This document shows, one piece after another, positions 1 through 64,000 of a stretch of 64,000 bases of DNA (position 1 is its first letter; each line of letters opens with the position of its first letter). The stretch comes from a virus: the IMG/VR virus record IMGVR_UViG_3300003937_000346, positions 78,723-142,722 of that record; one strand, given 5' to 3'. Under the pieces are notes generated by a model. It saw only the letters and a program-made list of their open reading frames with translations, was not told the origin of the DNA and made no database searches. A program made the translations under genes and the position numbers.

Positions 1-156
1 CTCTCTCTGATTTAATAATACAGATCCTGAGTTAAAGAATAGGAATGTTTCAATTCCCGCATTTTCAGAAGTTTTTATTAGTTGAGTTAATGAGAATGCA
101 AAACCACTATGAACCATATCCCTTGTCGGAACGACAATAGATATTCTTTTAGGTTG
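1..156 (-). CDS. glycosyltransferase-like protein, N-terminal fragment (runs off window)
   Basis: In this frame the window edge encodes a segment with the start RISIVVPTRDMVHSGF, then an alpha/beta pattern (SLTQLIKTSE, ETFLFFNSGS). This looks like the first Rossmann strands of phage glycosyltransferases. The frame opens after a TGA at about 157-159 with no start codon before PTRDM. An ATG at 160-158 reads MTT and then stops, one base out of frame with KRISIVV, so either one base is extra here or the protein is fused in frame to the upstream gene through the AAAA run at 147-150. The rest lies outside the window, so the substrate cannot be told. The family assignment is from sequence feel only. 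Confidence 0.45.
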
Positions 157-572
157 TCATTTTGAACATAAACAGATTGTCCTATTTTTATGAGTTCCTG
201 TACTCTCTTGGTTACCAAATCAAAATCACTCTTTGGTAGGTTACTTATTTGTTTATATGTGTCTGTGTTGTATGTTCCTGAGGTTAGTATTTCTATTGAC
301 CCATTCCTTGATAATCTTTCAATGTGAGATAATCTTGAGGTTGTTTCATCATTACTTAGTAGGTTAAATATTTTAACCCTACCATAGTGATCTACAATAT
401 TGATCATAAATTCCAACTCTTTTTTATATGTAGTACTGAATATTGATAGGAACTTAATCCACCTGAATCGTCTAACGAATCTCCTTAGGATTTTACGATC
501 GTATTGTACACCCTCCCATTTTATATAGAGTGTTTCGTATTTTGAAAGTTTGTTTTTGAATCTAAGTTTCAT
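87..572 (-). CDS. hypothetical protein, 161 aa
   Basis: Basic protein starting at an ATG 20 nt downstream of a TATTTATA box. The N-terminus is rich in Lys/Arg/Phe (KLRFKNKLSK, RRFVRRFRW). No catalytic motif is recognised. The last 20 or so residues overlap the glycosyltransferase-like frame and look out of frame (WFIVVLHSH), so the true C-terminus may be near NDNLK or the protein may continue into that neighbour if one A is missing from the AAAA run at 147-150. Its position beside a sugar-transferase fragment and fibre genes suggests a late or surface-related role, but no function is assigned. Confidence 0.5.
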   Translation of the reverse strand: MKLRFKNKLSKYETLYIKWEGVQYDRKILRRFVRRFRWIKFLSIFSTTYKKELEFMINIVDHYGRVKIFNLLSNDETTSRLSHIERLSRNGSIEILTSGTYNTDTYKQISNLPKSDFDLVTKRVQELIKIGQSVYVQNDNLKEYLLSFRQGIWFIVVLHSH

Positions 573-591
573 TTTTATATATATAACTTAA

Positions 592-599
592 TATAAATA
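592..599 (-). promoter_or_regulatory. putative late promoter box TATTTATA
   Basis: On the coding strand TATTTATA lies 20 nt upstream of the ATG at 572, in the short gap between two genes. The same 8-mer precedes many structural genes in this window. There is no TTG -33 box at the usual spacing. Confidence 0.45.
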
Positions 600-620
600 A
601 AATAACTTAGTTTTTAAAGG

Positions 621-842
621 TTAATAGTTGTTCGGTGTATCTAACCCCCCGAAATCACCCGACTCTTCAGTTGAAGACCCTGATATGATAGATGATATGT
701 TTGTAATAGCATTACTTCTATTAATACCTAAAGTACCGTTAAGTTTAATTTGTGATGGGGGTGGATATGATGTAGAAGTACCTAATGCTCTAGATATTCT
801 ACCCATACTTACTTCTGACCCTGTTGCTGGTATTATTCCCAT
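621..842 (-). CDS. small tail-fibre-associated structural protein, 73 aa
   Basis: Short protein beginning MGIIPATGSEVSMGRIS and ending GDFGGLDTPNNY. The PATGSE.SMGRI start and the FGGL.TP ending are characteristic of a short conserved protein or domain seen next to phage tail fibres; this is recalled family knowledge, not a search result. It follows the 459-aa LamG protein by 14 nt in the same direction and is probably co-transcribed. A role as a virion or fibre adaptor is inferred from position. No enzymatic motif is visible. Confidence 0.6.
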   Translation of the reverse strand: MGIIPATGSEVSMGRISRALGTSTSYPPPSQIKLNGTLGINRSNAITNISSIISGSSTEESGDFGGLDTPNNY

Positions 843-856
843 ATCACTTTACTTTT

Positions 857-2236
857 TTAAACCGGATAAGTACCCATATTAATTTTATTTTTTTGTGCAT
901 CATAGTTCTCTTGAACTTGATCTGAACTTAAATTTTTACTCCATAATCTAAATGATAAAATATCATTAGTACCTGGTCTATTAGTTGCTCCTCTTCCTAA
1001 AGAATGTAAACCTAGACTTTCTCCATGAGTGAACGTCCAACCAAACGTTGTTGTTTTTTCATTACCATTCTTATATAATGTAAATGTTCCTTGATTAGAT
1101 CCTGTAGATTCATAAACAATGGTTAGATGATAGAATCTACCTTGAGGGAAAACCGACGCCTTAGTCCAACCAGTGTATTTTATTTGGGAACTACCATTGT
1201 AACCTTCATAGTATGTCAATTGATTACTATGAAACATCCAATATCCACCATTACCTAAGTCTCCTCCGAATATACCAGACCAACTACCATCATTAACATC
1301 CCAAGGGTTAAATACCACTTCCGCAGTCCAACTTTGTGATGGTGAATATGTAATTGGATCCACCGAAATATAATCATCAGTACCGTCCATATCAAAATAG
1401 TTTAATTGTCTATAACCATCTCTCATACTTGAAAACTCTCCCGAGTTATTAGGTGTCATATATTGTTTGTCCGATCCTAAACTTTTAAAACTTGATTCCC
1501 CCCTAAATAATAATTGTTCAATTGTTGGTTCATTACCGTCAATTTTGTCGATTCTTGGATATGCAAATTCAAGCCCCGATGACGTGTTTGTTGTATAAAA
1601 ATGATAAGTTCTGTGTTGTGCCGATGTGGTTGTTTCATTCCATCTGGTGTCTTGATCACCACAATTACCATAACTTTTATCACTTATTTTAGTCCCATTT
1701 TCATACCACCCCGATTTAGGATGTCTACCACCACTATAACCCGCATAAAATACGTGAGCAACCACCAAATACCATTGATTATGTATTAAATTTGAAATTG
1801 ATGGGTATGTAAAATAAGGATTACCTTGAGAGGATCCGTTATCATTTCTTATTGGGTTTGGGTTCATTCCCATGTAAAAGGTACCTCCCGTTCCTGAAGT
1901 ATGTCGTCTAACCCAAACAGAATACCTGTAAGTGTATTGTACATCAACATTATAATAACTACTATTCCAACCACCATCAGCACCTGAAGTTGCATCGGGT
2001 GTTGTTCTCCAAATAACCGATTGTCTACCCCAAGGATCATCAGAAATTACCGCCCTTAATTGTTCGGTGGAACTTCCATTAGAACCATACCCCGTAAAAC
2101 CTCCAGTACCTGTTTGCCAAAACCCCGGATCTGTAAGAATGTTACTTGTTTGTAAATTCCTTAATGTCGATCTTATACTTTGAGCATCCACCGATAATAC
2201 TAAGTTGTCTGTATGTATTTTTGATCCTATATTCAT
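857..2236 (-). CDS. LamG/ConA-like domain protein (candidate receptor-binding protein), 459 aa
   Basis: The N-terminus (DNLVLSVDAQS) is the signature start of phage proteins carrying concanavalin A/laminin-G-like jelly rolls. The C-terminal 180 residues hold the LamG pattern: FDMDGTDDYISV, SWTAEVVFNP, LYKNGNEKTT and a closing SFRLWSKNLSSDQVQENYDAQ. The middle (about residues 60-250) is a second beta-rich domain with many Trp/Tyr, possibly a carbohydrate-binding module. Its ATG overlaps the stop of the upstream LamG gene by one base (TAATG), implying translational coupling. Glycan binding on the host surface is inferred from the fold and from the fibre neighbourhood. Confidence 0.75.
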   Translation of the reverse strand: MNIGSKIHTDNLVLSVDAQSIRSTLRNLQTSNILTDPGFWQTGTGGFTGYGSNGSSTEQLRAVISDDPWGRQSVIWRTTPDATSGADGGWNSSYYNVDVQYTYRYSVWVRRHTSGTGGTFYMGMNPNPIRNDNGSSQGNPYFTYPSISNLIHNQWYLVVAHVFYAGYSGGRHPKSGWYENGTKISDKSYGNCGDQDTRWNETTTSAQHRTYHFYTTNTSSGLEFAYPRIDKIDGNEPTIEQLLFRGESSFKSLGSDKQYMTPNNSGEFSSMRDGYRQLNYFDMDGTDDYISVDPITYSPSQSWTAEVVFNPWDVNDGSWSGIFGGDLGNGGYWMFHSNQLTYYEGYNGSSQIKYTGWTKASVFPQGRFYHLTIVYESTGSNQGTFTLYKNGNEKTTTFGWTFTHGESLGLHSLGRGATNRPGTNDILSFRLWSKNLSSDQVQENYDAQKNKINMGTYPV

Positions 2237-3268
2237 TATATATTAAATCTTCTTTTATAAGAATTAAAATTTCTTTTAATTTGGTTATCATCTAAAGGTT
2301 GTTTGTACAGTTTGATTACCGGCATCTCACCGTTAAAATATCTTGATGAAAAGGAAAACGACGTGTGGTCACCCCCCTCAGGTTCACCATTAACATAGTA
2401 CTGCATACTAGTTCCTGATTTTTGGACGAACGCAACATGGTACCAAGTATCACTATTAAATACCGTGTTACCATATTTCCATACCCCTTGCCCATGATCC
2501 CAAACCGCTAATTTCGATTGGTATATTGCTAACCAATTAGCGTTAAAATCGTCCGCTTCCGCAGAGTTAAAATGTTGTAAGGTGGACGCACTATGAGTAT
2601 AAAAAACATATTCGGCTGTCCATCCTTTATTATTTGGTGATAACATTATATCACTCCCGAAATCAATAAACTCATTAGTTCCATCAAAAGTAAAATTCGC
2701 AGTAGGGGTTTCATAGGGTATTACACTATTTAAATGTGCAACCGCACCTCCCGATTCATTCTCATAACCCCATCCGAATGCATTTCCTGCACCTAAACCA
2801 GGTCTACCAACTAAAACAAATTCTCTCCTTCCATTTGCCCATGTTAAAACTTCTTTAGGTGCCCCCAAATCCACCAAAGTCTCTCTAATTCCCGTAACAT
2901 CATATCTATCATTTGCATGACTTGCAATTATTACGTGAGTAGCATCAGGAAAATTTGATTTGATTATCTCATAATCATCTAAAAATTTATTTGACTCACT
3001 AACATAATCCGTAGATGAATATAAATCATAACAATGACCATTTATTCTCATTCCTGTGAAATAGGAATCAGGTACCCAATCAACTCCATCATGAACATAA
3101 TAGTTAAGTGACCTACTAGCACCATAAGTCATACTTCCGAATTGTACGTTATGACCTGGTGTGACACCATCTCTAACCGTTAGGTGTGAACCCTCGTATT
3201 GAACTTCCCGAGTCTAAGGAAATTACCAACCCATCTCTCTTTATTTTAGGACCTGACGATACACCCAT
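2236..3268 (-). pseudogene. LamG/ConA-like domain protein, frame-broken
   Basis: The gene starts at ATG 3268, two bases after the upstream stop, and reads MGVSSGPKIKRDGLVISLDSG, the typical start of this LamG family. It stops at TAG 3180-3178. One base over, the frame is open from about 3208 down to 2236 and carries the rest: residues VRDGVTPGHNVQFG, a domain containing DATHVIIASHANDRYDV, and a C-terminal LamG (NFTFDGTNEFIDFG, WTAEYVFYT, YYVNGEPEGG, IKLYKQPLDDNQIKRNFNSYKRRF). Removing one G from the GGG at 3191-3193 would rejoin the protein. An internal ATG at 3132 could also start a shorter product. Whether this is an assembly indel, a pseudogene or phase variation cannot be told here. Confidence 0.6.
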
Positions 3269-3270
3269 CT

Positions 3271-3603
3271 TTATTGAATATCATTACTTGGGCTCCACTC
3301 AGGAGACCTTAATAATTCTAAGATTTCCTTGTGGTTATATTCTTGGTACTCTTCAGAATAAATTGAAGGTCTACCATAAACTCCAACTTCTATTGTATTA
3401 GTATAAATTATTGTAGGGTCTTCGGCGTCTTGATATTCCTCATTATATTCTTCTGTTACCACATTAACCTCATATTTAATAAAAGTTTTTGAACCATCTA
3501 CAGAAAATCTTAATGATTCTGATGATGACTCAAGTACTTGATTGAAATCAATTGTATCTATTAATGTTGTTGGTATTACTAACCATCTTCTGTTTTCGTA
3601 CAT
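3271..3603 (-). CDS. hypothetical protein, 110 aa, between LamG genes
   Basis: Acidic protein (VVTEEYNEEYQDAEDPTIIY) starting at ATG 3603, four bases after the upstream LamG gene ends. It ends with TAA two bases before the next LamG ATG (3268), so it sits inside a tightly packed fibre operon. The beginning NRRWLVIPTTLIDTIDFNQV and the repeated hydrophobic/acidic alternation suggest a small beta-rich domain. The family is not recognised. Co-occurrence with receptor-binding candidates suggests an accessory virion protein or a fibre assembly factor (inference). Confidence 0.55.
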   Translation of the reverse strand: MYENRRWLVIPTTLIDTIDFNQVLESSSESLRFSVDGSKTFIKYEVNVVTEEYNEEYQDAEDPTIIYTNTIEVGVYGRPSIYSEEYQEYNHKEILELLRSPEWSPSNDIQ

Positions 3604-3607
3604 ATCG

Positions 3608-4723
3608 TTATAAGTTAAATCTGTTTTTATAGCTGTTATAATTTTGTTTTATCTCGTCGGATGTGAGTGCTCTACCATATACTTTACCAACATACACCGC
3701 ACCATTAAAATAATAATCATTATATAGACTATACGTCGAATCTGATACTCCATTTATAAACCACTCTATTGTGTTATTAGATGAGTCGTATTTTAATACG
3801 GCATGAAATGGTACATTCTCTTGAATAACGTAAGATGTGTTTTTGGACGCATATTCTCTTGACCCATTTGTATATCCAATAGAGGCACCTAACCTACTTC
3901 CACTTACATAGTTTATTCCAAAATTAGATTGTGGAGACTGAAAGTGGTGATTTGTTAGTATACCCGCAGGTGAGTCGGGGGCTCCTGTAGACATAGCTAC
4001 AATTTCCCATGTTTGATCTCCCTTTATTAGAAAGTCCTCATAAGTAACAAGATAATCGTTTGTACCATCAAAAGTAGGTTGTCCTGTTGAATCAAACGAT
4101 AGGTTAGACATATCAATATCTGTTGTTCTTTTTAGATCTATGAGTGACTCTGTTGATGGTCGGTCACCATCCACATGTGGGGTTACGACACTTCCTAATT
4201 CATATTGAGGTGCCGTAAAGTAAGCAACTCCGTTGGTTCTATATGCGTTTGCAACATTACCGTAATTATTAACATCATTAGTAACTGTTTGAGATAACCT
4301 TACCCACCTACCTAAAGGTGGATTTTGTGTGTCACCATACGCCCATGGATTCCAATGTTGACCCACCGTTACGATTGTTCCTGATTCTAAATAACAGTAA
4401 ACACTATGGACATAATTACCACCCACACCATTTACTACGTTAGAGGTTCCCATTATACCTTGATTTAATCCACCATCGTTAGATTGTAACTTATAAACTT
4501 CAAACCCTTGTGCTTCAAGTGGTGGTGGTACGGGTGGTGTTGCATTTCTTGTGGCGGTTATATTCCCACTGGTGTAACTATGTGAGTTTTTATTCCAAGT
4601 ATTAGTTGTGGGTTTACCTTGGTAAAACCTACTACTCGTGTGATTGTCGCACACACCGTGTCCACTATCATATCCGAATACTAATCCACCTTTTTCCATA
4701 TTTGGTCCTCTATGAATTCCCAT
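3608..4723 (-). CDS. LamG/ConA-like domain protein (candidate receptor-binding protein), 371 aa
   Basis: The N-terminus MGIHRGPNMEKGGLVFGYDSG matches the conserved opening of phage LamG proteins. A beta-rich N-terminal domain (about 20-200) is followed by a LamG domain: PTFDGTNDYLVTYEDF, TWEIVAMS, FHAVLKYDSS, EWFINGVSD, and the terminal helix VYGRALTSDEIKQNYNSYKNRF. The ATG directly abuts the TAG of the S74 chaperone segment. It is one of three paralogues within 4 kb, all ending in the same D(E/N)QIK.N(F/Y)NSYK.RF type helix. Function as a swappable adhesin at the fibre tip is inferred. Confidence 0.75.
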   Translation of the reverse strand: MGIHRGPNMEKGGLVFGYDSGHGVCDNHTSSRFYQGKPTTNTWNKNSHSYTSGNITATRNATPPVPPPLEAQGFEVYKLQSNDGGLNQGIMGTSNVVNGVGGNYVHSVYCYLESGTIVTVGQHWNPWAYGDTQNPPLGRWVRLSQTVTNDVNNYGNVANAYRTNGVAYFTAPQYELGSVVTPHVDGDRPSTESLIDLKRTTDIDMSNLSFDSTGQPTFDGTNDYLVTYEDFLIKGDQTWEIVAMSTGAPDSPAGILTNHHFQSPQSNFGINYVSGSRLGASIGYTNGSREYASKNTSYVIQENVPFHAVLKYDSSNNTIEWFINGVSDSTYSLYNDYYFNGAVYVGKVYGRALTSDEIKQNYNSYKNRFNL

Positions 4724-5122
4724 CTATTTCTTTAGTTTAGATTCGAGTTCTTCTACTCTCGCAATTAATTCTTTATTTGATTGTATTAGTAGTGCTGTTA
4801 GTTTTTCGTACTTAACACCTTTATAACCATCACTTCTTGTTCCAACAAGTTCAGGTAATACTTCTTCTATTTCTTGTGCAATAACACCCACATCATGACC
4901 ATTGTTATTTTTTGAGTTTGAATTCCAATCGAACTCATAACCACCAATCATTTTTATTTTATCAATTGCGTTTTCAATAGGTTTAATATTGTCTTTCAAT
5001 CTCTTATCGGATGCGTAGTATGCAATAACATCTCCCGTTACATGTAAAGTATCGTCTACAGTTACTACATTTTGCAATAACCATTTTACCTTCGGTGGTG
5101 ATTGACGCGGCTCCTTGGTCAT
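4724..5122 (-). CDS. peptidase S74 intramolecular chaperone, C-terminal segment of split tail fibre
   Basis: The segment encodes the S74/chaperone-of-endosialidase domain: YYASDKRLKDNIKPIENAI, YEFDWNS, HDVGVIAQEIEEVLPELV, YEKLTALLIQSNKELIARVE and a terminal coiled coil. The catalytic dyad Ser and Lys in SDKRLKDN are present; in this family it trimerises the fibre and then cleaves itself off. The sequence is meaningful only from NVVTVDDTLHV onward. The first 16 residues from ATG 5122 are the shifted frame of the fibre above, which reads GKMVIA just before. Adding one A to the AAAA at 5070-5073 fuses the two, so this is very probably the C-terminus of the giant fibre. Confidence 0.8.
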   Translation of the reverse strand: MTKEPRQSPPKVKWLLQNVVTVDDTLHVTGDVIAYYASDKRLKDNIKPIENAIDKIKMIGGYEFDWNSNSKNNNGHDVGVIAQEIEEVLPELVGTRSDGYKGVKYEKLTALLIQSNKELIARVEELESKLKK

Positions 5123-8100
5123 CGGTATGTGAGGTGTCTCCCCACCACCAACCTCTACCGGCGGTATTACTCATTTGGAATGACATTGCGTATTCACCTG
5201 ATCCTATATGACCGTAATCATACCCATTCTTCATACCAATCGAATACTCACTTGAATCCCAAACTCTTATTTTATCTCTTGTTTGAGAACTGTATCCAAG
5301 GATAAGACCTATGTTGTATCTCGTACTCTGCGAGAATCTCGCCGCTACAAATGTACCACTTGTAATATCACTCGTCGAGTGTGTGTGTGATGAAGATGCG
5401 TAACCAGCACTTGCGTGGTTACCCCATCCATATGCGGTGTTCCATTGTGATGAATTACCATGGGATGTTGTTGTTATAGTACCATCTGTCCATATACCCG
5501 CCCCAATGGCAGATACAGTAGTACCATTCCTCATTATTAACATTTGATGATCTAAACCTGATTTAGATTCTCCACCAACATTTGTGTGTGTAAACGCTAA
5601 TCCGTATAAATTACCTGCACTTGTACCGTCATCTGAGAGATTATAACTCGTACCCATAGACCATACGTGTTGGTATCTTGTTGAGGAATATATACCATAA
5701 ACACCTCGTCCATAGTTATTAGCCACTAACGCCTTTTGAGTACCCATTGTTATAGTACCTGTGAAAGTGTCCGCCGTGTTACTTCTTAAAAACTCTGAAG
5801 AATCAATACCATCAAGTTTATCTGAATCCGCGGCCTTATCTGATATTTTTAAATACCTACCATCAATATCGACAGTGAACCCTGCATTACCCACACCTGT
5901 ACCTGTGATAACACCCGTACCTGTATCGAATGATGCTGAATTTATATAGTCAATATCATTATCAAAACTTTTTATATAACCTTCTTGTGAATGATCACCC
6001 CATCCATACGCTGTATTCCAATTACCTGAGTTTCCTCCTGATGCGGTTACACTACCTGTTACAACAACGTTACCGTCACCTCTAATTACCATGTTAGTAG
6101 TACCAGCTACACCACCATCCTTAAATGCAATGTCTTCACCTCCCGATGTGGCAATAATGAAATGTTCGTCATTTGTGTCTGTCGATTGTAAAAATCCTCT
6201 CGTAGTACCAGCAGCGGTTTTAAATGATATAATACTTCCACTTTCTATAGTGTCGTCAACATCAGTTCTTAGATATTTTGATTGTGTTGAACTACTTGTT
6301 AGATATCCCACTTGTGAATGATCTCCCCATCCATACGCTGTATTCCAATTACCTGAGTTACCACCTGTCGCTACTATCTGACCTTGTGCAGTAACCGTTC
6401 CATTGTAACTAACTCTGAACTGTTCCGCTAAACCACTACTATTACCTAACTCATCACTACCAACAGGTGCAGTATATACCACAAACGAACCCGCACCTTC
6501 TTTAGACATTGCGTTTGCGTCCGCATCTGGACCAACCTGTGCACCTATACGTACTTGTGGTGTGTAATTTGCGTTAGTGTCAGTAAACTTAAAATCAATA
6601 AAAGACTGTTGTTGTGATATATCAGAATTTTCGTTATGTAACGTTAATAAACTCTTACCGGCGGTTGTTGATGTATTTGTATCCTCTTTAATTGTGATTA
6701 AACCATCAAACTGACCACCACTTGATTTGGACACAAAGTCTGTCGCTTGAGAAGTTATGTATCCTGCAGTACTGTGATCACCCCATCCATACGCTGTATT
6801 CCAATTACTTGAGTTGTTGGTGAAATTACCTGAATGATAAACTTGTAACCATGCTTGAGTTGAGTTTATTGCCGCCGCACTAAACTTTCTATAATATATG
6901 TTACCGTTAGAACTAAACCCTAACTGACTATTGTATTCACCTGAGTGTCTATTAATATTTAAGAATGCATTTGAATTATCTACGGTAGGCATCCCCAATG
7001 CTCCTGAACCTGCACTTACTTGACCTGTAAATATTACCTTATTTGTGCCAGGGTGAGTATTTGCAGATCCACCATCACCCAAGAAACTGTTAGATTCTGA
7101 AGTTAAATATCTACCATCTAAATCAACAGTATATGTGTCTCCACCATTCTTAGTAAAAGTTACAACACCATTACCACTGTTAAATGTTGCACCTGTTGTA
7201 TGTAAAACCGTATCGACTGCGAACCCCGTAACATCTACACTACTTCCATTTGATTTATTAAGTGTTAATGTTTGGTTAGCGTCATTATATGTACCACCAG
7301 TGACATTTATATCAGTTAAAGTACTACTAATATCAACAGTGTACTGATCTCCATCATTTCTTGTAAATGTGATTATACCATTACCACCATTAAATGTTGC
7401 ACCTGTGGTATACTCATCATTATAAGAGGTTAAATAACCCTCTTGTGAATGATCTCCCCATTCATATGCGGTATCCCAATTAGTTACGTTCGCGTCACTT
7501 GCACCTGCAATAGTACCACCGATGAAATTACCCGACCCATTAATACCTTTACTTGTACCATCAACAAAGAAACCTGCGTCGGCTCTTATGTATCTTGGTG
7601 TGTATATATTTTTACTTGTGTTTTGATTAATTCTTAACCATGTATCATCTTGTGCACCAATCTCACCAATACGAGTTGTTCCATTATAAAATACAATATG
7701 ATCCGATACGTCGTTATCCGCTTTCTTTATTATAAGTCTTGCTTGGTTAGTACCCTCACCAATTGTAAGTGCTCCCGTTGTAGTATCATCAGTATCACTT
7801 CTTAAGTATTTACTTTGAGTTGAACTTGAAGTTAAGTATCCCGCTTGTGAGTGATCTCCCCATCCATACGCTGTATTCCAATTAGATGAGTTGTTGGCAA
7901 AGTTAGCACTTGTCCATACGGTTCTCATAGATTGCCAAGTAGTACCATTACCCTGTCTAAAATATAGGTTTGTATCTCCAATACCACTATCCGCTTCCGA
8001 TATTAATTGCCAAGCCGCATATGTACCTGTCCAACCTTTTAAAGTTATTCCACTATACCATGAACCTAAAGAACCATATTCATCGGTAAAATCTAACGAA

Positions 8101-11100
8101 AGGTGTTGATCGGTATATTCATTAGGTGTTTTTTCTGCCGCTCGTGTATCAGGAATCCTTAATTCTGACAATTGTCTTGTAGAATGACTTGTTATTACAC
8201 CATCAGTCATTGTTAATTGGTCAACAACATAAGAACCTGATGTATTTATATCTGAGTCCGTACCTATAATAGTATTTCCACTTGAGGTTACGTATCCCGC
8301 TTGTGAATGATCACCCCATCCATATGCGGTATCCCAATTTGTTTTATTATACCCACTTGCAGAAAGAGTACCCGAAATTTCAACGTTTTGATTGGCATCT
8401 ATGGTAATTGCAGTGGTTGAGTTTGTTTGTAAGTATAGTTCGTTTGCGGTTGTGGTTCTAATAGTACCTGTACCACTTGTAAATGATAATCTTCTACTTG
8501 CACCATTAATATTTAAATCAGTTGAACCTTGTACATGTACATCGCCACTAACTAAGAATCTTTCTGAAGTACCACTATATACATGAAGTGCACCTGAAGG
8601 ATTAACCTTATTAATACCAACATTACCTCCAAATGGTTGTAATGACATGTCCCAATCAGCGGTACCCGCACCATTTGTAAATTGTAAACCAACTGAGTTA
8701 CCCGCATCCACTTGTGCTATTGCTAAAGTACCCGAATTCGTAGAATGGGGTCTAAACTTAGCAACCCCCATACTTAACATCTCCGCCTTAGTCGTTGCGT
8801 TCTGTGCTGATTGGTGAGATGCTAGGAAATCACCAACACTAATAGAATTGTTTGTTGAATTTCCTCTTGATGTTACACTACTTAAGGTGTCTGTTTCTGT
8901 AAATGAAGTTAAATATCTCCCATCGATATCAACAGTAAATTGGTCTCCATCGTTTCTTGTGAATGTAATTACACCATTACTTGTATTGAATGTTGCACCT
9001 GTGGTGTACTCATTATTGTATGTTGTTAAGTATCCTGCTTGTGAGTGATCTCCCCATCCATATGCTGTGTTCCATTGGGCAACCTTACCATCAGTTATGG
9101 TATTGGTTCCCATATCTACACCACCAGTGGCAGTAAATTGTATACCATTACCCATAGTTATTTTACCATCAGGTAGGAAAGTCATTAAAGTGGTTACTGT
9201 TCCTGCTGAAGAATCAGACCATTGAATCATACCATTATTTCCACCCGCTCTAACTCTAAACCTATCGGCAGTGTCAGTAAAACTATTAGTATCTACAAAA
9301 TCCAAATAAGGGAATGTATCGGATATTGTTAATCCACCAACTTGTAGATCGTTACTCGTTGTCGCACCTAAGGTAGTTACGTCATTTAATGTTTGTGTTT
9401 CGGTGTAACTTGTCAAGAATCTACCGTCAATATCAACAGTATATGTATCTCCACCATTTTTAGTAAATGTTATTACACCATTACTACTGTTAAATGTCGC
9501 ACCTGTTGTATGAAGTACAGTGTCCACCGCAAATCCAGTTACATCCACACTACTTCCATTTGATTTATTAAGTGTTAATGTTTGGTTAGCATCGTTATAT
9601 GTACCACCAGTGACATTTATATCGGTAAGTGTTGAACTGATGTCTACGGTATAGGTGTCACCATCATTTCTTGTGAAAGTAATAATACCATTACCACCAT
9701 TAAAAGTAGCTCCTGTTGTATATTCATCGTTATATGATGTAAGGTATCCGGCACTTCCATGATCACCCCATCCATATGCTGTATCCCAATTACTTATTTG
9801 AGTTGATGTAATATCGTAAGCGGCATGGGATGTGAATACTGGGTCAGTCTCCGTGAATGAAGTCAAATACCCCGCAGTACCATGGTCTCCCCATCCATAT
9901 GCCGTATTCCAATTGTTTCTATCATTTGCTGAGAAGTGATTTGTCGTCCAAACCTCAGTCCAGTTCTGCCAACCAGATCCTTGTGGAGATGCCGAGTTAC
10001 CGTTGTATTGTCTAACCCATAATCCTGATTCAGAATAATCTTCATTGGTTCCTAACTGTAAGGCGTTATATCCACCACCTAAAGTGTAAACAGTTGACCA
10101 ATTAACAGGTCTATTTGAAGTAGATCCATTAGTATTATTAGCACTGAATATTGTTCTTGTAACATTATTAACGTCTGAAGTATTACCATTGGTTTCAAAC
10201 TCCAAATACCTACCGTCTAAATCAACTGTAAATGTATCACCACCATTGTTTCTTGTGAATGTAACAATTCCATTTCCATCATTAAAAGTTGCTCCCGTTA
10301 CAAATTCGTTCGTATCTGTATATGATGTTAGATAACCAGCACTAGCATGGTTACCCCATCCGTATGCGGTATCCCAATTTGATATTTGGGTAGAAGTAAT
10401 GTCATAAACCGCATGTGCCGTAAATATTGGATCCGTTTCTGTGAATGAGGTTAAGTATCTTCCATCAAGATCAACGGTGTACGTATCCCCACCATTCTTA
10501 GTAAAGGTAACCACACCATTACTTGAATTAAATGTTGCTCCTGTTGTGTGAAGTACGGTGTCCACCGCAAATCCAGTTACATCAATAGAAGTACCATTTG
10601 ATTTATTAAGTCTTAGTGTTTGGGTTGAGTCATTATATGTACCACCAGTAACATTTATGTCAGTTAAAGTACTACTAATATTAAGGGTGTAAGTATCTCC
10701 ATCATTTCTTGTGAAAGTAATAATACCGTTGGATCCATTAAATGTGGCCCCCGTTGTATACTCATTATTGTATGTTGTAAGATATCCTTCTTGTGAATGA
10801 TCACCCCATCCATATGCGGTGTCCCAATTACCTATTTGAGTTGATGTAATGTCATAAACTGCGTGTGCAGTAAATATTGGGTCTGTTTCTGTAAATGAAG
10901 TTAAATACCTACCATCAAGATCGACCGTGTATTGATCACCATCATTTCTTGTAAATGTTACAACACCATTTGAAGTACTAAAAGTCGCCCCTGTAGTGTA
11001 TTCGTCATTATATGATGTTAGATAACTACCCGTACTCGATTCAATACTATCTAATCTACCATTCTGTGTACTGTTTGTGTCGTCGTTAGATGATGTGTAT

Positions 11101-11432
11101 GTATTTAAATCATTTCTTAAGTCTGTTACATCATCATCCGTGGCATATGTTAAATCAATACTACTTGTAAAAGATTCAATACTATCTAATCTACCATCAA
11201 CTAAATTATAATTTGTAGTTCCTGTTATATCTATTTGTGCGGAACCACTTACAACTGTTTCAGTATTTAATTTAGATTTTACACCACTTAAGAAGTGTAC
11301 CGATCCAGTATCGAGAGTTAAACTCCTATTTGTATCGATAGTACCTCCACCAGTTAGACCCTTACCACTACCAATTGTTATGGATGAGTGGTCAATGTGT
11401 TCATTACCTACGTAATATCTTCGTGGGAACCA
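5004..11432 (-). CDS. giant tail fibre, central segment (about 2140 codons, both ends frame-broken)
   Basis: The frame is open from 11432 to 5004. The only usable start is a GTG at 10565, inside a repeat, so it is not a natural start. The protein is built from phage fibre modules: at least 12 copies of NW(N/D)TAYGWGDH..AGYLTS, many blocks of TTGATFN..NGVITFTRNDGDTYTVD, and copies of DINVTGGTYNDANQTLTLNK. The upstream end (GNEHIDHSSITIGSGKGLTGGGT) is a classic fibre repeat that should follow the 593-aa segment ending at 11408. The downstream end should run into the S74 chaperone. With two single-frame corrections the whole gene would span 13189-4724, about 2820 residues. Likely role: long tail fibre shaft in host recognition. 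Confidence 0.8.
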   Translation of the reverse strand, partial: WFPRRYYVGNEHIDHSSITIGSGKGLTGGGTIDTNRSLTLDTGSVHFLSGVKSKLNTETVVSGSAQIDITGTTNYNLVDGRLDSIESFTSSIDLTYATDDDVTDLRNDLNTYTSSNDDTNSTQNGRLDSIESSTGSYLTSYNDEYTTGATFSTSNGVVTFTRNDGDQYTVDLDGRYLTSFTETDPIFTAHAVYDITSTQIGNWDTAYGWGDHSQEGYLTTYNNEYTTGATFNGSNGIITFTRNDGDTYTLNISSTLTDINVTGGTYNDSTQTLRLNKSNGTSIDVTGFAVDTVLHTTGATFNSSNGVVTFTKNGGDTYTVDLDGRYLTSFTETDPIFTAHAVYDITSTQISNWDTAYGWGNHASAGYLTSYTDTNEFVTGATFNDGNGIVTFTRNNGGDTFTVDLDGRYLEFETNGNTSDVNNVTRTIFSANNTNGSTSNRPVNWSTVYTLGGGYNALQLGTNEDYSESGLWVRQYNGNSASPQGSGWQNWTEVWTTNHFSANDRNNWNTAYGWGDHGTAGYLTSFTETDPVFTSHAAYDITSTQISNWDTAYGWGDHGSAGYLTSYNDEYTTGATFNGGNGIITFTRNDGDTYTVDISSTLTDINVTGGTYNDANQTLTLNKSNGSSVDVTGFAVDTVLHTTGATFNSSNGVITFTKNGGDTYTVDIDGRFLTSYTETQTLNDVTTLGATTSNDLQVGGLTISDTFPYLDFVDTNSFTDTADRFRVRAGGNNGMIQWSDSSAGTVTTLMTFLPDGKITMGNGIQFTATGGVDMGTNTITDGKVAQWNTAYGWGDHSQAGYLTTYNNEYTTGATFNTSNGVITFTRNDGDQFTVDIDGRYLTSFTETDTLSSVTSRGNSTNNSISVGDFLASHQSAQNATTKAEMLSMGVAKFRPHSTNSGTLAIAQVDAGNSVGLQFTNGAGTADWDMSLQPFGGNVGINKVNPSGALHVYSGTSERFLVSGDVHVQGSTDLNINGASRRLSFTSGTGTIRTTTANELYLQTNSTTAITIDANQNVEISGTLSASGYNKTNWDTAYGWGDHSQAGYVTSSGNTIIGTDSDINTSGSYVVDQLTMTDGVITSHSTRQLSELRIPDTRAAEKTPNEYTDQHLSLDFTDEYGSLGSWYSGITLKGWTGTYAAWQLISEADSGIGDTNLYFRQGNGTTWQSMRTVWTSANFANNSSNWNTAYGWGDHSQAGYLTSSSTQSKYLRSDTDDTTTGALTIGEGTNQARLIIKKADNDVSDHIVFYNGTTRIGEIGAQDDTWLRINQNTSKNIYTPRYIRADAGFFVDGTSKGINGSGNFIGGTIAGASDANVTNWDTAYEWGDHSQEGYLTSYNDEYTTGATFNGGNGIITFTRNDGDQYTVDISSTLTDINVTGGTYNDANQTLTLNKSNGSSVDVTGFAVDTVLHTTGATFNSGNGVVTFTKNGGDTYTVDLDGRYLTSESNSFLGDGGSANTHPGTNKVIFTGQVSAGSGALGMPTVDNSNAFLNINRHSGEYNSQLGFSSNGNIYYRKFSAAAINSTQAWLQVYHSGNFTNNSSNWNTAYGWGDHSTAGYITSQATDFVSKSSGGQFDGLITIKEDTNTSTTAGKSLLTLHNENSDISQQQSFIDFKFTDTNANYTPQVRIGAQVGPDADANAMSKEGAGSFVVYTAPVGSDELGNSSGLAEQFRVSYNGTVTAQGQIVATGGNSGNWNTAYGWGDHSQVGYLTSSSTQSKYLRTDVDDTIESGSIISFKTAAGTTRGFLQSTDTNDEHFIIATSGGEDIAFKDGGVAGTTNMVIRGDGNVVVTGSVTASGGNSGNWNTAYGWGDHSQEGYIKSFDNDIDYINSASFDTGTGVITGTGVGNAGFTVDIDGRYLKISDKAADSDKLDGIDSSEFLRSNTADTFTGTITMGTQKALVANNYGRGVYGIYSSTRYQHVWSMGTSYNLSDDGTSAGNLYGLAFTHTNVGGESKSGLDHQMLIMRNGTTVSAIGAGIWTDGTITTTSHGNSSQWNTAYGWGNHASAGYASSSHTHSTSDITSGTFVAARFSQSTRYNIGLILGYSSQTRDKIRVWDSSEYSIGMKNGYDYGHIGSGEYAMSFQMSNTAGRGWWWGDTSHTDDQGAASITTEGKMVIAKCSNCRRYFTCNGRCYCILRIR
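7111..10760 (-). repeat. long, near-identical internal repeats of the fibre gene
   Basis: A block of about 300 bp encoding the GGDTYTVD, TLTDINVTGGTY, NKSNGSSVDVTGFAVDTVLH and TTGATF series recurs at about 7111-7400, 9421-9715 and 10461-10750 with high nucleotide identity. Shorter YGWG-box repeats fill the gaps. Such repeats allow recombination that changes shaft length. Confidence 0.7.
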
Positions 11433-13189
11433 CTAGTAGATTCTAAACTATCTAACCTACCATCTAATGTTGTAAGATCACTATTAATTAGTAATCTTTC
11501 TTCACTTCCTTTAGTACCCGCTTTCCAAGTATTTTCACCCGTATCGTATATTAAAGAACCCGATAAAACACCTGGGGACTCCGTATCTCTTACTTCTATA
11601 CCCGCATTTGCCGCACCACTACCATTAAGTGATAAAATGTTATCGTCAATGTCTACTGTGGTTGAATCTACCCTTGTTTCTGTCCCTTTAACTAATAAAT
11701 TACCCTTTATTGTTACGTTTGAACCTGTAAACTCCAACCCTGTATCAACTTTAGTCTCAAAAGTTTCAAGATCGGTTAATCTTCCATCGTGGGACCCTGA
11801 AGTTGTTTCTAAAGAATCTAATCTTCCATCATGTGAACCACTTGTTGTTTCTAAACTACTTAGTTTTCCCTCATGAGAACCTGAAGTTGTTTCTAAAGAC
11901 CCAATCTTCCCTTCTATTGTTGAAAGGTCGTTAGAAACAAGGAAACTCCCCGTTTTAGATTCAATACTATCTAACCTACCGTCATGGGACCCACTTATTG
12001 TCTCTAAACTGTTTAATCTGCCGTGATGTGAAGAAGTGACGGACTCTATATAATCTAACCTTAGATTACTTGATCCACTTGTTGTCTCTAAAGAATCTAA
12101 TCTACCATCGGTTGATGATGTGTATGTATTTAAATCGGTTCTGAGTGTTGTAACATCATTATCCGTAGCATAAGTATCGTCAATACTTGAAGTGAATTCC
12201 TCAAGACTATCTAATCTACCATTTTGATTACTATTTGTGTTATCATTTGATGATGTGTATGTGTTAAAGGAACCAGTATCAACTAAAGTGGAAAAATCAA
12301 TAGATCCACTAAGTATTCCTGTTTTCCAAGTTGCAATACCATTATTATCTACCGATAAAACTCTATTCTCATATCCTGAGTCAATTGATGGTAATCCACC
12401 ACCGACAGTTGCCGTTACAGTACCTGTTTGAGGTGATGCAAAACTAACAACCACTTGATTAACACTTGTTGCCTCTATTTTCTGTGGGATAATAACCTCA
12501 TCATTACTGTCAAAAACCTCAATAGAGGGGTGTTTTTCGTTTAAATTGTGATTTAATGTCCATGTACTTGTTGCACTTGTAACTTCTAACTTTGCAGTTT
12601 TACCTTCTCCACCGTCCGATTCCGAGGCAACCCCTGAAAGGAATACAACCGCATCACCACCTGTGGTACCACTTATTTTTATACCTGTTGAATCATCGAA
12701 TTTAATTCTTGTGAACGTAGAATCGATAGAAGTCGATCCCGCGTCTGATCCTGAGATTTTAATTGGCACATCTGTTAAACCTAAACCACTACCTGTAAAT
12801 TCTGTTGCTGTGAGAGACCCTGTTACTGTAGTATCCGTATTAATATGTAAACCATCCGCATCAATAGATGCTGTGGAGGTTGAACTCGCTATTCGATCTA
12901 AACTAAGACCCGTAACTCCTGATGCAGGAATATTATAAAGTCCACCACCATCACCAATAAAGGATGAACTGATATTAGTTGCCGTTAAATCGCCAACTAA
13001 GTCAATATTACCAAAATTTTGTGTGTTTGTGATTATTACTTCTTCGACGGAAGGTCCGTTTGAACCTGATTTTGATAAGAAAATCTTACCGTCGGTTGTA
13101 TTCATGGATAATTCACCAAGTAGTAGTTGTGAATTAATCGGAATCTTACCGGATATAGCGCTTCTACGCAGTTTAACTGTCTGTCCCAT
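11408..13189 (-). CDS. giant tail fibre, N-terminal segment, 593 aa
   Basis: Starts at ATG 13189 (MGQTVKLRRSAISG) with a late-type box upstream. The N-terminal part (KIPINSQLLLGELSMNTTDGKIFLSK) is a conserved fibre opening: a virion-anchoring sequence followed by GELAMNT-type repeats. The middle has many LETTSGSHDGRLDSLE heptad-like repeats. A module near residue 500 (TIKGNLLVKGTETRVDST) is followed by VDIDDNILSLNGSG and is shared with three neighbouring proteins. It stops at 11408 within a repeat (TSGSHEDIT). The next frame continues with fibre sequence, so the stop is most likely an indel or a frame switch rather than a natural end. Confidence 0.78.
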   Translation of the reverse strand: MGQTVKLRRSAISGKIPINSQLLLGELSMNTTDGKIFLSKSGSNGPSVEEVIITNTQNFGNIDLVGDLTATNISSSFIGDGGGLYNIPASGVTGLSLDRIASSTSTASIDADGLHINTDTTVTGSLTATEFTGSGLGLTDVPIKISGSDAGSTSIDSTFTRIKFDDSTGIKISGTTGGDAVVFLSGVASESDGGEGKTAKLEVTSATSTWTLNHNLNEKHPSIEVFDSNDEVIIPQKIEATSVNQVVVSFASPQTGTVTATVGGGLPSIDSGYENRVLSVDNNGIATWKTGILSGSIDFSTLVDTGSFNTYTSSNDNTNSNQNGRLDSLEEFTSSIDDTYATDNDVTTLRTDLNTYTSSTDGRLDSLETTSGSSNLRLDYIESVTSSHHGRLNSLETISGSHDGRLDSIESKTGSFLVSNDLSTIEGKIGSLETTSGSHEGKLSSLETTSGSHDGRLDSLETTSGSHDGRLTDLETFETKVDTGLEFTGSNVTIKGNLLVKGTETRVDSTTVDIDDNILSLNGSGAANAGIEVRDTESPGVLSGSLIYDTGENTWKAGTKGSEERLLINSDLTTLDGRLDSLESTSGSHEDIT

Positions 13190-13210
13190 ATATATGGATC
13201 TCTCTAAATG

Positions 13211-13218
13211 TATTTATA
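13211..13218 (-). promoter_or_regulatory. TATAAATA box (T4-late-like orientation)
   Basis: The coding strand reads TATAAATA 21 nt upstream of the fibre ATG (13189). This is the T4 late promoter core in its usual orientation, the only such case noticed before a structural gene here. A reversed TATTTATA box lies at 13261-13268. Which one is used cannot be told from sequence. Confidence 0.4.
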
Positions 13219-13260
13219 GTGATATCTATCACTTTTATTATGATCTATATAGATCTTTAT

Positions 13261-13268
13261 TATAAATA
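13261..13268 (-). promoter_or_regulatory. putative late promoter box TATTTATA
   Basis: Coding-strand GTATTTATAATAAAG, 72 nt upstream of the fibre start and just downstream of a terminator hairpin, matching the extended box before the 1119-aa gene (19925-19932). Confidence 0.45.
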
Positions 13269-13291
13269 CTACTTAATATCAATATATAAAG

Positions 13292-13320
13292 AAAATCCCC
13301 TGATTTCTCAAGGGATTTTT
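13292..13320 (-). terminator. rho-independent terminator with GAAA tetraloop
   Basis: On the minus strand AAATCCCTTGA and TCAGGGGATTT pair as an 11-bp stem (one G:T) closing a GAAA (GNRA) loop, followed by TCTTTATAT. It lies about 20 bp after the stop of the 646-aa fibre protein. The T-run on plus (TTTTT) could make it bidirectional. Confidence 0.75.
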
Positions 13321-13338
13321 GTGTAATAAATATTTAAT

Positions 13339-15279
13339 TTAGTTTTTAGTAAGTTCCTCCATCAATAACGGTAGAAAATTTGTGTTATATGCCAATACAC
13401 TACCATCATCAGTAAGTAAAGAATCACCCATAGTGTTCTTACCTGTTGCTACAGGTATTGAACCAATTCCTAAACTACTTTCCGAACCGTAAGCTCCCGC
13501 AGTTGTCCCAAGTAATTTACTTGATTTTCCTGATGAAGAAACAAACATCCAATGGTCATCTTGTGAATCCCATACTAAAGATGCAGATACACCTGAAGAT
13601 CCTGAATCCATAACCTCAAAACCTGCGTATCTTTCAAATGGTGAATATGCGTTTAATTTAATAATATTGTCATCGATTTCGACTGTTTGTGATTGTATAT
13701 TCACTTCGGTAGCCGTACCTAATATTTCTAAGTTACCTGATATTGTTACATTATCATTAACTGTTAATGTTCCATCAATTTCAGTATTACCTGTTACACC
13801 AAGTGTTCCACCTATAGTAGAATTACCTGTGATGGTTGCCGTGGCACCACCTAAATCACCTGATGCTTCAACATCACCAGTTACGTCTAATGTTGATCCG
13901 TCAAATGTTAACTTTGAACTATCTTCAATTGCTCCTCCCGTACCTGCTAATACTACTCTACCTGATGTTAAATCTTCTACGATTGCACTTGCTAATGTAG
14001 ATTCACCATCAACATCTAAACTAGATTTTAATTGTGCAGAACCTGTAACGTTTAGTGTTGAATTAATTCCGACCGCACCTTTTAGTTCCGTAGTACCTAC
14101 CGAAGTTAATGAACTTGCCGCAGATATATCGTTACCAATTGTTGAACTACCCACACTAATAACATTAGTTGTTGAGTTGTATGTTAAATCAGCGTCATCC
14201 TGTAATGAGTCTCCGTCAACTGCGAAAGGTATTCTGTTAGCAGTTAATGGTGTACCATTATTATCAAGTAATGTCTCTCCTTGTACCCTTGAGTCTAATG
14301 TGTCTTGTACTAATTTGTTATTTCCGTCTAAACCAATAAAGATTGCTGTATCTCCGTCAGGAATATTTGATAATTCAATGTCTCCCGAATTTACAGTAAT
14401 TGTGTCCGAACTTGCATCACCTAAAGTAACGTTACCTTTTAAGTCTGTAGTTCCCGATACCGTTAAGTCACCTGGTAGAGCCAAACTATTTACAGATAAT
14501 CCACCTTCAAGGTTTAAGTCTTGAATGTGTGCCGTTCCACTTACGTATAATTCTCTCCATGCCTTAGTTGTAGAACCTAAATCAAATGCGTCATTTACAT
14601 CTGGTATGAATGAAGATGATATATCCGCACCAAATGAAACAAAGTCTGTTGATGCATCACCAACACTAATATTTCCACCTAAGTTTATATTTCCTGCAAT
14701 GTCCGCATCTCCCGTAAGTCTAAGATTTGAACCCGTAATTTCTCCTTCCGAAACTAATTTTCCTACAGTCGCAGTTAAAGCAACCCCTAAACTATCTCCT
14801 AGGTTTGTTGCTCCCGTAACTCCTAAAGTTCCACCGATAGTTTGATTTCCTGTTACGGTTACCGTACCACCAGTTACATTTGTTAGGTTAGCGTTAGAAC
14901 CTGTAAGTGATGTTATTGTTACATTAGAAATTAAATTACCCTCTATGTTACCTGTTAAATCTACCCTGTCATTACCAACTCCATCATTATTTAATATGTA
15001 TAATGATTCGTCTCCTGACGCGTAAAATGGAGTTCCGTCTAAAATTGATCCGTAAGTACCAACACCTATTGTGGGTGCATTGGTTCCTGAATATATTTTT
15101 GATGTTGGTTTGAACGCTCCGGCGACTCCTTCGTCACTAGAAACGGGTGACCCAACAAATACGAAAGGTCCAGCTAAATCTGAGATCGATCCTGACGCTA
15201 TCAAGACTTCACCATTTCTTGTGGTTGTTGCCTTTACACTGTCTATCGAACCTCTTCTGTGTTTAATAATTTGAGCCAT
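13339..15279 (-). CDS. tail fibre-like structural protein, 646 aa
   Basis: Begins MAQIIKHRRGSIDSVKATT, a conserved opening of phage fibre proteins that use G.L.IASGS repeats. Most of the length is short beta-repeats alternating Gly-Asn-Thr-Val and Asp-Gly (TITGNSTIGGTLGVTGNTEIDG), typical of triple beta-helix shafts. Near residue 530 it carries the shared module TISGNLEILGTATEV, then TVEIDDNIIKLN, then SASLVWDSQDDHWMF. It ends with a short tail (LPLLMEELTKN) before a strong terminator and has its own late-type box at 15317-15324. It is therefore probably a separate transcript. Virion fibre or whisker role is inferred. Confidence 0.7.
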   Translation of the reverse strand: MAQIIKHRRGSIDSVKATTTRNGEVLIASGSISDLAGPFVFVGSPVSSDEGVAGAFKPTSKIYSGTNAPTIGVGTYGSILDGTPFYASGDESLYILNNDGVGNDRVDLTGNIEGNLISNVTITSLTGSNANLTNVTGGTVTVTGNQTIGGTLGVTGATNLGDSLGVALTATVGKLVSEGEITGSNLRLTGDADIAGNINLGGNISVGDASTDFVSFGADISSSFIPDVNDAFDLGSTTKAWRELYVSGTAHIQDLNLEGGLSVNSLALPGDLTVSGTTDLKGNVTLGDASSDTITVNSGDIELSNIPDGDTAIFIGLDGNNKLVQDTLDSRVQGETLLDNNGTPLTANRIPFAVDGDSLQDDADLTYNSTTNVISVGSSTIGNDISAASSLTSVGTTELKGAVGINSTLNVTGSAQLKSSLDVDGESTLASAIVEDLTSGRVVLAGTGGAIEDSSKLTFDGSTLDVTGDVEASGDLGGATATITGNSTIGGTLGVTGNTEIDGTLTVNDNVTISGNLEILGTATEVNIQSQTVEIDDNIIKLNAYSPFERYAGFEVMDSGSSGVSASLVWDSQDDHWMFVSSSGKSSKLLGTTAGAYGSESSLGIGSIPVATGKNTMGDSLLTDDGSVLAYNTNFLPLLMEELTKN

Positions 15280-15316
15280 CTTCTTTTTTAAATTTTGTCT
15301 TTATTTGATTTATTAT

Positions 15317-15324
15317 TATAAATA
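15317..15324 (-). promoter_or_regulatory. putative late promoter box TATTTATA
   Basis: Coding-strand GATATTTATAATAAT, 38 nt upstream of the ATG at 15279, in a 54-bp intergenic gap; no -33 TTG element at the usual spacing. Confidence 0.5.
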
Positions 15325-15333
15325 TCTTGAATA

Positions 15334-16542
15334 TTAGAAACCACCAAGGTCCATGACAGAATTATTATTAATATCTCCTATCGATCCTAAGTTTTCAATG
15401 TTTAGTGATGCGGACCTTATTTGATTCTCTATTTGATTTTTTAATATACTCATCGCACCCGACACAATTAATGAATCTTGAGTTATGTCTTGCGATTGTA
15501 ATGTTGTTTGTCCTTCAACCTTTAAGTCTCCTTTTATTATGACCGAGCCAGTTACTTGTAGATCACTTGTTGATGACCAATATGAACCTGAATTACCCCA
15601 TACTAAATCGTCTTGTCTTGCAATTGGTAATTCACTTCCCTCTTGACCCGCAATCCACTGATCATTCGTAGCATCCCATAATAAAGAACCTGATACGGTA
15701 TTAGGATTTACTGTGTCTTTAATACTTAATCCACCAAAATTAGATTCGTTACCGTTTAACTCTATAATATTATCATTAACGATAACCGTCTCAGATAATG
15801 ATGAGGTTACAGTTCCATGTACAGTAAAGTCTCCTGTTAAATCTAAAGATCCACTTATCTGTATGTCATTCGTAGTGGCATAAAATGAACCTGTAGGTTT
15901 AAATATATCTTGTATAGCACTAGCACCACCTCCACCTAATTGGTCACTTAATGTTCTACCAACATATTGGTAAACACTCATGTATACATATTGATTACTT
16001 GAAGGGGTACCACTTATAAATTGTACTACACCTGTTTTGTAATCAAAAGAATAGGTAGATGGTTGTCTTAAATCACTATTTGATGGGGAGGAAGAATTAG
16101 TTGAAACAAAAAGTTTAATTAAATAACCTGGTGTGGAATCCTCAACTGTTGAGTTTGCCAAACCTGATATGGCATATTTTGGTGAAATGAAATTTACTTC
16201 TTGATCATTACTAATCAACTGTGCCCCTATACCGTCATTTGAACCGACGGGATCTAAGAAAAACCAAACCTCCCTATTTAAATCAGATTTAGTTAATTTA
16301 TGTCTGTACCAATATTTTAATACATCTAAACTTGTATCACTATCGGTATAGACAGATAAGTGATCTGAACTACCATTAAATGGTAAGTTTGAAGAAGGTA
16401 TGAGACTTTGGTCAACATAAATTTCACTACTATTTAAATCCAATACAGAAGTGAATGATTCTTGTGAATCTAGTAGGTTGTTGTGTGTATACCTCTTACT
16501 TTGGAGGAACCTTGATGATTTTATATTCTTATCGTATGCCAT
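15334..16542 (-). CDS. structural protein with shared fibre module, 402 aa
   Basis: The N-terminal half (residues 1-200) is a globular domain that is not recognised (KYWYRHKLTKSDLNREVWFFLDPVGSN; FSYDYKTGVVQFISGTP-type beta strands). Residues about 220-300 hold the shared module: SGSLDLTGDFTVHGTVT, TVIVNDNIIELNG, VSGSLLWDATNDQWIAG. A second short copy of GSVIIKGDLKVEGQTTLQSQ follows. The ATG lies 5 nt after the stop of the 1119-aa protein, so the two are probably made from one transcript. Repeated use of one module in adjacent proteins suggests they assemble together on the virion. Confidence 0.65.
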   Translation of the reverse strand: MAYDKNIKSSRFLQSKRYTHNNLLDSQESFTSVLDLNSSEIYVDQSLIPSSNLPFNGSSDHLSVYTDSDTSLDVLKYWYRHKLTKSDLNREVWFFLDPVGSNDGIGAQLISNDQEVNFISPKYAISGLANSTVEDSTPGYLIKLFVSTNSSSPSNSDLRQPSTYSFDYKTGVVQFISGTPSSNQYVYMSVYQYVGRTLSDQLGGGGASAIQDIFKPTGSFYATTNDIQISGSLDLTGDFTVHGTVTSSLSETVIVNDNIIELNGNESNFGGLSIKDTVNPNTVSGSLLWDATNDQWIAGQEGSELPIARQDDLVWGNSGSYWSSTSDLQVTGSVIIKGDLKVEGQTTLQSQDITQDSLIVSGAMSILKNQIENQIRSASLNIENLGSIGDINNNSVMDLGGF

Positions 16543-16547
16543 GTCTC

Positions 16548-19500
16548 TTAACTAAAACTTACACTTAAACTTGTTATGGGTGTTGGGTCCCCTTTGTATC
16601 TAACCAATACCATAATTTCATTATAGGTTGAATTCAGGAACATACCGTCTGAATTTCTCATAGGTAAAGAATATGAACCCCCTGAACCCGATCCACCTGT
16701 ATTACCGTACAAATCTATATCTAAACCAAATGGGTTAGTACCATCTGTGTTAGAACTTATTGATCCAACAAAATTTTCTAATGTTTTAGTTGGGTCATAA
16801 AATCTTGCGTTTGCATAAACATTAGTTGTAGAAGATTCAAATAGTATTACCACAGATGCTGAGTTATTATTTGTTGAGTCCCATGAAACTAAAGACGTTC
16901 CACCTACATTAATACTCATACTTGTTTTTGTTCCTGATGTGGAAAATTTTCTAACATAATACTTATAATCACTACTATTACTTGGGTTAGTTAACCAATA
17001 TCCATTGTTACCACCTGGTTTAACTAAACGGTTAGGTCTTACTTGTAAATCTTTAGGACCCAAAATACCATATTCATTATAGGTGTTATCCCAAGAAGTT
17101 CCACCAAATGAAAGTAAATTATCATTCAGTTCTAATCTTCTACCCTCACCCGTAAAATTTTCAGAAGTGTTAGATGAACCATCGTATGTTTGTGATCTAC
17201 CATAATAATGTAAACTACCACTTGATGCCGGTTGTCCAAACGTTCCCGCTATGTGTACGGACCTACTTTCAGAATCAGACCTACTTCCACCGAATCCGGC
17301 TCCACTTATTGAAACCGACTGGTTAGCTGAGGTACCATACGAATTACCCGCACTCCAACTCAAACCTGAATTAAGTTTTATTTTATCATTAATGTGTGGA
17401 ATTGTACCACTCGACCTTAAATCTGTAAATGTTTCATCATAAAACACATTACTTGTTGATATTCTACCGTTAGAGACACTTGCAGTTCTTTGACCACTAT
17501 TACCTGACATTGAACCGTGTGTACCGTTTTGGTACAACTTATTAAATGTACCCCCAATGGACCCACTCGCGTTAAACGTTGCCGTTTGTAAGTATGGTGC
17601 CCCACTTAAAGATCTTGATGTTGCGGTTAATTGTTCCATAGAATCAATATTTGCCGAAACACCTAAATTAGTTGACCCTATACCACTTTCAATTGTCGGC
17701 ATTGGTCCATATAGTATCTCAGTATTACTCTCTATTGGTGTGGTAAAATCACTTGACCCACTTGCTATAGATATCGAACTTGATATATGGTAATACCCAA
17801 TATCGTCTATAGTATTACCAGCATTTAAAATTGTTGGACTAAAGACTCCACTATATTTACCGTCTTGATACCCTGCGGGAATTAATTCAGGATTTGCCGA
17901 TTCAATCTTACCAAGAGTAACTCCATTAGTTGTTCCCGCACCAGATTGTATTATTAAATGATTAGAACTTGATTCTTCCAATAAAACTCTGTTATGGTCG
18001 AATTTTTTAAACGTAAAAGATCCTGAAACTTTAAACGTTGTGGGTGTTCCGCTACTTAATCTACCTAAACCAAATAAATTACCATCATTTGATGATCTAA
18101 CAGTTGTTGAACCACCGTATCTACTTGTAAATGAGTGTCTATAATTACTATTTGTATAAAAAGTACCGAATGACCCTAAGATTGTTCCACCAATACTAGC
18201 AAATCCACTATCAATAAGGTCAATTAGTGTTGTATTTGTTGTTCCTGAAGGAAGATATCCACCAATACCCGAATCTGTTGATGTATTAAATGTGTTTTTA
18301 GTATATCCGTTATAATATTTGGTGTTTGGAGAGGCATCAGGTGCTGAAGAGGATAATAACCCCGCCATAAACCTAATAATCTCCGAAACGTCTGTGTTTT
18401 CATTAAAATTATTAAAATATGAACCATTCATGGTCCCCCAATCATTTGAAGTGGGTTGACCCACGTTAATATTTTCTGCATGTAATGATTTTGACACAAT
18501 TACACCATATTTTCCTGTTATAGAACCATCGGGTGAATCTAAACCACTACCCGATATTTGTAAATTTTCAGATGTACCATAATATGAACCTGTTTGTTGG
18601 AATATATTACTTGCTTCGATATCTGTTTGTGCATTACCAATAGCATCACTTAAAGATGCGGAAATGTCTTCTAATTCTTGGTCTGTCGCATAAGTGTTAT
18701 CTAAAGAAGTACTAAATAATTCTAAACCATCAATCCTTGTTTCATGATCAGACCCTGTCGTTTCTAATTCGACTAACCTACCATCATGTAATGTGAATGT
18801 GGAATCAACCGATTGTGATAATTCGTTTATCGAAGATGATAATGACGATGATAAATCAGTTAGGTCATTATTAACCTGATCAAAAGATGAGGATACTGAC
18901 TGTGATAAATCATTTATTGATGATGATAATGATGAGGACAATTCACTTATTGATCCTGATAATGAAGACGATAAGTCTGTTAATTGTTGGTCTGTCGCGA
19001 ATGTGGCGTCTAATGAAGAACTAAAGTCCTCCAAATTCACAACCCTACCATCTAATGAAGACGATAGATCACCTATTGATGAGGTGATTGATTGTGATAA
19101 ATCCGTTAATTGTTGGTCCGTTGCAAATGTTGCATCTAATGAAGAACTAAATAACTCTAAGTCAACTAACCTACCGTCATGTAGAGTAAACGTAGAGTCG
19201 ACAGATGAAGATAATTCATTTATTGATGATGATAATGATGAGGATAAATCTGTTAAATCTGTATTGACTTGGTCAAACGACGACGACACTGATTGTGATA
19301 AATCATTAATCGATGACGACACTGAAGACGATAAATCTGTTAAATCCGTATTAACCTGATCAAATGATGAGGATACTGATTGTGATAATTCGTTTATAGA
19401 AGATGATATTGAAGATGAAAGAGTTGTTAATTCACTCTCTATTACTATATTTTCTTCTAACCCTAAAGGTCCTCCAACCCATCTATCAGTTGTTGTATCC

Positions 19501-19907
19501 CACAACAATGATCCTGAAACTAAATTAGGGTTTGTGGGGTCTTTTATTAATAAACCACCAAACGCCTTGTCAGTACCATTTAATTCAATGATATTATCAT
19601 CTAAGGTGACCGTTTCCGATTTAATAGAGGTATATGTTCCTAAGACATTCAAATCACCTTTAACGGTCATATTTGAACCTGTAAATTCTAAAGACGTTAA
19701 AACCGAAGCACTAAATTGATTTAAAGGGTCAATCCCTTCGGTTATTCCTCCACCAATTAAATCATTTAAACTTTGTGTACCGTTTATAAAGAAGTTATCC
19801 GCATAAACATTCTTCAAAGACGCTGTCGGGTTACCTAAATTTACCGTTTGTCCTGAGGTTATATCCTCGGTCGCAATTTGTTCCCAATATATTTGTTGTA
19901 ATGCCAT
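16548..19907 (-). CDS. large fibre/coiled-coil structural protein, 1119 aa
   Basis: The N-terminus MALQQIYWEQIATEDI resembles other phage fibre openings. Residues about 85-155 carry the shared module (TVKGDLNVLGTYTSIKSETV, then LDDNIIELNG). Residues about 160-430 are Ser-rich heptad repeats (SSSINDLSQSVSSSFDQVNT, repeated with small changes) predicted to be a long trimeric coiled coil. The C-terminal 650 residues are beta-rich with many Gly, Ser, Asn and Tyr and no recognised domain. Its own late-type box lies at 19925-19932, after a terminator. Probably a long fibre or baseplate-linked spike. Confidence 0.65.
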   Translation of the reverse strand: MALQQIYWEQIATEDITSGQTVNLGNPTASLKNVYADNFFINGTQSLNDLIGGGITEGIDPLNQFSASVLTSLEFTGSNMTVKGDLNVLGTYTSIKSETVTLDDNIIELNGTDKAFGGLLIKDPTNPNLVSGSLLWDTTTDRWVGGPLGLEENIVIESELTTLSSSISSSINELSQSVSSSFDQVNTDLTDLSSSVSSSINDLSQSVSSSFDQVNTDLTDLSSSLSSSINELSSSVDSTFTLHDGRLVDLELFSSSLDATFATDQQLTDLSQSITSSIGDLSSSLDGRVVNLEDFSSSLDATFATDQQLTDLSSSLSGSISELSSSLSSSINDLSQSVSSSFDQVNNDLTDLSSSLSSSINELSQSVDSTFTLHDGRLVELETTGSDHETRIDGLELFSTSLDNTYATDQELEDISASLSDAIGNAQTDIEASNIFQQTGSYYGTSENLQISGSGLDSPDGSITGKYGVIVSKSLHAENINVGQPTSNDWGTMNGSYFNNFNENTDVSEIIRFMAGLLSSSAPDASPNTKYYNGYTKNTFNTSTDSGIGGYLPSGTTNTTLIDLIDSGFASIGGTILGSFGTFYTNSNYRHSFTSRYGGSTTVRSSNDGNLFGLGRLSSGTPTTFKVSGSFTFKKFDHNRVLLEESSSNHLIIQSGAGTTNGVTLGKIESANPELIPAGYQDGKYSGVFSPTILNAGNTIDDIGYYHISSSISIASGSSDFTTPIESNTEILYGPMPTIESGIGSTNLGVSANIDSMEQLTATSRSLSGAPYLQTATFNASGSIGGTFNKLYQNGTHGSMSGNSGQRTASVSNGRISTSNVFYDETFTDLRSSGTIPHINDKIKLNSGLSWSAGNSYGTSANQSVSISGAGFGGSRSDSESRSVHIAGTFGQPASSGSLHYYGRSQTYDGSSNTSENFTGEGRRLELNDNLLSFGGTSWDNTYNEYGILGPKDLQVRPNRLVKPGGNNGYWLTNPSNSSDYKYYVRKFSTSGTKTSMSINVGGTSLVSWDSTNNNSASVVILFESSTTNVYANARFYDPTKTLENFVGSISSNTDGTNPFGLDIDLYGNTGGSGSGGSYSLPMRNSDGMFLNSTYNEIMVLVRYKGDPTPITSLSVSFS
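18780..19440 (-). repeat. degenerate coiled-coil repeats
   Basis: Tandem imperfect repeats of about 84-90 bp encode SSSINDLSQSVSSSFDQVNT-type heptads. On plus the DNA shows runs of GATGATGATAATGATGAGG. The repetition explains several long open frames on the other strand. Confidence 0.7.
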
Positions 19908-19924
19908 CTAAAAGTTTACTTTAT

Positions 19925-19932
19925 TATAAATA
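19925..19932 (-). promoter_or_regulatory. putative late promoter box TATTTATA
   Basis: Coding-strand GGTATTTATAATAAAG, 18 nt upstream of ATG 19907 and downstream of the terminator at 19951-19983. Confidence 0.5.
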
Positions 19933-19950
19933 CCTGACAAATGGATCTTG

Positions 19951-19983
19951 GAAACAAAAAGGGGAGACTTTTTTGTCCCCCCC
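19951..19983 (-). terminator. rho-independent terminator after glutaredoxin operon
   Basis: On minus, GGGGGGAC and GTCTCCCC (one G:T pair) flank an A-rich loop and are followed by TTTTTGTTTCC. It sits 7 nt after the glutaredoxin stop and upstream of the fibre promoter, separating the two transcription units. Confidence 0.7.
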
Positions 19984-19989
19984 TTGATT

Positions 19990-20259
19990 TTATATATTTT
20001 CTTTGATTTTTTCTAACATCTCTTCTTGACTTTCCACATTTATATCTGGCATTAGAAGTACCCCTAAACTATCTTTTTCATTCCTTATAAACACTGTGGG
20101 TAGGTTTTCTTCACCAATCTGATTTACAACTTGATCCCATAGATATTGATTGTCGTCAACATCATACTCTTGATAACTTAAGTTTTCTTTTTTTAATATT
20201 TCTTTAAATTCATCACAATATGAACATCCCCTCATTGTAAAAACACATATTGTTGTCAT
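19990..20259 (-). CDS. glutaredoxin
   Basis: 89-aa thioredoxin-fold protein. The redox motif CSYC is at residues 12-15 after the first strand (TTICVFTMRG), and the cis-Pro loop is NLPTVFI near 53. In T4-like phages such proteins reduce ribonucleotide reductase; no reductase gene lies in this window, so the partner is inferred. The ATG overlaps the thioredoxin stop by one base (TAATG), so the two are coupled. A terminator follows directly. Confidence 0.88.
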   Translation of the reverse strand: MTTICVFTMRGCSYCDEFKEILKKENLSYQEYDVDDNQYLWDQVVNQIGEENLPTVFIRNEKDSLGVLLMPDINVESQEEMLEKIKENI

Positions 20260-20564
20260 TACAATTTATCTAAAATGTCTGTATAGTTTGTGTCTGCCTG
20301 AGCACCCGTTAATCTACCGACTTCAATGTCTCCATCAAAGATAATTACCGTAGGTACACTTCTTATACCCAATCCTTGAGCGTATGATCTATCTTCATCC
20401 ACATTAACTTTTACGAATTCTACATTTTCGTATTTTTCGTCCATATTTTCTAATCTAGGGATTAGTGACTTACATGGTCCACACCATGGTGCCCATAAAT
20501 CCACTAAAACTTTCTTACCTTCTTTTTGTAGTGACAAAATTTCTTGTCCTGTTGTATTTTTCAT
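20259..20564 (-). CDS. thioredoxin
   Basis: 101 aa, the usual length for thioredoxin. The active site WCGPC is at 27-31, preceded by VLVDLWAP. The conserved cis-Pro SVPT is near 72-75, and KVNVDED gives the central strand. Lies 2 nt after the AAA+ ATPase gene and overlaps the glutaredoxin start. A phage thioredoxin may act as a reductant for nucleotide metabolism or as a DNA polymerase processivity partner as in T7; neither partner is visible in this window. Confidence 0.92.
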   Translation of the reverse strand: MKNTTGQEILSLQKEGKKVLVDLWAPWCGPCKSLIPRLENMDEKYENVEFVKVNVDEDRSYAQGLGIRSVPTVIIFDGDIEVGRLTGAQADTNYTDILDKL

Positions 20565-20566
20565 AA

Positions 20567-21646
20567 TTAAAAACCTATTTTACCTTTTTGTTTAATTGTT
20601 TTATAGATATCAACATCTATATTGTATATATCGGATAATGCCATTTCTTCTTCTGTTATAACGTCTTTAGAAAGTGATTCCAATAATTTATTACTCTCCT
20701 CTATTGATAATTTAGTAAACTTATGTTCGGCAATTAACCTTCCTTTTCTCATAAATGCATCATCAATGTTATCTCTTTTCGTGTTGAAAGTCGCCACAAT
20801 TTGTATATTTAAACAATCCCCCAAGATACCATCGGTTAAGTTAAGTAGGTTAGATGTACTCTGTGACATATTGTTTGAATTCTCTCGAGTACCTAAAACT
20901 TTCTCAGCATCTTCAATTATTAGAATACTATTTTTATATTCCATTAAGAATGGTATAATCGTTGGGTCTGTTAGTGATTCCGCCATCATAGGTGGAACAA
21001 ATATGATTTGTTTTTCTTTTATTAATGAGGATAAATATTTTATATAGGTCGTTTTACCCGTACCAGGTTCACCATGTAAAAGAACAATACCCTTATCATT
21101 ATCCCTATTTAACCTCTTAACTATAGTATCGTGGATTTTCTTAAAATCTTTACCATAATTAAGTTTTAAATCCGTTTTAGGTATTTTCAATTCATACTCT
21201 TCCAAATCTAAAAATCCACCGCTATGAGACTTTATTAAAGATATATTACCTTTCTTTTTTTTCGTAATATGTCTTTTTAATTTGTCTAAATTGTACTGAG
21301 ACTCAATACTACCATTGTCGTGAGAATAATAAAAAGTTAGAGTAATATTTTTATTCCCTTTACCTCTTTTAGTTTTAATTAGTAATTCCTTATCATCAAA
21401 ATGATATAGAGTCTCTTCAGATGTTCTCCCAATTAGGGTCCTTATACTTGTCTGGTACTCACTACTTAATTTACTCAGTATTGAAAACCCGTCCTTAGTT
21501 ATGAGTTCCAAAACTCTTTCGCTGAAGGGTACCCTATATGACTTTACTGAAGGTAATTTTTCGTATTTTAGTATGAAGATTTGTTCACTGGCAATCTCCT
21601 CACTATATGTTGATTCAAATATTGGATAATATTTAGGTATATTCAT
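20567..21646 (-). CDS. AAA+ ATPase (BCS1-like), 359 aa
   Basis: One AAA+ core in the C-terminal half. Walker A GEPGTGKT is at 192-199, Walker B ILIIEDAE is at 241-248, a sensor-1 Asn lies in VATFNTKRDNID, and MRKGRL supplies the arginine-finger region. The N-terminal 180 residues are a phage-specific domain. The spacing and the DNIDDAFMRKGRLI sequence recall BCS1/YjoB-type ATPases. The substrate is unknown; roles in protein remodelling or virion assembly are possible. Its ATG overlaps the stop of the 109-aa gene by 4 nt (ATGA-type), placing it in the NusG-to-glutaredoxin operon. Confidence 0.85.
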   Translation of the reverse strand: MNIPKYYPIFESTYSEEIASEQIFILKYEKLPSVKSYRVPFSERVLELITKDGFSILSKLSSEYQTSIRTLIGRTSEETLYHFDDKELLIKTKRGKGNKNITLTFYYSHDNGSIESQYNLDKLKRHITKKKKGNISLIKSHSGGFLDLEEYELKIPKTDLKLNYGKDFKKIHDTIVKRLNRDNDKGIVLLHGEPGTGKTTYIKYLSSLIKEKQIIFVPPMMAESLTDPTIIPFLMEYKNSILIIEDAEKVLGTRENSNNMSQSTSNLLNLTDGILGDCLNIQIVATFNTKRDNIDDAFMRKGRLIAEHKFTKLSIEESNKLLESLSKDVITEEEMALSDIYNIDVDIYKTIKQKGKIGF

Positions 21647-21972
21647 TTAGTTTTAATTGTTTCAAGACCTCTTTCATCTATAAAGATTGTAGGTTCATAA
21701 TAACTATCGTCTCTATTAGAAATTTCATTTATTTCTTCCATAATGCCCTTCTTTAACTCCGACGACCTCATGGACTTTCTTATTTGTTCAAATTGATCCA
21801 TTGATAATGTGGGGTCGTTCTTTTTTTCGAAGTTCCCCATTGCAATCATAGTGACATTTTCTAAGAAAATTTCCACGTCTAAATCACCAACAAAATGTTC
21901 TCTCGCATTTTTATTGGTATCCAAATACTTTGTTAGTTTCGCAATATATAATAACACCTCAGCGTCTATCAT
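21643..21972 (-). CDS. hypothetical protein, 109 aa
   Basis: Mostly helical (EVLLYIAKLTKYLDTNKNAR; MDQFEQIRKSMRSSELKKGI) with no recognised motif. It overlaps NusG by 4 nt upstream and the AAA+ ATPase by 4 nt downstream, so translation of all three is probably coupled. This invites the thought that it is an adaptor or substrate of the ATPase, but that rests on position only. Confidence 0.7.
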   Translation of the reverse strand: MIDAEVLLYIAKLTKYLDTNKNAREHFVGDLDVEIFLENVTMIAMGNFEKKNDPTLSMDQFEQIRKSMRSSELKKGIMEEINEISNRDDSYYEPTIFIDERGLETIKTK

Positions 21973-22490
21973 AATTTATCTATCTGTTCTTTTGATAACG
22001 TAACTTTGGTAGGTCTACCAAAAACCTTAACATCTACATCAACCTTATCACCATTTATAGATCTGATTTCACCATCGAAGGTGTTAAACGGTCCGTCAAT
22101 AACCTTAATTGTTTCACCTATGTTGTATTGTATACTACTTACGATTTCCTGACCTTCTTGACCATTTTTTAGAACCCTTTGAATTTCCCTATCTCTGACT
22201 CTTATCGGTCTTTTGTCCCCCAAAACTTTCATGGTGTCAGGTAAGTAGGACAAGTTAGTTAGATCGTCTTCTGTTAGAAGTTCATCCGTATTAAAATATA
22301 AGTAACCTGTGTATATTACTTTTTCTCTTACGACTTTCTTTGTTTTGACCATTTTAAGTTCTTTCTCTAATGGACAAACAAATTCTTTTATTCCTCTGAT
22401 GTTACCCAACTCAATATCCGAATTGAATTTATCTTTAAGTTGTCTCTCTTTACCTGGCAGTACTTTTACTAAATACCAATAACTACCCAT
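21969..22490 (-). CDS. nusG: NusG-like transcription factor
   Basis: 173 aa, the usual NusG length. The N-terminal NGN domain begins WYLVKVLPGKERQLKDKF, and GYLYFN matches the NusG YVFV-type strand. The C-terminal KOW domain is GETIKVIDGPFNTFDGEIRS followed by GRPTKVTLS. NusG proteins bind the RNA polymerase clamp and affect pausing and termination; Bacteroidota also use NusG paralogues (UpxY) as antiterminators. A phage copy next to a set of terminators could alter read-through in infection (inference). It lies between the methylase and the ATPase with small gaps. Confidence 0.9.
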   Translation of the reverse strand: MGSYWYLVKVLPGKERQLKDKFNSDIELGNIRGIKEFVCPLEKELKMVKTKKVVREKVIYTGYLYFNTDELLTEDDLTNLSYLPDTMKVLGDKRPIRVRDREIQRVLKNGQEGQEIVSSIQYNIGETIKVIDGPFNTFDGEIRSINGDKVDVDVKVFGRPTKVTLSKEQIDKL

Positions 22491-22512
22491 ACTTTATATA
22501 ATAAACTATAAA

Positions 22513-23457
22513 CTACAGTTTAGGGACTAATATTTTTTTTGTTTTGTCCTTTTCATCATCCACAAGTTCAAACATACTTAGTTGTTCTCCCTCCTTGTAT
22601 GATGGTTGTCCGTAGTTCATTATCAGAATTTCAATACCTGTATTTTGTGTACCGTCTTTCTTCGCTGCTGCGGATTTTTTAAAACCCTTCTTTTCCCATT
22701 TGTAATCCGTGTAAGGAAACCACGTCTGTAATAATGGAAAGTCATAATACGATAAACTGTATCTCCCTTCCGAATTTTTTAAACAGTCCGCTAATCTCTC
22801 ATGGTCTGACCTATCAAAATCGTGATTCGAATAATAGTTTTCAGTTTTCCAATAAGGTGGGTCAGTATAGAAGTAAGAGGTGGGAGAATCATATTTCTCT
22901 ATTACATCTTGAAAATCCATATTTTCCACGAACGTTATTTTGTCGAAGTGTTCTCTAAACTTACCATTCTTCAACTTATCCATAAATATCAAGACTTTAC
23001 AACGATACTTACCTTTATAATCTGTGTAGTTTGAGGTTTCAGGTTTGGATCCTGAAAATATTTGTGTTAATACGTAAACATATTTTACTGCTGCCTCGTA
23101 ATTTGGATACTCCCCTATTTCGTAGTCAGGATGAAAGACCTCTTCTTGACATCTATTGAAGAATTCTCTACATTCGGGAGGTGTATTTTCTTCACCGACT
23201 ACCTGCACATATTCGATATACTTATTTAATTCTTCATGCATTCTATCATAGTCTAAAGAACACTTCATTAGGTTTGCGTTCAACCCATTGAAGTCATTAT
23301 ACACTACTGTCTTAAGATTAGGATATTTTTTAAGGTCCATATTGAAGAACACCCAAAACATCCCTGAGAAAGGTTCAACGTATGTCTCGATGTCATTAGG
23401 AATGAACGGAACTATCCATTTCCCTATTCTGGCTTTACCTCCAATATAACTTATCAT
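22513..23457 (-). CDS. dam: DNA adenine methylase (Dam/D12 class N6-MTase)
   Basis: 314 aa. YIGGKARIGKWI at 4-15 is the D12-class opening (YxGGK). The SAM-binding motif I is ETYVEPFSGMFWVF near 24-37 and the catalytic DPPY is at 199-202. A C-terminal KGFKKSAAAKKDGTQNTGIE loop and ILIMNYG close the domain. It transfers a methyl group from SAM to adenine N6, probably to protect phage DNA from host nucleases. No restriction partner is adjacent, so it is an orphan enzyme. A host-type promoter (23486-23516) precedes it. Confidence 0.9.
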   Translation of the reverse strand: MISYIGGKARIGKWIVPFIPNDIETYVEPFSGMFWVFFNMDLKKYPNLKTVVYNDFNGLNANLMKCSLDYDRMHEELNKYIEYVQVVGEENTPPECREFFNRCQEEVFHPDYEIGEYPNYEAAVKYVYVLTQIFSGSKPETSNYTDYKGKYRCKVLIFMDKLKNGKFREHFDKITFVENMDFQDVIEKYDSPTSYFYTDPPYWKTENYYSNHDFDRSDHERLADCLKNSEGRYSLSYYDFPLLQTWFPYTDYKWEKKGFKKSAAAKKDGTQNTGIEILIMNYGQPSYKEGEQLSMFELVDDEKDKTKKILVPKL

Positions 23458-23485
23458 GTAATTTCGATGTTTCGTTTACTTATAT

Positions 23486-23516
23486 AAAATATACAGAAAA
23501 AGAATGAGTAAGTCAA
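23486..23516 (-). promoter_or_regulatory. Bacteroidota-type promoter TTG-N20-TATATTTT
   Basis: Coding-strand TTGACT begins at 23516, with 20 bases between TTG and TATATTTT (box 23486-23493), 29 nt before the methylase ATG. This fits the -33 TTG / -7 TAnnTTTg layout with one mismatch. Confidence 0.55.
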
Positions 23517-23521
23517 CCTCG

Positions 23522-24274
23522 TTATCTCTTGTTTTTTAGGAATTCAAATAAATCTTCACCCAACTTCTCACCTAACTTAGAATCGCTAGGAAAATGTACG
23601 CGACCCACATTTCTACTTATGGATATTTTTTCGGCAATATTACGATACCCCACGTCTTTAGTGACTTCAACTAATATTTCTCCAACTATTTTAGATTGAG
23701 TTGAATGACCAGATGGGTATGATGGTGATTTTGCACTTTCTAAATCCATACCACCTATCTTCATATCATTATGTTCCGCTATTTGTTGTGGTCTTGGTCT
23801 GTTAAAATGATACTTTAATTCATAAATTATACCCGCCGCACTTTTAATAACCTCTTTAATTTGGGTTTTAGGTATTTTATGGTCCCGTTGTTCCGCATAT
23901 TTTTTAAATGATTTGAATATTCGATCATATTTTTCAACGAAGTCCTTTTGTTCGGGTAGTGATGATAATGTTTTCAATTCTTCTTTTGCAATCTTAGAGT
24001 CATTACTCGGAGGATACATTTTCTTATATTTAGAAATGTCAAAGTCCTTAAACAAACCACTTTCCCTATTATAATCTATTTCTTTTTGATGTTTATCACT
24101 TATTGATTCACTGAACTTAAGGTCTTTTAGTGATTCATTTATGGTATCGGCATTCGTGTCGTTACCACATTTATGACAAATGTATAAGTCGTCACCACCT
24201 TCGGATATTTTCCAACTCCATCCGCAGCTCTCACACTTTATTTTATCACCCTCGACTATTTCCAAAAGTTTCAT
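23522..24274 (-). CDS. zinc-ribbon PAP2 superfamily phosphatase
   Basis: 250 aa. An N-terminal zinc ribbon has Cys14, Cys17, Cys33 and Cys36 (CESC, CHKC), a short module often found fused to other domains in phages. The C-terminal half has the three PAP2 signatures in order: K..FNRPRP (near 155), YPSGHSTQS (near 186) and SRNVGRVHFPSD (near 220). These supply the phosphate-binding Arg/Lys and the catalytic His residues. There are no membrane helices, so it resembles soluble class A acid phosphatases. The substrate is unknown. It is divergent from the plus-strand pair at 24311. Confidence 0.85.
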   Translation of the reverse strand: MKLLEIVEGDKIKCESCGWSWKISEGGDDLYICHKCGNDTNADTINESLKDLKFSESISDKHQKEIDYNRESGLFKDFDISKYKKMYPPSNDSKIAKEELKTLSSLPEQKDFVEKYDRIFKSFKKYAEQRDHKIPKTQIKEVIKSAAGIIYELKYHFNRPRPQQIAEHNDMKIGGMDLESAKSPSYPSGHSTQSKIVGEILVEVTKDVGYRNIAEKISISRNVGRVHFPSDSKLGEKLGEDLFEFLKNKR

Positions 24275-24275
24275 A

Positions 24276-24306
24276 TTGATAAATAGTTATAAATTACATA
24301 TATTAT
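24276..24306 (+). promoter_or_regulatory. Bacteroidota-type promoter TTG-N20-TATATTAT for the plus-strand pair
   Basis: TTG (24276-24278), 20 bases, TATATTAT (24299-24306), then ATG at 24311. The spacing equals that of the minus-strand promoters of this class. The box is so close to the ATG that the mRNA would have almost no leader. Confidence 0.55.
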
Positions 24307-24310
24307 TATT

Positions 24311-24475
24311 ATGAAGAAAAAAAAGGAATCTTGCTCAAAGTGTAAGAAAAAACAAGAAAGGGAAGAACTACTTCAAGAAGTAATCAAAGTAGAAAAAAGT
24401 ATTAAAATATCCCTATTCATAGTTTTAGGTTTATCCGTGTACGGACTTTACAAAATCCTATCTCTGTTATTTTGA
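24311..24475 (+). CDS. small membrane protein, 54 aa
   Basis: Starts at ATG 24311 and stops at TGA 24475. The N-terminus is very basic and has a CxxC pair (KKKKESCSKCKKKQER), followed by a charged helix (EELLQEVIKVEKS) and one transmembrane segment (IKISLFIVLGLSVYGLYKIL). A single-pass membrane protein with a cytoplasmic Cys/Lys knob is predicted. Its stop lies 2 nt before the next plus-strand ATG, so the two form a bicistron opposed to all other genes here. The family is not recognised. Confidence 0.65.
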   Translation: MKKKKESCSKCKKKQEREELLQEVIKVEKSIKISLFIVLGLSVYGLYKILSLLF

Positions 24476-24477
24476 GT

Positions 24478-25128
24478 ATGAAAAAGAAGAAGAAATATAA
24501 AATAATACTCTTCTGTAATAAAAAAAGAAAGAAACTCTTTTACCAAACTATTAGTCTTCCCGCAATACGTGATATGTGGTATGAGTTAAAAACCGAAAAG
24601 AAACCGAGGTATACAAAAGAGTACGGTGGTAAACGCAACCAAAAGTTAGATTACGAACTCGCACTAATATATCCCGATAATAGATGGGCAAAGAAAAAAA
24701 CAGTTGTCAAAAGAGATGAGTTCGGTAGATTGTACGAAGCGGGTGTTGATATGAAGGGTTTCAGAATGAAGGAAATAGTTCCTTATTGGCAGGAAGAGAA
24801 AATATACGATCATGATAATAAGGGACACATTAGATATCACCAACTATTAGATTTATTGGTTGAGGTCGACGAGATTGCACAAATATTCACTCTTAATACT
24901 AAATTGTTTCTTCAAATAGAAGATAACGTTAGGATGTTCGGTAATAAGAACTTATACGACTCTGACAGATTATTTGATTTACTTAGGGAAGATTTATTAA
25001 AACATAAAAAAAAGGGTAATTTCATTTTTGTGAAAGATATTACTACCACACAAAGAAAAACCCTATACAACTTACTTGAAAAGAAAGGTTACAAACGTAC
25101 CGATCTATTTAGACACTATTCTTACTAA
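24478..25128 (+). CDS. hypothetical protein, 216 aa (plus strand)
   Basis: I place the start at ATG 24478, two bases after the stop of the small membrane gene; an in-frame TTG at 24472 is less likely. Basic N-terminus (MKKKKKYKIILFCNKKRKKL), then a mixed alpha/beta body. PYWQEEKIYDHDNKGHIRYH is followed by helix LLDLLVEVDEIAQIF, and the C-terminus is FVKDITTTQRKTLYNLLEKK. No catalytic motif is recognised. Its 3' end overlaps the convergent minus gene by 20 nt. Being one of only two plus-strand genes, it may be expressed at a different time from its neighbours. Confidence 0.75.
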   Translation: MKKKKKYKIILFCNKKRKKLFYQTISLPAIRDMWYELKTEKKPRYTKEYGGKRNQKLDYELALIYPDNRWAKKKTVVKRDEFGRLYEAGVDMKGFRMKEIVPYWQEEKIYDHDNKGHIRYHQLLDLLVEVDEIAQIFTLNTKLFLQIEDNVRMFGNKNLYDSDRLFDLLREDLLKHKKKGNFIFVKDITTTQRKTLYNLLEKKGYKRTDLFRHYSY

Positions 25129-25354
25129 ACATAAAGGAGATGTCCCCTATTAAAATGGAAAATGTATTAGAATCAGTTTCCTCAACCTCATTACCATCAA
25201 ATTTAGTTTTAATGTATTCTAATATTTTATCGTATTCTTCCTCAGTTAATTCATAAAATACCGTACCCCCATTAAAATCAAATGCGACTTTTTCTATTAG
25301 ATCTGAAATAATGGCTAATTGATTTAATATGTCACCTTTTTTTTCTTTTGACAT
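25109..25354 (-). CDS. hypothetical protein, 81 aa
   Basis: Acidic small protein (YELTEEEYDKILEYIKTKFD, GNEVEETDSNTFSILIGDI). Starts at ATG 25354, overlapping the stop of the 68-aa gene by one base (TAATG-type). Convergent with the plus-strand 216-aa gene. The family is not recognised. Confidence 0.65.
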   Translation of the reverse strand: MSKEKKGDILNQLAIISDLIEKVAFDFNGGTVFYELTEEEYDKILEYIKTKFDGNEVEETDSNTFSILIGDISFMFSKNSV

Positions 25355-25560
25355 TATATACCTAATATTTTACCTACTTTGGTTAGTAGGTCTTTAAATT
25401 TATTTGTTTTTTTACTTTCAGGGACTTTGAATAGATCCTCCTTCTTCGTCTTCATCAGTTGTTGAATCATTTTTTTCTTGTGTGTCTCCACTTCCAACTG
25501 ATCCTTTTGAATCTCCTTCTCCAACCAATCTAATTCTTTGCGTGTCGTATTCTTGGACAT
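25354..25560 (-). CDS. hypothetical coiled-coil protein, 68 aa, overlapping its neighbour
   Basis: I choose ATG 25560 (MSKNTTRKELDWLEKEIQKD) over an in-frame TTG nine bases upstream. Strongly charged heptad-like helix, then PESKKTNKFKDLLTKVGKIL, an amphipathic end. About 143 bases overlap, in another frame, the 3' end of the 166-aa gene (25418-25918). Both frames look coding: this one has normal helix composition, while the neighbour's end is low-complexity and acidic. Confidence 0.6.
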   Translation of the reverse strand: MSKNTTRKELDWLEKEIQKDQLEVETHKKKMIQQLMKTKKEDLFKVPESKKTNKFKDLLTKVGKILGI

Positions 25561-25918
25561 TACTTTCAAATTTTAAATTTTCGAGATCATCTAACTTACT
25601 TTCCTCAAACAATGCTCTCATTTCTCTAACTTTCTTATCGAACAACTCTCTCTTCTTTTCATCTTCAATGTTTTTTTCAACCACTTCATTTGCACATTGT
25701 AGTGCCGTGTTGTATCCATCTTGAGATGATTCACATATAAAAGAGACTAAAACATCTTTATCGTTTTTGTCTTGGACCTTTATTTTTAAGGTCTTATAAA
25801 CAGAAACAATTTCTTCGTATTTCCATTTTGATGGAAGTTTTAAATCTAAACTAACATTTCCCTTAATCTCTCTTAGAGAAAAGAAATAAGGTCTTAAAGG
25901 TTTTATTATTTCGTACAC
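25418..25918 (-). CDS. hypothetical protein, 166 aa
   Basis: Starts at GTG 25918 (reads MYEIIKPLRPYFFSLREIKG). The N-terminal 100 residues are an alpha/beta domain (NVSLDLKLPSKWKYEEIVSV; IKVQDKNDKDVLVSFI). The last 40 are disordered and acidic (GSGDTQEKNDSTTDEDEEGG). This low-complexity tail is read over the start of the 68-aa gene in another frame. The family looks conserved among T4-like marine phages by memory, with no known function. Confidence 0.65.
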   Translation of the reverse strand: MYEIIKPLRPYFFSLREIKGNVSLDLKLPSKWKYEEIVSVYKTLKIKVQDKNDKDVLVSFICESSQDGYNTALQCANEVVEKNIEDEKKRELFDKKVREMRALFEESKLDDLENLKFESNVQEYDTQRIRLVGEGDSKGSVGSGDTQEKNDSTTDEDEEGGSIQSP

Positions 25919-25923
25919 TTATT

Positions 25924-26103
25924 TTATGTTATTATATATGTTATTATATATGAGATTGCGAAGTATAGAGTTACTTTCTCATATTTATTTGTTGATAATG
26001 GTTCTGCAGATGTTATAAATAATTTTACTATAAACTCAACTATAAATCTTAGAACGAAAACTATCGATAAGACCAAAATGTATAATTCTATATTATTTAT
26101 CAT
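25924..26103 (-). CDS. small two-helix membrane protein, 59 aa
   Basis: ATG at 26103 overlaps the end of the upstream 60-aa gene by 11 nt, and the stop is TAA 25926-25924. Two hydrophobic segments are visible: LYILVLSIVFVLRFIVEFIV and VTLYFAISYIITYIIT, separated by a short polar turn (TSAEPLSTNKYEK). The predicted hairpin membrane protein fills what would otherwise be a 170-bp gap. No family is recognised; small membrane proteins of this kind include holins and superinfection factors, but nothing here distinguishes these. Confidence 0.5.
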   Translation of the reverse strand: MINNIELYILVLSIVFVLRFIVEFIVKLFITSAEPLSTNKYEKVTLYFAISYIITYIIT

Positions 26104-26275
26104 GTCTCTTTATTTCGTCTAATATTTCTTTTCTGAATGATGCAATAAGACTCTTTACTTCTTGAGCGTATTTTCGTGCTCTGATTGATGCAGATCTGTT
26201 ACCTTTGTCGTATACCTTGTGAGTGTCAACCGACATTTTCTCTACAAGGTCCTTAATTTTTCCTAACGTTTCCAT
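26093..26275 (-). CDS. hypothetical protein, 60 aa
   Basis: All-helical, basic small protein (METLGKIKDLVEKMSVDTHK; RARKYAQEVKSLIASFRKEI). The SIRARKYAQEVKSLIASFRK stretch resembles the histone H1-like Hc1 proteins of Bacteroidota and Chlamydia (memory-based), which suggests a DNA-binding or nucleoid-associated role. A host-type promoter lies just upstream. The stop overlaps the 59-aa membrane protein. Confidence 0.6.
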   Translation of the reverse strand: METLGKIKDLVEKMSVDTHKVYDKGNRSASIRARKYAQEVKSLIASFRKEILDEIKRHDK

Positions 26276-26296
26276 ACTTTATTACCGTTTCTGATA

Positions 26297-26327
26297 GTAA
26301 TATACGGAATTTATTTTACTAGTTCAA
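26297..26327 (-). promoter_or_regulatory. Bacteroidota-type promoter TTG-N20-TATATTAC
   Basis: TTGAAC begins at 26327 within the end of the 151-aa gene; 20 bases later comes TATATTAC (26297-26304), 22 nt before ATG 26275. Same spacing as at 23486, 26785 and 37869. Confidence 0.5.
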
Positions 26328-26774
26328 GTTATTTTCTAGTAATTTATAAATTTCTGTTAGAACCGCTAGTTCAGATCTTGTCTTTTTGTGGTTGTAATTG
26401 AAGAGTCTATAGAGATATTCCTTAATTTTAATTTCTTCCTCATCCATTTTTAAATAATAAAATGATTCTAAAAAGAAATCCCAAAAATATTCATAGTGTA
26501 TTCCCCTACTATTAAAATTTATCTTTTCTTTAGATAGATTATTAATGACTTTATCCCAACACCATGTAAAATGTTTTCTTTGTTCATCTTCTGTAATGAT
26601 AGCGTCAGGACCTAAGTAGGTTTGATCCACTATTCTATAGAGTGAATCCACTAAGTCGTAGAATAGTTCTATTTTTTCTGTTGTGATACTGTAAGCACGA
26701 TACCACACTTCCGTCTGGTATCCGTAGTCTTGATCCTTGAGTATTGATTTAAGATATGTGTCTTTATTTTCCAT
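26319..26774 (-). CDS. hypothetical protein, 151 aa
   Basis: Helical, aromatic-rich protein (YLKSILKDQDYGYQTEVWYR; HFTWCWDKVINNLSKE; YFWDFFLESFYYLKMDEEEI). No recognised motif. It has its own host-type promoter with a very short leader. The repeated WxxY and YxxF helices suggest an all-alpha protein-binding fold. The function is unknown. Confidence 0.7.
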   Translation of the reverse strand: MENKDTYLKSILKDQDYGYQTEVWYRAYSITTEKIELFYDLVDSLYRIVDQTYLGPDAIITEDEQRKHFTWCWDKVINNLSKEKINFNSRGIHYEYFWDFFLESFYYLKMDEEEIKIKEYLYRLFNYNHKKTRSELAVLTEIYKLLENNLN

Positions 26775-26784
26775 ATTTTCATTA

Positions 26785-26815
26785 AAAATATACGAATAAA
26801 AGAAAACAAAGACAA
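26785..26815 (-). promoter_or_regulatory. Bacteroidota-type promoter TTG-N20-TATATTTT
   Basis: TTG (26815-26813), 20 bases, TATATTTT (26785-26792), 10 nt before ATG 26774. The leader would be only a few bases. Confidence 0.5.
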
Positions 26816-26820
26816 CAATA

Positions 26821-28170
26821 TTATTGAGTCTTTTCGTTATAATTTGAAAGATCCTTCAATCTTTGAATTTCTTCCTCTAAAACGTTTGTTTTTTCTTTTG
26901 ATTCGGTTAATTCTTCTTTCTCTTCTTTAACAACTTTAACAGGTTGTATATCTTTCTTATACATAGGTTGATTTTCATACCTTTCTTTTCTTTTCTCGGC
27001 TGTCTTAGCCAAATTTTTACCTGTTTCAGTAGGAATTGTGTTTCCACCGTCTGCATTACCCATAGTAGAGTCACCTTCTAACGCCTTTTTAACTCTATCT
27101 TTAAACTCGTCACTAGGTTCGTGATCATAATCTAAATCTAACACATGTTCCCCTCTTTCCATATCTACCTCTTCATTCTCTTCTTCGGTATTATGTACTA
27201 CTTTTTTAGGGTCTATTTCACCTTTCCCTGATGCATTTGGAAATTCAGGATTGTCATTACCTTCAATCGATAATGCCTTCTTTAATTTCTTATCTACGTT
27301 AGCCATATGTTCTTTTGTTTCTTTATTACTTAATTTATGGGAATCTTTAACCGCCTTTAAACCCGGTGTTACTGCTTCATTAACTAATTTACTGATCATA
27401 TCTATTAATTGTGATTCCGATAATCTAAGTACTTTAGGTTCTTTACCTTCGTGTTGTTTACCACAAGATTCATACATTTCTTTTAATTTTTCCTTATCAC
27501 ATTTTGAATATTTTTCACAAATATCTTCATATGTCATTCCTTCTTTAACACATTTAGATATTTCATTCATAGTTGGGAGTGAATCTTTATCTTCTGATTC
27601 TTCCATACTTCCACACTCACATAAAGGTTTCCCACATTCCTCACACTGACCTTCATAAAGTGGTTCAACAGTTCCTTCCTCATCTTCGTACATTTTATCT
27701 CCACACTCTTGACATTCTTCTTTCTCGTCAATATCTGTTTTAATTGTTACGGGATGCATCTTTCCACTTCCTTCAGGGAATTCAAATTCATCCTTACCAG
27801 CATCTTTAGCCGCATCTGCCGCCAAAACAAATGCTGATTCATTTTGATCTTGTTCTAATTCTTCTATTGAATGGTCTTTTTTCATGTCTTTTGAGTCTAA
27901 TTCTTCACCTAACTGATCTAATTTATCTAATAAATCTTGTTTTGATTCGTAGGTTTCTATTTCCACAACAAAATCTTTGTCGGGGTTATTTTTATTATAT
28001 TCTTCACATTTTTGGTCCGCCTCCTCTTTTGTGTCACAAACCTCAACGTATTCACCCTCACACTTAATACAGTATGCGGTCTTATCACCACTTCCTTCTT
28101 TCAGAATGGTGTCCTTTATCTCTTGTGAGATCGTTTCTTCAATAATTTTATTTAGTTCTGAAACTTTCAT
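26821..28170 (-). CDS. acidic Cys-rich protein, 449 aa (possible head/core-associated)
   Basis: Very rich in Glu, Lys and Asp. The opening KVSELNKIIEETISQEIKDT resembles the short motif (KxxIRExIxEEI) that begins several T4-like phage head or core proteins. Three Cys-pair regions are seen: CIKCEGEYVEVC, CQECGDKMY and CEECGKPLCECG, likely zinc knuckles. A second helical EALKA-like segment lies near 270-300 and a coiled coil at the C-terminus (NVLEEEIQRLKDLSNY). The start overlaps the upstream gene by 23 nt. Charge and repetition suggest a scaffold or virion-internal protein; this is inference. Confidence 0.6.
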   Translation of the reverse strand: MKVSELNKIIEETISQEIKDTILKEGSGDKTAYCIKCEGEYVEVCDTKEEADQKCEEYNKNNPDKDFVVEIETYESKQDLLDKLDQLGEELDSKDMKKDHSIEELEQDQNESAFVLAADAAKDAGKDEFEFPEGSGKMHPVTIKTDIDEKEECQECGDKMYEDEEGTVEPLYEGQCEECGKPLCECGSMEESEDKDSLPTMNEISKCVKEGMTYEDICEKYSKCDKEKLKEMYESCGKQHEGKEPKVLRLSESQLIDMISKLVNEAVTPGLKAVKDSHKLSNKETKEHMANVDKKLKKALSIEGNDNPEFPNASGKGEIDPKKVVHNTEEENEEVDMERGEHVLDLDYDHEPSDEFKDRVKKALEGDSTMGNADGGNTIPTETGKNLAKTAEKRKERYENQPMYKKDIQPVKVVKEEKEELTESKEKTNVLEEEIQRLKDLSNYNEKTQ

Positions 28171-28669
28171 ATTCTATAAATATATCCTTTATCTCATTTA
28201 TTACTAATTTCTCCACCTCTTTATAAGGTAATCCGTATTTTTTTGAAACGTTCTTCACTGCCTCATTTAATTCATCATTTTCATAGAATTCTAAAGCATT
28301 AATGTCTCCCTCCTCACAGTATGGAAATTTTTTACATTTTTCCTTCACTTTAACATATGAACCACCCTTTCCACCATACATTGGGAAATTAGTTTTTCTC
28401 ATATGTTTCATACGTTGTACAATCGTCTTAGGTCCACCTATTTTAAGTGGATCTTTACCCCCACTACCAAACGGTGCGTCGTATTGTCCCGCCGATGACG
28501 TAGCTGAAGTCATTGCTTCAGTAAATTCCTCTTCTTTAGGTTCTTCCTCGTTGTATTTCTTACTATTATGGATTTTATATATTTCTCTCTTACTAATAAA
28601 ATTCATAGGTGCCTCAAATGATCCTGAAGAACCACCCGCCATTGTTGCTTCCTTGGTTTCTTTTTTCAT
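28148..28669 (-). CDS. conserved hypothetical phage protein, 173 aa
   Basis: The centre contains SATSSAGQYDAPFGSGGKDP and PMYGGKGGSYVKVKEKCKKF followed by PYCEEGDINAL, a pattern I associate with a conserved uncharacterised protein of large marine phages. The C-terminus (AVKNVSKKYGLPYKEVEKLV) is a helical domain like the one opening the 449-aa protein. Overlaps both neighbours by a few bases (TAATG with the 81-aa gene), so it belongs to the 28-29 kb operon. The function is unknown. Confidence 0.65.
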   Translation of the reverse strand: MKKETKEATMAGGSSGSFEAPMNFISKREIYKIHNSKKYNEEEPKEEEFTEAMTSATSSAGQYDAPFGSGGKDPLKIGGPKTIVQRMKHMRKTNFPMYGGKGGSYVKVKEKCKKFPYCEEGDINALEFYENDELNEAVKNVSKKYGLPYKEVEKLVINEIKDIFIEYESFRTK

Positions 28670-28914
28670 TACTTAGTGTTAATGTTTTTCAAAGGTCCTT
28701 CCCAAAAAGACTTACGTTGCCATAATTGTTTAAACAACTCAACAACAACTTTAGTAGATAATTCCACCACCTTTTTATTAATGTCTCTTGCCCCCATCTC
28801 TTTTTTAACCATATCAACCACGATTTTATGTGCTTGAGTACCATTAAGAAAGTCCTTTATCTCTTTCTTAGCAATAGTCTGTATTTGATTTTTATCTGTG
28901 GTTGTAAGAGCCAT
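28669..28914 (-). CDS. hypothetical protein, 81 aa
   Basis: Helical small protein (QIQTIAKKEIKDFLNGTQAH; VVELSTKVVVELFKQLWQRK) with aromatic C-terminus. The stop and the next start share TAATG. It lies 1 nt after the 165-aa gene. Size and helical pattern fit small structural or chaperone proteins; no family is recognised. Confidence 0.65.
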   Translation of the reverse strand: MALTTTDKNQIQTIAKKEIKDFLNGTQAHKIVVDMVKKEMGARDINKKVVELSTKVVVELFKQLWQRKSFWEGPLKNINTK

Positions 28915-28915
28915 A

Positions 28916-29413
28916 TTAATCTATTCTTCTTTGAGATATTAGGTCATTCATTGCATCTGCGAATACATCTTCAAACTTTAAAAGTTTTTGAATTGACTCT
29001 AATAGGTCATAATTCACTTTTAACATAGCGGTATTAAGGTATGTACCTTTATTTTCACCTGCAATTATTACAAAATCTAAACCAACGTCAGGTAAATTAC
29101 CATCTAATCTTACTTGATTAGATTGTATTGTAACGCCTGGTCGAAGATCACCTAAATCCGATACCTGTGTACCGAAATTACTAATCACGTCCCCTATGGT
29201 CTTCTTTTGTACCTCGTTAACATCCAAATCCTCATCAGTTGAAGAAATGAGTCTCACTTCAACACCATTGACGACGATTACATTGTCTTTTAATTCTTTT
29301 TTCTCCTCTTGCTCTGAAATTGTCCCTTTTTCAAGTGTTGACTCTGTCAGATTCCTTAGAGTATTCAACATTTTTTTAGTATTATCGTAGTTCATATGTG
29401 TTTTATATTTCAT
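28916..29413 (-). CDS. hypothetical protein, 165 aa
   Basis: Starts at ATG 29413 inside the end of the amidase-like gene, or at ATG 29395 (MNYDNTKKML). The N-terminal helix is followed by an acidic linker, then an alpha/beta domain (NVIVVNGVEVRLISSTDEDL; LDGNLPDVGLDFVIIAGENK). No motif is recognised. A TATTTATA box lies at 29456-29463 within the upstream gene, 43 nt before the start. Its setting in a compact operon with possible virion proteins suggests a late gene. Confidence 0.6.
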   Translation of the reverse strand: MKYKTHMNYDNTKKMLNTLRNLTESTLEKGTISEQEEKKELKDNVIVVNGVEVRLISSTDEDLDVNEVQKKTIGDVISNFGTQVSDLGDLRPGVTIQSNQVRLDGNLPDVGLDFVIIAGENKGTYLNTAMLKVNYDLLESIQKLLKFEDVFADAMNDLISQRRID

Positions 29414-30008
29414 CGTCTAAGAATTTTTTAAAATTAAACGAAGGGTTTATATCTGTATAAATATTTGAAAAATTGGATTTACATACAATTCCTTTAAATT
29501 TATCTATCTTTTCTATGTAACCGTGACTGGGAACCACTCTTTTATGTATTTGTTTCTCTTCACAGATATATTCACATAAATTAACAATACTTTCCATTTG
29601 TTGGTCAGTATAACGATCCCAATAAAATTTATCTCTCCAACTTCTAATAAATGGGTCACTTCTATGGGGGTCACCTATCCAATTACTATAATAACCCGTT
29701 ATAGTGTTCTTTTGTAACCACCCCAAATTTTCAACCGCAATTTTAACTTGTTTTTTGTCTAATTCATGATTACCAAACGTAACTGAAGAATAATCCATGT
29801 CCAAAACTTGGTATATGTCCCCCATCTTAGAAACAATAAAATGAGGAATATCCTCATAATTACCATCTTGTCTATATTTTAATTTACCGACAAAGTCATC
29901 AATCCTACGTTTAGTATCATATAAAAGAATTTGTTTCTTTTTATATTTTCTACCAATGTGGTTTAATTTTTTTTTATCTATTGTTTCTACGTCTCGAATT
30001 TCCAACAT
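29403..30008 (-). CDS. amidase_2/PGRP-like protein (possible lysis or cell-wall protein), 201 aa
   Basis: The core [16 protein letters not shown] matches the (Y/P)HF.I...G.IYQ strand pair of N-acetylmuramoyl-L-alanine amidases (amidase_2). The helix [18 protein letters not shown] and [10 protein letters not shown] fit the later part of that fold. The first zinc-ligand His of the usual LHHT motif is replaced (ILLYDTKRR), so activity is doubtful. No signal peptide is seen. The start lies inside the 3' end of the Thr-Pro gene (35-nt overlap). It could be an endolysin, a virion lysin or a binding-only protein. Confidence 0.55.
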
Positions 30009-30382
30009 TTCTAGTGATTACTTTTGACCCTACCATCATATATGGTTCTTGTGGTATAACTTTAGGTTCCATATAAAGGTCGTCCACAAATACTGTGGGT
30101 GATGGTGTAGGTGTATTGGTTGGAGTTGGTGTGGGTGTACCACTTACCGTGGGTGTGGGAGTTGGAGTATTAGTAGGGTTTGGTGTAGGACTACTTGTGG
30201 GGTAAGGTGTAGGTTGTGGTGTACTAGTTGGAATTACCGTACTTGTGGGGTAAGGTGTAGGTTGTGGTGTACTAGTTGGAATTACCGTACTTGTGGGGTA
30301 AGGTGTGGGAGTATTAAAAGGTACCGAAGTCAATGTTGGAATTTGGGTTCCTGTAGGTAGTACTTCTTCTAATTTTTTTTTT
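29974..30382 (-). CDS. Thr-Pro-rich C-terminal extension joined to the membrane protein at an A10 tract
   Basis: The frame opens exactly at the A10 run (plus T10, 30373-30382), since the codon just before is TGA. It reads [20 protein letters not shown], then Thr-Pro repeats including two perfect 16-residue units, and ends [15 protein letters not shown]-like and RRRNNR. The only internal start is a TTG at 30333 with no clear signal. It therefore most likely continues the 404-aa membrane protein by a -1 shift on A-AAA-AAA or by one missing A in the assembly. The extension would add an extended stalk with a basic tail. Confidence 0.55.
30193..30306. repeat. perfect 48-bp minisatellite, 2.4 copies
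   Basis: Two identical 48-bp units (30193-30240 and 30241-30288) plus an 18-bp partial copy, encoding [16 protein letters not shown]. Identity at every base suggests a recent duplication and unstable copy number. Confidence 0.85.
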
Positions 30383-31583
30383 CAGGTTCTGTTTGATCCT
30401 GCAATTCGTCTTGTATTTTTCCAACAACGAAGTTTGGAAATGGTGAAGTAGTGGGGGTTGGTGTGGGTGATGGTTTTATCTCCACATCGACATCAAAATC
30501 ATTCTTTGGGGTAAATTGATTTTCATCTATATCAACACTAACCTCTTTCTTTGGTGTGGGTGTCGAAATTTCTCCTGTCTGTAAATCTAACTCCGCAGTT
30601 TCTATTGTATCTGGTAATATACCTTCCTTTTCTTTTGAATCCCAATCAGTACTTTTAGTTAAATAATCACTTCTTTGTTCATATCTATTGGAGACTTTAT
30701 TAGGGGTAGGTTCTTCTTTCACTTCTTCAGGTTCGTTAACCTCAATTTCTTTAAGGTCCTCCTCTGTTAAATCTTGAACCATATCATTCATTACCATATC
30801 TAATGCATGATCTTCGTCCCACTCGTCTTCAGATTCCTTAGCCCATTGTTCCAATTCCTCATCACTTATTGGAGGTTGTTCAGTAAACCACTCAGGTGGT
30901 TTTTCATCAAAGACATCTTCTACTTTTGAAGGTGGTTCAAAACCTCTCGCTTCATCAGGTAAGTCGGGTGTTGGTGGTTCGACTCTTTCCTCTGGTTTGA
31001 ATTTGTTTAATAAGTGTTCTAACTTATCTAATTCTTCATTAGTGGGTTTTATTTTTGTTTCTTCTTCAATTACTTTTTTAGTGTCTTCTCCGTTCTCCTC
31101 TTTAGTTGCATCAACATTATTCTCCTCATTAAATTTTACTAACATGTGTAGGAATGATAATGAAATTAGTGGTAACATACCACCCGCAAATATCGCTAAG
31201 AATCTTCTATGTGATTGTAAGTCCCCTTGTTCTATACCAATGTATTCCAATATTGGTCCTGTTAACTCTACCCAAGAGAGAAACTGTTCATTACCTATTT
31301 TAATGAATTCAAATGCGAAGAAAATATTACCAATAAACTGTATTAAGGTAACAATACCAAAGGGTACATAAACTTTAGATCCCATTTGAGCCGAGATGGC
31401 GGCCAATGCGGATAATGCGGCAATCTCTATCCCTATTGATAGATATAATGCCCATGACATTGGATTAGATATACCATACCATACAGTAACGTGAGATATA
31501 GAAACTATCGCTACCGTTATGATCGGAACTAAAAACGAAATATAAATTAATAACCTAAAGTTATTCTTCAACCATTTACCCAT
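30369..31583 (-). CDS. polytopic membrane protein with acidic tail and DFDVDVE-PT motif, 404 aa
   Basis: Four probable membrane helices lie in the first 165 residues ([80 protein letters not shown]). About 240 residues of acidic, Pro-rich cytoplasmic or periplasmic tail follow. Near the end [20 protein letters not shown] resembles, without the Cys, the CDFDIDVD-Thr-Pro motif of the virion proteins at 52-64 kb. The stop directly follows an A10 tract. Shifting frame there adds the Thr-Pro extension. Topology and function are inferred. Confidence 0.7.
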
Positions 31584-31886
31584 CTACTTTAAAAGTTCAC
31601 TTTGTAATAGCTCTAACTCTTTTTCAATTTGAGTTTGTCTGTTTAAGTCAAACATTTTTCTGTCAGTTGCCTGTATCATTCTATGTTCACTCTTTAATCC
31701 TTCGATTTTTAATCTTAGATCTAATTGTTCTTTAGTATAAGTTCTTTCTTTGGTGAACTCCTTTAATTCTACCATTTCTTTTTTCAATGCAGACATTTCT
31801 CTACTATCACCACAACCTCTAAAAAAGGTAAAAAGTAATATGACGAAAACTACAGTGATAAAATGTTTTTCTAAAAATTTTTTCAT
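31584..31886 (-). CDS. single-pass membrane coiled-coil protein, 100 aa
   Basis: N-terminal anchor HFITVVFVILLFTFFRGCG, then a charged coiled coil (EMSALKKEMVELKEFTKERT; RQTQIEKELELLQSELLK). This layout (short N-terminal membrane helix plus periplasmic coiled coil) is that of inner-membrane spanins, among others. The GC after the helix could also be a poor lipobox. Its TATTTATA box (31905-31912) is within the end of the sigma gene, 19 nt upstream of the ATG. Confidence 0.6.
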   Translation of the reverse strand: MKKFLEKHFITVVFVILLFTFFRGCGDSREMSALKKEMVELKEFTKERTYTKEQLDLRLKIEGLKSEHRMIQATDRKMFDLNRQTQIEKELELLQSELLK

Positions 31887-31903
31887 AATTATATTTTTTC
31901 CTA

Positions 31904-32716
31904 TTATAAATATTTTAATAATGTAAAACTCTCGTTTCTAAGTTTTTTCATTGCCTTTTCTTTTACCTGTCTGATCCTTTCTTTGGTACATCCAAACTCT
32001 TCACCCAAGTCTTCTAAATTACATTGTACCCCATTTAATCCAAAGTATTTTTCAATTATCGTTCTTTCTTTATCGTTTAGAATTGATAGAGCGTTCTTCA
32101 CTTGTTTTTTTCTTTCTTGTTCATTTTCCAAATAACTCTCAGGATTCAGAGAGTCCTTATTAACGACAATATCAATCAATTGATCACCTTCTTCATTAAT
32201 AGGATTACTTAAACTTACGGTTTTTGGAACATATTGTGAAGCCTGTTTGTTATATTTTTCCACAAAATCGGGATCATCTTCAGAAACTACCATTCTTTTT
32301 GCTTTCTGATGTTCTTGAATAATATTAGATGGTAATCTTATTGTTCTTGCATTTTCATTCAAAGAAGACATTATTGCCTGTCTAATCCACCACACAGCAT
32401 AAGAAATGAATCTGACTTTTTTATGAGGGTCAAATTCTTCAGATGCTCTAATCATACCAATATTTCCTTCTGAAATTAAATCAGGTAAATCTAACCCCTG
32501 ATTTGAATATTGTTTAGCAACACTAATAACAAACCTAAGATTACCTTTTACCAACTCATGTTGTAACGCCGATTTTTCTTTTTCGGTTATGTTTTCTTGT
32601 TTAAGACTATGAATAATTTCTTTAAGTCTTTTGTTGTTGGTTGTTGGTATTTTTTTTACGTCTTTAAGGTAGAAACTTATCTCTTCGGTGTTTAGAAAAC
32701 TGTTGCTTTTGTTCAT
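31904..32716 (-). CDS. RpoD-like sigma-70 family RNA polymerase sigma factor
   Basis: 270 aa. Region 1.2-like (SFYLKDVKKIPTTNNKRLKE). Region 2 is nearly canonical: LRFVISVAKQYSNQGLDLPD, EGNIGMIRASEEFDP and FISYAVWWIRQAIM, followed by ENARTIRLPSNI. Region 4 is complete: ERTIIEKYFGLNG, LEDLGEEFGCTKERIRQVKE. It is much closer to housekeeping Bacteroidota RpoD than to T4 gp55. It probably recruits host polymerase to phage promoters, most plausibly the late class. Its own gene has a host-type promoter (32753-32782). Confidence 0.92.
   Translation of the reverse strand: MNKSNSFLNTEEISFYLKDVKKIPTTNNKRLKEIIHSLKQENITEKEKSALQHELVKGNLRFVISVAKQYSNQGLDLPDLISEGNIGMIRASEEFDPHKKVRFISYAVWWIRQAIMSSLNENARTIRLPSNIIQEHQKAKRMVVSEDDPDFVEKYNKQASQYVPKTVSLSNPINEEGDQLIDIVVNKDSLNPESYLENEQERKKQVKNALSILNDKERTIIEKYFGLNGVQCNLEDLGEEFGCTKERIRQVKEKAMKKLRNESFTLLKYL
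31905..31912 (-). promoter_or_regulatory. putative late promoter box TATTTATA
   Basis: Coding-strand AATATTTATAATAGG, 19 nt upstream of ATG 31886, overlapping the last codons of the sigma factor gene. Confidence 0.4.
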
Positions 32717-32752
32717 GGTTGTGGTAAATTTTTAAATGTGAATACTGAACTA

Positions 32753-32782
32753 CTAAAATATGTAAACAAAGTCAATAATCAA
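32753..32782 (-). promoter_or_regulatory. Bacteroidota-type promoter TTG-N19-TATTTTAG
   Basis: TTGATT begins at 32782 inside the previous gene's end; 19 bases later TATTTTAG (32753-32760), 37 nt before the sigma ATG (32716). Confidence 0.45.
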
Positions 32783-33224
32783 AATTATCTAAGAACTTTT
32801 TTTCGTCTTTTGTTAAACTATCTATTCCTTTGTTTTTAATTTTTTCAAGAACCTCATCTAAGTCAAGTGAATCAACCTTACTTATCTTAGAATACTGTAC
32901 CATAATATATTTCTCCTCTTCCTTTACTTCCCCATAAATAAATTTCTTTACTTGTTCAGGTATGTGTGCAGACACGATCTCATCTCTCCTAAATATAAAA
33001 TAGAATTTTACGTTCTGATCAAGTAAATCTTTATGTAGTGATTTACTCAATTCTTTTTGTGTTTTATCTGACTCTATTAATACTATTAAATTCTTAGAAT
33101 TTTCTACTATAAATCTTAATGATTTAACCGCAGGATTTTCTAATAGTATTTCATTACAATAGAACTCAATATCCTCAGTGTCCTCAAACATACCGAAAAT
33201 AAAAAGTATAAAAGTATTTGTCAT
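32772..33224 (-). CDS. hypothetical protein, 150 aa
   Basis: Alpha/beta protein with a hydrophobic first strand (NTFILFIFGMF), repeated strand-helix units (LRFIVENSKNLIVLIESD; VKFYFIFRRDEIVS) and a charged helical C-terminus (LEKIKNKGIDSLTKDEKKFL). The C-terminal KGIDSLTKDEKKFLD resembles the end motif of many Bacteroidota proteins (GI.SLT..E..FL). The ATG follows the 231-aa gene stop directly. The function is unknown. Confidence 0.68.
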   Translation of the reverse strand: MTNTFILFIFGMFEDTEDIEFYCNEILLENPAVKSLRFIVENSKNLIVLIESDKTQKELSKSLHKDLLDQNVKFYFIFRRDEIVSAHIPEQVKKFIYGEVKEEEKYIMVQYSKISKVDSLDLDEVLEKIKNKGIDSLTKDEKKFLDNFDY

Positions 33225-33920
33225 TTATTTTTTCTTAAGATTTAACTTCCAATACATACCACCACCAATGTAAGGTGTAAGACTTGATGTGGGGGTCGGT
33301 TGATTTATTAAACCAATATTAAGTTGGTATAATTTATCCTTCTTAGTCTTCAATATAAGTCCTCCTCCGACACTTGAGAAGATATCTGTTCTATTTAAAC
33401 CTAAATTAAAACCATAATACAATTGTGTTTTAGGTAAATCCTTAACAATTTTAGTATTATATACAGTAGGTATTTTAAAGACCCAATTTACATTTCTCGA
33501 TTGTATGGAGTTCTGACTAATCACGTCGGTCAAAATACCGTAACCTAAATTAGATGGTGGTTTATTACCTAACGAATCCTTAACCTCTTCGGGAAAATCG
33601 TAATCAAGTTGTAATGTATCTCTTACAGTTATTTTGGTGTAGTAATCTTTAACTACCGCCAATGAATCTATATCTGCAGGAATCTTAACTTCTTTTATTA
33701 CCTCTTTAGTAATGTACTTCGGTACATAGGTTGGAACTTTAACAGTCTTTTCAATAATTACGGTATCGACCTTTTGTTCTAATAATTCGTACTTTTTACC
33801 GTCAACCTTAACTATGTCTCGAGTCTCGGAATCACCATTCGAACAATTTCTTAATAAAAGGAATACACATAACACGATGATCGCAACTGTTTTGATATCC
33901 ATGTTTAATAAACGTTTCAT
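33225..33920 (-). CDS. membrane-anchored protein with outer-membrane-like beta C-terminus, 231 aa
   Basis: ATG at 33920 (MKRLLNMDIKTVAI), with an alternative ATG at 33902. An N-terminal helix (TVAIIVLCVFLLLRNCSN) resembles that of the 100-aa protein. A coiled, charged stalk follows with KVPTYVPKYITKEVIKEVKI. The last 80 residues have alternating strands (YYGFNLGLNRTDIFSSVGGG; YQLNIGLINQP; LTPYIGGGMYWKLNL) as in small outer-membrane barrels. An envelope-spanning protein is suggested, possibly a unimolecular spanin or a phage receptor-blocker. A late-type box precedes it. Confidence 0.65.
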   Translation of the reverse strand: MKRLLNMDIKTVAIIVLCVFLLLRNCSNGDSETRDIVKVDGKKYELLEQKVDTVIIEKTVKVPTYVPKYITKEVIKEVKIPADIDSLAVVKDYYTKITVRDTLQLDYDFPEEVKDSLGNKPPSNLGYGILTDVISQNSIQSRNVNWVFKIPTVYNTKIVKDLPKTQLYYGFNLGLNRTDIFSSVGGGLILKTKKDKLYQLNIGLINQPTPTSSLTPYIGGGMYWKLNLKKK

Positions 33921-33939
33921 GTTGTGTATGTTATATTCC

Positions 33940-33947
33940 TATAAATA
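33940..33947 (-). promoter_or_regulatory. putative late promoter box TATTTATA
   Basis: Coding-strand CAATATTTATAGG, 20 nt upstream of ATG 33920 in the gap after the ClpP-like gene. Confidence 0.45.
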
Positions 33948-33958
33948 TTGATTTTTAT

Positions 33959-34633
33959 TTATTTTTTCTTTTTTACCACTTTGTCGATGATTCCATACTT
34001 AAGTGCCTCGTCTGCGGATAACCACATATCACGAGTTGCGTCCTCCATGACTACCGACGCTGGTTTATCACAGTACTCCCCTAAAAGATCGAATAGTTGG
34101 TGATTAAGTTTTTTCCACTCAACCATGTCAATTTCCGCATCTTGTATGTTTCCTCTAAAACCTCCACTTGATTGATGTAACATTGTTCTTGAAAATCTAA
34201 GTGACCCTCTTTTCCCTTTGGTTCCTGCACCTAAAAGAATAGAACCCATAGACGCCGCCATTCCCGTATTAATGGTTTGTATGTCGGAATCTATATAATC
34301 CATTACATCCACCATAGACAGACCCGATTTAACAGAACCACCTGGTGTGTCGATATGCATTGTAATGTCATTATTATCGATACTATCTAAGAACATAAGT
34401 TGTGCCTGAACGATTGTTGACATGTTATCATTCACAGGACCCGCAACCCATATGATTCTCTCCATCATTAATCTTGAGAACACATCCATTACGGTAACGT
34501 TCATTTGTCTCTCTTCTAATATATAAGGAGTTAGACTATTCTCTATTTGTTTATTGTAATAATCTAATTGAGAACCACTCACTTTTTGGTCTCTTGCGTA
34601 AAGGTTGAAATCTTTATATTCTTTTGGTATCAT
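33959..34633 (-). CDS. ClpP-like serine protease (Bacteroidota type)
   Basis: I start at ATG 34633 (MIPKEYKDFNLYARDQK), 224 aa; an in-frame TTG at 34666 lies within the promoter. TPYILEERQMNVTVMDVFSR is almost the Bacteroidota ClpP signature. The catalytic Ser lies in GMAASMGSILL, the His in RTMLHQSSGG, and the Asp probably in ATRDMWLSADEALKYGIID. ClpP forms a double heptamer and needs ClpX or ClpA; no phage unfoldase is seen. It may join host ClpX, or act alone as a head-maturation protease. Its host-like sequence indicates gene capture. Confidence 0.9.
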   Translation of the reverse strand: MIPKEYKDFNLYARDQKVSGSQLDYYNKQIENSLTPYILEERQMNVTVMDVFSRLMMERIIWVAGPVNDNMSTIVQAQLMFLDSIDNNDITMHIDTPGGSVKSGLSMVDVMDYIDSDIQTINTGMAASMGSILLGAGTKGKRGSLRFSRTMLHQSSGGFRGNIQDAEIDMVEWKKLNHQLFDLLGEYCDKPASVVMEDATRDMWLSADEALKYGIIDKVVKKKK

Positions 34634-34653
34634 AATGTGTTTTGTTGATTTTT

Positions 34654-34683
34654 CAAAGTTAAACAAATTTGTTGAATGTACAA
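34654..34683 (-). promoter_or_regulatory. Bacteroidota promoter TTG-N19-TAACTTTG
   Basis: TTG (34683-34681), 19 bases, TAACTTTG (34654-34661), an exact TAnnTTTG -7 box, 21 nt before ATG 34633. Best host-type promoter in the window. Confidence 0.7.
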
Positions 34684-34692
34684 GTATTCTTG

Positions 34693-37032
34693 TTATATTT
34701 TTGTATTAATTGATTGTATTGATGATATGTTTTCATTTTTCTCAATCATAAGTAGGTTATCCGACCATGTCCTAATTAATGGGTTATGTGAAATTACTAG
34801 TATGTGTTCGAAATATTCTTTAATTTTGATGAAGAATTCACCCACCATTTCTAAATTTTCGTCCGCAATCTTCCCAAATACTTCATCCATAACTACAATG
34901 TTTGGTTTTGGTAATGATGAAACCTTTGTTAGTACACTTCTAAGTGCTAAGGATGCAATTGTTCTTTCATACCCCGAACCAGCGTAAAGGGGTTTCACAA
35001 CCCTGGTATCTGTATCTATCATTATGAAATCAAGTTCATTACTACTATTAATTTTAATCTCTAATTTAAACATACAACTATCATCCAATAAATGACTTAG
35101 TTCATTGTTTAAAAATGGGATCATGTCTCTCAGAATAGTTTTAGAAATACCATTTTTACCAAACACGGTTAAATATACTTTATATGTTTCTAAAACTTTC
35201 TCCTCCACCAATATTTCTTTTATTAATTTCTTATTAATGTCGATTTTTTCGTTAAAGTTCTTTATATCATTCTTATACCTTTCAACCAAAATATTTGATT
35301 GTTTAATGTCAGAAGACGCAGTGTCTATTTGAGTTCTGAGTACTATTAGATCTTTATCTATTTGTATATTTCTTTCGTGTTTCTTTTTGTTAGCTTCAAA
35401 AAATTCTAGTTTGTTTTTTTTATCCTTCTTATCCATCTCGATTTGTCTAATCTCAAGTTCGTATCGAGTATTGATAAGTTTATTTTTTTCATAGGTCTCG
35501 TATTCTTTTTTCAGTGTTGAGAATTTGACTTCCTCTTCGGTCGTTATTTCAATTGTCTTATTAGTTTTATCAATGGTTTTCTCAAAATCCTTGATTTCTA
35601 ATTTTTTAGAGTTTATTTCTTTGGTGTGGTCCACGCCCTCTAAAGGTCGTTTACATGTAGGACATGTGCTCCCCTCAGTTAATTGGTGTATTTGGTCCTC
35701 ACATTTTTTTATGTTGTGAGTATCCTCCTTTACTTTAAATGATAAATCCCTCAATAAGTCCTTTATTGAATCATGTTTTTCTTCTAAATAATAATCTTTA
35801 GGTTCCTTTACAACTGTTTCTTTTAAAGTCTTATTAAGTCTTTTTATTTTTTCATCACAATCTTTAATTTCACTCTTAATTGTGGTTGGATTGGTCTTCA
35901 CTAAGGTCTGATCAACATCAGTGTGTTTCTCACTTAATATTTTCTCTTTCTTTTCTTCTAAATCTTTTAATTTTTTAGTTGCATCTGTTAAATCCTTCTT
36001 TTTCTTAGAAATTTCCCCATCCTTTATTTTAATCTGATCATAATATGTCTCTATCTGATTCTCTAAGGTAAACTTATCTTTAGTGTTAGATAACATCTTT
36101 CTTTCATAGGTGTTTTTCATTTCCCTACAAACCCTTTCCTTCTCTTTTAACGCCTCTAGACCTATAAATTTCGTAAGTATTTGACCTCTTTCGGTTGGTT
36201 TGGTGTCTATCAACTCCTCTAAGTTATATCCTGTGGTTAATATTGTTGAGAGGAAGTCTTTTTTCGTTCCTATTGCTTTGACAATGAACTTTTCCGTTTC
36301 TTTACGTTGTTCTCCCGATAAGTTCTTATATGTGCCATCTTCAAGAATTTTATGAAACTGTAAATCATTTTTTACTGTGTATTTCTCAGATCTACCTAAT
36401 TTTCTAGTTACTTCTCTTTCAATCACATAGTCCTCACCATCGATAGTTATCACACCTTTTACATGTACACGGTTTTTATCGGTAAATCTATTAAAAATCT
36501 CTTCAGATTTGTTTGTTTTGGTGGTGCTGTTAAAGAATAAAAACATTAATAAATCTACTGTAGAGGTAGATTTCCCACCAAAATTCCTTGGATTAGATTC
36601 CACAACAGTAATACCGTCTAAATTCTCAAAATCTATTTTATTGTTTTCCCCAAAAGATAGAAAGTTTGAAAACTCAACATTTTTAATATACCACCTATTA
36701 TACTTGATAATTGTCTCATCTTGTGCAAAAATAGTTTCATTAACCTTATTATCTAATCTATCAATCATGTCACCATGAGTAACAATGTTATTTTGTTTAA
36801 TGAAGTCATTCATTAATAACTTCTGATAATTAGGATCTAAAATACTTTCACTTATTTCTAGTGATTTTAGTTTATTATTATTGTTTGTGGTTTGAATTTT
36901 GGTAATTACCTTAATGAATCTAGTGTTGTATTTTTCTTTAAAGTAATTTTTAACCCTCTTCATTTTTTCAGGTGTGAATGCTTCAGGGGTATCATGCCAT
37001 GTTACTTTTATGTATGGATTTTCGTGTTTCAT
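34693..37032 (-). CDS. SbcC/Rad50-like recombination endonuclease subunit (T4 gp46-like)
   Basis: 779 aa. N-terminal ATPase half: NFLSFGENNKIDFENLDGIT then NPRNFGGKSTST as Walker A; the first Gly of GxxGxGK is Pro. Long antiparallel coiled coils with a central zinc hook CPTC (STCPTCKRPL). C-terminal half: signature-like YAGSGYERTIASLALRSVL, Walker B NIVVMDEVFGKI and switch His in ILVISHNPLI. It works with the Mre11-like nuclease (38459-39262) to process DNA ends for recombination-dependent replication. The two genes are separated by three small genes. Confidence 0.92.
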   Translation of the reverse strand: MKHENPYIKVTWHDTPEAFTPEKMKRVKNYFKEKYNTRFIKVITKIQTTNNNNKLKSLEISESILDPNYQKLLMNDFIKQNNIVTHGDMIDRLDNKVNETIFAQDETIIKYNRWYIKNVEFSNFLSFGENNKIDFENLDGITVVESNPRNFGGKSTSTVDLLMFLFFNSTTKTNKSEEIFNRFTDKNRVHVKGVITIDGEDYVIEREVTRKLGRSEKYTVKNDLQFHKILEDGTYKNLSGEQRKETEKFIVKAIGTKKDFLSTILTTGYNLEELIDTKPTERGQILTKFIGLEALKEKERVCREMKNTYERKMLSNTKDKFTLENQIETYYDQIKIKDGEISKKKKDLTDATKKLKDLEEKKEKILSEKHTDVDQTLVKTNPTTIKSEIKDCDEKIKRLNKTLKETVVKEPKDYYLEEKHDSIKDLLRDLSFKVKEDTHNIKKCEDQIHQLTEGSTCPTCKRPLEGVDHTKEINSKKLEIKDFEKTIDKTNKTIEITTEEEVKFSTLKKEYETYEKNKLINTRYELEIRQIEMDKKDKKNKLEFFEANKKKHERNIQIDKDLIVLRTQIDTASSDIKQSNILVERYKNDIKNFNEKIDINKKLIKEILVEEKVLETYKVYLTVFGKNGISKTILRDMIPFLNNELSHLLDDSCMFKLEIKINSSNELDFIMIDTDTRVVKPLYAGSGYERTIASLALRSVLTKVSSLPKPNIVVMDEVFGKIADENLEMVGEFFIKIKEYFEHILVISHNPLIRTWSDNLLMIEKNENISSIQSINTKI

Positions 37033-37545
37033 TTATTTTACTTTATAGTATTTTCCATTTTTTACATTGTAAGTTTCTACATCACTTTCCCTGAAGGATA
37101 ACCATTCCTCAACTTCATTACTGTTTGAAGGTTTAAATTTGGTTCTAACTAACTTTTTAGAATTCCTAACCGTCTCGGGACGAATGATCAAGAACTGAGT
37201 GAAATCAACATTAGACCTTACAAATATATTCTTATGACTACTTGGATTAACCCTTACTTTATTGTAGTACGTATATTCATCTAACCAATACTTCTCTTTC
37301 CTAATTGGGATATTTGCAGTCCTAAAAGACTGTTCAGATATAAGTGAGTAATTGTTGTTTTCCCAAAAATTACCGCTCCATTTACCATGTTCAACCTCCA
37401 CACCTAACGTGGGATCGTTTATACCTACAAGATCTATCTTATTGTGTATGTCATTATGTTTTAAATTAATTCTAAACCGTTGTTTAAAAAATTTAATCAC
37501 TTCATTCCTAATAAGAGTATCATTGAATTTACCCGGTATAAACAT
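37033..37545 (-). CDS. putative PD-(D/E)XK-like nuclease, 170 aa
   Basis: The segment KIDLVGINDPTLGVEVEHGKW places an Asp before a strand ending EVEHGKW, a plausible D...ExK-type active site. The rest is alpha/beta with many aromatic residues (WENNNYSLISEQSFRTANI; KNIFVRSNVDFTQFLIIRPE). Length fits small restriction-like nucleases. It abuts the gp46-like gene, so a role in DNA processing is plausible. No close family is recalled, and the call relies on the motif alone. Confidence 0.5.
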   Translation of the reverse strand: MFIPGKFNDTLIRNEVIKFFKQRFRINLKHNDIHNKIDLVGINDPTLGVEVEHGKWSGNFWENNNYSLISEQSFRTANIPIRKEKYWLDEYTYYNKVRVNPSSHKNIFVRSNVDFTQFLIIRPETVRNSKKLVRTKFKPSNSNEVEEWLSFRESDVETYNVKNGKYYKVK

Positions 37546-37553
37546 TCATGGTC

Positions 37554-37865
37554 TTATTTTATTCTACTTTCTTCGAAAAATTCTACAAAAGAGTTTATTG
37601 CCCAAACGACACCCGCGGTGAATAATCCGTCAAAGAATATCCCAAAATAACCTACCGAGAAAATTTTTGAACTTATACCTCCTAAGGTTAACGATAAAAA
37701 GAAACCCACCCATGTTGATGTACATAGAGGACAATTAACTAATTCACCGAAAAACTTTGAGTGTTTGTTGATCCAATTACGAAGACCTTCGAATATTGAT
37801 CCGTATACTATTATGGTCGTCATTCCATACGCCATAAAACTCCAAAATATTAATAAACCTATCAT
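37554..37865 (-). CDS. DUF1360-type membrane protein, 103 aa
   Basis: Three probable helices: LLIFWSFMAYGMTTIIVYGS, WVGFFLSLTLGGIS and DGLFTAGVVWAINSFVEFF. The loop before the second has NCPLCTSTWVG, the Cys-x-x-Cys Trp signature of DUF1360 proteins known from phages and bacteria. The function is unknown. It has a host-type promoter with TATCTTTT. Confidence 0.72.
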   Translation of the reverse strand: MIGLLIFWSFMAYGMTTIIVYGSIFEGLRNWINKHSKFFGELVNCPLCTSTWVGFFLSLTLGGISSKIFSVGYFGIFFDGLFTAGVVWAINSFVEFFEESRIK

Positions 37866-37868
37866 ATT

Positions 37869-37899
37869 AAAAGATACGTAAATTAATATTAAGAGTCAA
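37869..37899 (-). promoter_or_regulatory. Bacteroidota-type promoter TTG-N20-TATCTTTT
   Basis: TTGACT begins at 37899; 20 bases later TATCTTTT (37869-37876), 4 nt before ATG 37865, implying a nearly leaderless message. Confidence 0.55.
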
Positions 37900-37905
37900 C
37901 CCCGT

Positions 37906-38493
37906 TTACTCGTCGTATAATGAGTTTAGGTTGGAATTTTTAATGTATTTTGCTTTGTTTAGGTTGGATAGAGATGAGGTTATTTTTTCTAACTCCTCTT
38001 TAAGTTTTTTATTCTCTTCTTTCAATTTCTCAATCTCATCGTTATTGATAACCTCCTTTACAACTTTCTTAGGTTTCTTTTTAAGTTTTGTCTCAAGTGA
38101 GGTGACTTTTTTTGATAGTCCTTTTTTATCTTTTTCTAATTCAGAGATTTTATCACCGAGTTGTTTGACCTGCTCGTCATCAGTTATGTATATTTCCTTT
38201 TCTACTATTACTTCGATAGGTTTTTCTACTTCAACTATCTTTTCAACCTCTTTGATTACTTCAACAGGTTTTTCTACTTCTTTGATTACTTCAATTTCTT
38301 TTACGACTTCTTTCTCAATCTCCTTAATGACTTCCTTACCTTTTAAAAAGGAGGGAGTTTCACCGTATTTTAAGATAGTGAATCCTCTGTCAAATGTTTC
38401 CTTTGCTAACTTGTTTACCTTAACTATTTTATTTAGTTCACAGTATTCAAGGAATTCATCATCCAATATTAAGGAGGATTTCTTTTTCATCAT
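37906..38493 (-). CDS. coiled-coil protein with KEVEKPVEVIKE repeats, about 195 aa
   Basis: I use ATG 38493 (two adjacent ATGs), since the longer frame starts at TTG. N-terminal globular part (SLILDDEFLEYCELNKIVKV) with LKYGETPSF. Residues 50-110 are repeats of KEVEKPVEVIKEVEKIVEVE. A coiled coil follows (LEKDKKGLSKKVTSLETKLK; IEKLKEENKKLKEELEKI). Overlaps the Mre11-like gene by about 35 nt. A structural or bridging role is likely; no known family is recognised. Confidence 0.65.
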   Translation of the reverse strand: MMKKKSSLILDDEFLEYCELNKIVKVNKLAKETFDRGFTILKYGETPSFLKGKEVIKEIEKEVVKEIEVIKEVEKPVEVIKEVEKIVEVEKPIEVIVEKEIYITDDEQVKQLGDKISELEKDKKGLSKKVTSLETKLKKKPKKVVKEVINNDEIEKLKEENKKLKEELEKITSSLSNLNKAKYIKNSNLNSLYDE

Positions 38494-39262
38494 CAATATC
38501 TTTAATGTCGTTTATTGAGAAGTGAAGAAATGGTTGTTTGTTTTCCAAATCAAAGAACTCATAGTCATCGGTCTCTACATCATAAATACCATATCCGTGA
38601 TGTTTTACCGTTTCGCCAAAGTTTTGTTGTACTAATGAACCAACCATAACCGCTCTCCCACCATCAGGTAATTCAAAAACTTGTCTCTTATGAATGTCTC
38701 CACATAATAATATGTCAAGGTCCTTAAAATTTAAAGGAGAATATCCGTCTTCAAACTCATAACCAGTGTCGGTGGATAATCCCGCAATTGGACTATGGAA
38801 AAGACCGACATATAACCCGTCTTCTTTTTCAAATACAGGTCTTTGATTGTGTTGGTATAGTGAGTAGACAACCCAATTAATATTCTCGTCTTTATAAACC
38901 TCACTATCTTTATAGTAGACAATGTTGTCGTTTTTCATCATTTCAACAACAGGTGTTATACTATCAACCCTTTCGTGATTATTTTCTAAGAAATCATGAT
39001 TACCGGGTATGATAACTACCTTACCTATTTCACGAGTAATGTCATTTAAGAATTTAGATAATATTACTAATTGTTCGTTAGATATGTTTATCTTTTCATG
39101 AACCAAGTCACCCGCAATAACGACCCTTATTTCGTGGTATTCATAACCCTTTACTTGTTCCTTAGCACTCTCAATAAACTTTTCAAATTGTTCAATATAC
39201 ATATCGTGGTACTTAGTCCTACGTATATGTATGTCGGCAGTATGTATAATTTTTTTAATCAT
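38459..39262 (-). CDS. SbcD/Mre11-like nuclease subunit (T4 gp47-like)
   Basis: 267 aa calcineurin-like phosphoesterase. The motifs run in order: HTADIHIR at 7-14, AGDLVHEK, IIPGNHDF, GLFHSP and LLCGDIHKRQ. In the last, D replaces the second His position of the usual GHxH, as in many phage Mre11s. These bind two Mn ions and give exo- and endonuclease action on DNA ends, in complex with the gp46-like ATPase. The C-terminus is short and lacks a clear capping domain. Confidence 0.92.
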   Translation of the reverse strand: MIKKIIHTADIHIRRTKYHDMYIEQFEKFIESAKEQVKGYEYHEIRVVIAGDLVHEKINISNEQLVILSKFLNDITREIGKVVIIPGNHDFLENNHERVDSITPVVEMMKNDNIVYYKDSEVYKDENINWVVYSLYQHNQRPVFEKEDGLYVGLFHSPIAGLSTDTGYEFEDGYSPLNFKDLDILLCGDIHKRQVFELPDGGRAVMVGSLVQQNFGETVKHHGYGIYDVETDDYEFFDLENKQPFLHFSINDIKDIDDEKEILLNIG

Positions 39263-39494
39263 TTCTATTTGATTTAGCTCGTTTTCTTTCTCTTCTAAGT
39301 TTTTTATCTGATAAACCTCTGTTTTCTATATCTTTAGTTTCGGTTTTGTTGTTAGTTTTTACCTTAACAGATTTTCTATTTTTCTTATATTCTTCTTTAC
39401 TACAATAAAACCAAGAACCACTACTAACCAACATTTCTGCAGTAGAGTCATCAACTCTTCTTACGTCTTCACTATTATTTTTAACTGTTTTCAT
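39255..39494 (-). CDS. hypothetical basic protein, 79 aa
   Basis: N-terminal VRRVDDSTAEMLVSSGSWFY is followed by CSKEEYKKN and a Lys/Arg-rich tail (RRERKRAKSNRND). The AEMLVSSGSWFYCSKEEYK part is the pattern of a small, widespread phage protein that folds as a short beta/alpha unit. A nucleic-acid-binding role is possible from charge alone. It overlaps the Mre11-like gene by 8 nt. Confidence 0.65.
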   Translation of the reverse strand: MKTVKNNSEDVRRVDDSTAEMLVSSGSWFYCSKEEYKKNRKSVKVKTNNKTETKDIENRGLSDKKLRRERKRAKSNRND

Positions 39495-39495
39495 A

Positions 39496-40251
39496 TTACT
39501 CTCTTTTATAATCGTCTTCTATTCTAATGATATCGTCCTCACCAAAGTAAGTTCCTGTTTGGACTTCTACAAATTCAACAACCTCATCTGTCTCATTCCA
39601 TGCTCTGTGTTTTCTCCCTTTAGGTATTCTAACTGATTGTCCCTCACCTCTAAAAATTTTTTCATCATCTAATACAATGGTCAAAGTTCCTTTGGTGACT
39701 GTCCATACCTCCTGCCTTTCAGTATGGTATTGGTAAGACATTCTTTGTTCTGGATTTAATATAATATTCTTTACTTTACATTTATCTGTTTCGTAAACTA
39801 CTTTATATTCACCCCAAGGTTTAACCTCACTTTGATAAGTCGACTCACTTATCAGTTTTTTAAATTTTGTGGTAGACCATCCATGATCCCTATTAATCCA
39901 TGATATTGGAATATCTAACTCATCGCCAGTGAATTTTCGGTCTTTATAGTCAACACCTTGGAACCTTACGTCGGGTTTTATCTCTTTAAGAAGTTCAACC
40001 AAATCCTTTTCATATGTATATGTATATATATTTGAAATGAATCTTATAGAGAAAAGGATCTGCATTCTTTCCTGTATATCTAAAATTGGTTTTAATTTTT
40101 CTTTAGGTCTTTCAATTGATGGATCGGTATGTAATAAAATTATAAACTCTTCACATTGATCGAAACACTCTTTAAACATGTGAACATAACCTGGATGAAT
40201 AATATCAAAATTACCCGCAATAACTCCTTTCTTAAATTTCTTCTCCATCAT
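39496..40251 (-). CDS. nucleotidyltransferase-cupin fusion protein, 251 aa
   Basis: Residues 1-135 are a cytidylyltransferase-like domain: KKGVIAGNFDIIHPGYVHMF (HPGY for the usual HxGH), TDPSIERP and RDHGWSTTKFKKLI (for ISSTxI). Residues 140-250 are a mannose-6-phosphate-isomerase type II cupin: VKPWGEYKVV, QRMSYQYHTERQEVWTVTKG, VRIPKGRKHRAWN. Such a pair would activate a sugar phosphate as a nucleotide sugar. HPGY instead of HxGH may weaken catalysis. Its start overlaps the next nucleotidyltransferase gene by 20 nt. Confidence 0.78.
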   Translation of the reverse strand: MMEKKFKKGVIAGNFDIIHPGYVHMFKECFDQCEEFIILLHTDPSIERPKEKLKPILDIQERMQILFSIRFISNIYTYTYEKDLVELLKEIKPDVRFQGVDYKDRKFTGDELDIPISWINRDHGWSTTKFKKLISESTYQSEVKPWGEYKVVYETDKCKVKNIILNPEQRMSYQYHTERQEVWTVTKGTLTIVLDDEKIFRGEGQSVRIPKGRKHRAWNETDEVVEFVEVQTGTYFGEDDIIRIEDDYKRE

Positions 40252-40681
40252 TTAATATGTTTGGGTTTTGTTGTATGGTCTGTCTTGTAATAAGATCTTT
40301 TATTTTAGTAGTTGACCAATTATGGGATCTAGTTGTATATATTACCTCTATTGGTAGTTCTTTCCCTGTGAAATCTTTACCTAAATAATCTTCACCCAAT
40401 ATTCTGATATCAGGTTTAATTATATTTATCAATTCTAATAATTCTTCTTCTGTTTGGTATACGAATACTTCATCTATGTATTGTATAGACATTAGAGTTT
40501 TATATCTTTCGTAAAGAGGGATAACAGGTTTATATTTACTTTTTCTATGTAAAGATGGATCTCTTTGTAGGAAGACAATAAACCAATCACAATGTTGTTT
40601 TGCGGTCTCGAAAGTGTATATATAACCCGGATGTAATAAATCAAAATTACCCGCAGTAAAACCTATCTTTCCTTTTCCCAT
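40232..40681 (-). CDS. cytidylyltransferase-like nucleotidyltransferase, 149 aa
   Basis: One-domain paralogue of the N-terminal half of the fusion next door: KIGFTAGNFDLLHPGYIYTF, RDPSLHRK, SHNWSTTKIKDLI. Fold and length match glycerol-3-phosphate and HldE-type cytidylyl/adenylyltransferases, with HPGY for HxGH. The product substrate cannot be told. Tandem placement suggests a heteromer or a two-step pathway for a modified sugar or nucleotide. Its ATG shares bases with the RecB-like gene stop. Confidence 0.75.
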   Translation of the reverse strand: MGKGKIGFTAGNFDLLHPGYIYTFETAKQHCDWFIVFLQRDPSLHRKSKYKPVIPLYERYKTLMSIQYIDEVFVYQTEEELLELINIIKPDIRILGEDYLGKDFTGKELPIEVIYTTRSHNWSTTKIKDLITRQTIQQNPNILNDGEEI

Positions 40682-41535
40682 TATTTTAAAACTTTATCCA
40701 TATCCATTAAAAGGATTTTATGTGTGACATCTTTAGGTACCCTATATTCCTCATAACTCATATCTTCCTTTACCAAGACGATTATACAACCTAACAATTT
40801 CTTGTGTTCAAAATCCGAACCCTCTAACATCTTCATAAGAAGTCTACCGTAAAAGGGTAGTTGTAAATAATAGTGACCTAATGCAGTACTATCTACATTA
40901 TCAAAAGGTGGATACATTTTTTTTGTGTAATGTTTCTTTTTAAAGTTTTCAGGTTTATTTGTTTTCCAATCAGTAATAACAATACCATAATCGGTACCTT
41001 CTTTATTCTCAACTAACCACACCTTATCAGGTTGACCCACATAACCTAAATCAGGATCACCTAAGACAATTTCCGTATCGAGTAATACTGCATTTCTTTC
41101 GTGCATTAACTTTATAAAGTCTTTTCCCGCACCTATCATATTATTACTTCGTTCTATTTGTTCCTCATCACATTGATATATTGGTTCTCTTACATCTTTA
41201 TAATCTCCGTACTCTGAGATCAACTCTTTTTCTAAAATGTAATGTACCCTACTCCCTTGGTTAGTTGCGTAAGTTCCTTTATCGGCCCACTCCTTTAATA
41301 ATTCTTTCTGTTTTTGTTTGTCTCCCTTAGACATTCTCCATGAGATACCTTCAGAATCAAACTCTTCATAGAATTTTTTTATAACCTTGGATACCGATGG
41401 ATAATTAGACCTAATCATACCATTATTATCCCTCATGAAATATAAATGGTCTTCCTCAATAAAAGTTAAACTTATATCTTCTCTTCTTTTATTTAGTATT
41501 TTTCTTATTTTCTCTGCCTCTTTATTTAAATCCAT
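40681..41535 (-). CDS. RecB/Cas4-type PD-(D/E)XK exonuclease, 284 aa
   Basis: Residues 95-230 hold GSRVHYILEKEL (GxxxH), a LDTEIVLGDPDLGYVGQPDK region (GQPD), VITDWKTNK (catalytic D-x-K) and YYLQLPFYGRLL (QxxxY). The N-terminus has an SYPSVSKVIKKFYEEFD-type motif seen in many phage PD-DExK nucleases. It probably degrades or trims DNA ends in replication or host-DNA breakdown. The gene is coupled to the primase by TAATG and lies in the replication block. Confidence 0.85.
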   Translation of the reverse strand: MDLNKEAEKIRKILNKRREDISLTFIEEDHLYFMRDNNGMIRSNYPSVSKVIKKFYEEFDSEGISWRMSKGDKQKQKELLKEWADKGTYATNQGSRVHYILEKELISEYGDYKDVREPIYQCDEEQIERSNNMIGAGKDFIKLMHERNAVLLDTEIVLGDPDLGYVGQPDKVWLVENKEGTDYGIVITDWKTNKPENFKKKHYTKKMYPPFDNVDSTALGHYYLQLPFYGRLLMKMLEGSDFEHKKLLGCIIVLVKEDMSYEEYRVPKDVTHKILLMDMDKVLK

Positions 41536-42476
41536 TAATCTAATTGTGTTTCGTTGTGATTTGATAAGTCACCACCCATATCGGCAATGTCCTTATCTGA
41601 GTCTAATTTTATTACCCATATTTTACCCATGAGTCTTCCCACATTCATTCTGTGGTATAATTTTACAGTATCTGACCACGCATCCCCATCCAAAACAATG
41701 GTTACTTTATTTGCGTTATCATATATTTTTTCCAATAAATTATCGGTAATGAACTTACCTAACATTGGTATAGAGTTTTCTAAAAATAAACTATCAAATG
41801 CCCCCTCAACAATATAAACGGGTTTGTCCCAATCTATCAAATGTTCGTTCCATATTAGATTATCTTTATCTGCTTGGGGATTCATATACTTTCTCCTACT
41901 ATACCTTGTAAAAGACCTAGCAACAAAATAATTTATGTCATCGTATTCATCGTACGACGGTATAATTACCCTATTTTCATATAAACCATTGTCACAATAA
42001 CCAATTCGGTATTTTTTAATCATTTCATCGGTTATATTTCTACCCCTCAAATAATTGTATGCTCGTTTATATTGGTGTGTCAATTTTCTACCTGTACTCG
42101 CCTCTGAAAATTCTATAAATTCTTTAGGTAGTCTTAATTTTTTAAATTTTTTATCTGCCCGATATACAAATTCATCAGGACTATATAATTTGAAATCTCT
42201 AATTTGTATTTTACTACCATACTTGTAAACTAACCTATTTAAATGTCCGTGTGTGTGGTGGGTTTCAGAACAAACCCAACATTTATATACAAACATTTTA
42301 TAGTTTATCTCTAAATTACCTTTACCATCACCTTCATCTAAACCCTTTACATCATGTGAACATACGGGACAATCGAACGTAATTTGACCCCTCGCATCAT
42401 TGTGTGATCTACTGTCACCAAATATATCGTGGAGAACATCAACTAACGGTATAAAATCTACTTCTTGGGTCATCAT
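41535..42476 (-). CDS. DnaG-type DNA primase (zinc finger plus TOPRIM)
   Basis: I start at ATG 42476 (MMTQEVDFIPLVDVLHDIFG), since the longer frame would begin inside the terminator hairpin. N-terminal zinc-binding Cys pairs: DCPVCSHDV and YKCWVCSETHHTHG (CHC2-like). Fingers region: RGRNITDEMIKKYRIGYCDN. TOPRIM: VYIVEGAFDSL (catalytic Glu) and IVLDGDAWSD (DxD). It makes RNA primers for lagging-strand synthesis. About 313 residues, shorter than bacterial DnaG because it lacks the helicase-binding domain, and similar to phage primases. Confidence 0.88.
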   Translation of the reverse strand: MMTQEVDFIPLVDVLHDIFGDSRSHNDARGQITFDCPVCSHDVKGLDEGDGKGNLEINYKMFVYKCWVCSETHHTHGHLNRLVYKYGSKIQIRDFKLYSPDEFVYRADKKFKKLRLPKEFIEFSEASTGRKLTHQYKRAYNYLRGRNITDEMIKKYRIGYCDNGLYENRVIIPSYDEYDDINYFVARSFTRYSRRKYMNPQADKDNLIWNEHLIDWDKPVYIVEGAFDSLFLENSIPMLGKFITDNLLEKIYDNANKVTIVLDGDAWSDTVKLYHRMNVGRLMGKIWVIKLDSDKDIADMGGDLSNHNETQLD

Positions 42477-42482
42477 AGTTAT

Positions 42483-42490
42483 AATATACG
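42483..42490 (-). promoter_or_regulatory. possible -7 box CGTATATT before the primase
   Basis: Coding-strand CGTATATTATAAC lies 7 nt upstream of ATG 42476, just after a terminator. No TTG at the 19-20 nt spacing was found, so this is weaker than others of its class. Confidence 0.35.
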
Positions 42491-42503
42491 AAAAATAAAT
42501 GAC

Positions 42504-42539
42504 AAAAAAAAGTCCCCAGGAACACCACTCCCTGGGGAC
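42504..42539 (-). terminator. rho-independent terminator after RuvC-like gene
   Basis: Minus strand GTCCCCAGG...CCTGGGGAC makes a 9-bp perfect stem with a 10-nt loop, followed by T8. It ends the unit coming from 43241 and isolates the primase operon. Confidence 0.85.
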
Positions 42540-42635
42540 AACCAACCAACGTATAAGGAATAAACCCTATACGCCCCGTTTTCTCTTTTCATTAATAAAT
42601 ATAAGTAATTTTATTAAGAAAGTAAAGTCCCTTTC

Positions 42636-43241
42636 TTATTTCCCCTCACTTTTTATTTTATTTATGTATCCTATAACCGCAGTGGCCGCATCACTCATGT
42701 CATAGTTTTCTTTTTTAAGGTTACCTGTCCTTGCGAGTGGCCATTCGACTTCAGGAAATAAATCATTTACGTGCTCCCATACCACATGTTTTTTATCTAT
42801 GGTTTTAGGGTAACCCCCAAACAATACGTTTCTACCCTTTGTGTTTTTACCCACTAGATCGGGGAATGCAAATTTTCTTGCATTATATGTTGATATAAAA
42901 GTTGGTACAATACCTAAGACATCAAAACATGATAAAAGAATCATACTATTATATCTAAGTAGAGTACCTACCGTGTAAACATTGTTTGAATTTAATAGTG
43001 GTTCTTCGATAATGACCTTAGTAATACCAATATCTTTATAGTTTTCTAAGTGTTTTCTAAAACCATCCGCCTTTTTAAGTAGTTCTTCTATCTTATCTTC
43101 GGGTTTTGGTTTTATCTTAGGTGAAAAGTGAGTTAACTCAAGTAAATGAGAACCAGTTATGTCAAATAATGCCCACCCAATTGTTTTTGTGGAAATATCT
43201 AACCCTAATATTTTTGGTTTATTTTTAAATTTCTTGTCCAT
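42636..43241 (-). CDS. RuvC/RNase H-fold Holliday-junction resolvase-like protein, 201 aa
   Basis: I choose ATG 43241 (MDKKFKNKPKILGLDIST); the frame can be extended to a TTG at 43259. The retroviral integrase-like fold has its acidic residues in place: Asp in ILGLDISTKTIGW, Glu in KVIIEEPL, and Asp in NYDMSDAATAVIGYI. The VYTVGTLLRYN helix and the NARKFAF part recall phage RuvC-like resolvases. It probably resolves recombination branches before packaging, in place of T4 endonuclease VII (gp49). A terminator follows. Confidence 0.88.
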   Translation of the reverse strand: MDKKFKNKPKILGLDISTKTIGWALFDITGSHLLELTHFSPKIKPKPEDKIEELLKKADGFRKHLENYKDIGITKVIIEEPLLNSNNVYTVGTLLRYNSMILLSCFDVLGIVPTFISTYNARKFAFPDLVGKNTKGRNVLFGGYPKTIDKKHVVWEHVNDLFPEVEWPLARTGNLKKENYDMSDAATAVIGYINKIKSEGK

Positions 43242-43290
43242 ATAAATGTATATAGACAATTAATAAGTAAATTTAAGGAGATTGTAAAGA

Positions 43291-45582
43291 TTAAAAATCT
43301 ATTTTTACTGAAATGACTTGAGACCCCTTCCTCTTAATTGGGGTTGATGTCTTAGCCGTAACTAAAGTTTCTTTATTCTGATTAAGTAAGGCCACTTCAG
43401 TAATTCTTTCTTCATTGGATCTCATACCATTATTATATGTTGGGTTTTGAGTTATATTCCATTGAGTATGTGGTAAATTAACCAAAAATCTCATTTCTTC
43501 AATGTCAGTACATCTAACTAATTTGACACTCCCCGGAAAAGGTTGCTCATCTCCAAATTGTGGGTCAGAAGATGGGTCTTGACTACCCATATAATCGGTA
43601 CCCGTTGGTAATTCTTTTAAATAATTTTCTAAATCAAATAGGTTACCTCCGTCTATATCATTTTGTGTTATTACAAAGGTATGGTCCCTAAGATTAGTAG
43701 GGTCTATTAACCCCGATACGTGATTAGGTATCTTATCCGTAATATCTATTTTAGTCCATTGTGTAGGGTCGGGTATCAAACCAACCTCATTTGTTGTTTC
43801 TTGTACTAAAACCCATAATTTATTTGCGATATAACCCTTAGTTGAACCACTGAAGGTTGTGTTCATGTGTTGGAATGATCCTACATTATTTGGGTGATCT
43901 GTCCCTCCCCATTTAAATCCTATGTTTGCGGGATACTTAATCTCACATTCATTATCAACTATATTTATTTGTACTTTAGAGAAATTATTACACGGTAAAC
44001 TGTTTAATTGGAATTCATTGCCTGATTCATAACTCAACATATATGTTAAATAATATGTTTGTGCAGTTGTTCCCGAAAAACACGACTCCGCTACTACCCC
44101 ATCACTTGGGATATGGTAAACTTTTGGTGTTGGTAAGGTATATCTTCTATTAGATCTATAATCTAGTAAAGCAACCATTTCTTGATCATCAAATACTATG
44201 ATTTTCTTATCTACAAATATTTTACCAACTCTTTTACCTATTTCATCTAAAACGTATCTAAACTTAACATATTTGGTTCTTATATCTCCAGGTGTCCCTG
44301 CGACTGTTGAGTCCATAAAATAATCCGTCACATCCATTTTAAATTCAGCGCCCACTGTAGTTCCCGTACTATTTTCATAATATATAAATGGTATGTATAT
44401 ATTAAAAAATTCTACATCTGAAATAACTTCTTCATCAACCAATACACCTTTTGTGGTTCCTGTGGAACTACCGACGTAATCATCATACTTAAAAAATCTT
44501 TCAGGATCCTCAAATACATGACCTAATTCAGAATAGTGGATTACCGCTATACATTTTTGTTCTTCTGGCGAAACAACAATCTCCTCATTAAATGAATTAA
44601 AATATGTTGTACCTGTGTTTGTAACTTGACCTTCTGAAGTACCATAACCTAAATACTCCATTGTGGATATGTGTTTTGCACTGGTGTATCCACTTATACT
44701 TTCATCGTCAATCTGACCACCTATTGGTAATTCCTTCCAAACAGTATTTAATGTCCATGGGTCATGTTGTTCACTTGGATCAACTTGGTTTGACACACAG
44801 ACTTCAGAAGTAGTTCCTGATAAAGGATGTTCTATTTTACATTTATTACAAACGACTTCAGCATAACCATTAATTGAACTAAAATCGGGGGTGTACCTAT
44901 CAACAGTTATTGTTGTTTGTCCTGTTATTACTTCATCACAATTAGGTGTTGTTGTAACTCCCGTAACTGTTGTTATATTTAAAATTTTATAAACTAAACT
45001 AGTTGAATTTCCTGTAACAACTTGTTCTTCACTCACAAATTCATTATTGAAAACTATGGTGATGTATTCGCATTGATTAAATCTTGATAAGTAATCAGTA
45101 TCTATAGAAGAAACCGATCCATTATCACAATCTAAATATGCCTGTGTTTCCGTAAATGTAATCGTATTAGTTGCACTAACCCCACTTAGAGGTATTCTAA
45201 CTGTTGCACATTCTATAGTAGTACCACTACAATTAACCTCATCATACTCTTTATATTCTGTTATGAACCCTGCAGGTCCCATTCCATTTCTTAGAGTTTC
45301 AGTAATTGAATCCTTTATTGGTACACCATACGTTGTAGTTTGGTTATTATCCATTAAATAAGGATACTTTACTTGACTATCTTTATCAAAAGGTGCAAAA
45401 ACATTTTGTTGTGGTGTATCTATCTCACCAGTTAATTGGTTAAAGGGTTGAGTATAATCGAACTCAGAATCACCAACCTGAAAAAACTTTATTTGGAAGT
45501 CCCCTTCTGCAATAGACTTTCTCCCTTTTTGGGTTAATCTCGCTGACAGGAACTCTGCATTATTTTGATTTAAGAAACTCAT
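43291..45582 (-). CDS. virion structural protein (baseplate/tail associated), 763 aa
   Basis: Opening SFLNQNNAEFLSARLTQKGR and KSIAEGDFQIKFFQVGDSEF is a conserved N-terminus of T4-like phage structural proteins (recalled, not searched). The rest is beta-rich with many Thr, Cys and Tyr, containing segments such as NIVDNECEIKYPANIGFKWG and ERITEVALLNQNKETLVTAK near the end. No Thr-Pro stalk. It is preceded by a TATTTATA box and is the last gene of the long structural run before the replication block. Its exact position in the virion is unknown. Confidence 0.65.
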   Translation of the reverse strand: MSFLNQNNAEFLSARLTQKGRKSIAEGDFQIKFFQVGDSEFDYTQPFNQLTGEIDTPQQNVFAPFDKDSQVKYPYLMDNNQTTTYGVPIKDSITETLRNGMGPAGFITEYKEYDEVNCSGTTIECATVRIPLSGVSATNTITFTETQAYLDCDNGSVSSIDTDYLSRFNQCEYITIVFNNEFVSEEQVVTGNSTSLVYKILNITTVTGVTTTPNCDEVITGQTTITVDRYTPDFSSINGYAEVVCNKCKIEHPLSGTTSEVCVSNQVDPSEQHDPWTLNTVWKELPIGGQIDDESISGYTSAKHISTMEYLGYGTSEGQVTNTGTTYFNSFNEEIVVSPEEQKCIAVIHYSELGHVFEDPERFFKYDDYVGSSTGTTKGVLVDEEVISDVEFFNIYIPFIYYENSTGTTVGAEFKMDVTDYFMDSTVAGTPGDIRTKYVKFRYVLDEIGKRVGKIFVDKKIIVFDDQEMVALLDYRSNRRYTLPTPKVYHIPSDGVVAESCFSGTTAQTYYLTYMLSYESGNEFQLNSLPCNNFSKVQINIVDNECEIKYPANIGFKWGGTDHPNNVGSFQHMNTTFSGSTKGYIANKLWVLVQETTNEVGLIPDPTQWTKIDITDKIPNHVSGLIDPTNLRDHTFVITQNDIDGGNLFDLENYLKELPTGTDYMGSQDPSSDPQFGDEQPFPGSVKLVRCTDIEEMRFLVNLPHTQWNITQNPTYNNGMRSNEERITEVALLNQNKETLVTAKTSTPIKRKGSQVISVKIDF

Positions 45583-45611
45583 AATTAAAGTATACGCTTT
45601 TTAATGTTAAT

Positions 45612-45619
45612 TATAAATA
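45612..45619 (-). promoter_or_regulatory. putative late promoter box TATTTATA
   Basis: Coding-strand GATATTTATAATTAA, 30 nt upstream of ATG 45582 in a 53-bp gap. Confidence 0.5.
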
Positions 45620-45635
45620 TCATAGAATAATTTTA

Positions 45636-47597
45636 TTATCTGGGTTCTTCTACTCTATCATTATCAGGACAACTACCTTCAAAACAATTACCTGTTATTT
45701 GATATTGTACTTTAGGGTCCGATACTGTTATGTTGTTACCATCTCCACACACCTTTTCCGTCGCATATGACCCAACAACCACTGTTTGTGATATTCCACT
45801 ACAATCATCGTAATATCCCGCCCTGTCACCAGTTGAAATGTTTGTAAACTCTATACACACACAAGTCGGTAATGCTGTCGGTACAGGTGTTGCTGTTTGT
45901 GGTGGTGGTGATCCTGCACAATCTCCTGGTAGTAATGTTACAGGTTCCATATTGTTTGGATTACTATATATCCATGAATTACTTCTAACACATCTAGGTG
46001 GTTGTACACAATCCCCACCAGGTACAGATAGATTATATGTGATACCATCACATCCTTCATATTGTACTTCAGAACCTGCAGTCCCTTCCTTCGAACAAAA
46101 TTCTATATCAACACAGGTTTCTGTAGGTGTTGGGGTTGGTGTCTCTGTTGGAATAGGAGTATATGTCGGTATTGGTGTATCTGTAGGTATTGGTGTAGGA
46201 CTACTTGTTGGTGTAGGTGTAGGTGTCTCCGTACTTGTTGGAGTGGGAGTAGGGGTAGGTGTTTCTGTACTTGTGGGTGTTGGACTACTTGTAGGTGTAG
46301 GTGTTGGACTACTTGTAGGTGTAGGTGTTGGACTACTTGTTGGGCTTGGCGTTGGTGTATTAGTAGGTGTAGGTGTCGGCGTCTCCGTACTTGTTGGAGT
46401 TGGTGTTGATGTTGATTCGGTGACGGGTGTAAAATCTTCGGTTATTTTTGAAGGGATTTGAGATGCCCCATATACCGTGAATAGTACATCGTCTACCAAT
46501 GTTAAAGTATAAGGTGAAGTTCCCATTATTTGGTAAATCTCTCCACCAACATCGACTATATATATACCTGACCCATATTCGAATACCCCGTAAGCGTTTG
46601 GTATGGTTCCGCTTATGTCTATATCCACCTCAACAGTTCCAGTGGCATAATCATACTGAGTAATATAACCGTTATTGGTAACAATTAATTTATTTGTTGT
46701 GGTGTACATATAATCCCCCTGAACCACTCTTCCTGTAATCATCGACCATTTAAGTGTTGCGGAAGGAACATTAGTTGTTATATCTAACTCATAAACATCA
46801 CTTCCATCAATGTTTATTAACGTGGTGTCATTAATTGCACATAAACCAGAATTTGAAGATACTGATGTTATAGTTCTATTGAAGGTTTGGGAGAAAGGAT
46901 TTAACGTTATGTCGTATTCTAACAATGAAGTACTAGCACCACCGTCATATACCCATAATTTATTGCTTGTGTTTGCAATATCATATGATGAGTTAGTCGA
47001 GTCAAATAAATACGTTAATACCGTAGTATTAGGGTTATACGAGTAAATCGAACTCGGTGAACTACCATTATTTAAAAATACGTCAATGTCCGACACAACG
47101 ATTGGTGTTGGTGTGGGTGTTTCTGTACTTGTAGGTGTTGGAGTCTCCGTACTTGTTGGAGTGGGAGTAGGTGTCTCCGTACTTGTTGGGGTACCCGTAG
47201 GTGTGGGGTATGAACCTTCCACAAAACTAACACTGAAATTACAATCCGTTAACGTCTCCTCTACAAAACTAACAACCATTGTACAATTAATTGCATCTGA
47301 GTTTGGTGGACATACTTCACAATCAACATCTATTAATACTACTTGGAATCCACCTTGTTTTTTTGGGTCTTCATTTGGAGGGGGTGAAATATGATTATCA
47401 CAATGTTCTAAAAAGACATATAATGGCCCACTATAAAAACCAATATCAAAAGTATGTGGTAATGTATGAAAACCAATACTGTTTGCTGATGGTGGTATTG
47501 TAAATGGGTGTCCATTATAGGTTGTACCTGTATATATGGTAAACCCACTACACACTCCATTATCATAATTATTTTTAACCGTTACAAGATTACCCAT
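45636..47597 (-). CDS. Thr-Pro-stalk structural protein with beta-propeller-like and Cys-rich domains, 653 aa
   Basis: N-terminal module ([20 protein letters not shown]) followed by a short Thr-Pro stretch near 135-165. Residues 170-390 form a repeat domain of short strands ending in [14 protein letters not shown] and [18 protein letters not shown], like a PQQ/propeller fold. A long Thr-Pro stalk lies near 395-490. C-terminal Cys modules: [14 protein letters not shown] with [14 protein letters not shown], and [16 protein letters not shown]. The first Cys module is paralogous to one in the next gene upstream. Virion surface display is inferred. Confidence 0.65.
46120..46410. repeat. Thr-Pro-coding GT-rich repeat
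   Basis: GT-rich hexamer repeats encoding the long stalk of the 653-aa protein; includes tandem copies of GGACTACTTGTAGGTGTAGG. Confidence 0.75.
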
Positions 47598-47618
47598 TAT
47601 ATCTATTTAGTCTATGTA

Positions 47619-47626
47619 TATAAATA
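47619..47626 (-). promoter_or_regulatory. putative late promoter box TATTTATA
   Basis: Coding-strand TGTATTTATATAC, 22 nt upstream of ATG 47597. Confidence 0.5.
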
Positions 47627-47674
47627 CAATAGAAAGAGAATAATAAACCGATAAAAACAATTTAACAATATGTT

Positions 47675-49261
47675 TTATTCAGTCGGGGTTGATGTAGGAT
47701 TGATTGGCTCACTATAAGGATTCTCTCCAGTCCCTGAACCACACATTTGACCTACGTCTGTTACAACCCCCTGTTCACTAATGTTTATGTATTGTGGATT
47801 ACCAACTGTCTCATTTGAGTTCTCACCTTGGCTTTCAGATACAAAATAAAATAGTAATGGGTTACCTACAATTGGATCTCCATCATCATATACTGTAGTA
47901 TTCAACATATTACCAATAGATGTGGCGGAAGATGTTATTGCTCTGGTGGCGGTGTAACCTGGTGCTTGACAGAAATCATTCGAAACTGATCTACCCGAAC
48001 TGAGGTAGTACTCATTCGCTCCGATTGGTCCACCTACGTCACCTTTACTACTTGTGGCTGTTGGTGTTGGTGTTACTTCTGATCCATTAGAATTACCACA
48101 ATCTCCTACTACTAATGTTGCAGGTGTGAAGTTATCTGGAATACTGTACGTCCACGAATTATTTCTAACACATGTAGGTGCCGGTATACTATCTCCACCA
48201 GGTACCGTTAAAGTACGTGTGTTACCATCACAATCTTCATATGTAACAGTACCACCTACGGTTTCACTTTTTCCATTAAATTCTATATCAACACATGGTT
48301 CCTCTATACTTGTAGGTGCTGGTGTTTCTGTAGGTGTTGGTGTTGGTGTTTCTGTTGGTTCTAAACTCGGACATACACATGAAGTATTAATTATAGTGAG
48401 AGATACATTAGCCCCTGTTTCTATTCCTATATATTCATAACATTTATTATTAGTCTCACCATCAAGTCTTACATATACTGTATCCCCTATCGTTGGTGTA
48501 GACCCATATTCATCTGTAGTTAAGTAAATAGGTGGTTCTGATGGTCCTCCAGCAGCTTGAGTACCCACCTCTTCACTAACAGGTGAGGTCTCTACCGTAT
48601 TACAGTGTGCAAATTTTAGATTTCTGATCTGTACATTATCTGCCGTTGGGCTTGGAGTAGGTGTAGGTGTCGGTGTTTCTGTTGGTACCGGTGTATATGT
48701 TGGTATTGGTGTTGGCATGTTATCACAAACCCCTTCAGAACATGAACCGTAAAGACTATATGTTAATTTACTATTAGTAACACTGTCTATACTTTGAGCA
48801 CATACGTAGAATGTCCATGGTTCTTTGTCGGAAACCGCCTCTATACTTGTGCCACTACAATCAGTATATGTATATGAAATAGCATTGGTAGTTGCGTTAA
48901 TAAACTCATAACATTGACATGTGACCTCATCCGTAGGTGTTGGTGTTGGTGTTTCTGTTGGTACCGGAGTATATGTTGGTATGGGTGTTTGTGTTGGTTG
49001 GGATGTTAAATTAAAAATTTCTGTATTTGTTGGACAGTCGGTTGCAACATCGGGATTAGTATTAAAGAATATGATACTATTTGCATTATCGGGTACTTCT
49101 ATTACTACACCAGATTGTACTTGGGATAGTGTTAGATTCTCCGCTTTATTTGATGTACCGAATAGATCTGCAAGTGTTCCTACGGATACGGTATCGTAGT
49201 ATATATTATAGGGACCTTGATCGGTTCCACTAGTTAATGTTACTGTAAACTTTCTTGCCAT
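47675..49261 (-). CDS. Thr-Pro-stalk structural protein with Cys modules, 528 aa
   Basis: Opening RKFTVTLTSGTDQGPYNIYY is a homologue of the opening of the 2057-aa protein ([20 protein letters not shown]), suggesting a shared anchor domain of about 70 residues. Cys modules alternate with short Thr-Pro links: CQCYEFINATTNAISY, CVCPSLEPTETP and CVDIEFNGKSETVGG with VPGGDSIPAPTCVRNN. The last 130 residues include GANEYYLSSGRSVSNDFC and a second small domain. Gene order and promoter box place it in the adhesin run. Confidence 0.65.
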   Translation of the reverse strand: MARKFTVTLTSGTDQGPYNIYYDTVSVGTLADLFGTSNKAENLTLSQVQSGVVIEVPDNANSIIFFNTNPDVATDCPTNTEIFNLTSQPTQTPIPTYTPVPTETPTPTPTDEVTCQCYEFINATTNAISYTYTDCSGTSIEAVSDKEPWTFYVCAQSIDSVTNSKLTYSLYGSCSEGVCDNMPTPIPTYTPVPTETPTPTPTPSPTADNVQIRNLKFAHCNTVETSPVSEEVGTQAAGGPSEPPIYLTTDEYGSTPTIGDTVYVRLDGETNNKCYEYIGIETGANVSLTIINTSCVCPSLEPTETPTPTPTETPAPTSIEEPCVDIEFNGKSETVGGTVTYEDCDGNTRTLTVPGGDSIPAPTCVRNNSWTYSIPDNFTPATLVVGDCGNSNGSEVTPTPTATSSKGDVGGPIGANEYYLSSGRSVSNDFCQAPGYTATRAITSSATSIGNMLNTTVYDDGDPIVGNPLLFYFVSESQGENSNETVGNPQYINISEQGVVTDVGQMCGSGTGENPYSEPINPTSTPTE

Positions 49262-49285
49262 TCTATGATTTTTTAATTCTTATTA

Positions 49286-49293
49286 TATAAATA
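49286..49293 (-). promoter_or_regulatory. putative late promoter box TATTTATA
   Basis: Coding-strand ATATATTTATATAATAAG, 25 nt upstream of ATG 49261. Confidence 0.5.
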
Positions 49294-49309
49294 TATCCTC
49301 ATTCTAAAA

Positions 49310-50428
49310 CTACTCACCACAATGTGTTGTATCATTACAATCATCAACTGTTGCGTTCCTACTTGCTAACGCGTTATGTGGTGTATTTGAGTCCGTGGCG
49401 GTAATAGTACCACAATAGGTCTCACCATAACACGAACCGTTAGTAACGTTCATTTGTTTGAATTGGATAACATCTCCAACACTATATGTTGGTGGTGTAC
49501 CTGTCATACAGTTCTTATTTTTGGCAACAGTAAATTGTTGTCCGTCAGTACATCTACTTACCGTATAATTACCACAATCCCCGTTAAGTAAACTAAACCC
49601 ATCACCGTAATTTAATGTCGGTGTTGTTTCTGAACATACAACCCTATAGTTAGCCCATTGTGAAGACGTTTCACCTTGTCCTGTCATATATAATGAGTAC
49701 TCATTACATGTTGTTGGTGTATCTGTACTTGTTGGGGTTGGAGTTGGGGGTGTATATATACAACTCTTATTAATACTACAACTACCCCCATTTGGTGGTC
49801 TTTCCACACCAACCGGGTCAGTTATTGCACCTTGCCCACCATCGAAATCATAATATAGTGGGTAAGTTTCACTACACACACCGAAAACTGTCCCGACCAC
49901 ACCATCATAAGTCGTCGATTGACCGGCAATATCAGTGAATCGTGTAAGTATTATAACCCCATTTTGAACATAATCTAAACCGTACCCTGTTGTACTAATA
50001 GTATCAGGTACAAATACAAACCTACATCCTCTTTCACCTGGTGTCGATGACGGTGTTGGAGTAGGTGTACTTGTTGGAGTAGGTGTAGGTCCAGGTGGTA
50101 ATGTCGGTGTTGGGGTGGGTGTTGGTCCTTCCGTTGCCGTTGGTGGTATTGAAGTGGGTGTTACCTCCAATTTTATTATTTCATCGTAACATCCGTCAGA
50201 CGATATTCTCATATAACAGTGCGGTACGAAAGGATTATTAGGGTCATTACTAATATTTAAATCACTATCCTCAAACATTAAATCAAGTGGTATATCCTCA
50301 CTAACTATATTCGCATACACTAAATTAGTTGTATCCCCACTTGTTAAACCCGAATATAAATCAACGGGAAAGTCATCTAATGAATGACTGTTATCTAACG
50401 AAATATTTAGTCTTACTATTCTCCCCAT
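49310..50428 (-). CDS. Thr-Pro-linker structural protein, Cys-rich, 372 aa
   Basis: N-terminal module (GRIVRLNISLDNSHSLDDFP) of about 90 residues, Thr-Pro linker near 95-130, then Cys-rich beta domains: GCRFVFVPDTISTTG, CSINKSCIYTPP and CNEYSLYMTGQGETSS. The last 80 residues (CTDGQQFTVAKNKNCMTG; GDVIQFKQMN; YCGTITATD; HCGE) match the C-terminus of the 195-aa protein at 51640, another shared module. It lies 1 nt after the vWA gene, so the two are co-translated. Confidence 0.63.
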   Translation of the reverse strand: MGRIVRLNISLDNSHSLDDFPVDLYSGLTSGDTTNLVYANIVSEDIPLDLMFEDSDLNISNDPNNPFVPHCYMRISSDGCYDEIIKLEVTPTSIPPTATEGPTPTPTPTLPPGPTPTPTSTPTPTPSSTPGERGCRFVFVPDTISTTGYGLDYVQNGVIILTRFTDIAGQSTTYDGVVGTVFGVCSETYPLYYDFDGGQGAITDPVGVERPPNGGSCSINKSCIYTPPTPTPTSTDTPTTCNEYSLYMTGQGETSSQWANYRVVCSETTPTLNYGDGFSLLNGDCGNYTVSRCTDGQQFTVAKNKNCMTGTPPTYSVGDVIQFKQMNVTNGSCYGETYCGTITATDSNTPHNALASRNATVDDCNDTTHCGE

Positions 50429-50429
50429 A

Positions 50430-51551
50430 TTATTCTTCTGTACAATCAGGTATACTATAACCTAAATTATTAATCGCTGTAATTATAAGTCCCATATAAT
50501 ATTGTGGAGTACTCGATGGAGTAACACCGTAGGTATTATGTATTTGACTTTTATCAGATAATCCATTAACACCACTATAATTACCTAAACCATTTTCAAC
50601 CGCTTCCAATAAATTTCTAAAGGACAAAAACTGTCCAGTAGTACTAGTTTCGACTTGGAAAATTTCTCCAACAATATAATTAAGTGGATTATTATCAATG
50701 TTATTTCTTAAAAGTACCATGTCATTATCAAAAGTGGAAGTTCTTGGGTCTGTGTTAGACCACCCAGTACTACCGTGGAGAGATGAGGCACCTTCATCTT
50801 GAAATGATAAGTTTATAACTTGAGTAATTGATGATGTTGTACCAGTCGTTGATAGACAACCGTAACTTCTTTCATAAAAACCTTCCTCCGACATATTTAA
50901 AACTCTTACCCTACTATCGTACAGTGCTGAGTCATTGTTATAAAATGGTAATAAACAATCTTTAAGAATCGTACTCGCCATAGTATCTAACGGGGATTTG
51001 GTACCACTCATAGACCCCGAATTATCAAAGAATATATTAATTTCGGTCTCGTCATCAAGTACAATTGATGTAGGTGTTGGGGTTGGGGTTATTCCCGGTG
51101 TCGAAGTTGGTCCGGGTGTTGGTGTCGGTTCGGGTGTTGGTGTTGGTGGTAGTACACATTCATAAGATACACTAAACTTTATCTTATCGTAACATTCAAA
51201 TGTCTTACTATCATGTATGTATATGTTTTCTACAATGTACCTTGGTGTTTGATTGTTCTCACATACATCTATAACGTTTACTTTATCCTCCATTTTCAAC
51301 CAAAATTCGGTGTCAAATTCTAAATCATAAAATATTACTTCTGATGATGATGGTATACCATTAACCACTTCGGGTTCATTGTCACCAATATAAATTGGTT
51401 CAGTTCTATAGTCTCTGTCCGTAGAGTTTGGCCAAGAATTATCAGGTCTAGGTCCATCTAATTTTGTAAACGGTCCATAAGGTGACAACCCAATACTTAA
51501 ATCAAAGTCATTAGGTGAAACAATATCAAATACCCTTACAATTAATCCCAT
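50430..51551 (-). CDS. Thr-Pro-linker protein with von Willebrand A (vWA) domain, 373 aa
   Basis: N-terminal module (GLIVRVFDIVSPNDFDLSIG) of about 130 residues, short Thr-Pro linker near 135-165, then a vWA domain. EINIFFDNSGSMSGTKSPLD gives the MIDAS motif DxSxS, followed by the helix LDTMASTILKDCLLPFYNN and strands RVRVLNMSEEGFYERS. Conserved Thr and Asp MIDAS partners may lie in STTGTTSSITQ and STFDNDMV. vWA domains bind protein ligands through a metal ion. An adhesive head on the virion is the likely role. Confidence 0.7.
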   Translation of the reverse strand: MGLIVRVFDIVSPNDFDLSIGLSPYGPFTKLDGPRPDNSWPNSTDRDYRTEPIYIGDNEPEVVNGIPSSSEVIFYDLEFDTEFWLKMEDKVNVIDVCENNQTPRYIVENIYIHDSKTFECYDKIKFSVSYECVLPPTPTPEPTPTPGPTSTPGITPTPTPTSIVLDDETEINIFFDNSGSMSGTKSPLDTMASTILKDCLLPFYNNDSALYDSRVRVLNMSEEGFYERSYGCLSTTGTTSSITQVINLSFQDEGASSLHGSTGWSNTDPRTSTFDNDMVLLRNNIDNNPLNYIVGEIFQVETSTTGQFLSFRNLLEAVENGLGNYSGVNGLSDKSQIHNTYGVTPSSTPQYYMGLIITAINNLGYSIPDCTEE

Positions 51552-51554
51552 ACA

Positions 51555-51562
51555 TATAAATA
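51555..51562 (-). promoter_or_regulatory. putative late promoter box TATTTATA
   Basis: Coding-strand ATGTATTTATATGTATG, only 4 nt upstream of ATG 51551. With this spacing the message would start at or after the annotated ATG, so this site is less certain. Confidence 0.35.
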
Positions 51563-51587
51563 CATTAATAAGTAGATTACTTTAAAT

Positions 51588-51615
51588 AAAAAAACCCGTC
51601 ATAATAACGGGTTTT
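51588..51615 (-). terminator. bidirectional rho-independent terminator
   Basis: AAAACCCGT and ACGGGTTTT form a 9-bp stem with a 7-nt loop and U-runs on both strands. On minus it follows the 195-aa gene (stop at 51640) by about 25 bp. Confidence 0.85.
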
Positions 51616-51639
51616 TTAAAGTATATTAAACAAGTTAAG

Positions 51640-52227
51640 TTATTCCATACATTCTGTATTCGTACAACCTTTTGATTTGTTAAGAAGTTCGTGTTTGATT
51701 AATACTGCGTTTCTTTCAGATACTGAATTCACTGCTGTGATTATACCACAATATGAAGTTTGTTCTGAATTACAAGAAGTACCATCTGTAAATTGTACAT
51801 ATTCACCCACAATATAAATACTTGGGTTAGGAGGAGTACTTAAATTACCCTCAATACAACTTATATCATCAGCTAAATAGAATAGTTGATCATCGTTACA
51901 TCTACTAACTACAAAAACTGAAGATGATGAAGGTTCTGGCGTTGCGGTAGGTGTTGGTATTTCTCCACCTTCACACGTTAAACCTGCCCAAGGTACTGAA
52001 TTAGTACAGTCTCCTGTTGATGTTATTGTTCCTCCCGAAATTGTTGCTGCAATTGTGTATGTAACACCAGTAGTTAAATCTGATGCGGTTACCCCTGTTG
52101 CAATTATTGTATCTGCAGGAGAACCATTACAGTGTTTACCGACAATAGTGAAATTATCTGCCTCCGTAGTTCCTGTGTACAACCCATTTAATGTGAATGT
52201 TACTTGATAGTCGTTTGATGCTGCCAT
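51640..52227 (-). CDS. short structural protein with shared Cys-rich C-terminal module, 195 aa
   Basis: N-terminal module NDYQVTFTLNGLYTGTTEAD with TSGVTYTIAATISGG-like strands, a very short Pro/Thr/Ser linker (EIPTPTATPEPSSSS), then a C-terminal domain: SRCNDDQLFYLADDISC, GEYVQFTDGTSCNSEQTSYC and CTNTECME. The C-terminal domain is homologous to that of the 372-aa protein. It is the smallest member of the family and may show the minimal plan: anchor, linker, head. Its own promoter box and terminator flank it. Confidence 0.65.
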   Translation of the reverse strand: MAASNDYQVTFTLNGLYTGTTEADNFTIVGKHCNGSPADTIIATGVTASDLTTGVTYTIAATISGGTITSTGDCTNSVPWAGLTCEGGEIPTPTATPEPSSSSVFVVSRCNDDQLFYLADDISCIEGNLSTPPNPSIYIVGEYVQFTDGTSCNSEQTSYCGIITAVNSVSERNAVLIKHELLNKSKGCTNTECME

Positions 52228-52252
52228 ATTATTTAATTTTATTTTCTTTTAT

Positions 52253-52260
52253 TATAAATA
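52253..52260 (-). promoter_or_regulatory. putative late promoter box TATTTATA
   Basis: Coding-strand ATATATTTATAATAAAAG, 26 nt upstream of ATG 52227. Confidence 0.5.
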
Positions 52261-52299
52261 TATCGTTATTACGATTTATTCGTTTTGTTATTTTTTTAT

Positions 52300-55200
52300 T
52301 TATTCGAATCCTTTAATACTTTTACTACAATCCGAGTTTTGAGTACACGAAGTATCAAAAGGTGTTACTGTTATCCCCCCTGATTGAGGTCCATCGAAAG
52401 TATTACCACCTAAACCATATTTAAAACTATGACTAACTGGTGATTGACTACAGAATTTAAAAATATTACTATCCTCGTCTTCACCAATCTCCGCTAAATA
52501 TTGAGCTAGGTTTATATCAGTCAACCCATTTTCACAATCATTATTAACGTAGTATAAATCCTGACCACCGTTTGTTAATTTACTTGAAATAACACCGACC
52601 TCTACACAATTACAGCCATCACTATCATCAAATGTACTTTCAATAGTTGCACTGTTGGCGGTACATCCATTCGCATCTGTTACTACGACGTAATAATATC
52701 CTTGTGATAAATTACTGAATGTCTGTGAATGGTTGGCCGAAGTTACACCTGTAATTGTTGCAACTAATGTCCCACCACCAACCGTATATGGTGAAGTGGT
52801 ATCCTCATATAATCTATAAGTTTTTGGCCACACACCTCCCGTAGATGTCACGGTAATACTACCCGTACTTCCTGTTGTTGTGGTAAACGATGTTATAGAA
52901 ACCGTTTGTGCCGTTGGTTCTGTGACTGTGATCGTATATGCTTCTGTACATCCCGAACCATCTTTTATGGTAATATAATGATCGCCCGCAGATAAATTAT
53001 TATAAGTATGAGGGGACGTGGTTAAGTAAGAACCTAAACCAAATCTATGTGAATATGTTCCACCATTACCACCTGTCATACTTGAAACTTCAATTTCTCC
53101 ATCAGAACCTCCGTTACAACTCACAGATGACATAGTGAATGTCGCACTAGGGTCTGTTTTACTTAAAGTTACTGTACCTGTAGTACTACAATTTTCACCA
53201 TCTTTAACTCTCAATAGGTATGTCCCTATAGTTAGATTAGAAAAAGTTCTATTTGACTGATAATTTATCCCGTTATTTATGGAATATTGATATGATCCAT
53301 TACCCCCACTTGCAGTAAATGTTATTTCTCCGTCACTATCCCCATTACATGTTGGGTGGGTTACTGAAGTGGTGAAACTTACTGCTGTAGGTATTGTTAT
53401 TGTTCTATCATATGTCCTTGTACATCCATCTCCGTCTTTTATAGTAATTGTATATGTTCCTGAAGATAGAGGTGAGTAAATTGTTGGACTACCTATTGTT
53501 GTATATGGACCATTCCCAATTTTTGATTCATAAGTTGGTCCGTTTCCTCCCGCAGGACTCGATACTGTAATCGCACCACTACCCGAACTACAACTTGGGT
53601 TAGACGTAGTTACTGTAGCCAATGGTGAAGATTTAGATAAGTTAACCGAAACTGAATCACTACACCCATTATCATCTTCTGCATATAAAACATAAGAACC
53701 TGTAGTTAAACCTGTAACCGTTATATTAGTTATTAATGTACCATTTAGTCTGTATGTGTATGAACCTGAACCACCACTAACCGCAAAATTTATACTACCA
53801 TCACTACTGTAACTACATGAAGGATGAGATAAACTAGTGTACGATACAACAACCGACGTTGGCTCTGTAACACTTCTACTGTACCCTCTTTCACAACCAT
53901 CACCATCTTTTATGGTAATAGTATGACTACCAACAGTTACTGAAGTGAATGTATATGAATTAGATGAAAAGTTCTGATACGATCCTGTGTCTAATTTAAC
54001 TTGGTATGTACCTCCATTCCCACCTGATGGATTAGAAACGGTTATTGATCCTCTGTCTCCGTTACACAATGCGTTTGTTACTGAAATGGTTGCTGTTGGG
54101 TTAGTCTTTGTCAAAGTGTACGAAACTGTACTTATACATCCACGAGTATCCTTAACATATGCGGTACCACTTCCTACAGACAAGTTATTAAATGTATTAG
54201 ATATGTAATAATTTGACCCATTAATAGAATACACATATGATCCCGATCCACCACCACCTGTTATGGTTATTGATCCGTCTTTACTATTTGCACAAGATGG
54301 ATGGGTTACAGATACAGATGATGTTACTGCTGTTGGTTGACCTAAAGTATAAGAATAACTTCTACTACACTGTTGACCATCCCTAACCTGTATTGTGTAT
54401 GTTCCGGCGGATTTATTTGTAAACGTTACTGCGGAACTAAAATTAGTCCAATTACCACTTTCAAATTTAAACTGATACGTACCACCGTTTCCGCCCGTAA
54501 TTGATGATAATGTGATGTCACCATCATTACCTCCATTACATGAAGGTTGATTACTGTAAATTGATGCACTTACTTGTGTTCTATTTAATGTTGTTGATGT
54601 GGTATCCACACAACCATTACTATCTTTAACATATAACGTATATGTTCCATTACCAAGACTTGTGAATGAATTTGATGTTTGATAAGATCCACTACCTATT
54701 TTATAAGTGTACGATCCCGTACCACCACTACCTGTAACAGTTATAGAACCATCAGTATCACCAAAACATGTTGGATTCGTTGATGCAGTACTTGCAGTAA
54801 CTCCATTGTTTTCTGTAATGGTCTTAATGTAAATCCCTTCACAACCATCACTATCTTTAATATAAATATTGTAGGTATCTGGTGATAAGTCCTCATAAAG
54901 TTGGGTACCTGTTAAGTTAACATATGTTCCATTACTATTTAATTTGACTTGGTATGTTGCTCCCGACCCACCTGTTGGATTAGAAACCGATATTGTACCA
55001 TCGTCGTCACCATTACATACCACATTTGTGGACGTAATAGTTGCAAATGGTTTTGTAGTAGATAAAGTAACAGACCCAATACTTGAAGTACATCCATTAC
55101 CGTCTCTTACTCTTATACTATTACTACCTGTCCGTAAACCTGTTTTTACGTTTGATGATTGCCAAAAACCATTAAACTGATATTCGTAAGATCCGTTACC

Positions 55201-58200
55201 TCCTGAAGCTGTAAGAGTAATACTACCGTCTTTACCATTCCAACATGTTGGGTCAACATGTGTTTCTGTAAATGTTACAGCCGCGGGTTCCGTAATTGTT
55301 ATACTATATGTTCTTTCACAACCATCACCATCTTTAACATAAATAGTATATGTTCCATCCGATAAAGTTGAATATAGTTTATAATCAGTTAAAGTTTCGT
55401 AGGTCCCATTACTATTTAATTTGACTTCATATCCACTACCTGATCCTCCTATAGCTGAAGTTACATTAATCCAACCATCACTACCACCGTTACATGTGAC
55501 ATTAGATTGTGTTACTGTTGCGGATACTTGTGTTACACTTAAAGTTACAACCCTACTATCAGTACATCTATTTTCATCTGTCGCGATGAAAGTATAAGTA
55601 CCAGCACTCAAGTCTGAGTGAAGTGTTTCCGTTGTTTCGTCACCATTTATAGTATAAGTTATTTCACCTGTTCCACCAACAACAGAAAATTGTATTTCTC
55701 CATCACTCCCCCCATAACATGTTGGGTCTGTGTGTGAATCAGTTATGTTTAATACTGGTGGTTGTGTTATTGTTTTACTTACTGTACCTATTTCACCATT
55801 GTCATCTTTTATAGAAACAATGTACGTACCCGCCGAAAGGTTTGAGAATGTCGTAGATGTTTGATAATTTATACCGTTTATACTATACGTGTATGGTGAA
55901 TCTCCCCCCGTTTGTGATGTAACTTCAATCTCACCTGACGAATCATTATAACAAGTTAAGTTTGTTCCACTAAGAGTACCTGATACAGATATATTTGTTA
56001 TTGATATGATTATTTTTTTCTCATACCATAACCCTCCTTGATCTGTTGATCTTACTCTTATTGTGTATGAATTCTTGGTTTCATAATCAAAAACTTCACC
56101 ACTTTTTAAGGTCGTTCCGTCTATATAAAATGAACCATTGTTGGTATCTCCAACACCACTTACTAATGTATATGTAAATGTATTTCCTGCGTCAGGGTCT
56201 GTTGTGGATAATGTTCCCACAGTGGTCCCTGTTGCCACATTCTCATCAATAGATGAATTAGATAATGATATGTTTGTTGGAGTTTCATTAACATTAGTTA
56301 CATTAATAGTAAACGATTCTTCTCTGTATAAACCACCTTGGTCTGTCGATCTTACTCTAACTGAATAAGTGTTCTTAACTTCATAGTTGAATATTTCACT
56401 ACTTTGAATCTTATCACCACTTATTTTAAATGAACTGTTATTAGTGTCACCCACTCCACTTACTAATGTATATGTGAATGTGTTTCCTGCGTCAGGGTCT
56501 GTTGTGGATAATTGACCAACCGTAGTACCCGTAGAACTATTTTCAGGAATATTATTATTTTTTAAAGTTATATCTGTAGGTACTTCGTTTGCGTTGGTGA
56601 TATTAATTGTTACTGATCTTTCGTGTGTTAAACCACCTGAATCTGTTGCTTTGACTCTTATTGTATAGGAGTTTTTAACTTCGTAGTTGAACACCTCGTT
56701 AGATGTCAGAGTACCATTACTATTCAAACTAAACGAATCGTTGTTGGTATCTCCAAGACCACTTACTAATTCAAAAGTATGTGTATCACCCGAATCAACA
56801 TCGGTGGCGGTGAATGTAGTAACTGTTGTTCCTGTCGATTGATTTTCTTGGAATGATACTGTTGATGGTGTTATGTTAGAAGGGGTTTCGTTAAGATCTG
56901 TAATCAAAATCGTAAATATACCTATGTGGGTTAATCCCCCCGAATCAGTAGTTTTTACTCTTATAGAATAACTGTTCTTACCTTCATAGTTATAAACTTC
57001 TTTACTTTTTAGAACACCACCACTTGTTAATGTAAATGAACCATTATTAGTATCTCCTAAACCACTAACAAGTTCATAAGAATGACTATCTCCCGAATCA
57101 ACATCCGTACTACTGAAAGTACCTATTGTTGTTCCTGTAGATTGATTTTCCGCAATACTATTACTTGATAAGGATAAATTTGTTGGTGATTCATTAACGT
57201 CAAGTACTGAAATTGTAAATGTATCCGTATAAGTGTTATTACCACTATCCGTAACCGTCACTTCAATACTATAAGAGTTTTTAACCTCATAATTAAAAAC
57301 TATTGCATTTTTTAGTACACCCGAACTTGATAAGGCGAACGCCGAATTATTATTACCACTACCCGTTAGTGCGTATGTAAATGTTTCGTTACTGTCAACA
57401 TCTAACCCCGAAAAAATACCAATTGTTGTCCCCGTTGGTGTGTTTTCTCTTTGTGAATTATTACTTAAGGTTAAACCGTATGGTGTTTCATTAACATCGA
57501 CTATGTCTACCGTAAATTCTCTTGTATTTGTTAATCCACCGTTATCGGTGACCTTAACATATAAAGTATATAAACTTTTTACCTCATGGTTGAAAACCTC
57601 CGCGTTAGATAATACCCCACCACTAGTCAATGAGAAAGAATTATTATCAGGATAATTAGCGGTATCTTCAAATACCCACGTAAACGTTCCTCCCTCATCA
57701 TCATTTGCAACTAAGTTACCTATTGTAGTTCCCGTTGCCGTGTTTTCTGTTTGAGAAAAATTAGGTACTATTATGGAGGGTCTTGTATTAAGTGTAACAT
57801 CAACATCAAAGTCACAATTTGGTGTAGGACTTGGTGTAGGTGTTGGTGTACTAGTCGGAGTTGGAGTAGGACTTGTCGTCGGACTCGGTGTTGGTGTAGG
57901 AGTTTCTGTTGGGCTCGGACTTGGACTTGGTGTAGGTGTTGGTGTACTAGTCGGAGTTGGTGTTGGACTACTTGTTGGGCTTGGTGTGGGTGTTGGTGTT
58001 GGTGTAACCACATTGATGTCCATATCAAAATCACAATTTGGAGTTGGACTTGGTGTAGGTGTAGGTGTTGGACTAGTCGTTGGACTTGGTGTAGGTGTGT
58101 TAGTTGGGCTAGGTGATGGAGTTGGTGTAGGAGTTTCTGTTGGGCTCGGACTTGGTGTAGGACTTGGTGTAGGACTACTTGTTGGTGTAGGGGTGGGTGT

Positions 58201-58473
58201 ACTTGTTGGTGTTGGTGATGGAGTTGGGGTTGGTAAAATAATTTCATCATCAATCACACATGAATTATTATATAGTAATATTGAAGTTGCACTGTTAGGG
58301 ACACTAACCGTAACTCCCGAACCACTTGTTAAATCATTGTACGTCACACCCGTTGCAGGTAATGAGGTACTCACTCTTGTTGCGATATTGGCGGCATCGA
58401 CTTGATCGTAGTATATCGTATAGAGACTGTGTGAAGTCCCTGATGTTATTTTTATGTCGAATATTCTTGCCAT
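52300..58473 (-). CDS. giant adhesin-like structural protein: Thr-Pro stalk, cadherin and SprB repeats, 2057 aa
   Basis: Order: N-terminal module ([20 protein letters not shown]); Thr-Pro stalk near 80-220 with two CDFD motifs ([22 protein letters not shown]); six cadherin-like repeats near 235-830 ([39 protein letters not shown]). Then 13 SprB-type repeats near 830-1850 ([25 protein letters not shown]) and one degenerate copy lacking the Cys. The last 120 residues ([20 protein letters not shown]) are Cys-rich. SprB repeats come from Bacteroidota gliding adhesins, and cadherin repeats usually bind Ca. The protein probably extends from the virion to touch the host surface. Confidence 0.8.
57820..58240. 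repeat. Thr-Pro-coding GT-rich repeat
   Basis: Plus-strand GGTGTTGGTGTAGG-type hexamer repeats, interrupted by two copies of the CDFD-coding segment near 58030 and 57800. Confidence 0.8.
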
Positions 58474-58491
58474 TATTAAAATATATACTTT

Positions 58492-61400
58492 TTAATTCAA
58501 ATTATGAACGGTAACATCCCCCTCAAAACTACAGTCACATAAAATGTGAACATGTAATAATGATGTTAATGTGGAATCCCACTCGGTTACTATTATGATT
58601 GCATTATTATCATTATCTATAAATCTTATATCAGTATCAAATAACCTATTTGAACCTGTTGGTGTAAGGGTACCATCTGTATGGTCAAAAGAACTTACTT
58701 CAGTCCCTACAGGTGATGTATGCTCCCCAATACAACTCCTTCTCATAGTACTACCTTCATAGTAAACGTAAACAATACATGTGTTTGTGTCGTAAGTCCA
58801 TTCTTCACTATTCGTTGATACTACATTACCACTCTTATCTCTCACTTCATTACAATATCCACCCAATTCTTTAAAGTTGGACCCAACCAAGTTAGTGTTC
58901 CAAGTTTGGAATAGATCTGAGTTTATTGTTGTCGTACATGGTGCAGGACAATCTATTGGTGTAGGTGAAGGTGTTGGTGAAGGTGTTGGGCTTGGAGTAG
59001 GTGTTGGTGTAGGTGTTTCTGTTGGGCTAGGTGTTGGACTACTTGTTGGTGTTGGTGTAGGTGTTACCACATCAACGTCTACGTCGAAATCACAGTTAGG
59101 TGTAGGTGTAGGGGTAGGCGTACTAGTTGGGCTTGGTGTAGGTGTGTTAGTTGGAGTACTTGTCGGACTTGGCGTTGGTGTATTAGTTGGACTCGGACTT
59201 GGGGTAGGTGTAGGAGTACTTGTTGGGGATGGTGTTGGTGTAGGTGTAACTACATCAACATCAATATCAAAATCACAATTCGGTGTAGGAGTTGGTGTTG
59301 GAGTACTAGTTGGACTTGGGGTAGGACTACTTGTTGGTGTAGGTGTAGGTGTCTCCGTACTTGTTGGAGTGGGTGTAGGTGTATTTGTAGGACTTGGTGT
59401 AGGTGTGTTAGTTGGAGTAGGAGTAGGAGTAACTACGTCAACATCCACATCAAAATCACAGTTAGGTGTTGGAGTCGGTGTGGGTGTGTTAGTAGGGCTA
59501 GGTGTTGGACTACTTGTTGGGCTTGGCGTTGGTGTGTTAGTTGGAGTACTTGTTGGACTACTACTAGGTGTTGGTGTTGGACTACTTGTTGGGCTTGGTG
59601 TAGGTGTATTAGTAGGTGTAGGAGTAGGGGTAACTACATCAACATCAATATCAAAATCACAATTTGGCGTAGGGGTAGGTGTTGGAGTTGATGTACTTGT
59701 TGGTGTTGGAGTAAGACTACTTGTCGGACTTGGTGTAGGTGTATTAGTAGGTGTAGGAGTAGGTGTGTTAGTTGGTGATGGCGTAGGACTACTTGTTGGT
59801 GTAGGTGTAGGTGTTACCACATCAACATCAATATCAAAATCACAGTTAGGTGTGGGTGTGGGGGTAGGTGTATTGGTTGGACTTGGTGTGGGTGTATTAG
59901 TCGGAGTACTAGTAGGGTTTGGTGTTGGACTACTTGTTGGGCTTGGTGATGGTGTAGGAGTAGGTGTTACCACATCAACATCAATATCAAAATCACAGTT
60001 AGGTGTTGGACTTGGCGTTGGAGTGTTAGTTGGTGTATTAGTTGGACTCGGACTTGGTGTAGGGGTTGGAGTACTAGTCGGAGATGGTGTAGGAGTAGGT
60101 GTTACCAAATCTACATCAATGTCGAAATCACAATTAGGTGTTGGAGTCGGTGTTGGGGTATTAGTACTTGTTGGAGTTGGAGTAAATGTAGGAGTATTAG
60201 TACTTGTTGGGCTTGGTGATGGTGTGGGGGTCGGAGTTACCACATCAATATCTATATCGAAGTCACAATCTGGTGTGGGTGTAGGTGTTGGACTACTTGT
60301 AGGACTTGGTGTAGGACTACTTGTTGGAGTTGGGGTAGGTGTTACCAAATCCACATCAATGTCGAAATCACAGTTAGGTGTAGGTGATGGAGTTGGTGTT
60401 GGTGTACTACTTTCCGTTGGAGTTGGAGTACTTGTAGGAGTTGAGGTTGGTGTAGGTGTTACCAAATCTACATCAATGTCGAAATCACAATCTAATGTGG
60501 GTGTAGGGGTTGGTGTTGGATTTGAGACATTCGTTGGTATCGGTTCTGTAGGGCTTGGTGTAGGTGTTGGTGTCACTAAATCAACGTCCACATCAAAATC
60601 ACAATTTGGTGTAGGAGTAGGTGTTGGGGTTGATGTGGGTGGTATATTAGTACTTGTTGGAGTCGGAGTTACTAAATCTACATCAATGTCGAAATCACAA
60701 TCTAATGTGGGTGTTGGTGTTGGACTACTTGTTGGGCTTGGTGTGGGTGTTGGTGTAGTTAAGTCAACATCAATATCAAAGTCACAATCTAATGTAGGTG
60801 TAGGACTTGGTGTAGGTGTGGGTGTAGTTAAATCTACATCAATATCAAAGTCACAGTCGATAGTTGGTGTTGGGGTTAGTGTACTTGTTGGGCTAGGTGT
60901 TGGTGTGGGTGTAGTTAAATCTACATCAATATCAAAATCACAATTCGGTGTAGGAGTTGGTGTAGGTGTCGATGTATTTGTTGGTGTAGGAGTTGGAGTT
61001 GTCAAATCCACATCAATATCAAAATCACAGTCGATAGTTGGTGTAGGAGTAGGTGTAGGAGTAGGAGTTGTCAAATCCACATCTATGTCAAAGTCACAAT
61101 TTGGTGTGGGTGTAGGTGTTGGTGTCTCCGTACTCGTAGGTATTGGTGTGTCCGTAGGTGTAGGTGTAGGTGTTTCAGTACTAGTTGGTACTGGAGTATC
61201 CGTAGGTGTAGGACTAATAGTAGGTGTAGGGGTAGGAGTTTCTGTACTTGTTGGTGTAGGACTACTAGTAGGTGTAGGGGTTGGACTATTAGTAGGTGTA
61301 GGTGTGGGAGTCGGAGTACTTGTTGGTGTTGCCGATGGACCTGGTCGTCTAACATCATCACATGGACCCGATACCATATATTCAATAACATTGGCATAGA

Positions 61401-63993
61401 CTTTAGATATTACAATCCAACAATTTTGACCTGGTGATAATTTTTGAATTAGGTTAATTTCTTCATTTTGAGATCCACTGTTAATGAATTCAATATTTAC
61501 CGCATCACCTATATTAAAATCTTCGTTTATTGCGGTATATCTTATTTCTCCCGTATCAAAGTGTTTAAGTTTAAACGCATTTAATGTATCACAATCATCT
61601 AATCCTGTTAAATCTCTTTCAATGTCATCTATATCCGGCATGTCAGAACAATCTAACTTATCTTGGAAGTATTGTTGCATTTTCATGTCCATGTTTTCGA
61701 ACTTCTGTTCGTCATGTCCAACTAATACACAATCTTCGGAGTCTCCATTGAAAAGAATAACTTCAGAACAGTTAGTTGAAACATCGTAAACTGATGTTGG
61801 ACTAACATTTAAATGGTAAAATAAATCTCTAACACAATAATCTAAATCGACTTTTAGTACTTCTATAGGGAAACCATGTTCATTAAATATATAATCTCCA
61901 CTTTCATAGTAACCAACTTGGTAACTACAACAAGGATCAATAGGGTCATCAGGTCTTGGGTATAATTCTTCAGGATACTTTTCAGTGAATCTCCAATTAT
62001 CACCCTGACTTCCATCTTCCATTGTTTTAGTCATTACCCATAATCTAGTGTTAGGTAAAAAACTAAATCTCTCATTTATCTTGTTAATTTTTGTGGAACC
62101 TAAACAGTCTTTATTTTCAACCGTTACGACCTTGTAATCATAAGAGAACGAATATCCACTAATAACCGCATCGTTATAGTCTTGAGATGAGAAAGGACAA
62201 TCTTTATATACCCCTGAAAGTAATTGATCACCTATTACAACATTTTCAATGTTTATTTTTTCTAAAGTATTATCATCTAAATAGGTTTGTATTTGATCCC
62301 AAGTTGTATTTTCGTCAAGTATAACACCATTATTTACTTTTATAACTTTAGTATTTTGTCTTAGACCATAATCAAACGTAGGTCTATATTGTACAATAGG
62401 TTGTAGAGTATATCCTGAATAGTTATCACAGAAAGTAATACCCGATTGACTATTAAGGGGGTCACTACTATCGGGGTCATCCCCATCATCGTAAGTATCA
62501 AATGAGTATTGTAAATAATGACTTCTTGATGTAGTCACATCATCACCATCTACAGGGTCCCATTCAAATTTTTGTTGTAATCCCTCTATTCTTATTTTTT
62601 GATCACAATTCGCAGCGTCTGTTATTGATATATCAATGATATCATTTTCTCTAACATTGTTAACGACAAACGTACATCCCGAAACATGATTAACCGTATA
62701 TGTATGACCACTAATTGATTCGTTATATCCACCCACACAATCTATGAATATGTTTAACGGCCACGATGTATTATATGGTGGACAATCGGTACATGGATCT
62801 CCATCATCTACAGTATCTTCATTACCAAATGTAACTCCTGATACTTCAAAATATACATCCTCCATTAAGATACAATCGTCCTCATCCTCTGGTAATGTGT
62901 AGAAAGTATTAGGACCGTAAACCTTAACCTTAGGGTCACATTGTGTAGTACCTGTTAGATATGTTGATTCCCAAAAGAAATCAAACGTACTTAAATCTAA
63001 ACAATCTAAATCTGCGGGTATGTATGCATCACCGTATGGATCACCAGGGTTTGCAATATATAATTGTGTGTCGTATGTAAACGGTGTAATTCTTATTTTT
63101 TGGACACCATCACTATCAGTAAAGATTTCGTGAGAAACTATAGGTACATTTTCATATCCATAGTTTTCACCGTTAGTTGATAGTTGATTATTAAACCCAT
63201 TTTCTATATTTTGATTTTCATCACTTGTTTCTGTATTACCTGTGATTCTTTCATATCCTTCTCCACCCGCGTGGTTACTAATGGTGTCATAACCAGTATA
63301 TGCTGTTTTAGTATAATATTTTTCATTTATTTGAGAGAATATACTGTTGACCGCATTGACCCATAAAGGATCCAATACGTCTCTGTCAGGGTTTAGATTA
63401 CATTTAAAATCACAGAGTAATGGTAAATGTTTTGACCCGTCAAAAGTCTCACCACCACTAAAAATAACATCATTAATAGTTGTACATTCAGAAGTAGAAA
63501 TAAATGGATCAAATAATTGTCCTCCTGTAAGTGTGATCGGAGAAGACGCTGTATATTCTTCTCCCATTAAAACTATCTTTAGGACGTAAGTGACCCCACT
63601 TACAACAGTTAACCCCCTGAATAAATCCTTGTCACCTAAAAAATAAACTTCTAAATCTTCCTCTATAGAGTGTTCGAAACCTAATTTAGGATATAGATTG
63701 TCCTCAACCTGTTCAATAGTACACGGTTTTAGGTAATCGTGTTTGGACCTACCAATACGACTATTTTCTAAGATATTACCACCAGTCCATAAAGTTGTTG
63801 CAGGTACAAACTGTTCTATTATTTCCACCCAATGAGGACTCATTCTATTAATGAACTCATTAACTGTTGGGAAACTATATGGTGTACCGACTTTTTCTAA
63901 ATACCCCCAATAAACATCTTCTAATTGAATATAAGATTTTTGGTATTTTACAGTGTGTGAGTTACGTATTTGTTCATTCAATACGTTATCCAT
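58492..63993 (-). CDS. large structural protein with 17-copy CDFDxDxD/Thr-Pro array, 1833 aa
   Basis: The first ATG is at 63993 with GGAG just before it; the gene might also begin beyond the edge. Residues 1-880 are globular and virion-like ([20 protein letters not shown], a pattern I recall from T4-like structural proteins). Residues 890-1690 are Thr-Pro repeats broken by 17 copies of (N/D)CDFD(I/V)DVD(L/V)(T/V)T. The last 140 residues are a Cys-containing beta domain ([37 protein letters not shown]). Each motif has Asp at alternate positions, giving one acidic face to a strand, with one Cys. A stiff or cross-linked stalk is suggested. Confidence 0.75.
58960..61330. repeat. 17-copy CDFD/Thr-Pro repeat array
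   Basis: Plus strand shows GT-rich repeats (GGTGTA, GGTGTT, GGAGTA) with 17 interspersed AC-rich segments encoding CDFDIDVD. Spacing between CDFD copies rises from about 23-29 residues at the N-terminal end (near 61.1 kb) to about 61-67 at the C-terminal end (near 59.1 kb). Confidence 0.85.
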
Positions 63994-64000
63994 GTACTCC

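Follow-up and report, generated by a model that had tools for sequence, protein, structure and literature searches.

The canonical MIDAS consists of a DxSxS motif together with a Thr and an Asp, and Glu220 of integrin beta3 presumably occupies the position of that Thr. The metal site of integrin beta3 is described as comprising the DXSXS motif, Asp251 and a Glu220 that is shared with the adjacent site (PMC3792891). The Streptococcus pilus adhesin PilB is described as an anchor module followed by a C-terminal vWA head with a MIDAS at the filament tip (PMC8179133), and a vWA domain has been presented as a possible target-binding module on the tail-derived fibres of eCIS (PMC12923769). The muzzle of crAss-like phages is reported to be the tail tip, and the description of the PhicrAss001 muzzle names five domains, none of them a vWA (PMC10172136).

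The protein considered here is encoded in a 64,000-nt window, the whole stretch of DNA that was analysed, which forms the end of a 142,722-base IMG/VR virus record from a marine phage. Its C-terminal domain finds its best solved-structure matches in integrin beta-I (I-like) domains, with which it has in common the DxSxS, a Glu (beta3 Glu220) and an Asp (beta3 Asp251); unlike them it is only about 200 aa long, has no hybrid domain, gives no indication of a SyMBS or an ADMIDAS and has a sequence relation that is undetectable beyond the motif. With the canonical prokaryotic VWA (PF00092) it shares the predicted order of strands and helices, the DxSxS and an Asp after a later parallel strand, and such a VWA replaces it in one relative; the Pfam profile, however, does not match it, and it lacks a conserved Thr. 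PilB resembles our protein in layout and is also found among the re-alignment rows of the domain model (Z about 8), but it belongs to a bacterial pilus rather than a virion and bears a canonical VWA. The domain of the eCIS fibres is likewise a Pfam VWA, whereas the phage family is unmatched by the Pfam model, and, in contrast to the PhicrAss001 description, one member of our family (L019) forms the C-terminal end of a crAss-like muzzle protein.

Layout of the protein and its neighbourhood

The gene, of 373 aa and starting with ATG (50430-51551, minus strand), encodes an N-terminal module (aa 1-135; 51147-51551, minus), which is presumed to be the virion anchor, a Pro/Thr-rich linker or stalk (aa 136-165; 51057-51146, minus), which is short at 30 aa and variable in length, and the C-terminal vWA-like domain (aa 166-373; 50433-51056, minus), which begins with TEINIFFDNSGSM. 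Both the start and the layout are identical in the relatives L001-L004, and the model of the whole protein (7 sequences) is not confident (pLDDT 35.5). The earlier note had placed the domain as the head of a phage stalk protein; the layout supports this, with the head C-terminal, after the N-terminal module and the linker, and its location on the virion of the window's phage being putative.

Around the gene runs a same-strand cassette whose products, of 653, 528, 372, 373, 195, 2057 and 1833 aa, are for the most part rich in Pro and Thr (45636-63993, minus). The cassette is found again in four relatives as well as L011, its order being kept in L001-L003 and L011 as far as the loci reach. The 2057-aa neighbour (52300-58473, minus) contains 13 SprB-repeat and 6 cadherin stretches, and since SprB repeats are known from gliding adhesins of Bacteroidota, this gives a hint of a Bacteroidota host. 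The 1833-aa protein (58492-63993, minus), near the record end, has many Pro/Thr stretches split by 16-aa-like units. PHROGs recognises another gene of the window as a tail fibre and finds nothing for the protein at 43291-45582. SbcC/SbcD-like genes and genes for an exonuclease and a primase occupy 34693-42545 (minus), together with one resembling a bifunctional heptose kinase/adenylyltransferase. Among named sequences the primase comes closest to that of a Flavobacterium phage, with an identity of only 31%. The Gly/Val-rich ORFs on the plus strand (45838-46461 and 47086-47394) mirror Pro/Thr repeats of the opposite strand and are probably not genes. A promoter and terminator scan performed no better than shuffles.

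An uncatalogued family with a predicted vWA-like fold

The motif FFDNSGSMSG (aa 174-183), which the earlier note had read as an intact MIDAS start, contains DxSxS at aa 176-180 (D176-N-S178-G-S180; 51012-51026, minus). By itself DxSxS is weak evidence, with 20 occurrences in window ORFs of at least 100 codons. We nevertheless judge the motif to be real, and the observation confirmed, because relatives recruited without it keep it, because acidic positions that took no part in recruitment are conserved, and because the predicted fold is a confident alpha/beta arrangement of the vWA type. As to the first, a domain-only search with motif-free patterns gave 20 loci, some of them near-duplicates, all of which retain D-x-S-G-S. 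A wider search gave 117 relatives in viral contigs, among 219 pattern matches, a number that argues against the supposed rarity of such domains in virion proteins; the best 80 of the 117 were examined, and 64 unique domains were reduced to 51 representatives, pairwise less than 80% identical. DxSxS occurs in 51/51 of these, a count affected by recruitment bias (49/51 match the motif pattern). E227 (50871-50873, minus) and D252-E253 (50793-50798, minus), which played no part in recruiting family members, are conserved to a similar extent: E227 and E253 are invariant (51/51 each) and D252 is found in 49/51, with one N and one E elsewhere.

This family is uncatalogued: save for single weak library hits, such as those of domain members to PHROGs, it goes unrecognised by Pfam, by PHROGs, by PDB sequences and by the records of named phages. 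A collection of 50,697 phage records gave no tblastn match to P0001, to P0003 or to any of three further members, a PDB sequence profile search gave none, and Pfam found no family in P0001 at E up to 1. By sequence the domain does not belong to Pfam VWA (PF00092): VWA was absent among hits up to E 10 for 17 domain members, its profile went unmatched in 23 of 24 virus records (the sole match being the canonical domain of L011), and it had no match in G000, as against matches in 11 of 14 control genomes. Comparison by hhalign with the single L011 protein yielded no sequence link to VWA; comparison of profiles with 20 canonical VWA sequences aligned the two in register over 13 residues around the motif only, with a probability of 31% and a score of 30.5, whereas none of 20 column-shuffled controls scored above 14.5. 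A literature search, thin in its coverage of subscription journals and so leaving absence from print unproven, found no paper on the domain.

The fold is probably vWA-like, a parallel alpha/beta sheet arranged as in vWA. The AlphaFold2 model of the domain (17 sequences) reaches a pLDDT of 91.0 and a pTM of 0.90, and the fold that the earlier note expected from structure prediction is supported. A Foldseek search of the PDB gave nothing at E <= 0.001, its first rows being GTPases, an O-acetyltransferase, caspases and other Rossmann-like folds, which could speak for a Rossmann-like or degenerate enzyme whose likeness to vWA is a common arrangement only. When Foldseek's best chains were re-aligned (999 aligned), however, 14 integrin entries came out on top (Z 10.6-9.5; rmsd 3.2-4.6 A over 155-161 residues), led by an integrin beta-I domain at a Z of 10.6 and an rmsd of 3.2 A over 155 residues, where models without a clear match typically have a best Z of 7-8; mostly other vWA folds followed, among them inter-alpha-inhibitor, the proteasome subunit Rpn10, vWF A1 and PilB. 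Since the conserved set is moreover DxSGS plus Glu plus Asp-Glu, and a Pfam VWA naturally replaces the domain in L011, we regard an enzyme as very improbable. In a viral structure library the top row was a close relative (A0A516LFG0_2; E 1.9e-16, TM 0.84, 28% identity), and several further rows were named VWFA proteins. The DSSP string of the model has five main strands; beta3, the edge strand that runs antiparallel in vWA, is not evident.

The putative metal site departs from the textbook MIDAS that the earlier note had seen in the motif. At any given position between 212 and 251 inclusive, at most 29 of the 51 representatives have Ser or Thr, and the invariant E227 lies between the second strand and D252, where the canonical MIDAS has its Thr. 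The Asp, which had been looked for, is probably D252, an assignment made by topology: in vWA the MIDAS Asp is borne by the strand that D252-E253 directly follows here. The residues of an integrin beta-I type MIDAS, namely DxSxS, Glu for Thr, and Asp, are present and conserved, with a geometry that is inferred; this Glu-for-Thr pattern agrees with the ranking of integrins first among structures. Judged from conservation, the acidic set resembles the beta-I site, and the domain may coordinate a metal.

Exchange of the domain among scaffolds

In the relative L011 (6001-7176) the same N-terminal module and linker are followed by a canonical VWA (Pfam E 3.3e-10, past the cut-off; head sequence DRTGS ... 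GGGGFPEPTDNAL ... TDATPSG), no copy of the cryptic domain being present in its 145,663-base record; L011 and L012 have the N-terminal module (aa 1-135) in common with our protein and differ in their C-terminal parts. L004 has a second copy of the domain at the C-terminus of its large protein, and the window homologue of that protein, 50% identical over the preceding 145 aa, ends about where the domain of L004 begins. The two parts of the protein also differ in their divergence. Between L003 and L004 the domain is 91% identical in nucleotides, with 5/73 fourfold sites changed, as against 66% and 12/22 in the N-terminal part; between the window and L003 the order is reversed (N-terminal part 96%, domain 79%), and the recombination boundary falls at about the Pro/Thr linker. 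A domain of 72% identity sits on another scaffold altogether, a 2084-aa protein (L016/L043). Overall, single-linkage BLAST, which may merge or split true families, sorts the N-terminal scaffolds of 84 loci into 22 groups, and in 67 of the 84 the domain is C-terminal, ending no more than 20 aa from the stop. Such comparisons indicate that the domain recombines independently of its anchor, in the manner of a receptor-binding protein, whose anchor and tip evolve apart and whose tip is exchanged and variable. That an uncatalogued domain is traded among many unrelated phage proteins makes an interchangeable, host-gripping head probable.

PHROGs and Pfam were each run on 10 of the 84 domain-bearing proteins, plus P0005 and the window protein. 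PHROG classes L019 as virion structural (1160 bits) and Pfam identifies it as a crAss-like muzzle (PF25731, E 3.9e-12), of which the domain is the C-terminal ~190 aa. The N-terminus of L128, from a bacterial genome, matches a tail-assembly PHROG (7.3e-9); of the rest of the 10 proteins, 2 hit PHROGs families that have no assigned function and 6 hit nothing.

The domain is not confined to phages, because bacterial chromosomes carry copies. Among the matches listed, one locus came from genome contigs, those of a Verrucomicrobia isolate whose genome has the domain twice. One of the two copies lies in the protein at L116 (3363-7298), where it follows GAP1-N2 and a P-rich linker and precedes SHD1 and FGE-sulfatase; the GAP1-N2 and FGE parts of this protein are reminiscent of bacterial conflict systems. 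When 288 genomes of the phylum were searched, 4 had a match, and in three genomes other than the isolate's the domain ends an open frame of ~410-440 aa (L128, 838-2064; L124-L126). For the L128 group a prophage is likely, as the one tested frame resembles a tail-assembly protein.

Variation within the domain is unevenly distributed. Across six close domains the mean entropy was 0.91 bits in coil after strands, that is, on the MIDAS face (42 positions), versus 0.39 in coil after helices (32 positions) and 0.41 in strands and helices (112 positions); the difference between metal-face and opposite loops was reached in 11 of 20,000 permutations, with only 6 sequences and neighbouring positions that are not independent. 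The loops were assigned to the two faces by a rule applied to the DSSP string; the contrast was larger with a hand-drawn split, made with the alignment in view and omitting the MIDAS residues. A fixed acidic site in a variable crown is the pattern expected of a ligand-binding head. A diversity-generating retroelement behind this variability was considered and rejected, RVT_1 being absent from 8 of 8 records, possibly fragments.

Domains of vWA type are often protein-protein adaptors, for instance beside AAA ATPases in the haloviruses described in PMC7911831, and the verrucomicrobial copies do sit in other contexts, so that the domain might instead bind another virion protein, as a tail-assembly or fibre-docking adaptor, with a metal site that is structural. 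An adaptor would be expected to co-evolve with its partner, yet the head has been exchanged independently of its anchor, varies most on the metal face and is mostly terminal, and we consider this alternative improbable.

A candidate receptor-binding head

The fold and the modularity of the domain are well supported, and a putative binding role is favoured by the swapping and by the variability of the loops that surround the predicted metal site. We propose that the N-terminal module would fix the protein to the phage particle and that the Pro/Thr-rich stalk would hold out the C-terminal head, which would grip its partner, integrin beta-I style, via a divalent metal on D176, S178, S180, E227 and D252. 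The variable loops round the metal would set specificity, and the head, an interchangeable module, would pass between phages through recombination at the linker. Its partner would most likely be a host surface molecule. As a whole, this account of a modular, metal-dependent receptor-binding head on a virion stalk is the one towards which we lean, with some confidence; the shortness of the linker, the protein at 43291-45582 without a PHROG match, the Foldseek result, the brief profile alignment with VWA, the edge strand that is not evident and the copies in bacterial chromosomes weigh against it. The earlier note, which had expected metal-dependent binding of a host protein, is partly supported: a host ligand would be in keeping with the proposed head, but that it should be a protein is a guess.

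Within the same account the head might bind a glycan (capsule, LPS or exopolysaccharide) with Ca or Mg at this same site, and not a protein. Phage tail tips often bind glycans, and the window holds the heptose kinase/adenylyltransferase-like gene; the best documented MIDAS ligand, on the other hand, is an acidic protein side chain, the Asp of integrin RGD (PMC3792891), and we think the glycan version rather unlikely, though less so than an adaptor.

Returning to the receptor-binding head, we tentatively extend it, at somewhat less than even confidence, to several unrelated kinds of tailed phage, crAss-like phages included, which may share an unrecognised family of integrin-beta-I-style, metal-dependent heads and trade them as plug-in receptor binders among stalks, muzzles and tail proteins, each head bearing a crown of variable loops round its fixed metal site. 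For most environmental phages the receptor has yet to be found, in part because their tip domains go unrecognised, and one domain that combines variable loops with a constant, probable metal site and occurs on 22 scaffold groups provides a searchable handle for the tip proteins of uncultured phages. Metal-dependent phage adhesion thereby becomes directly testable and, if the account is true, these heads would add one more use of the integrin-type, metal-gripped ligand.
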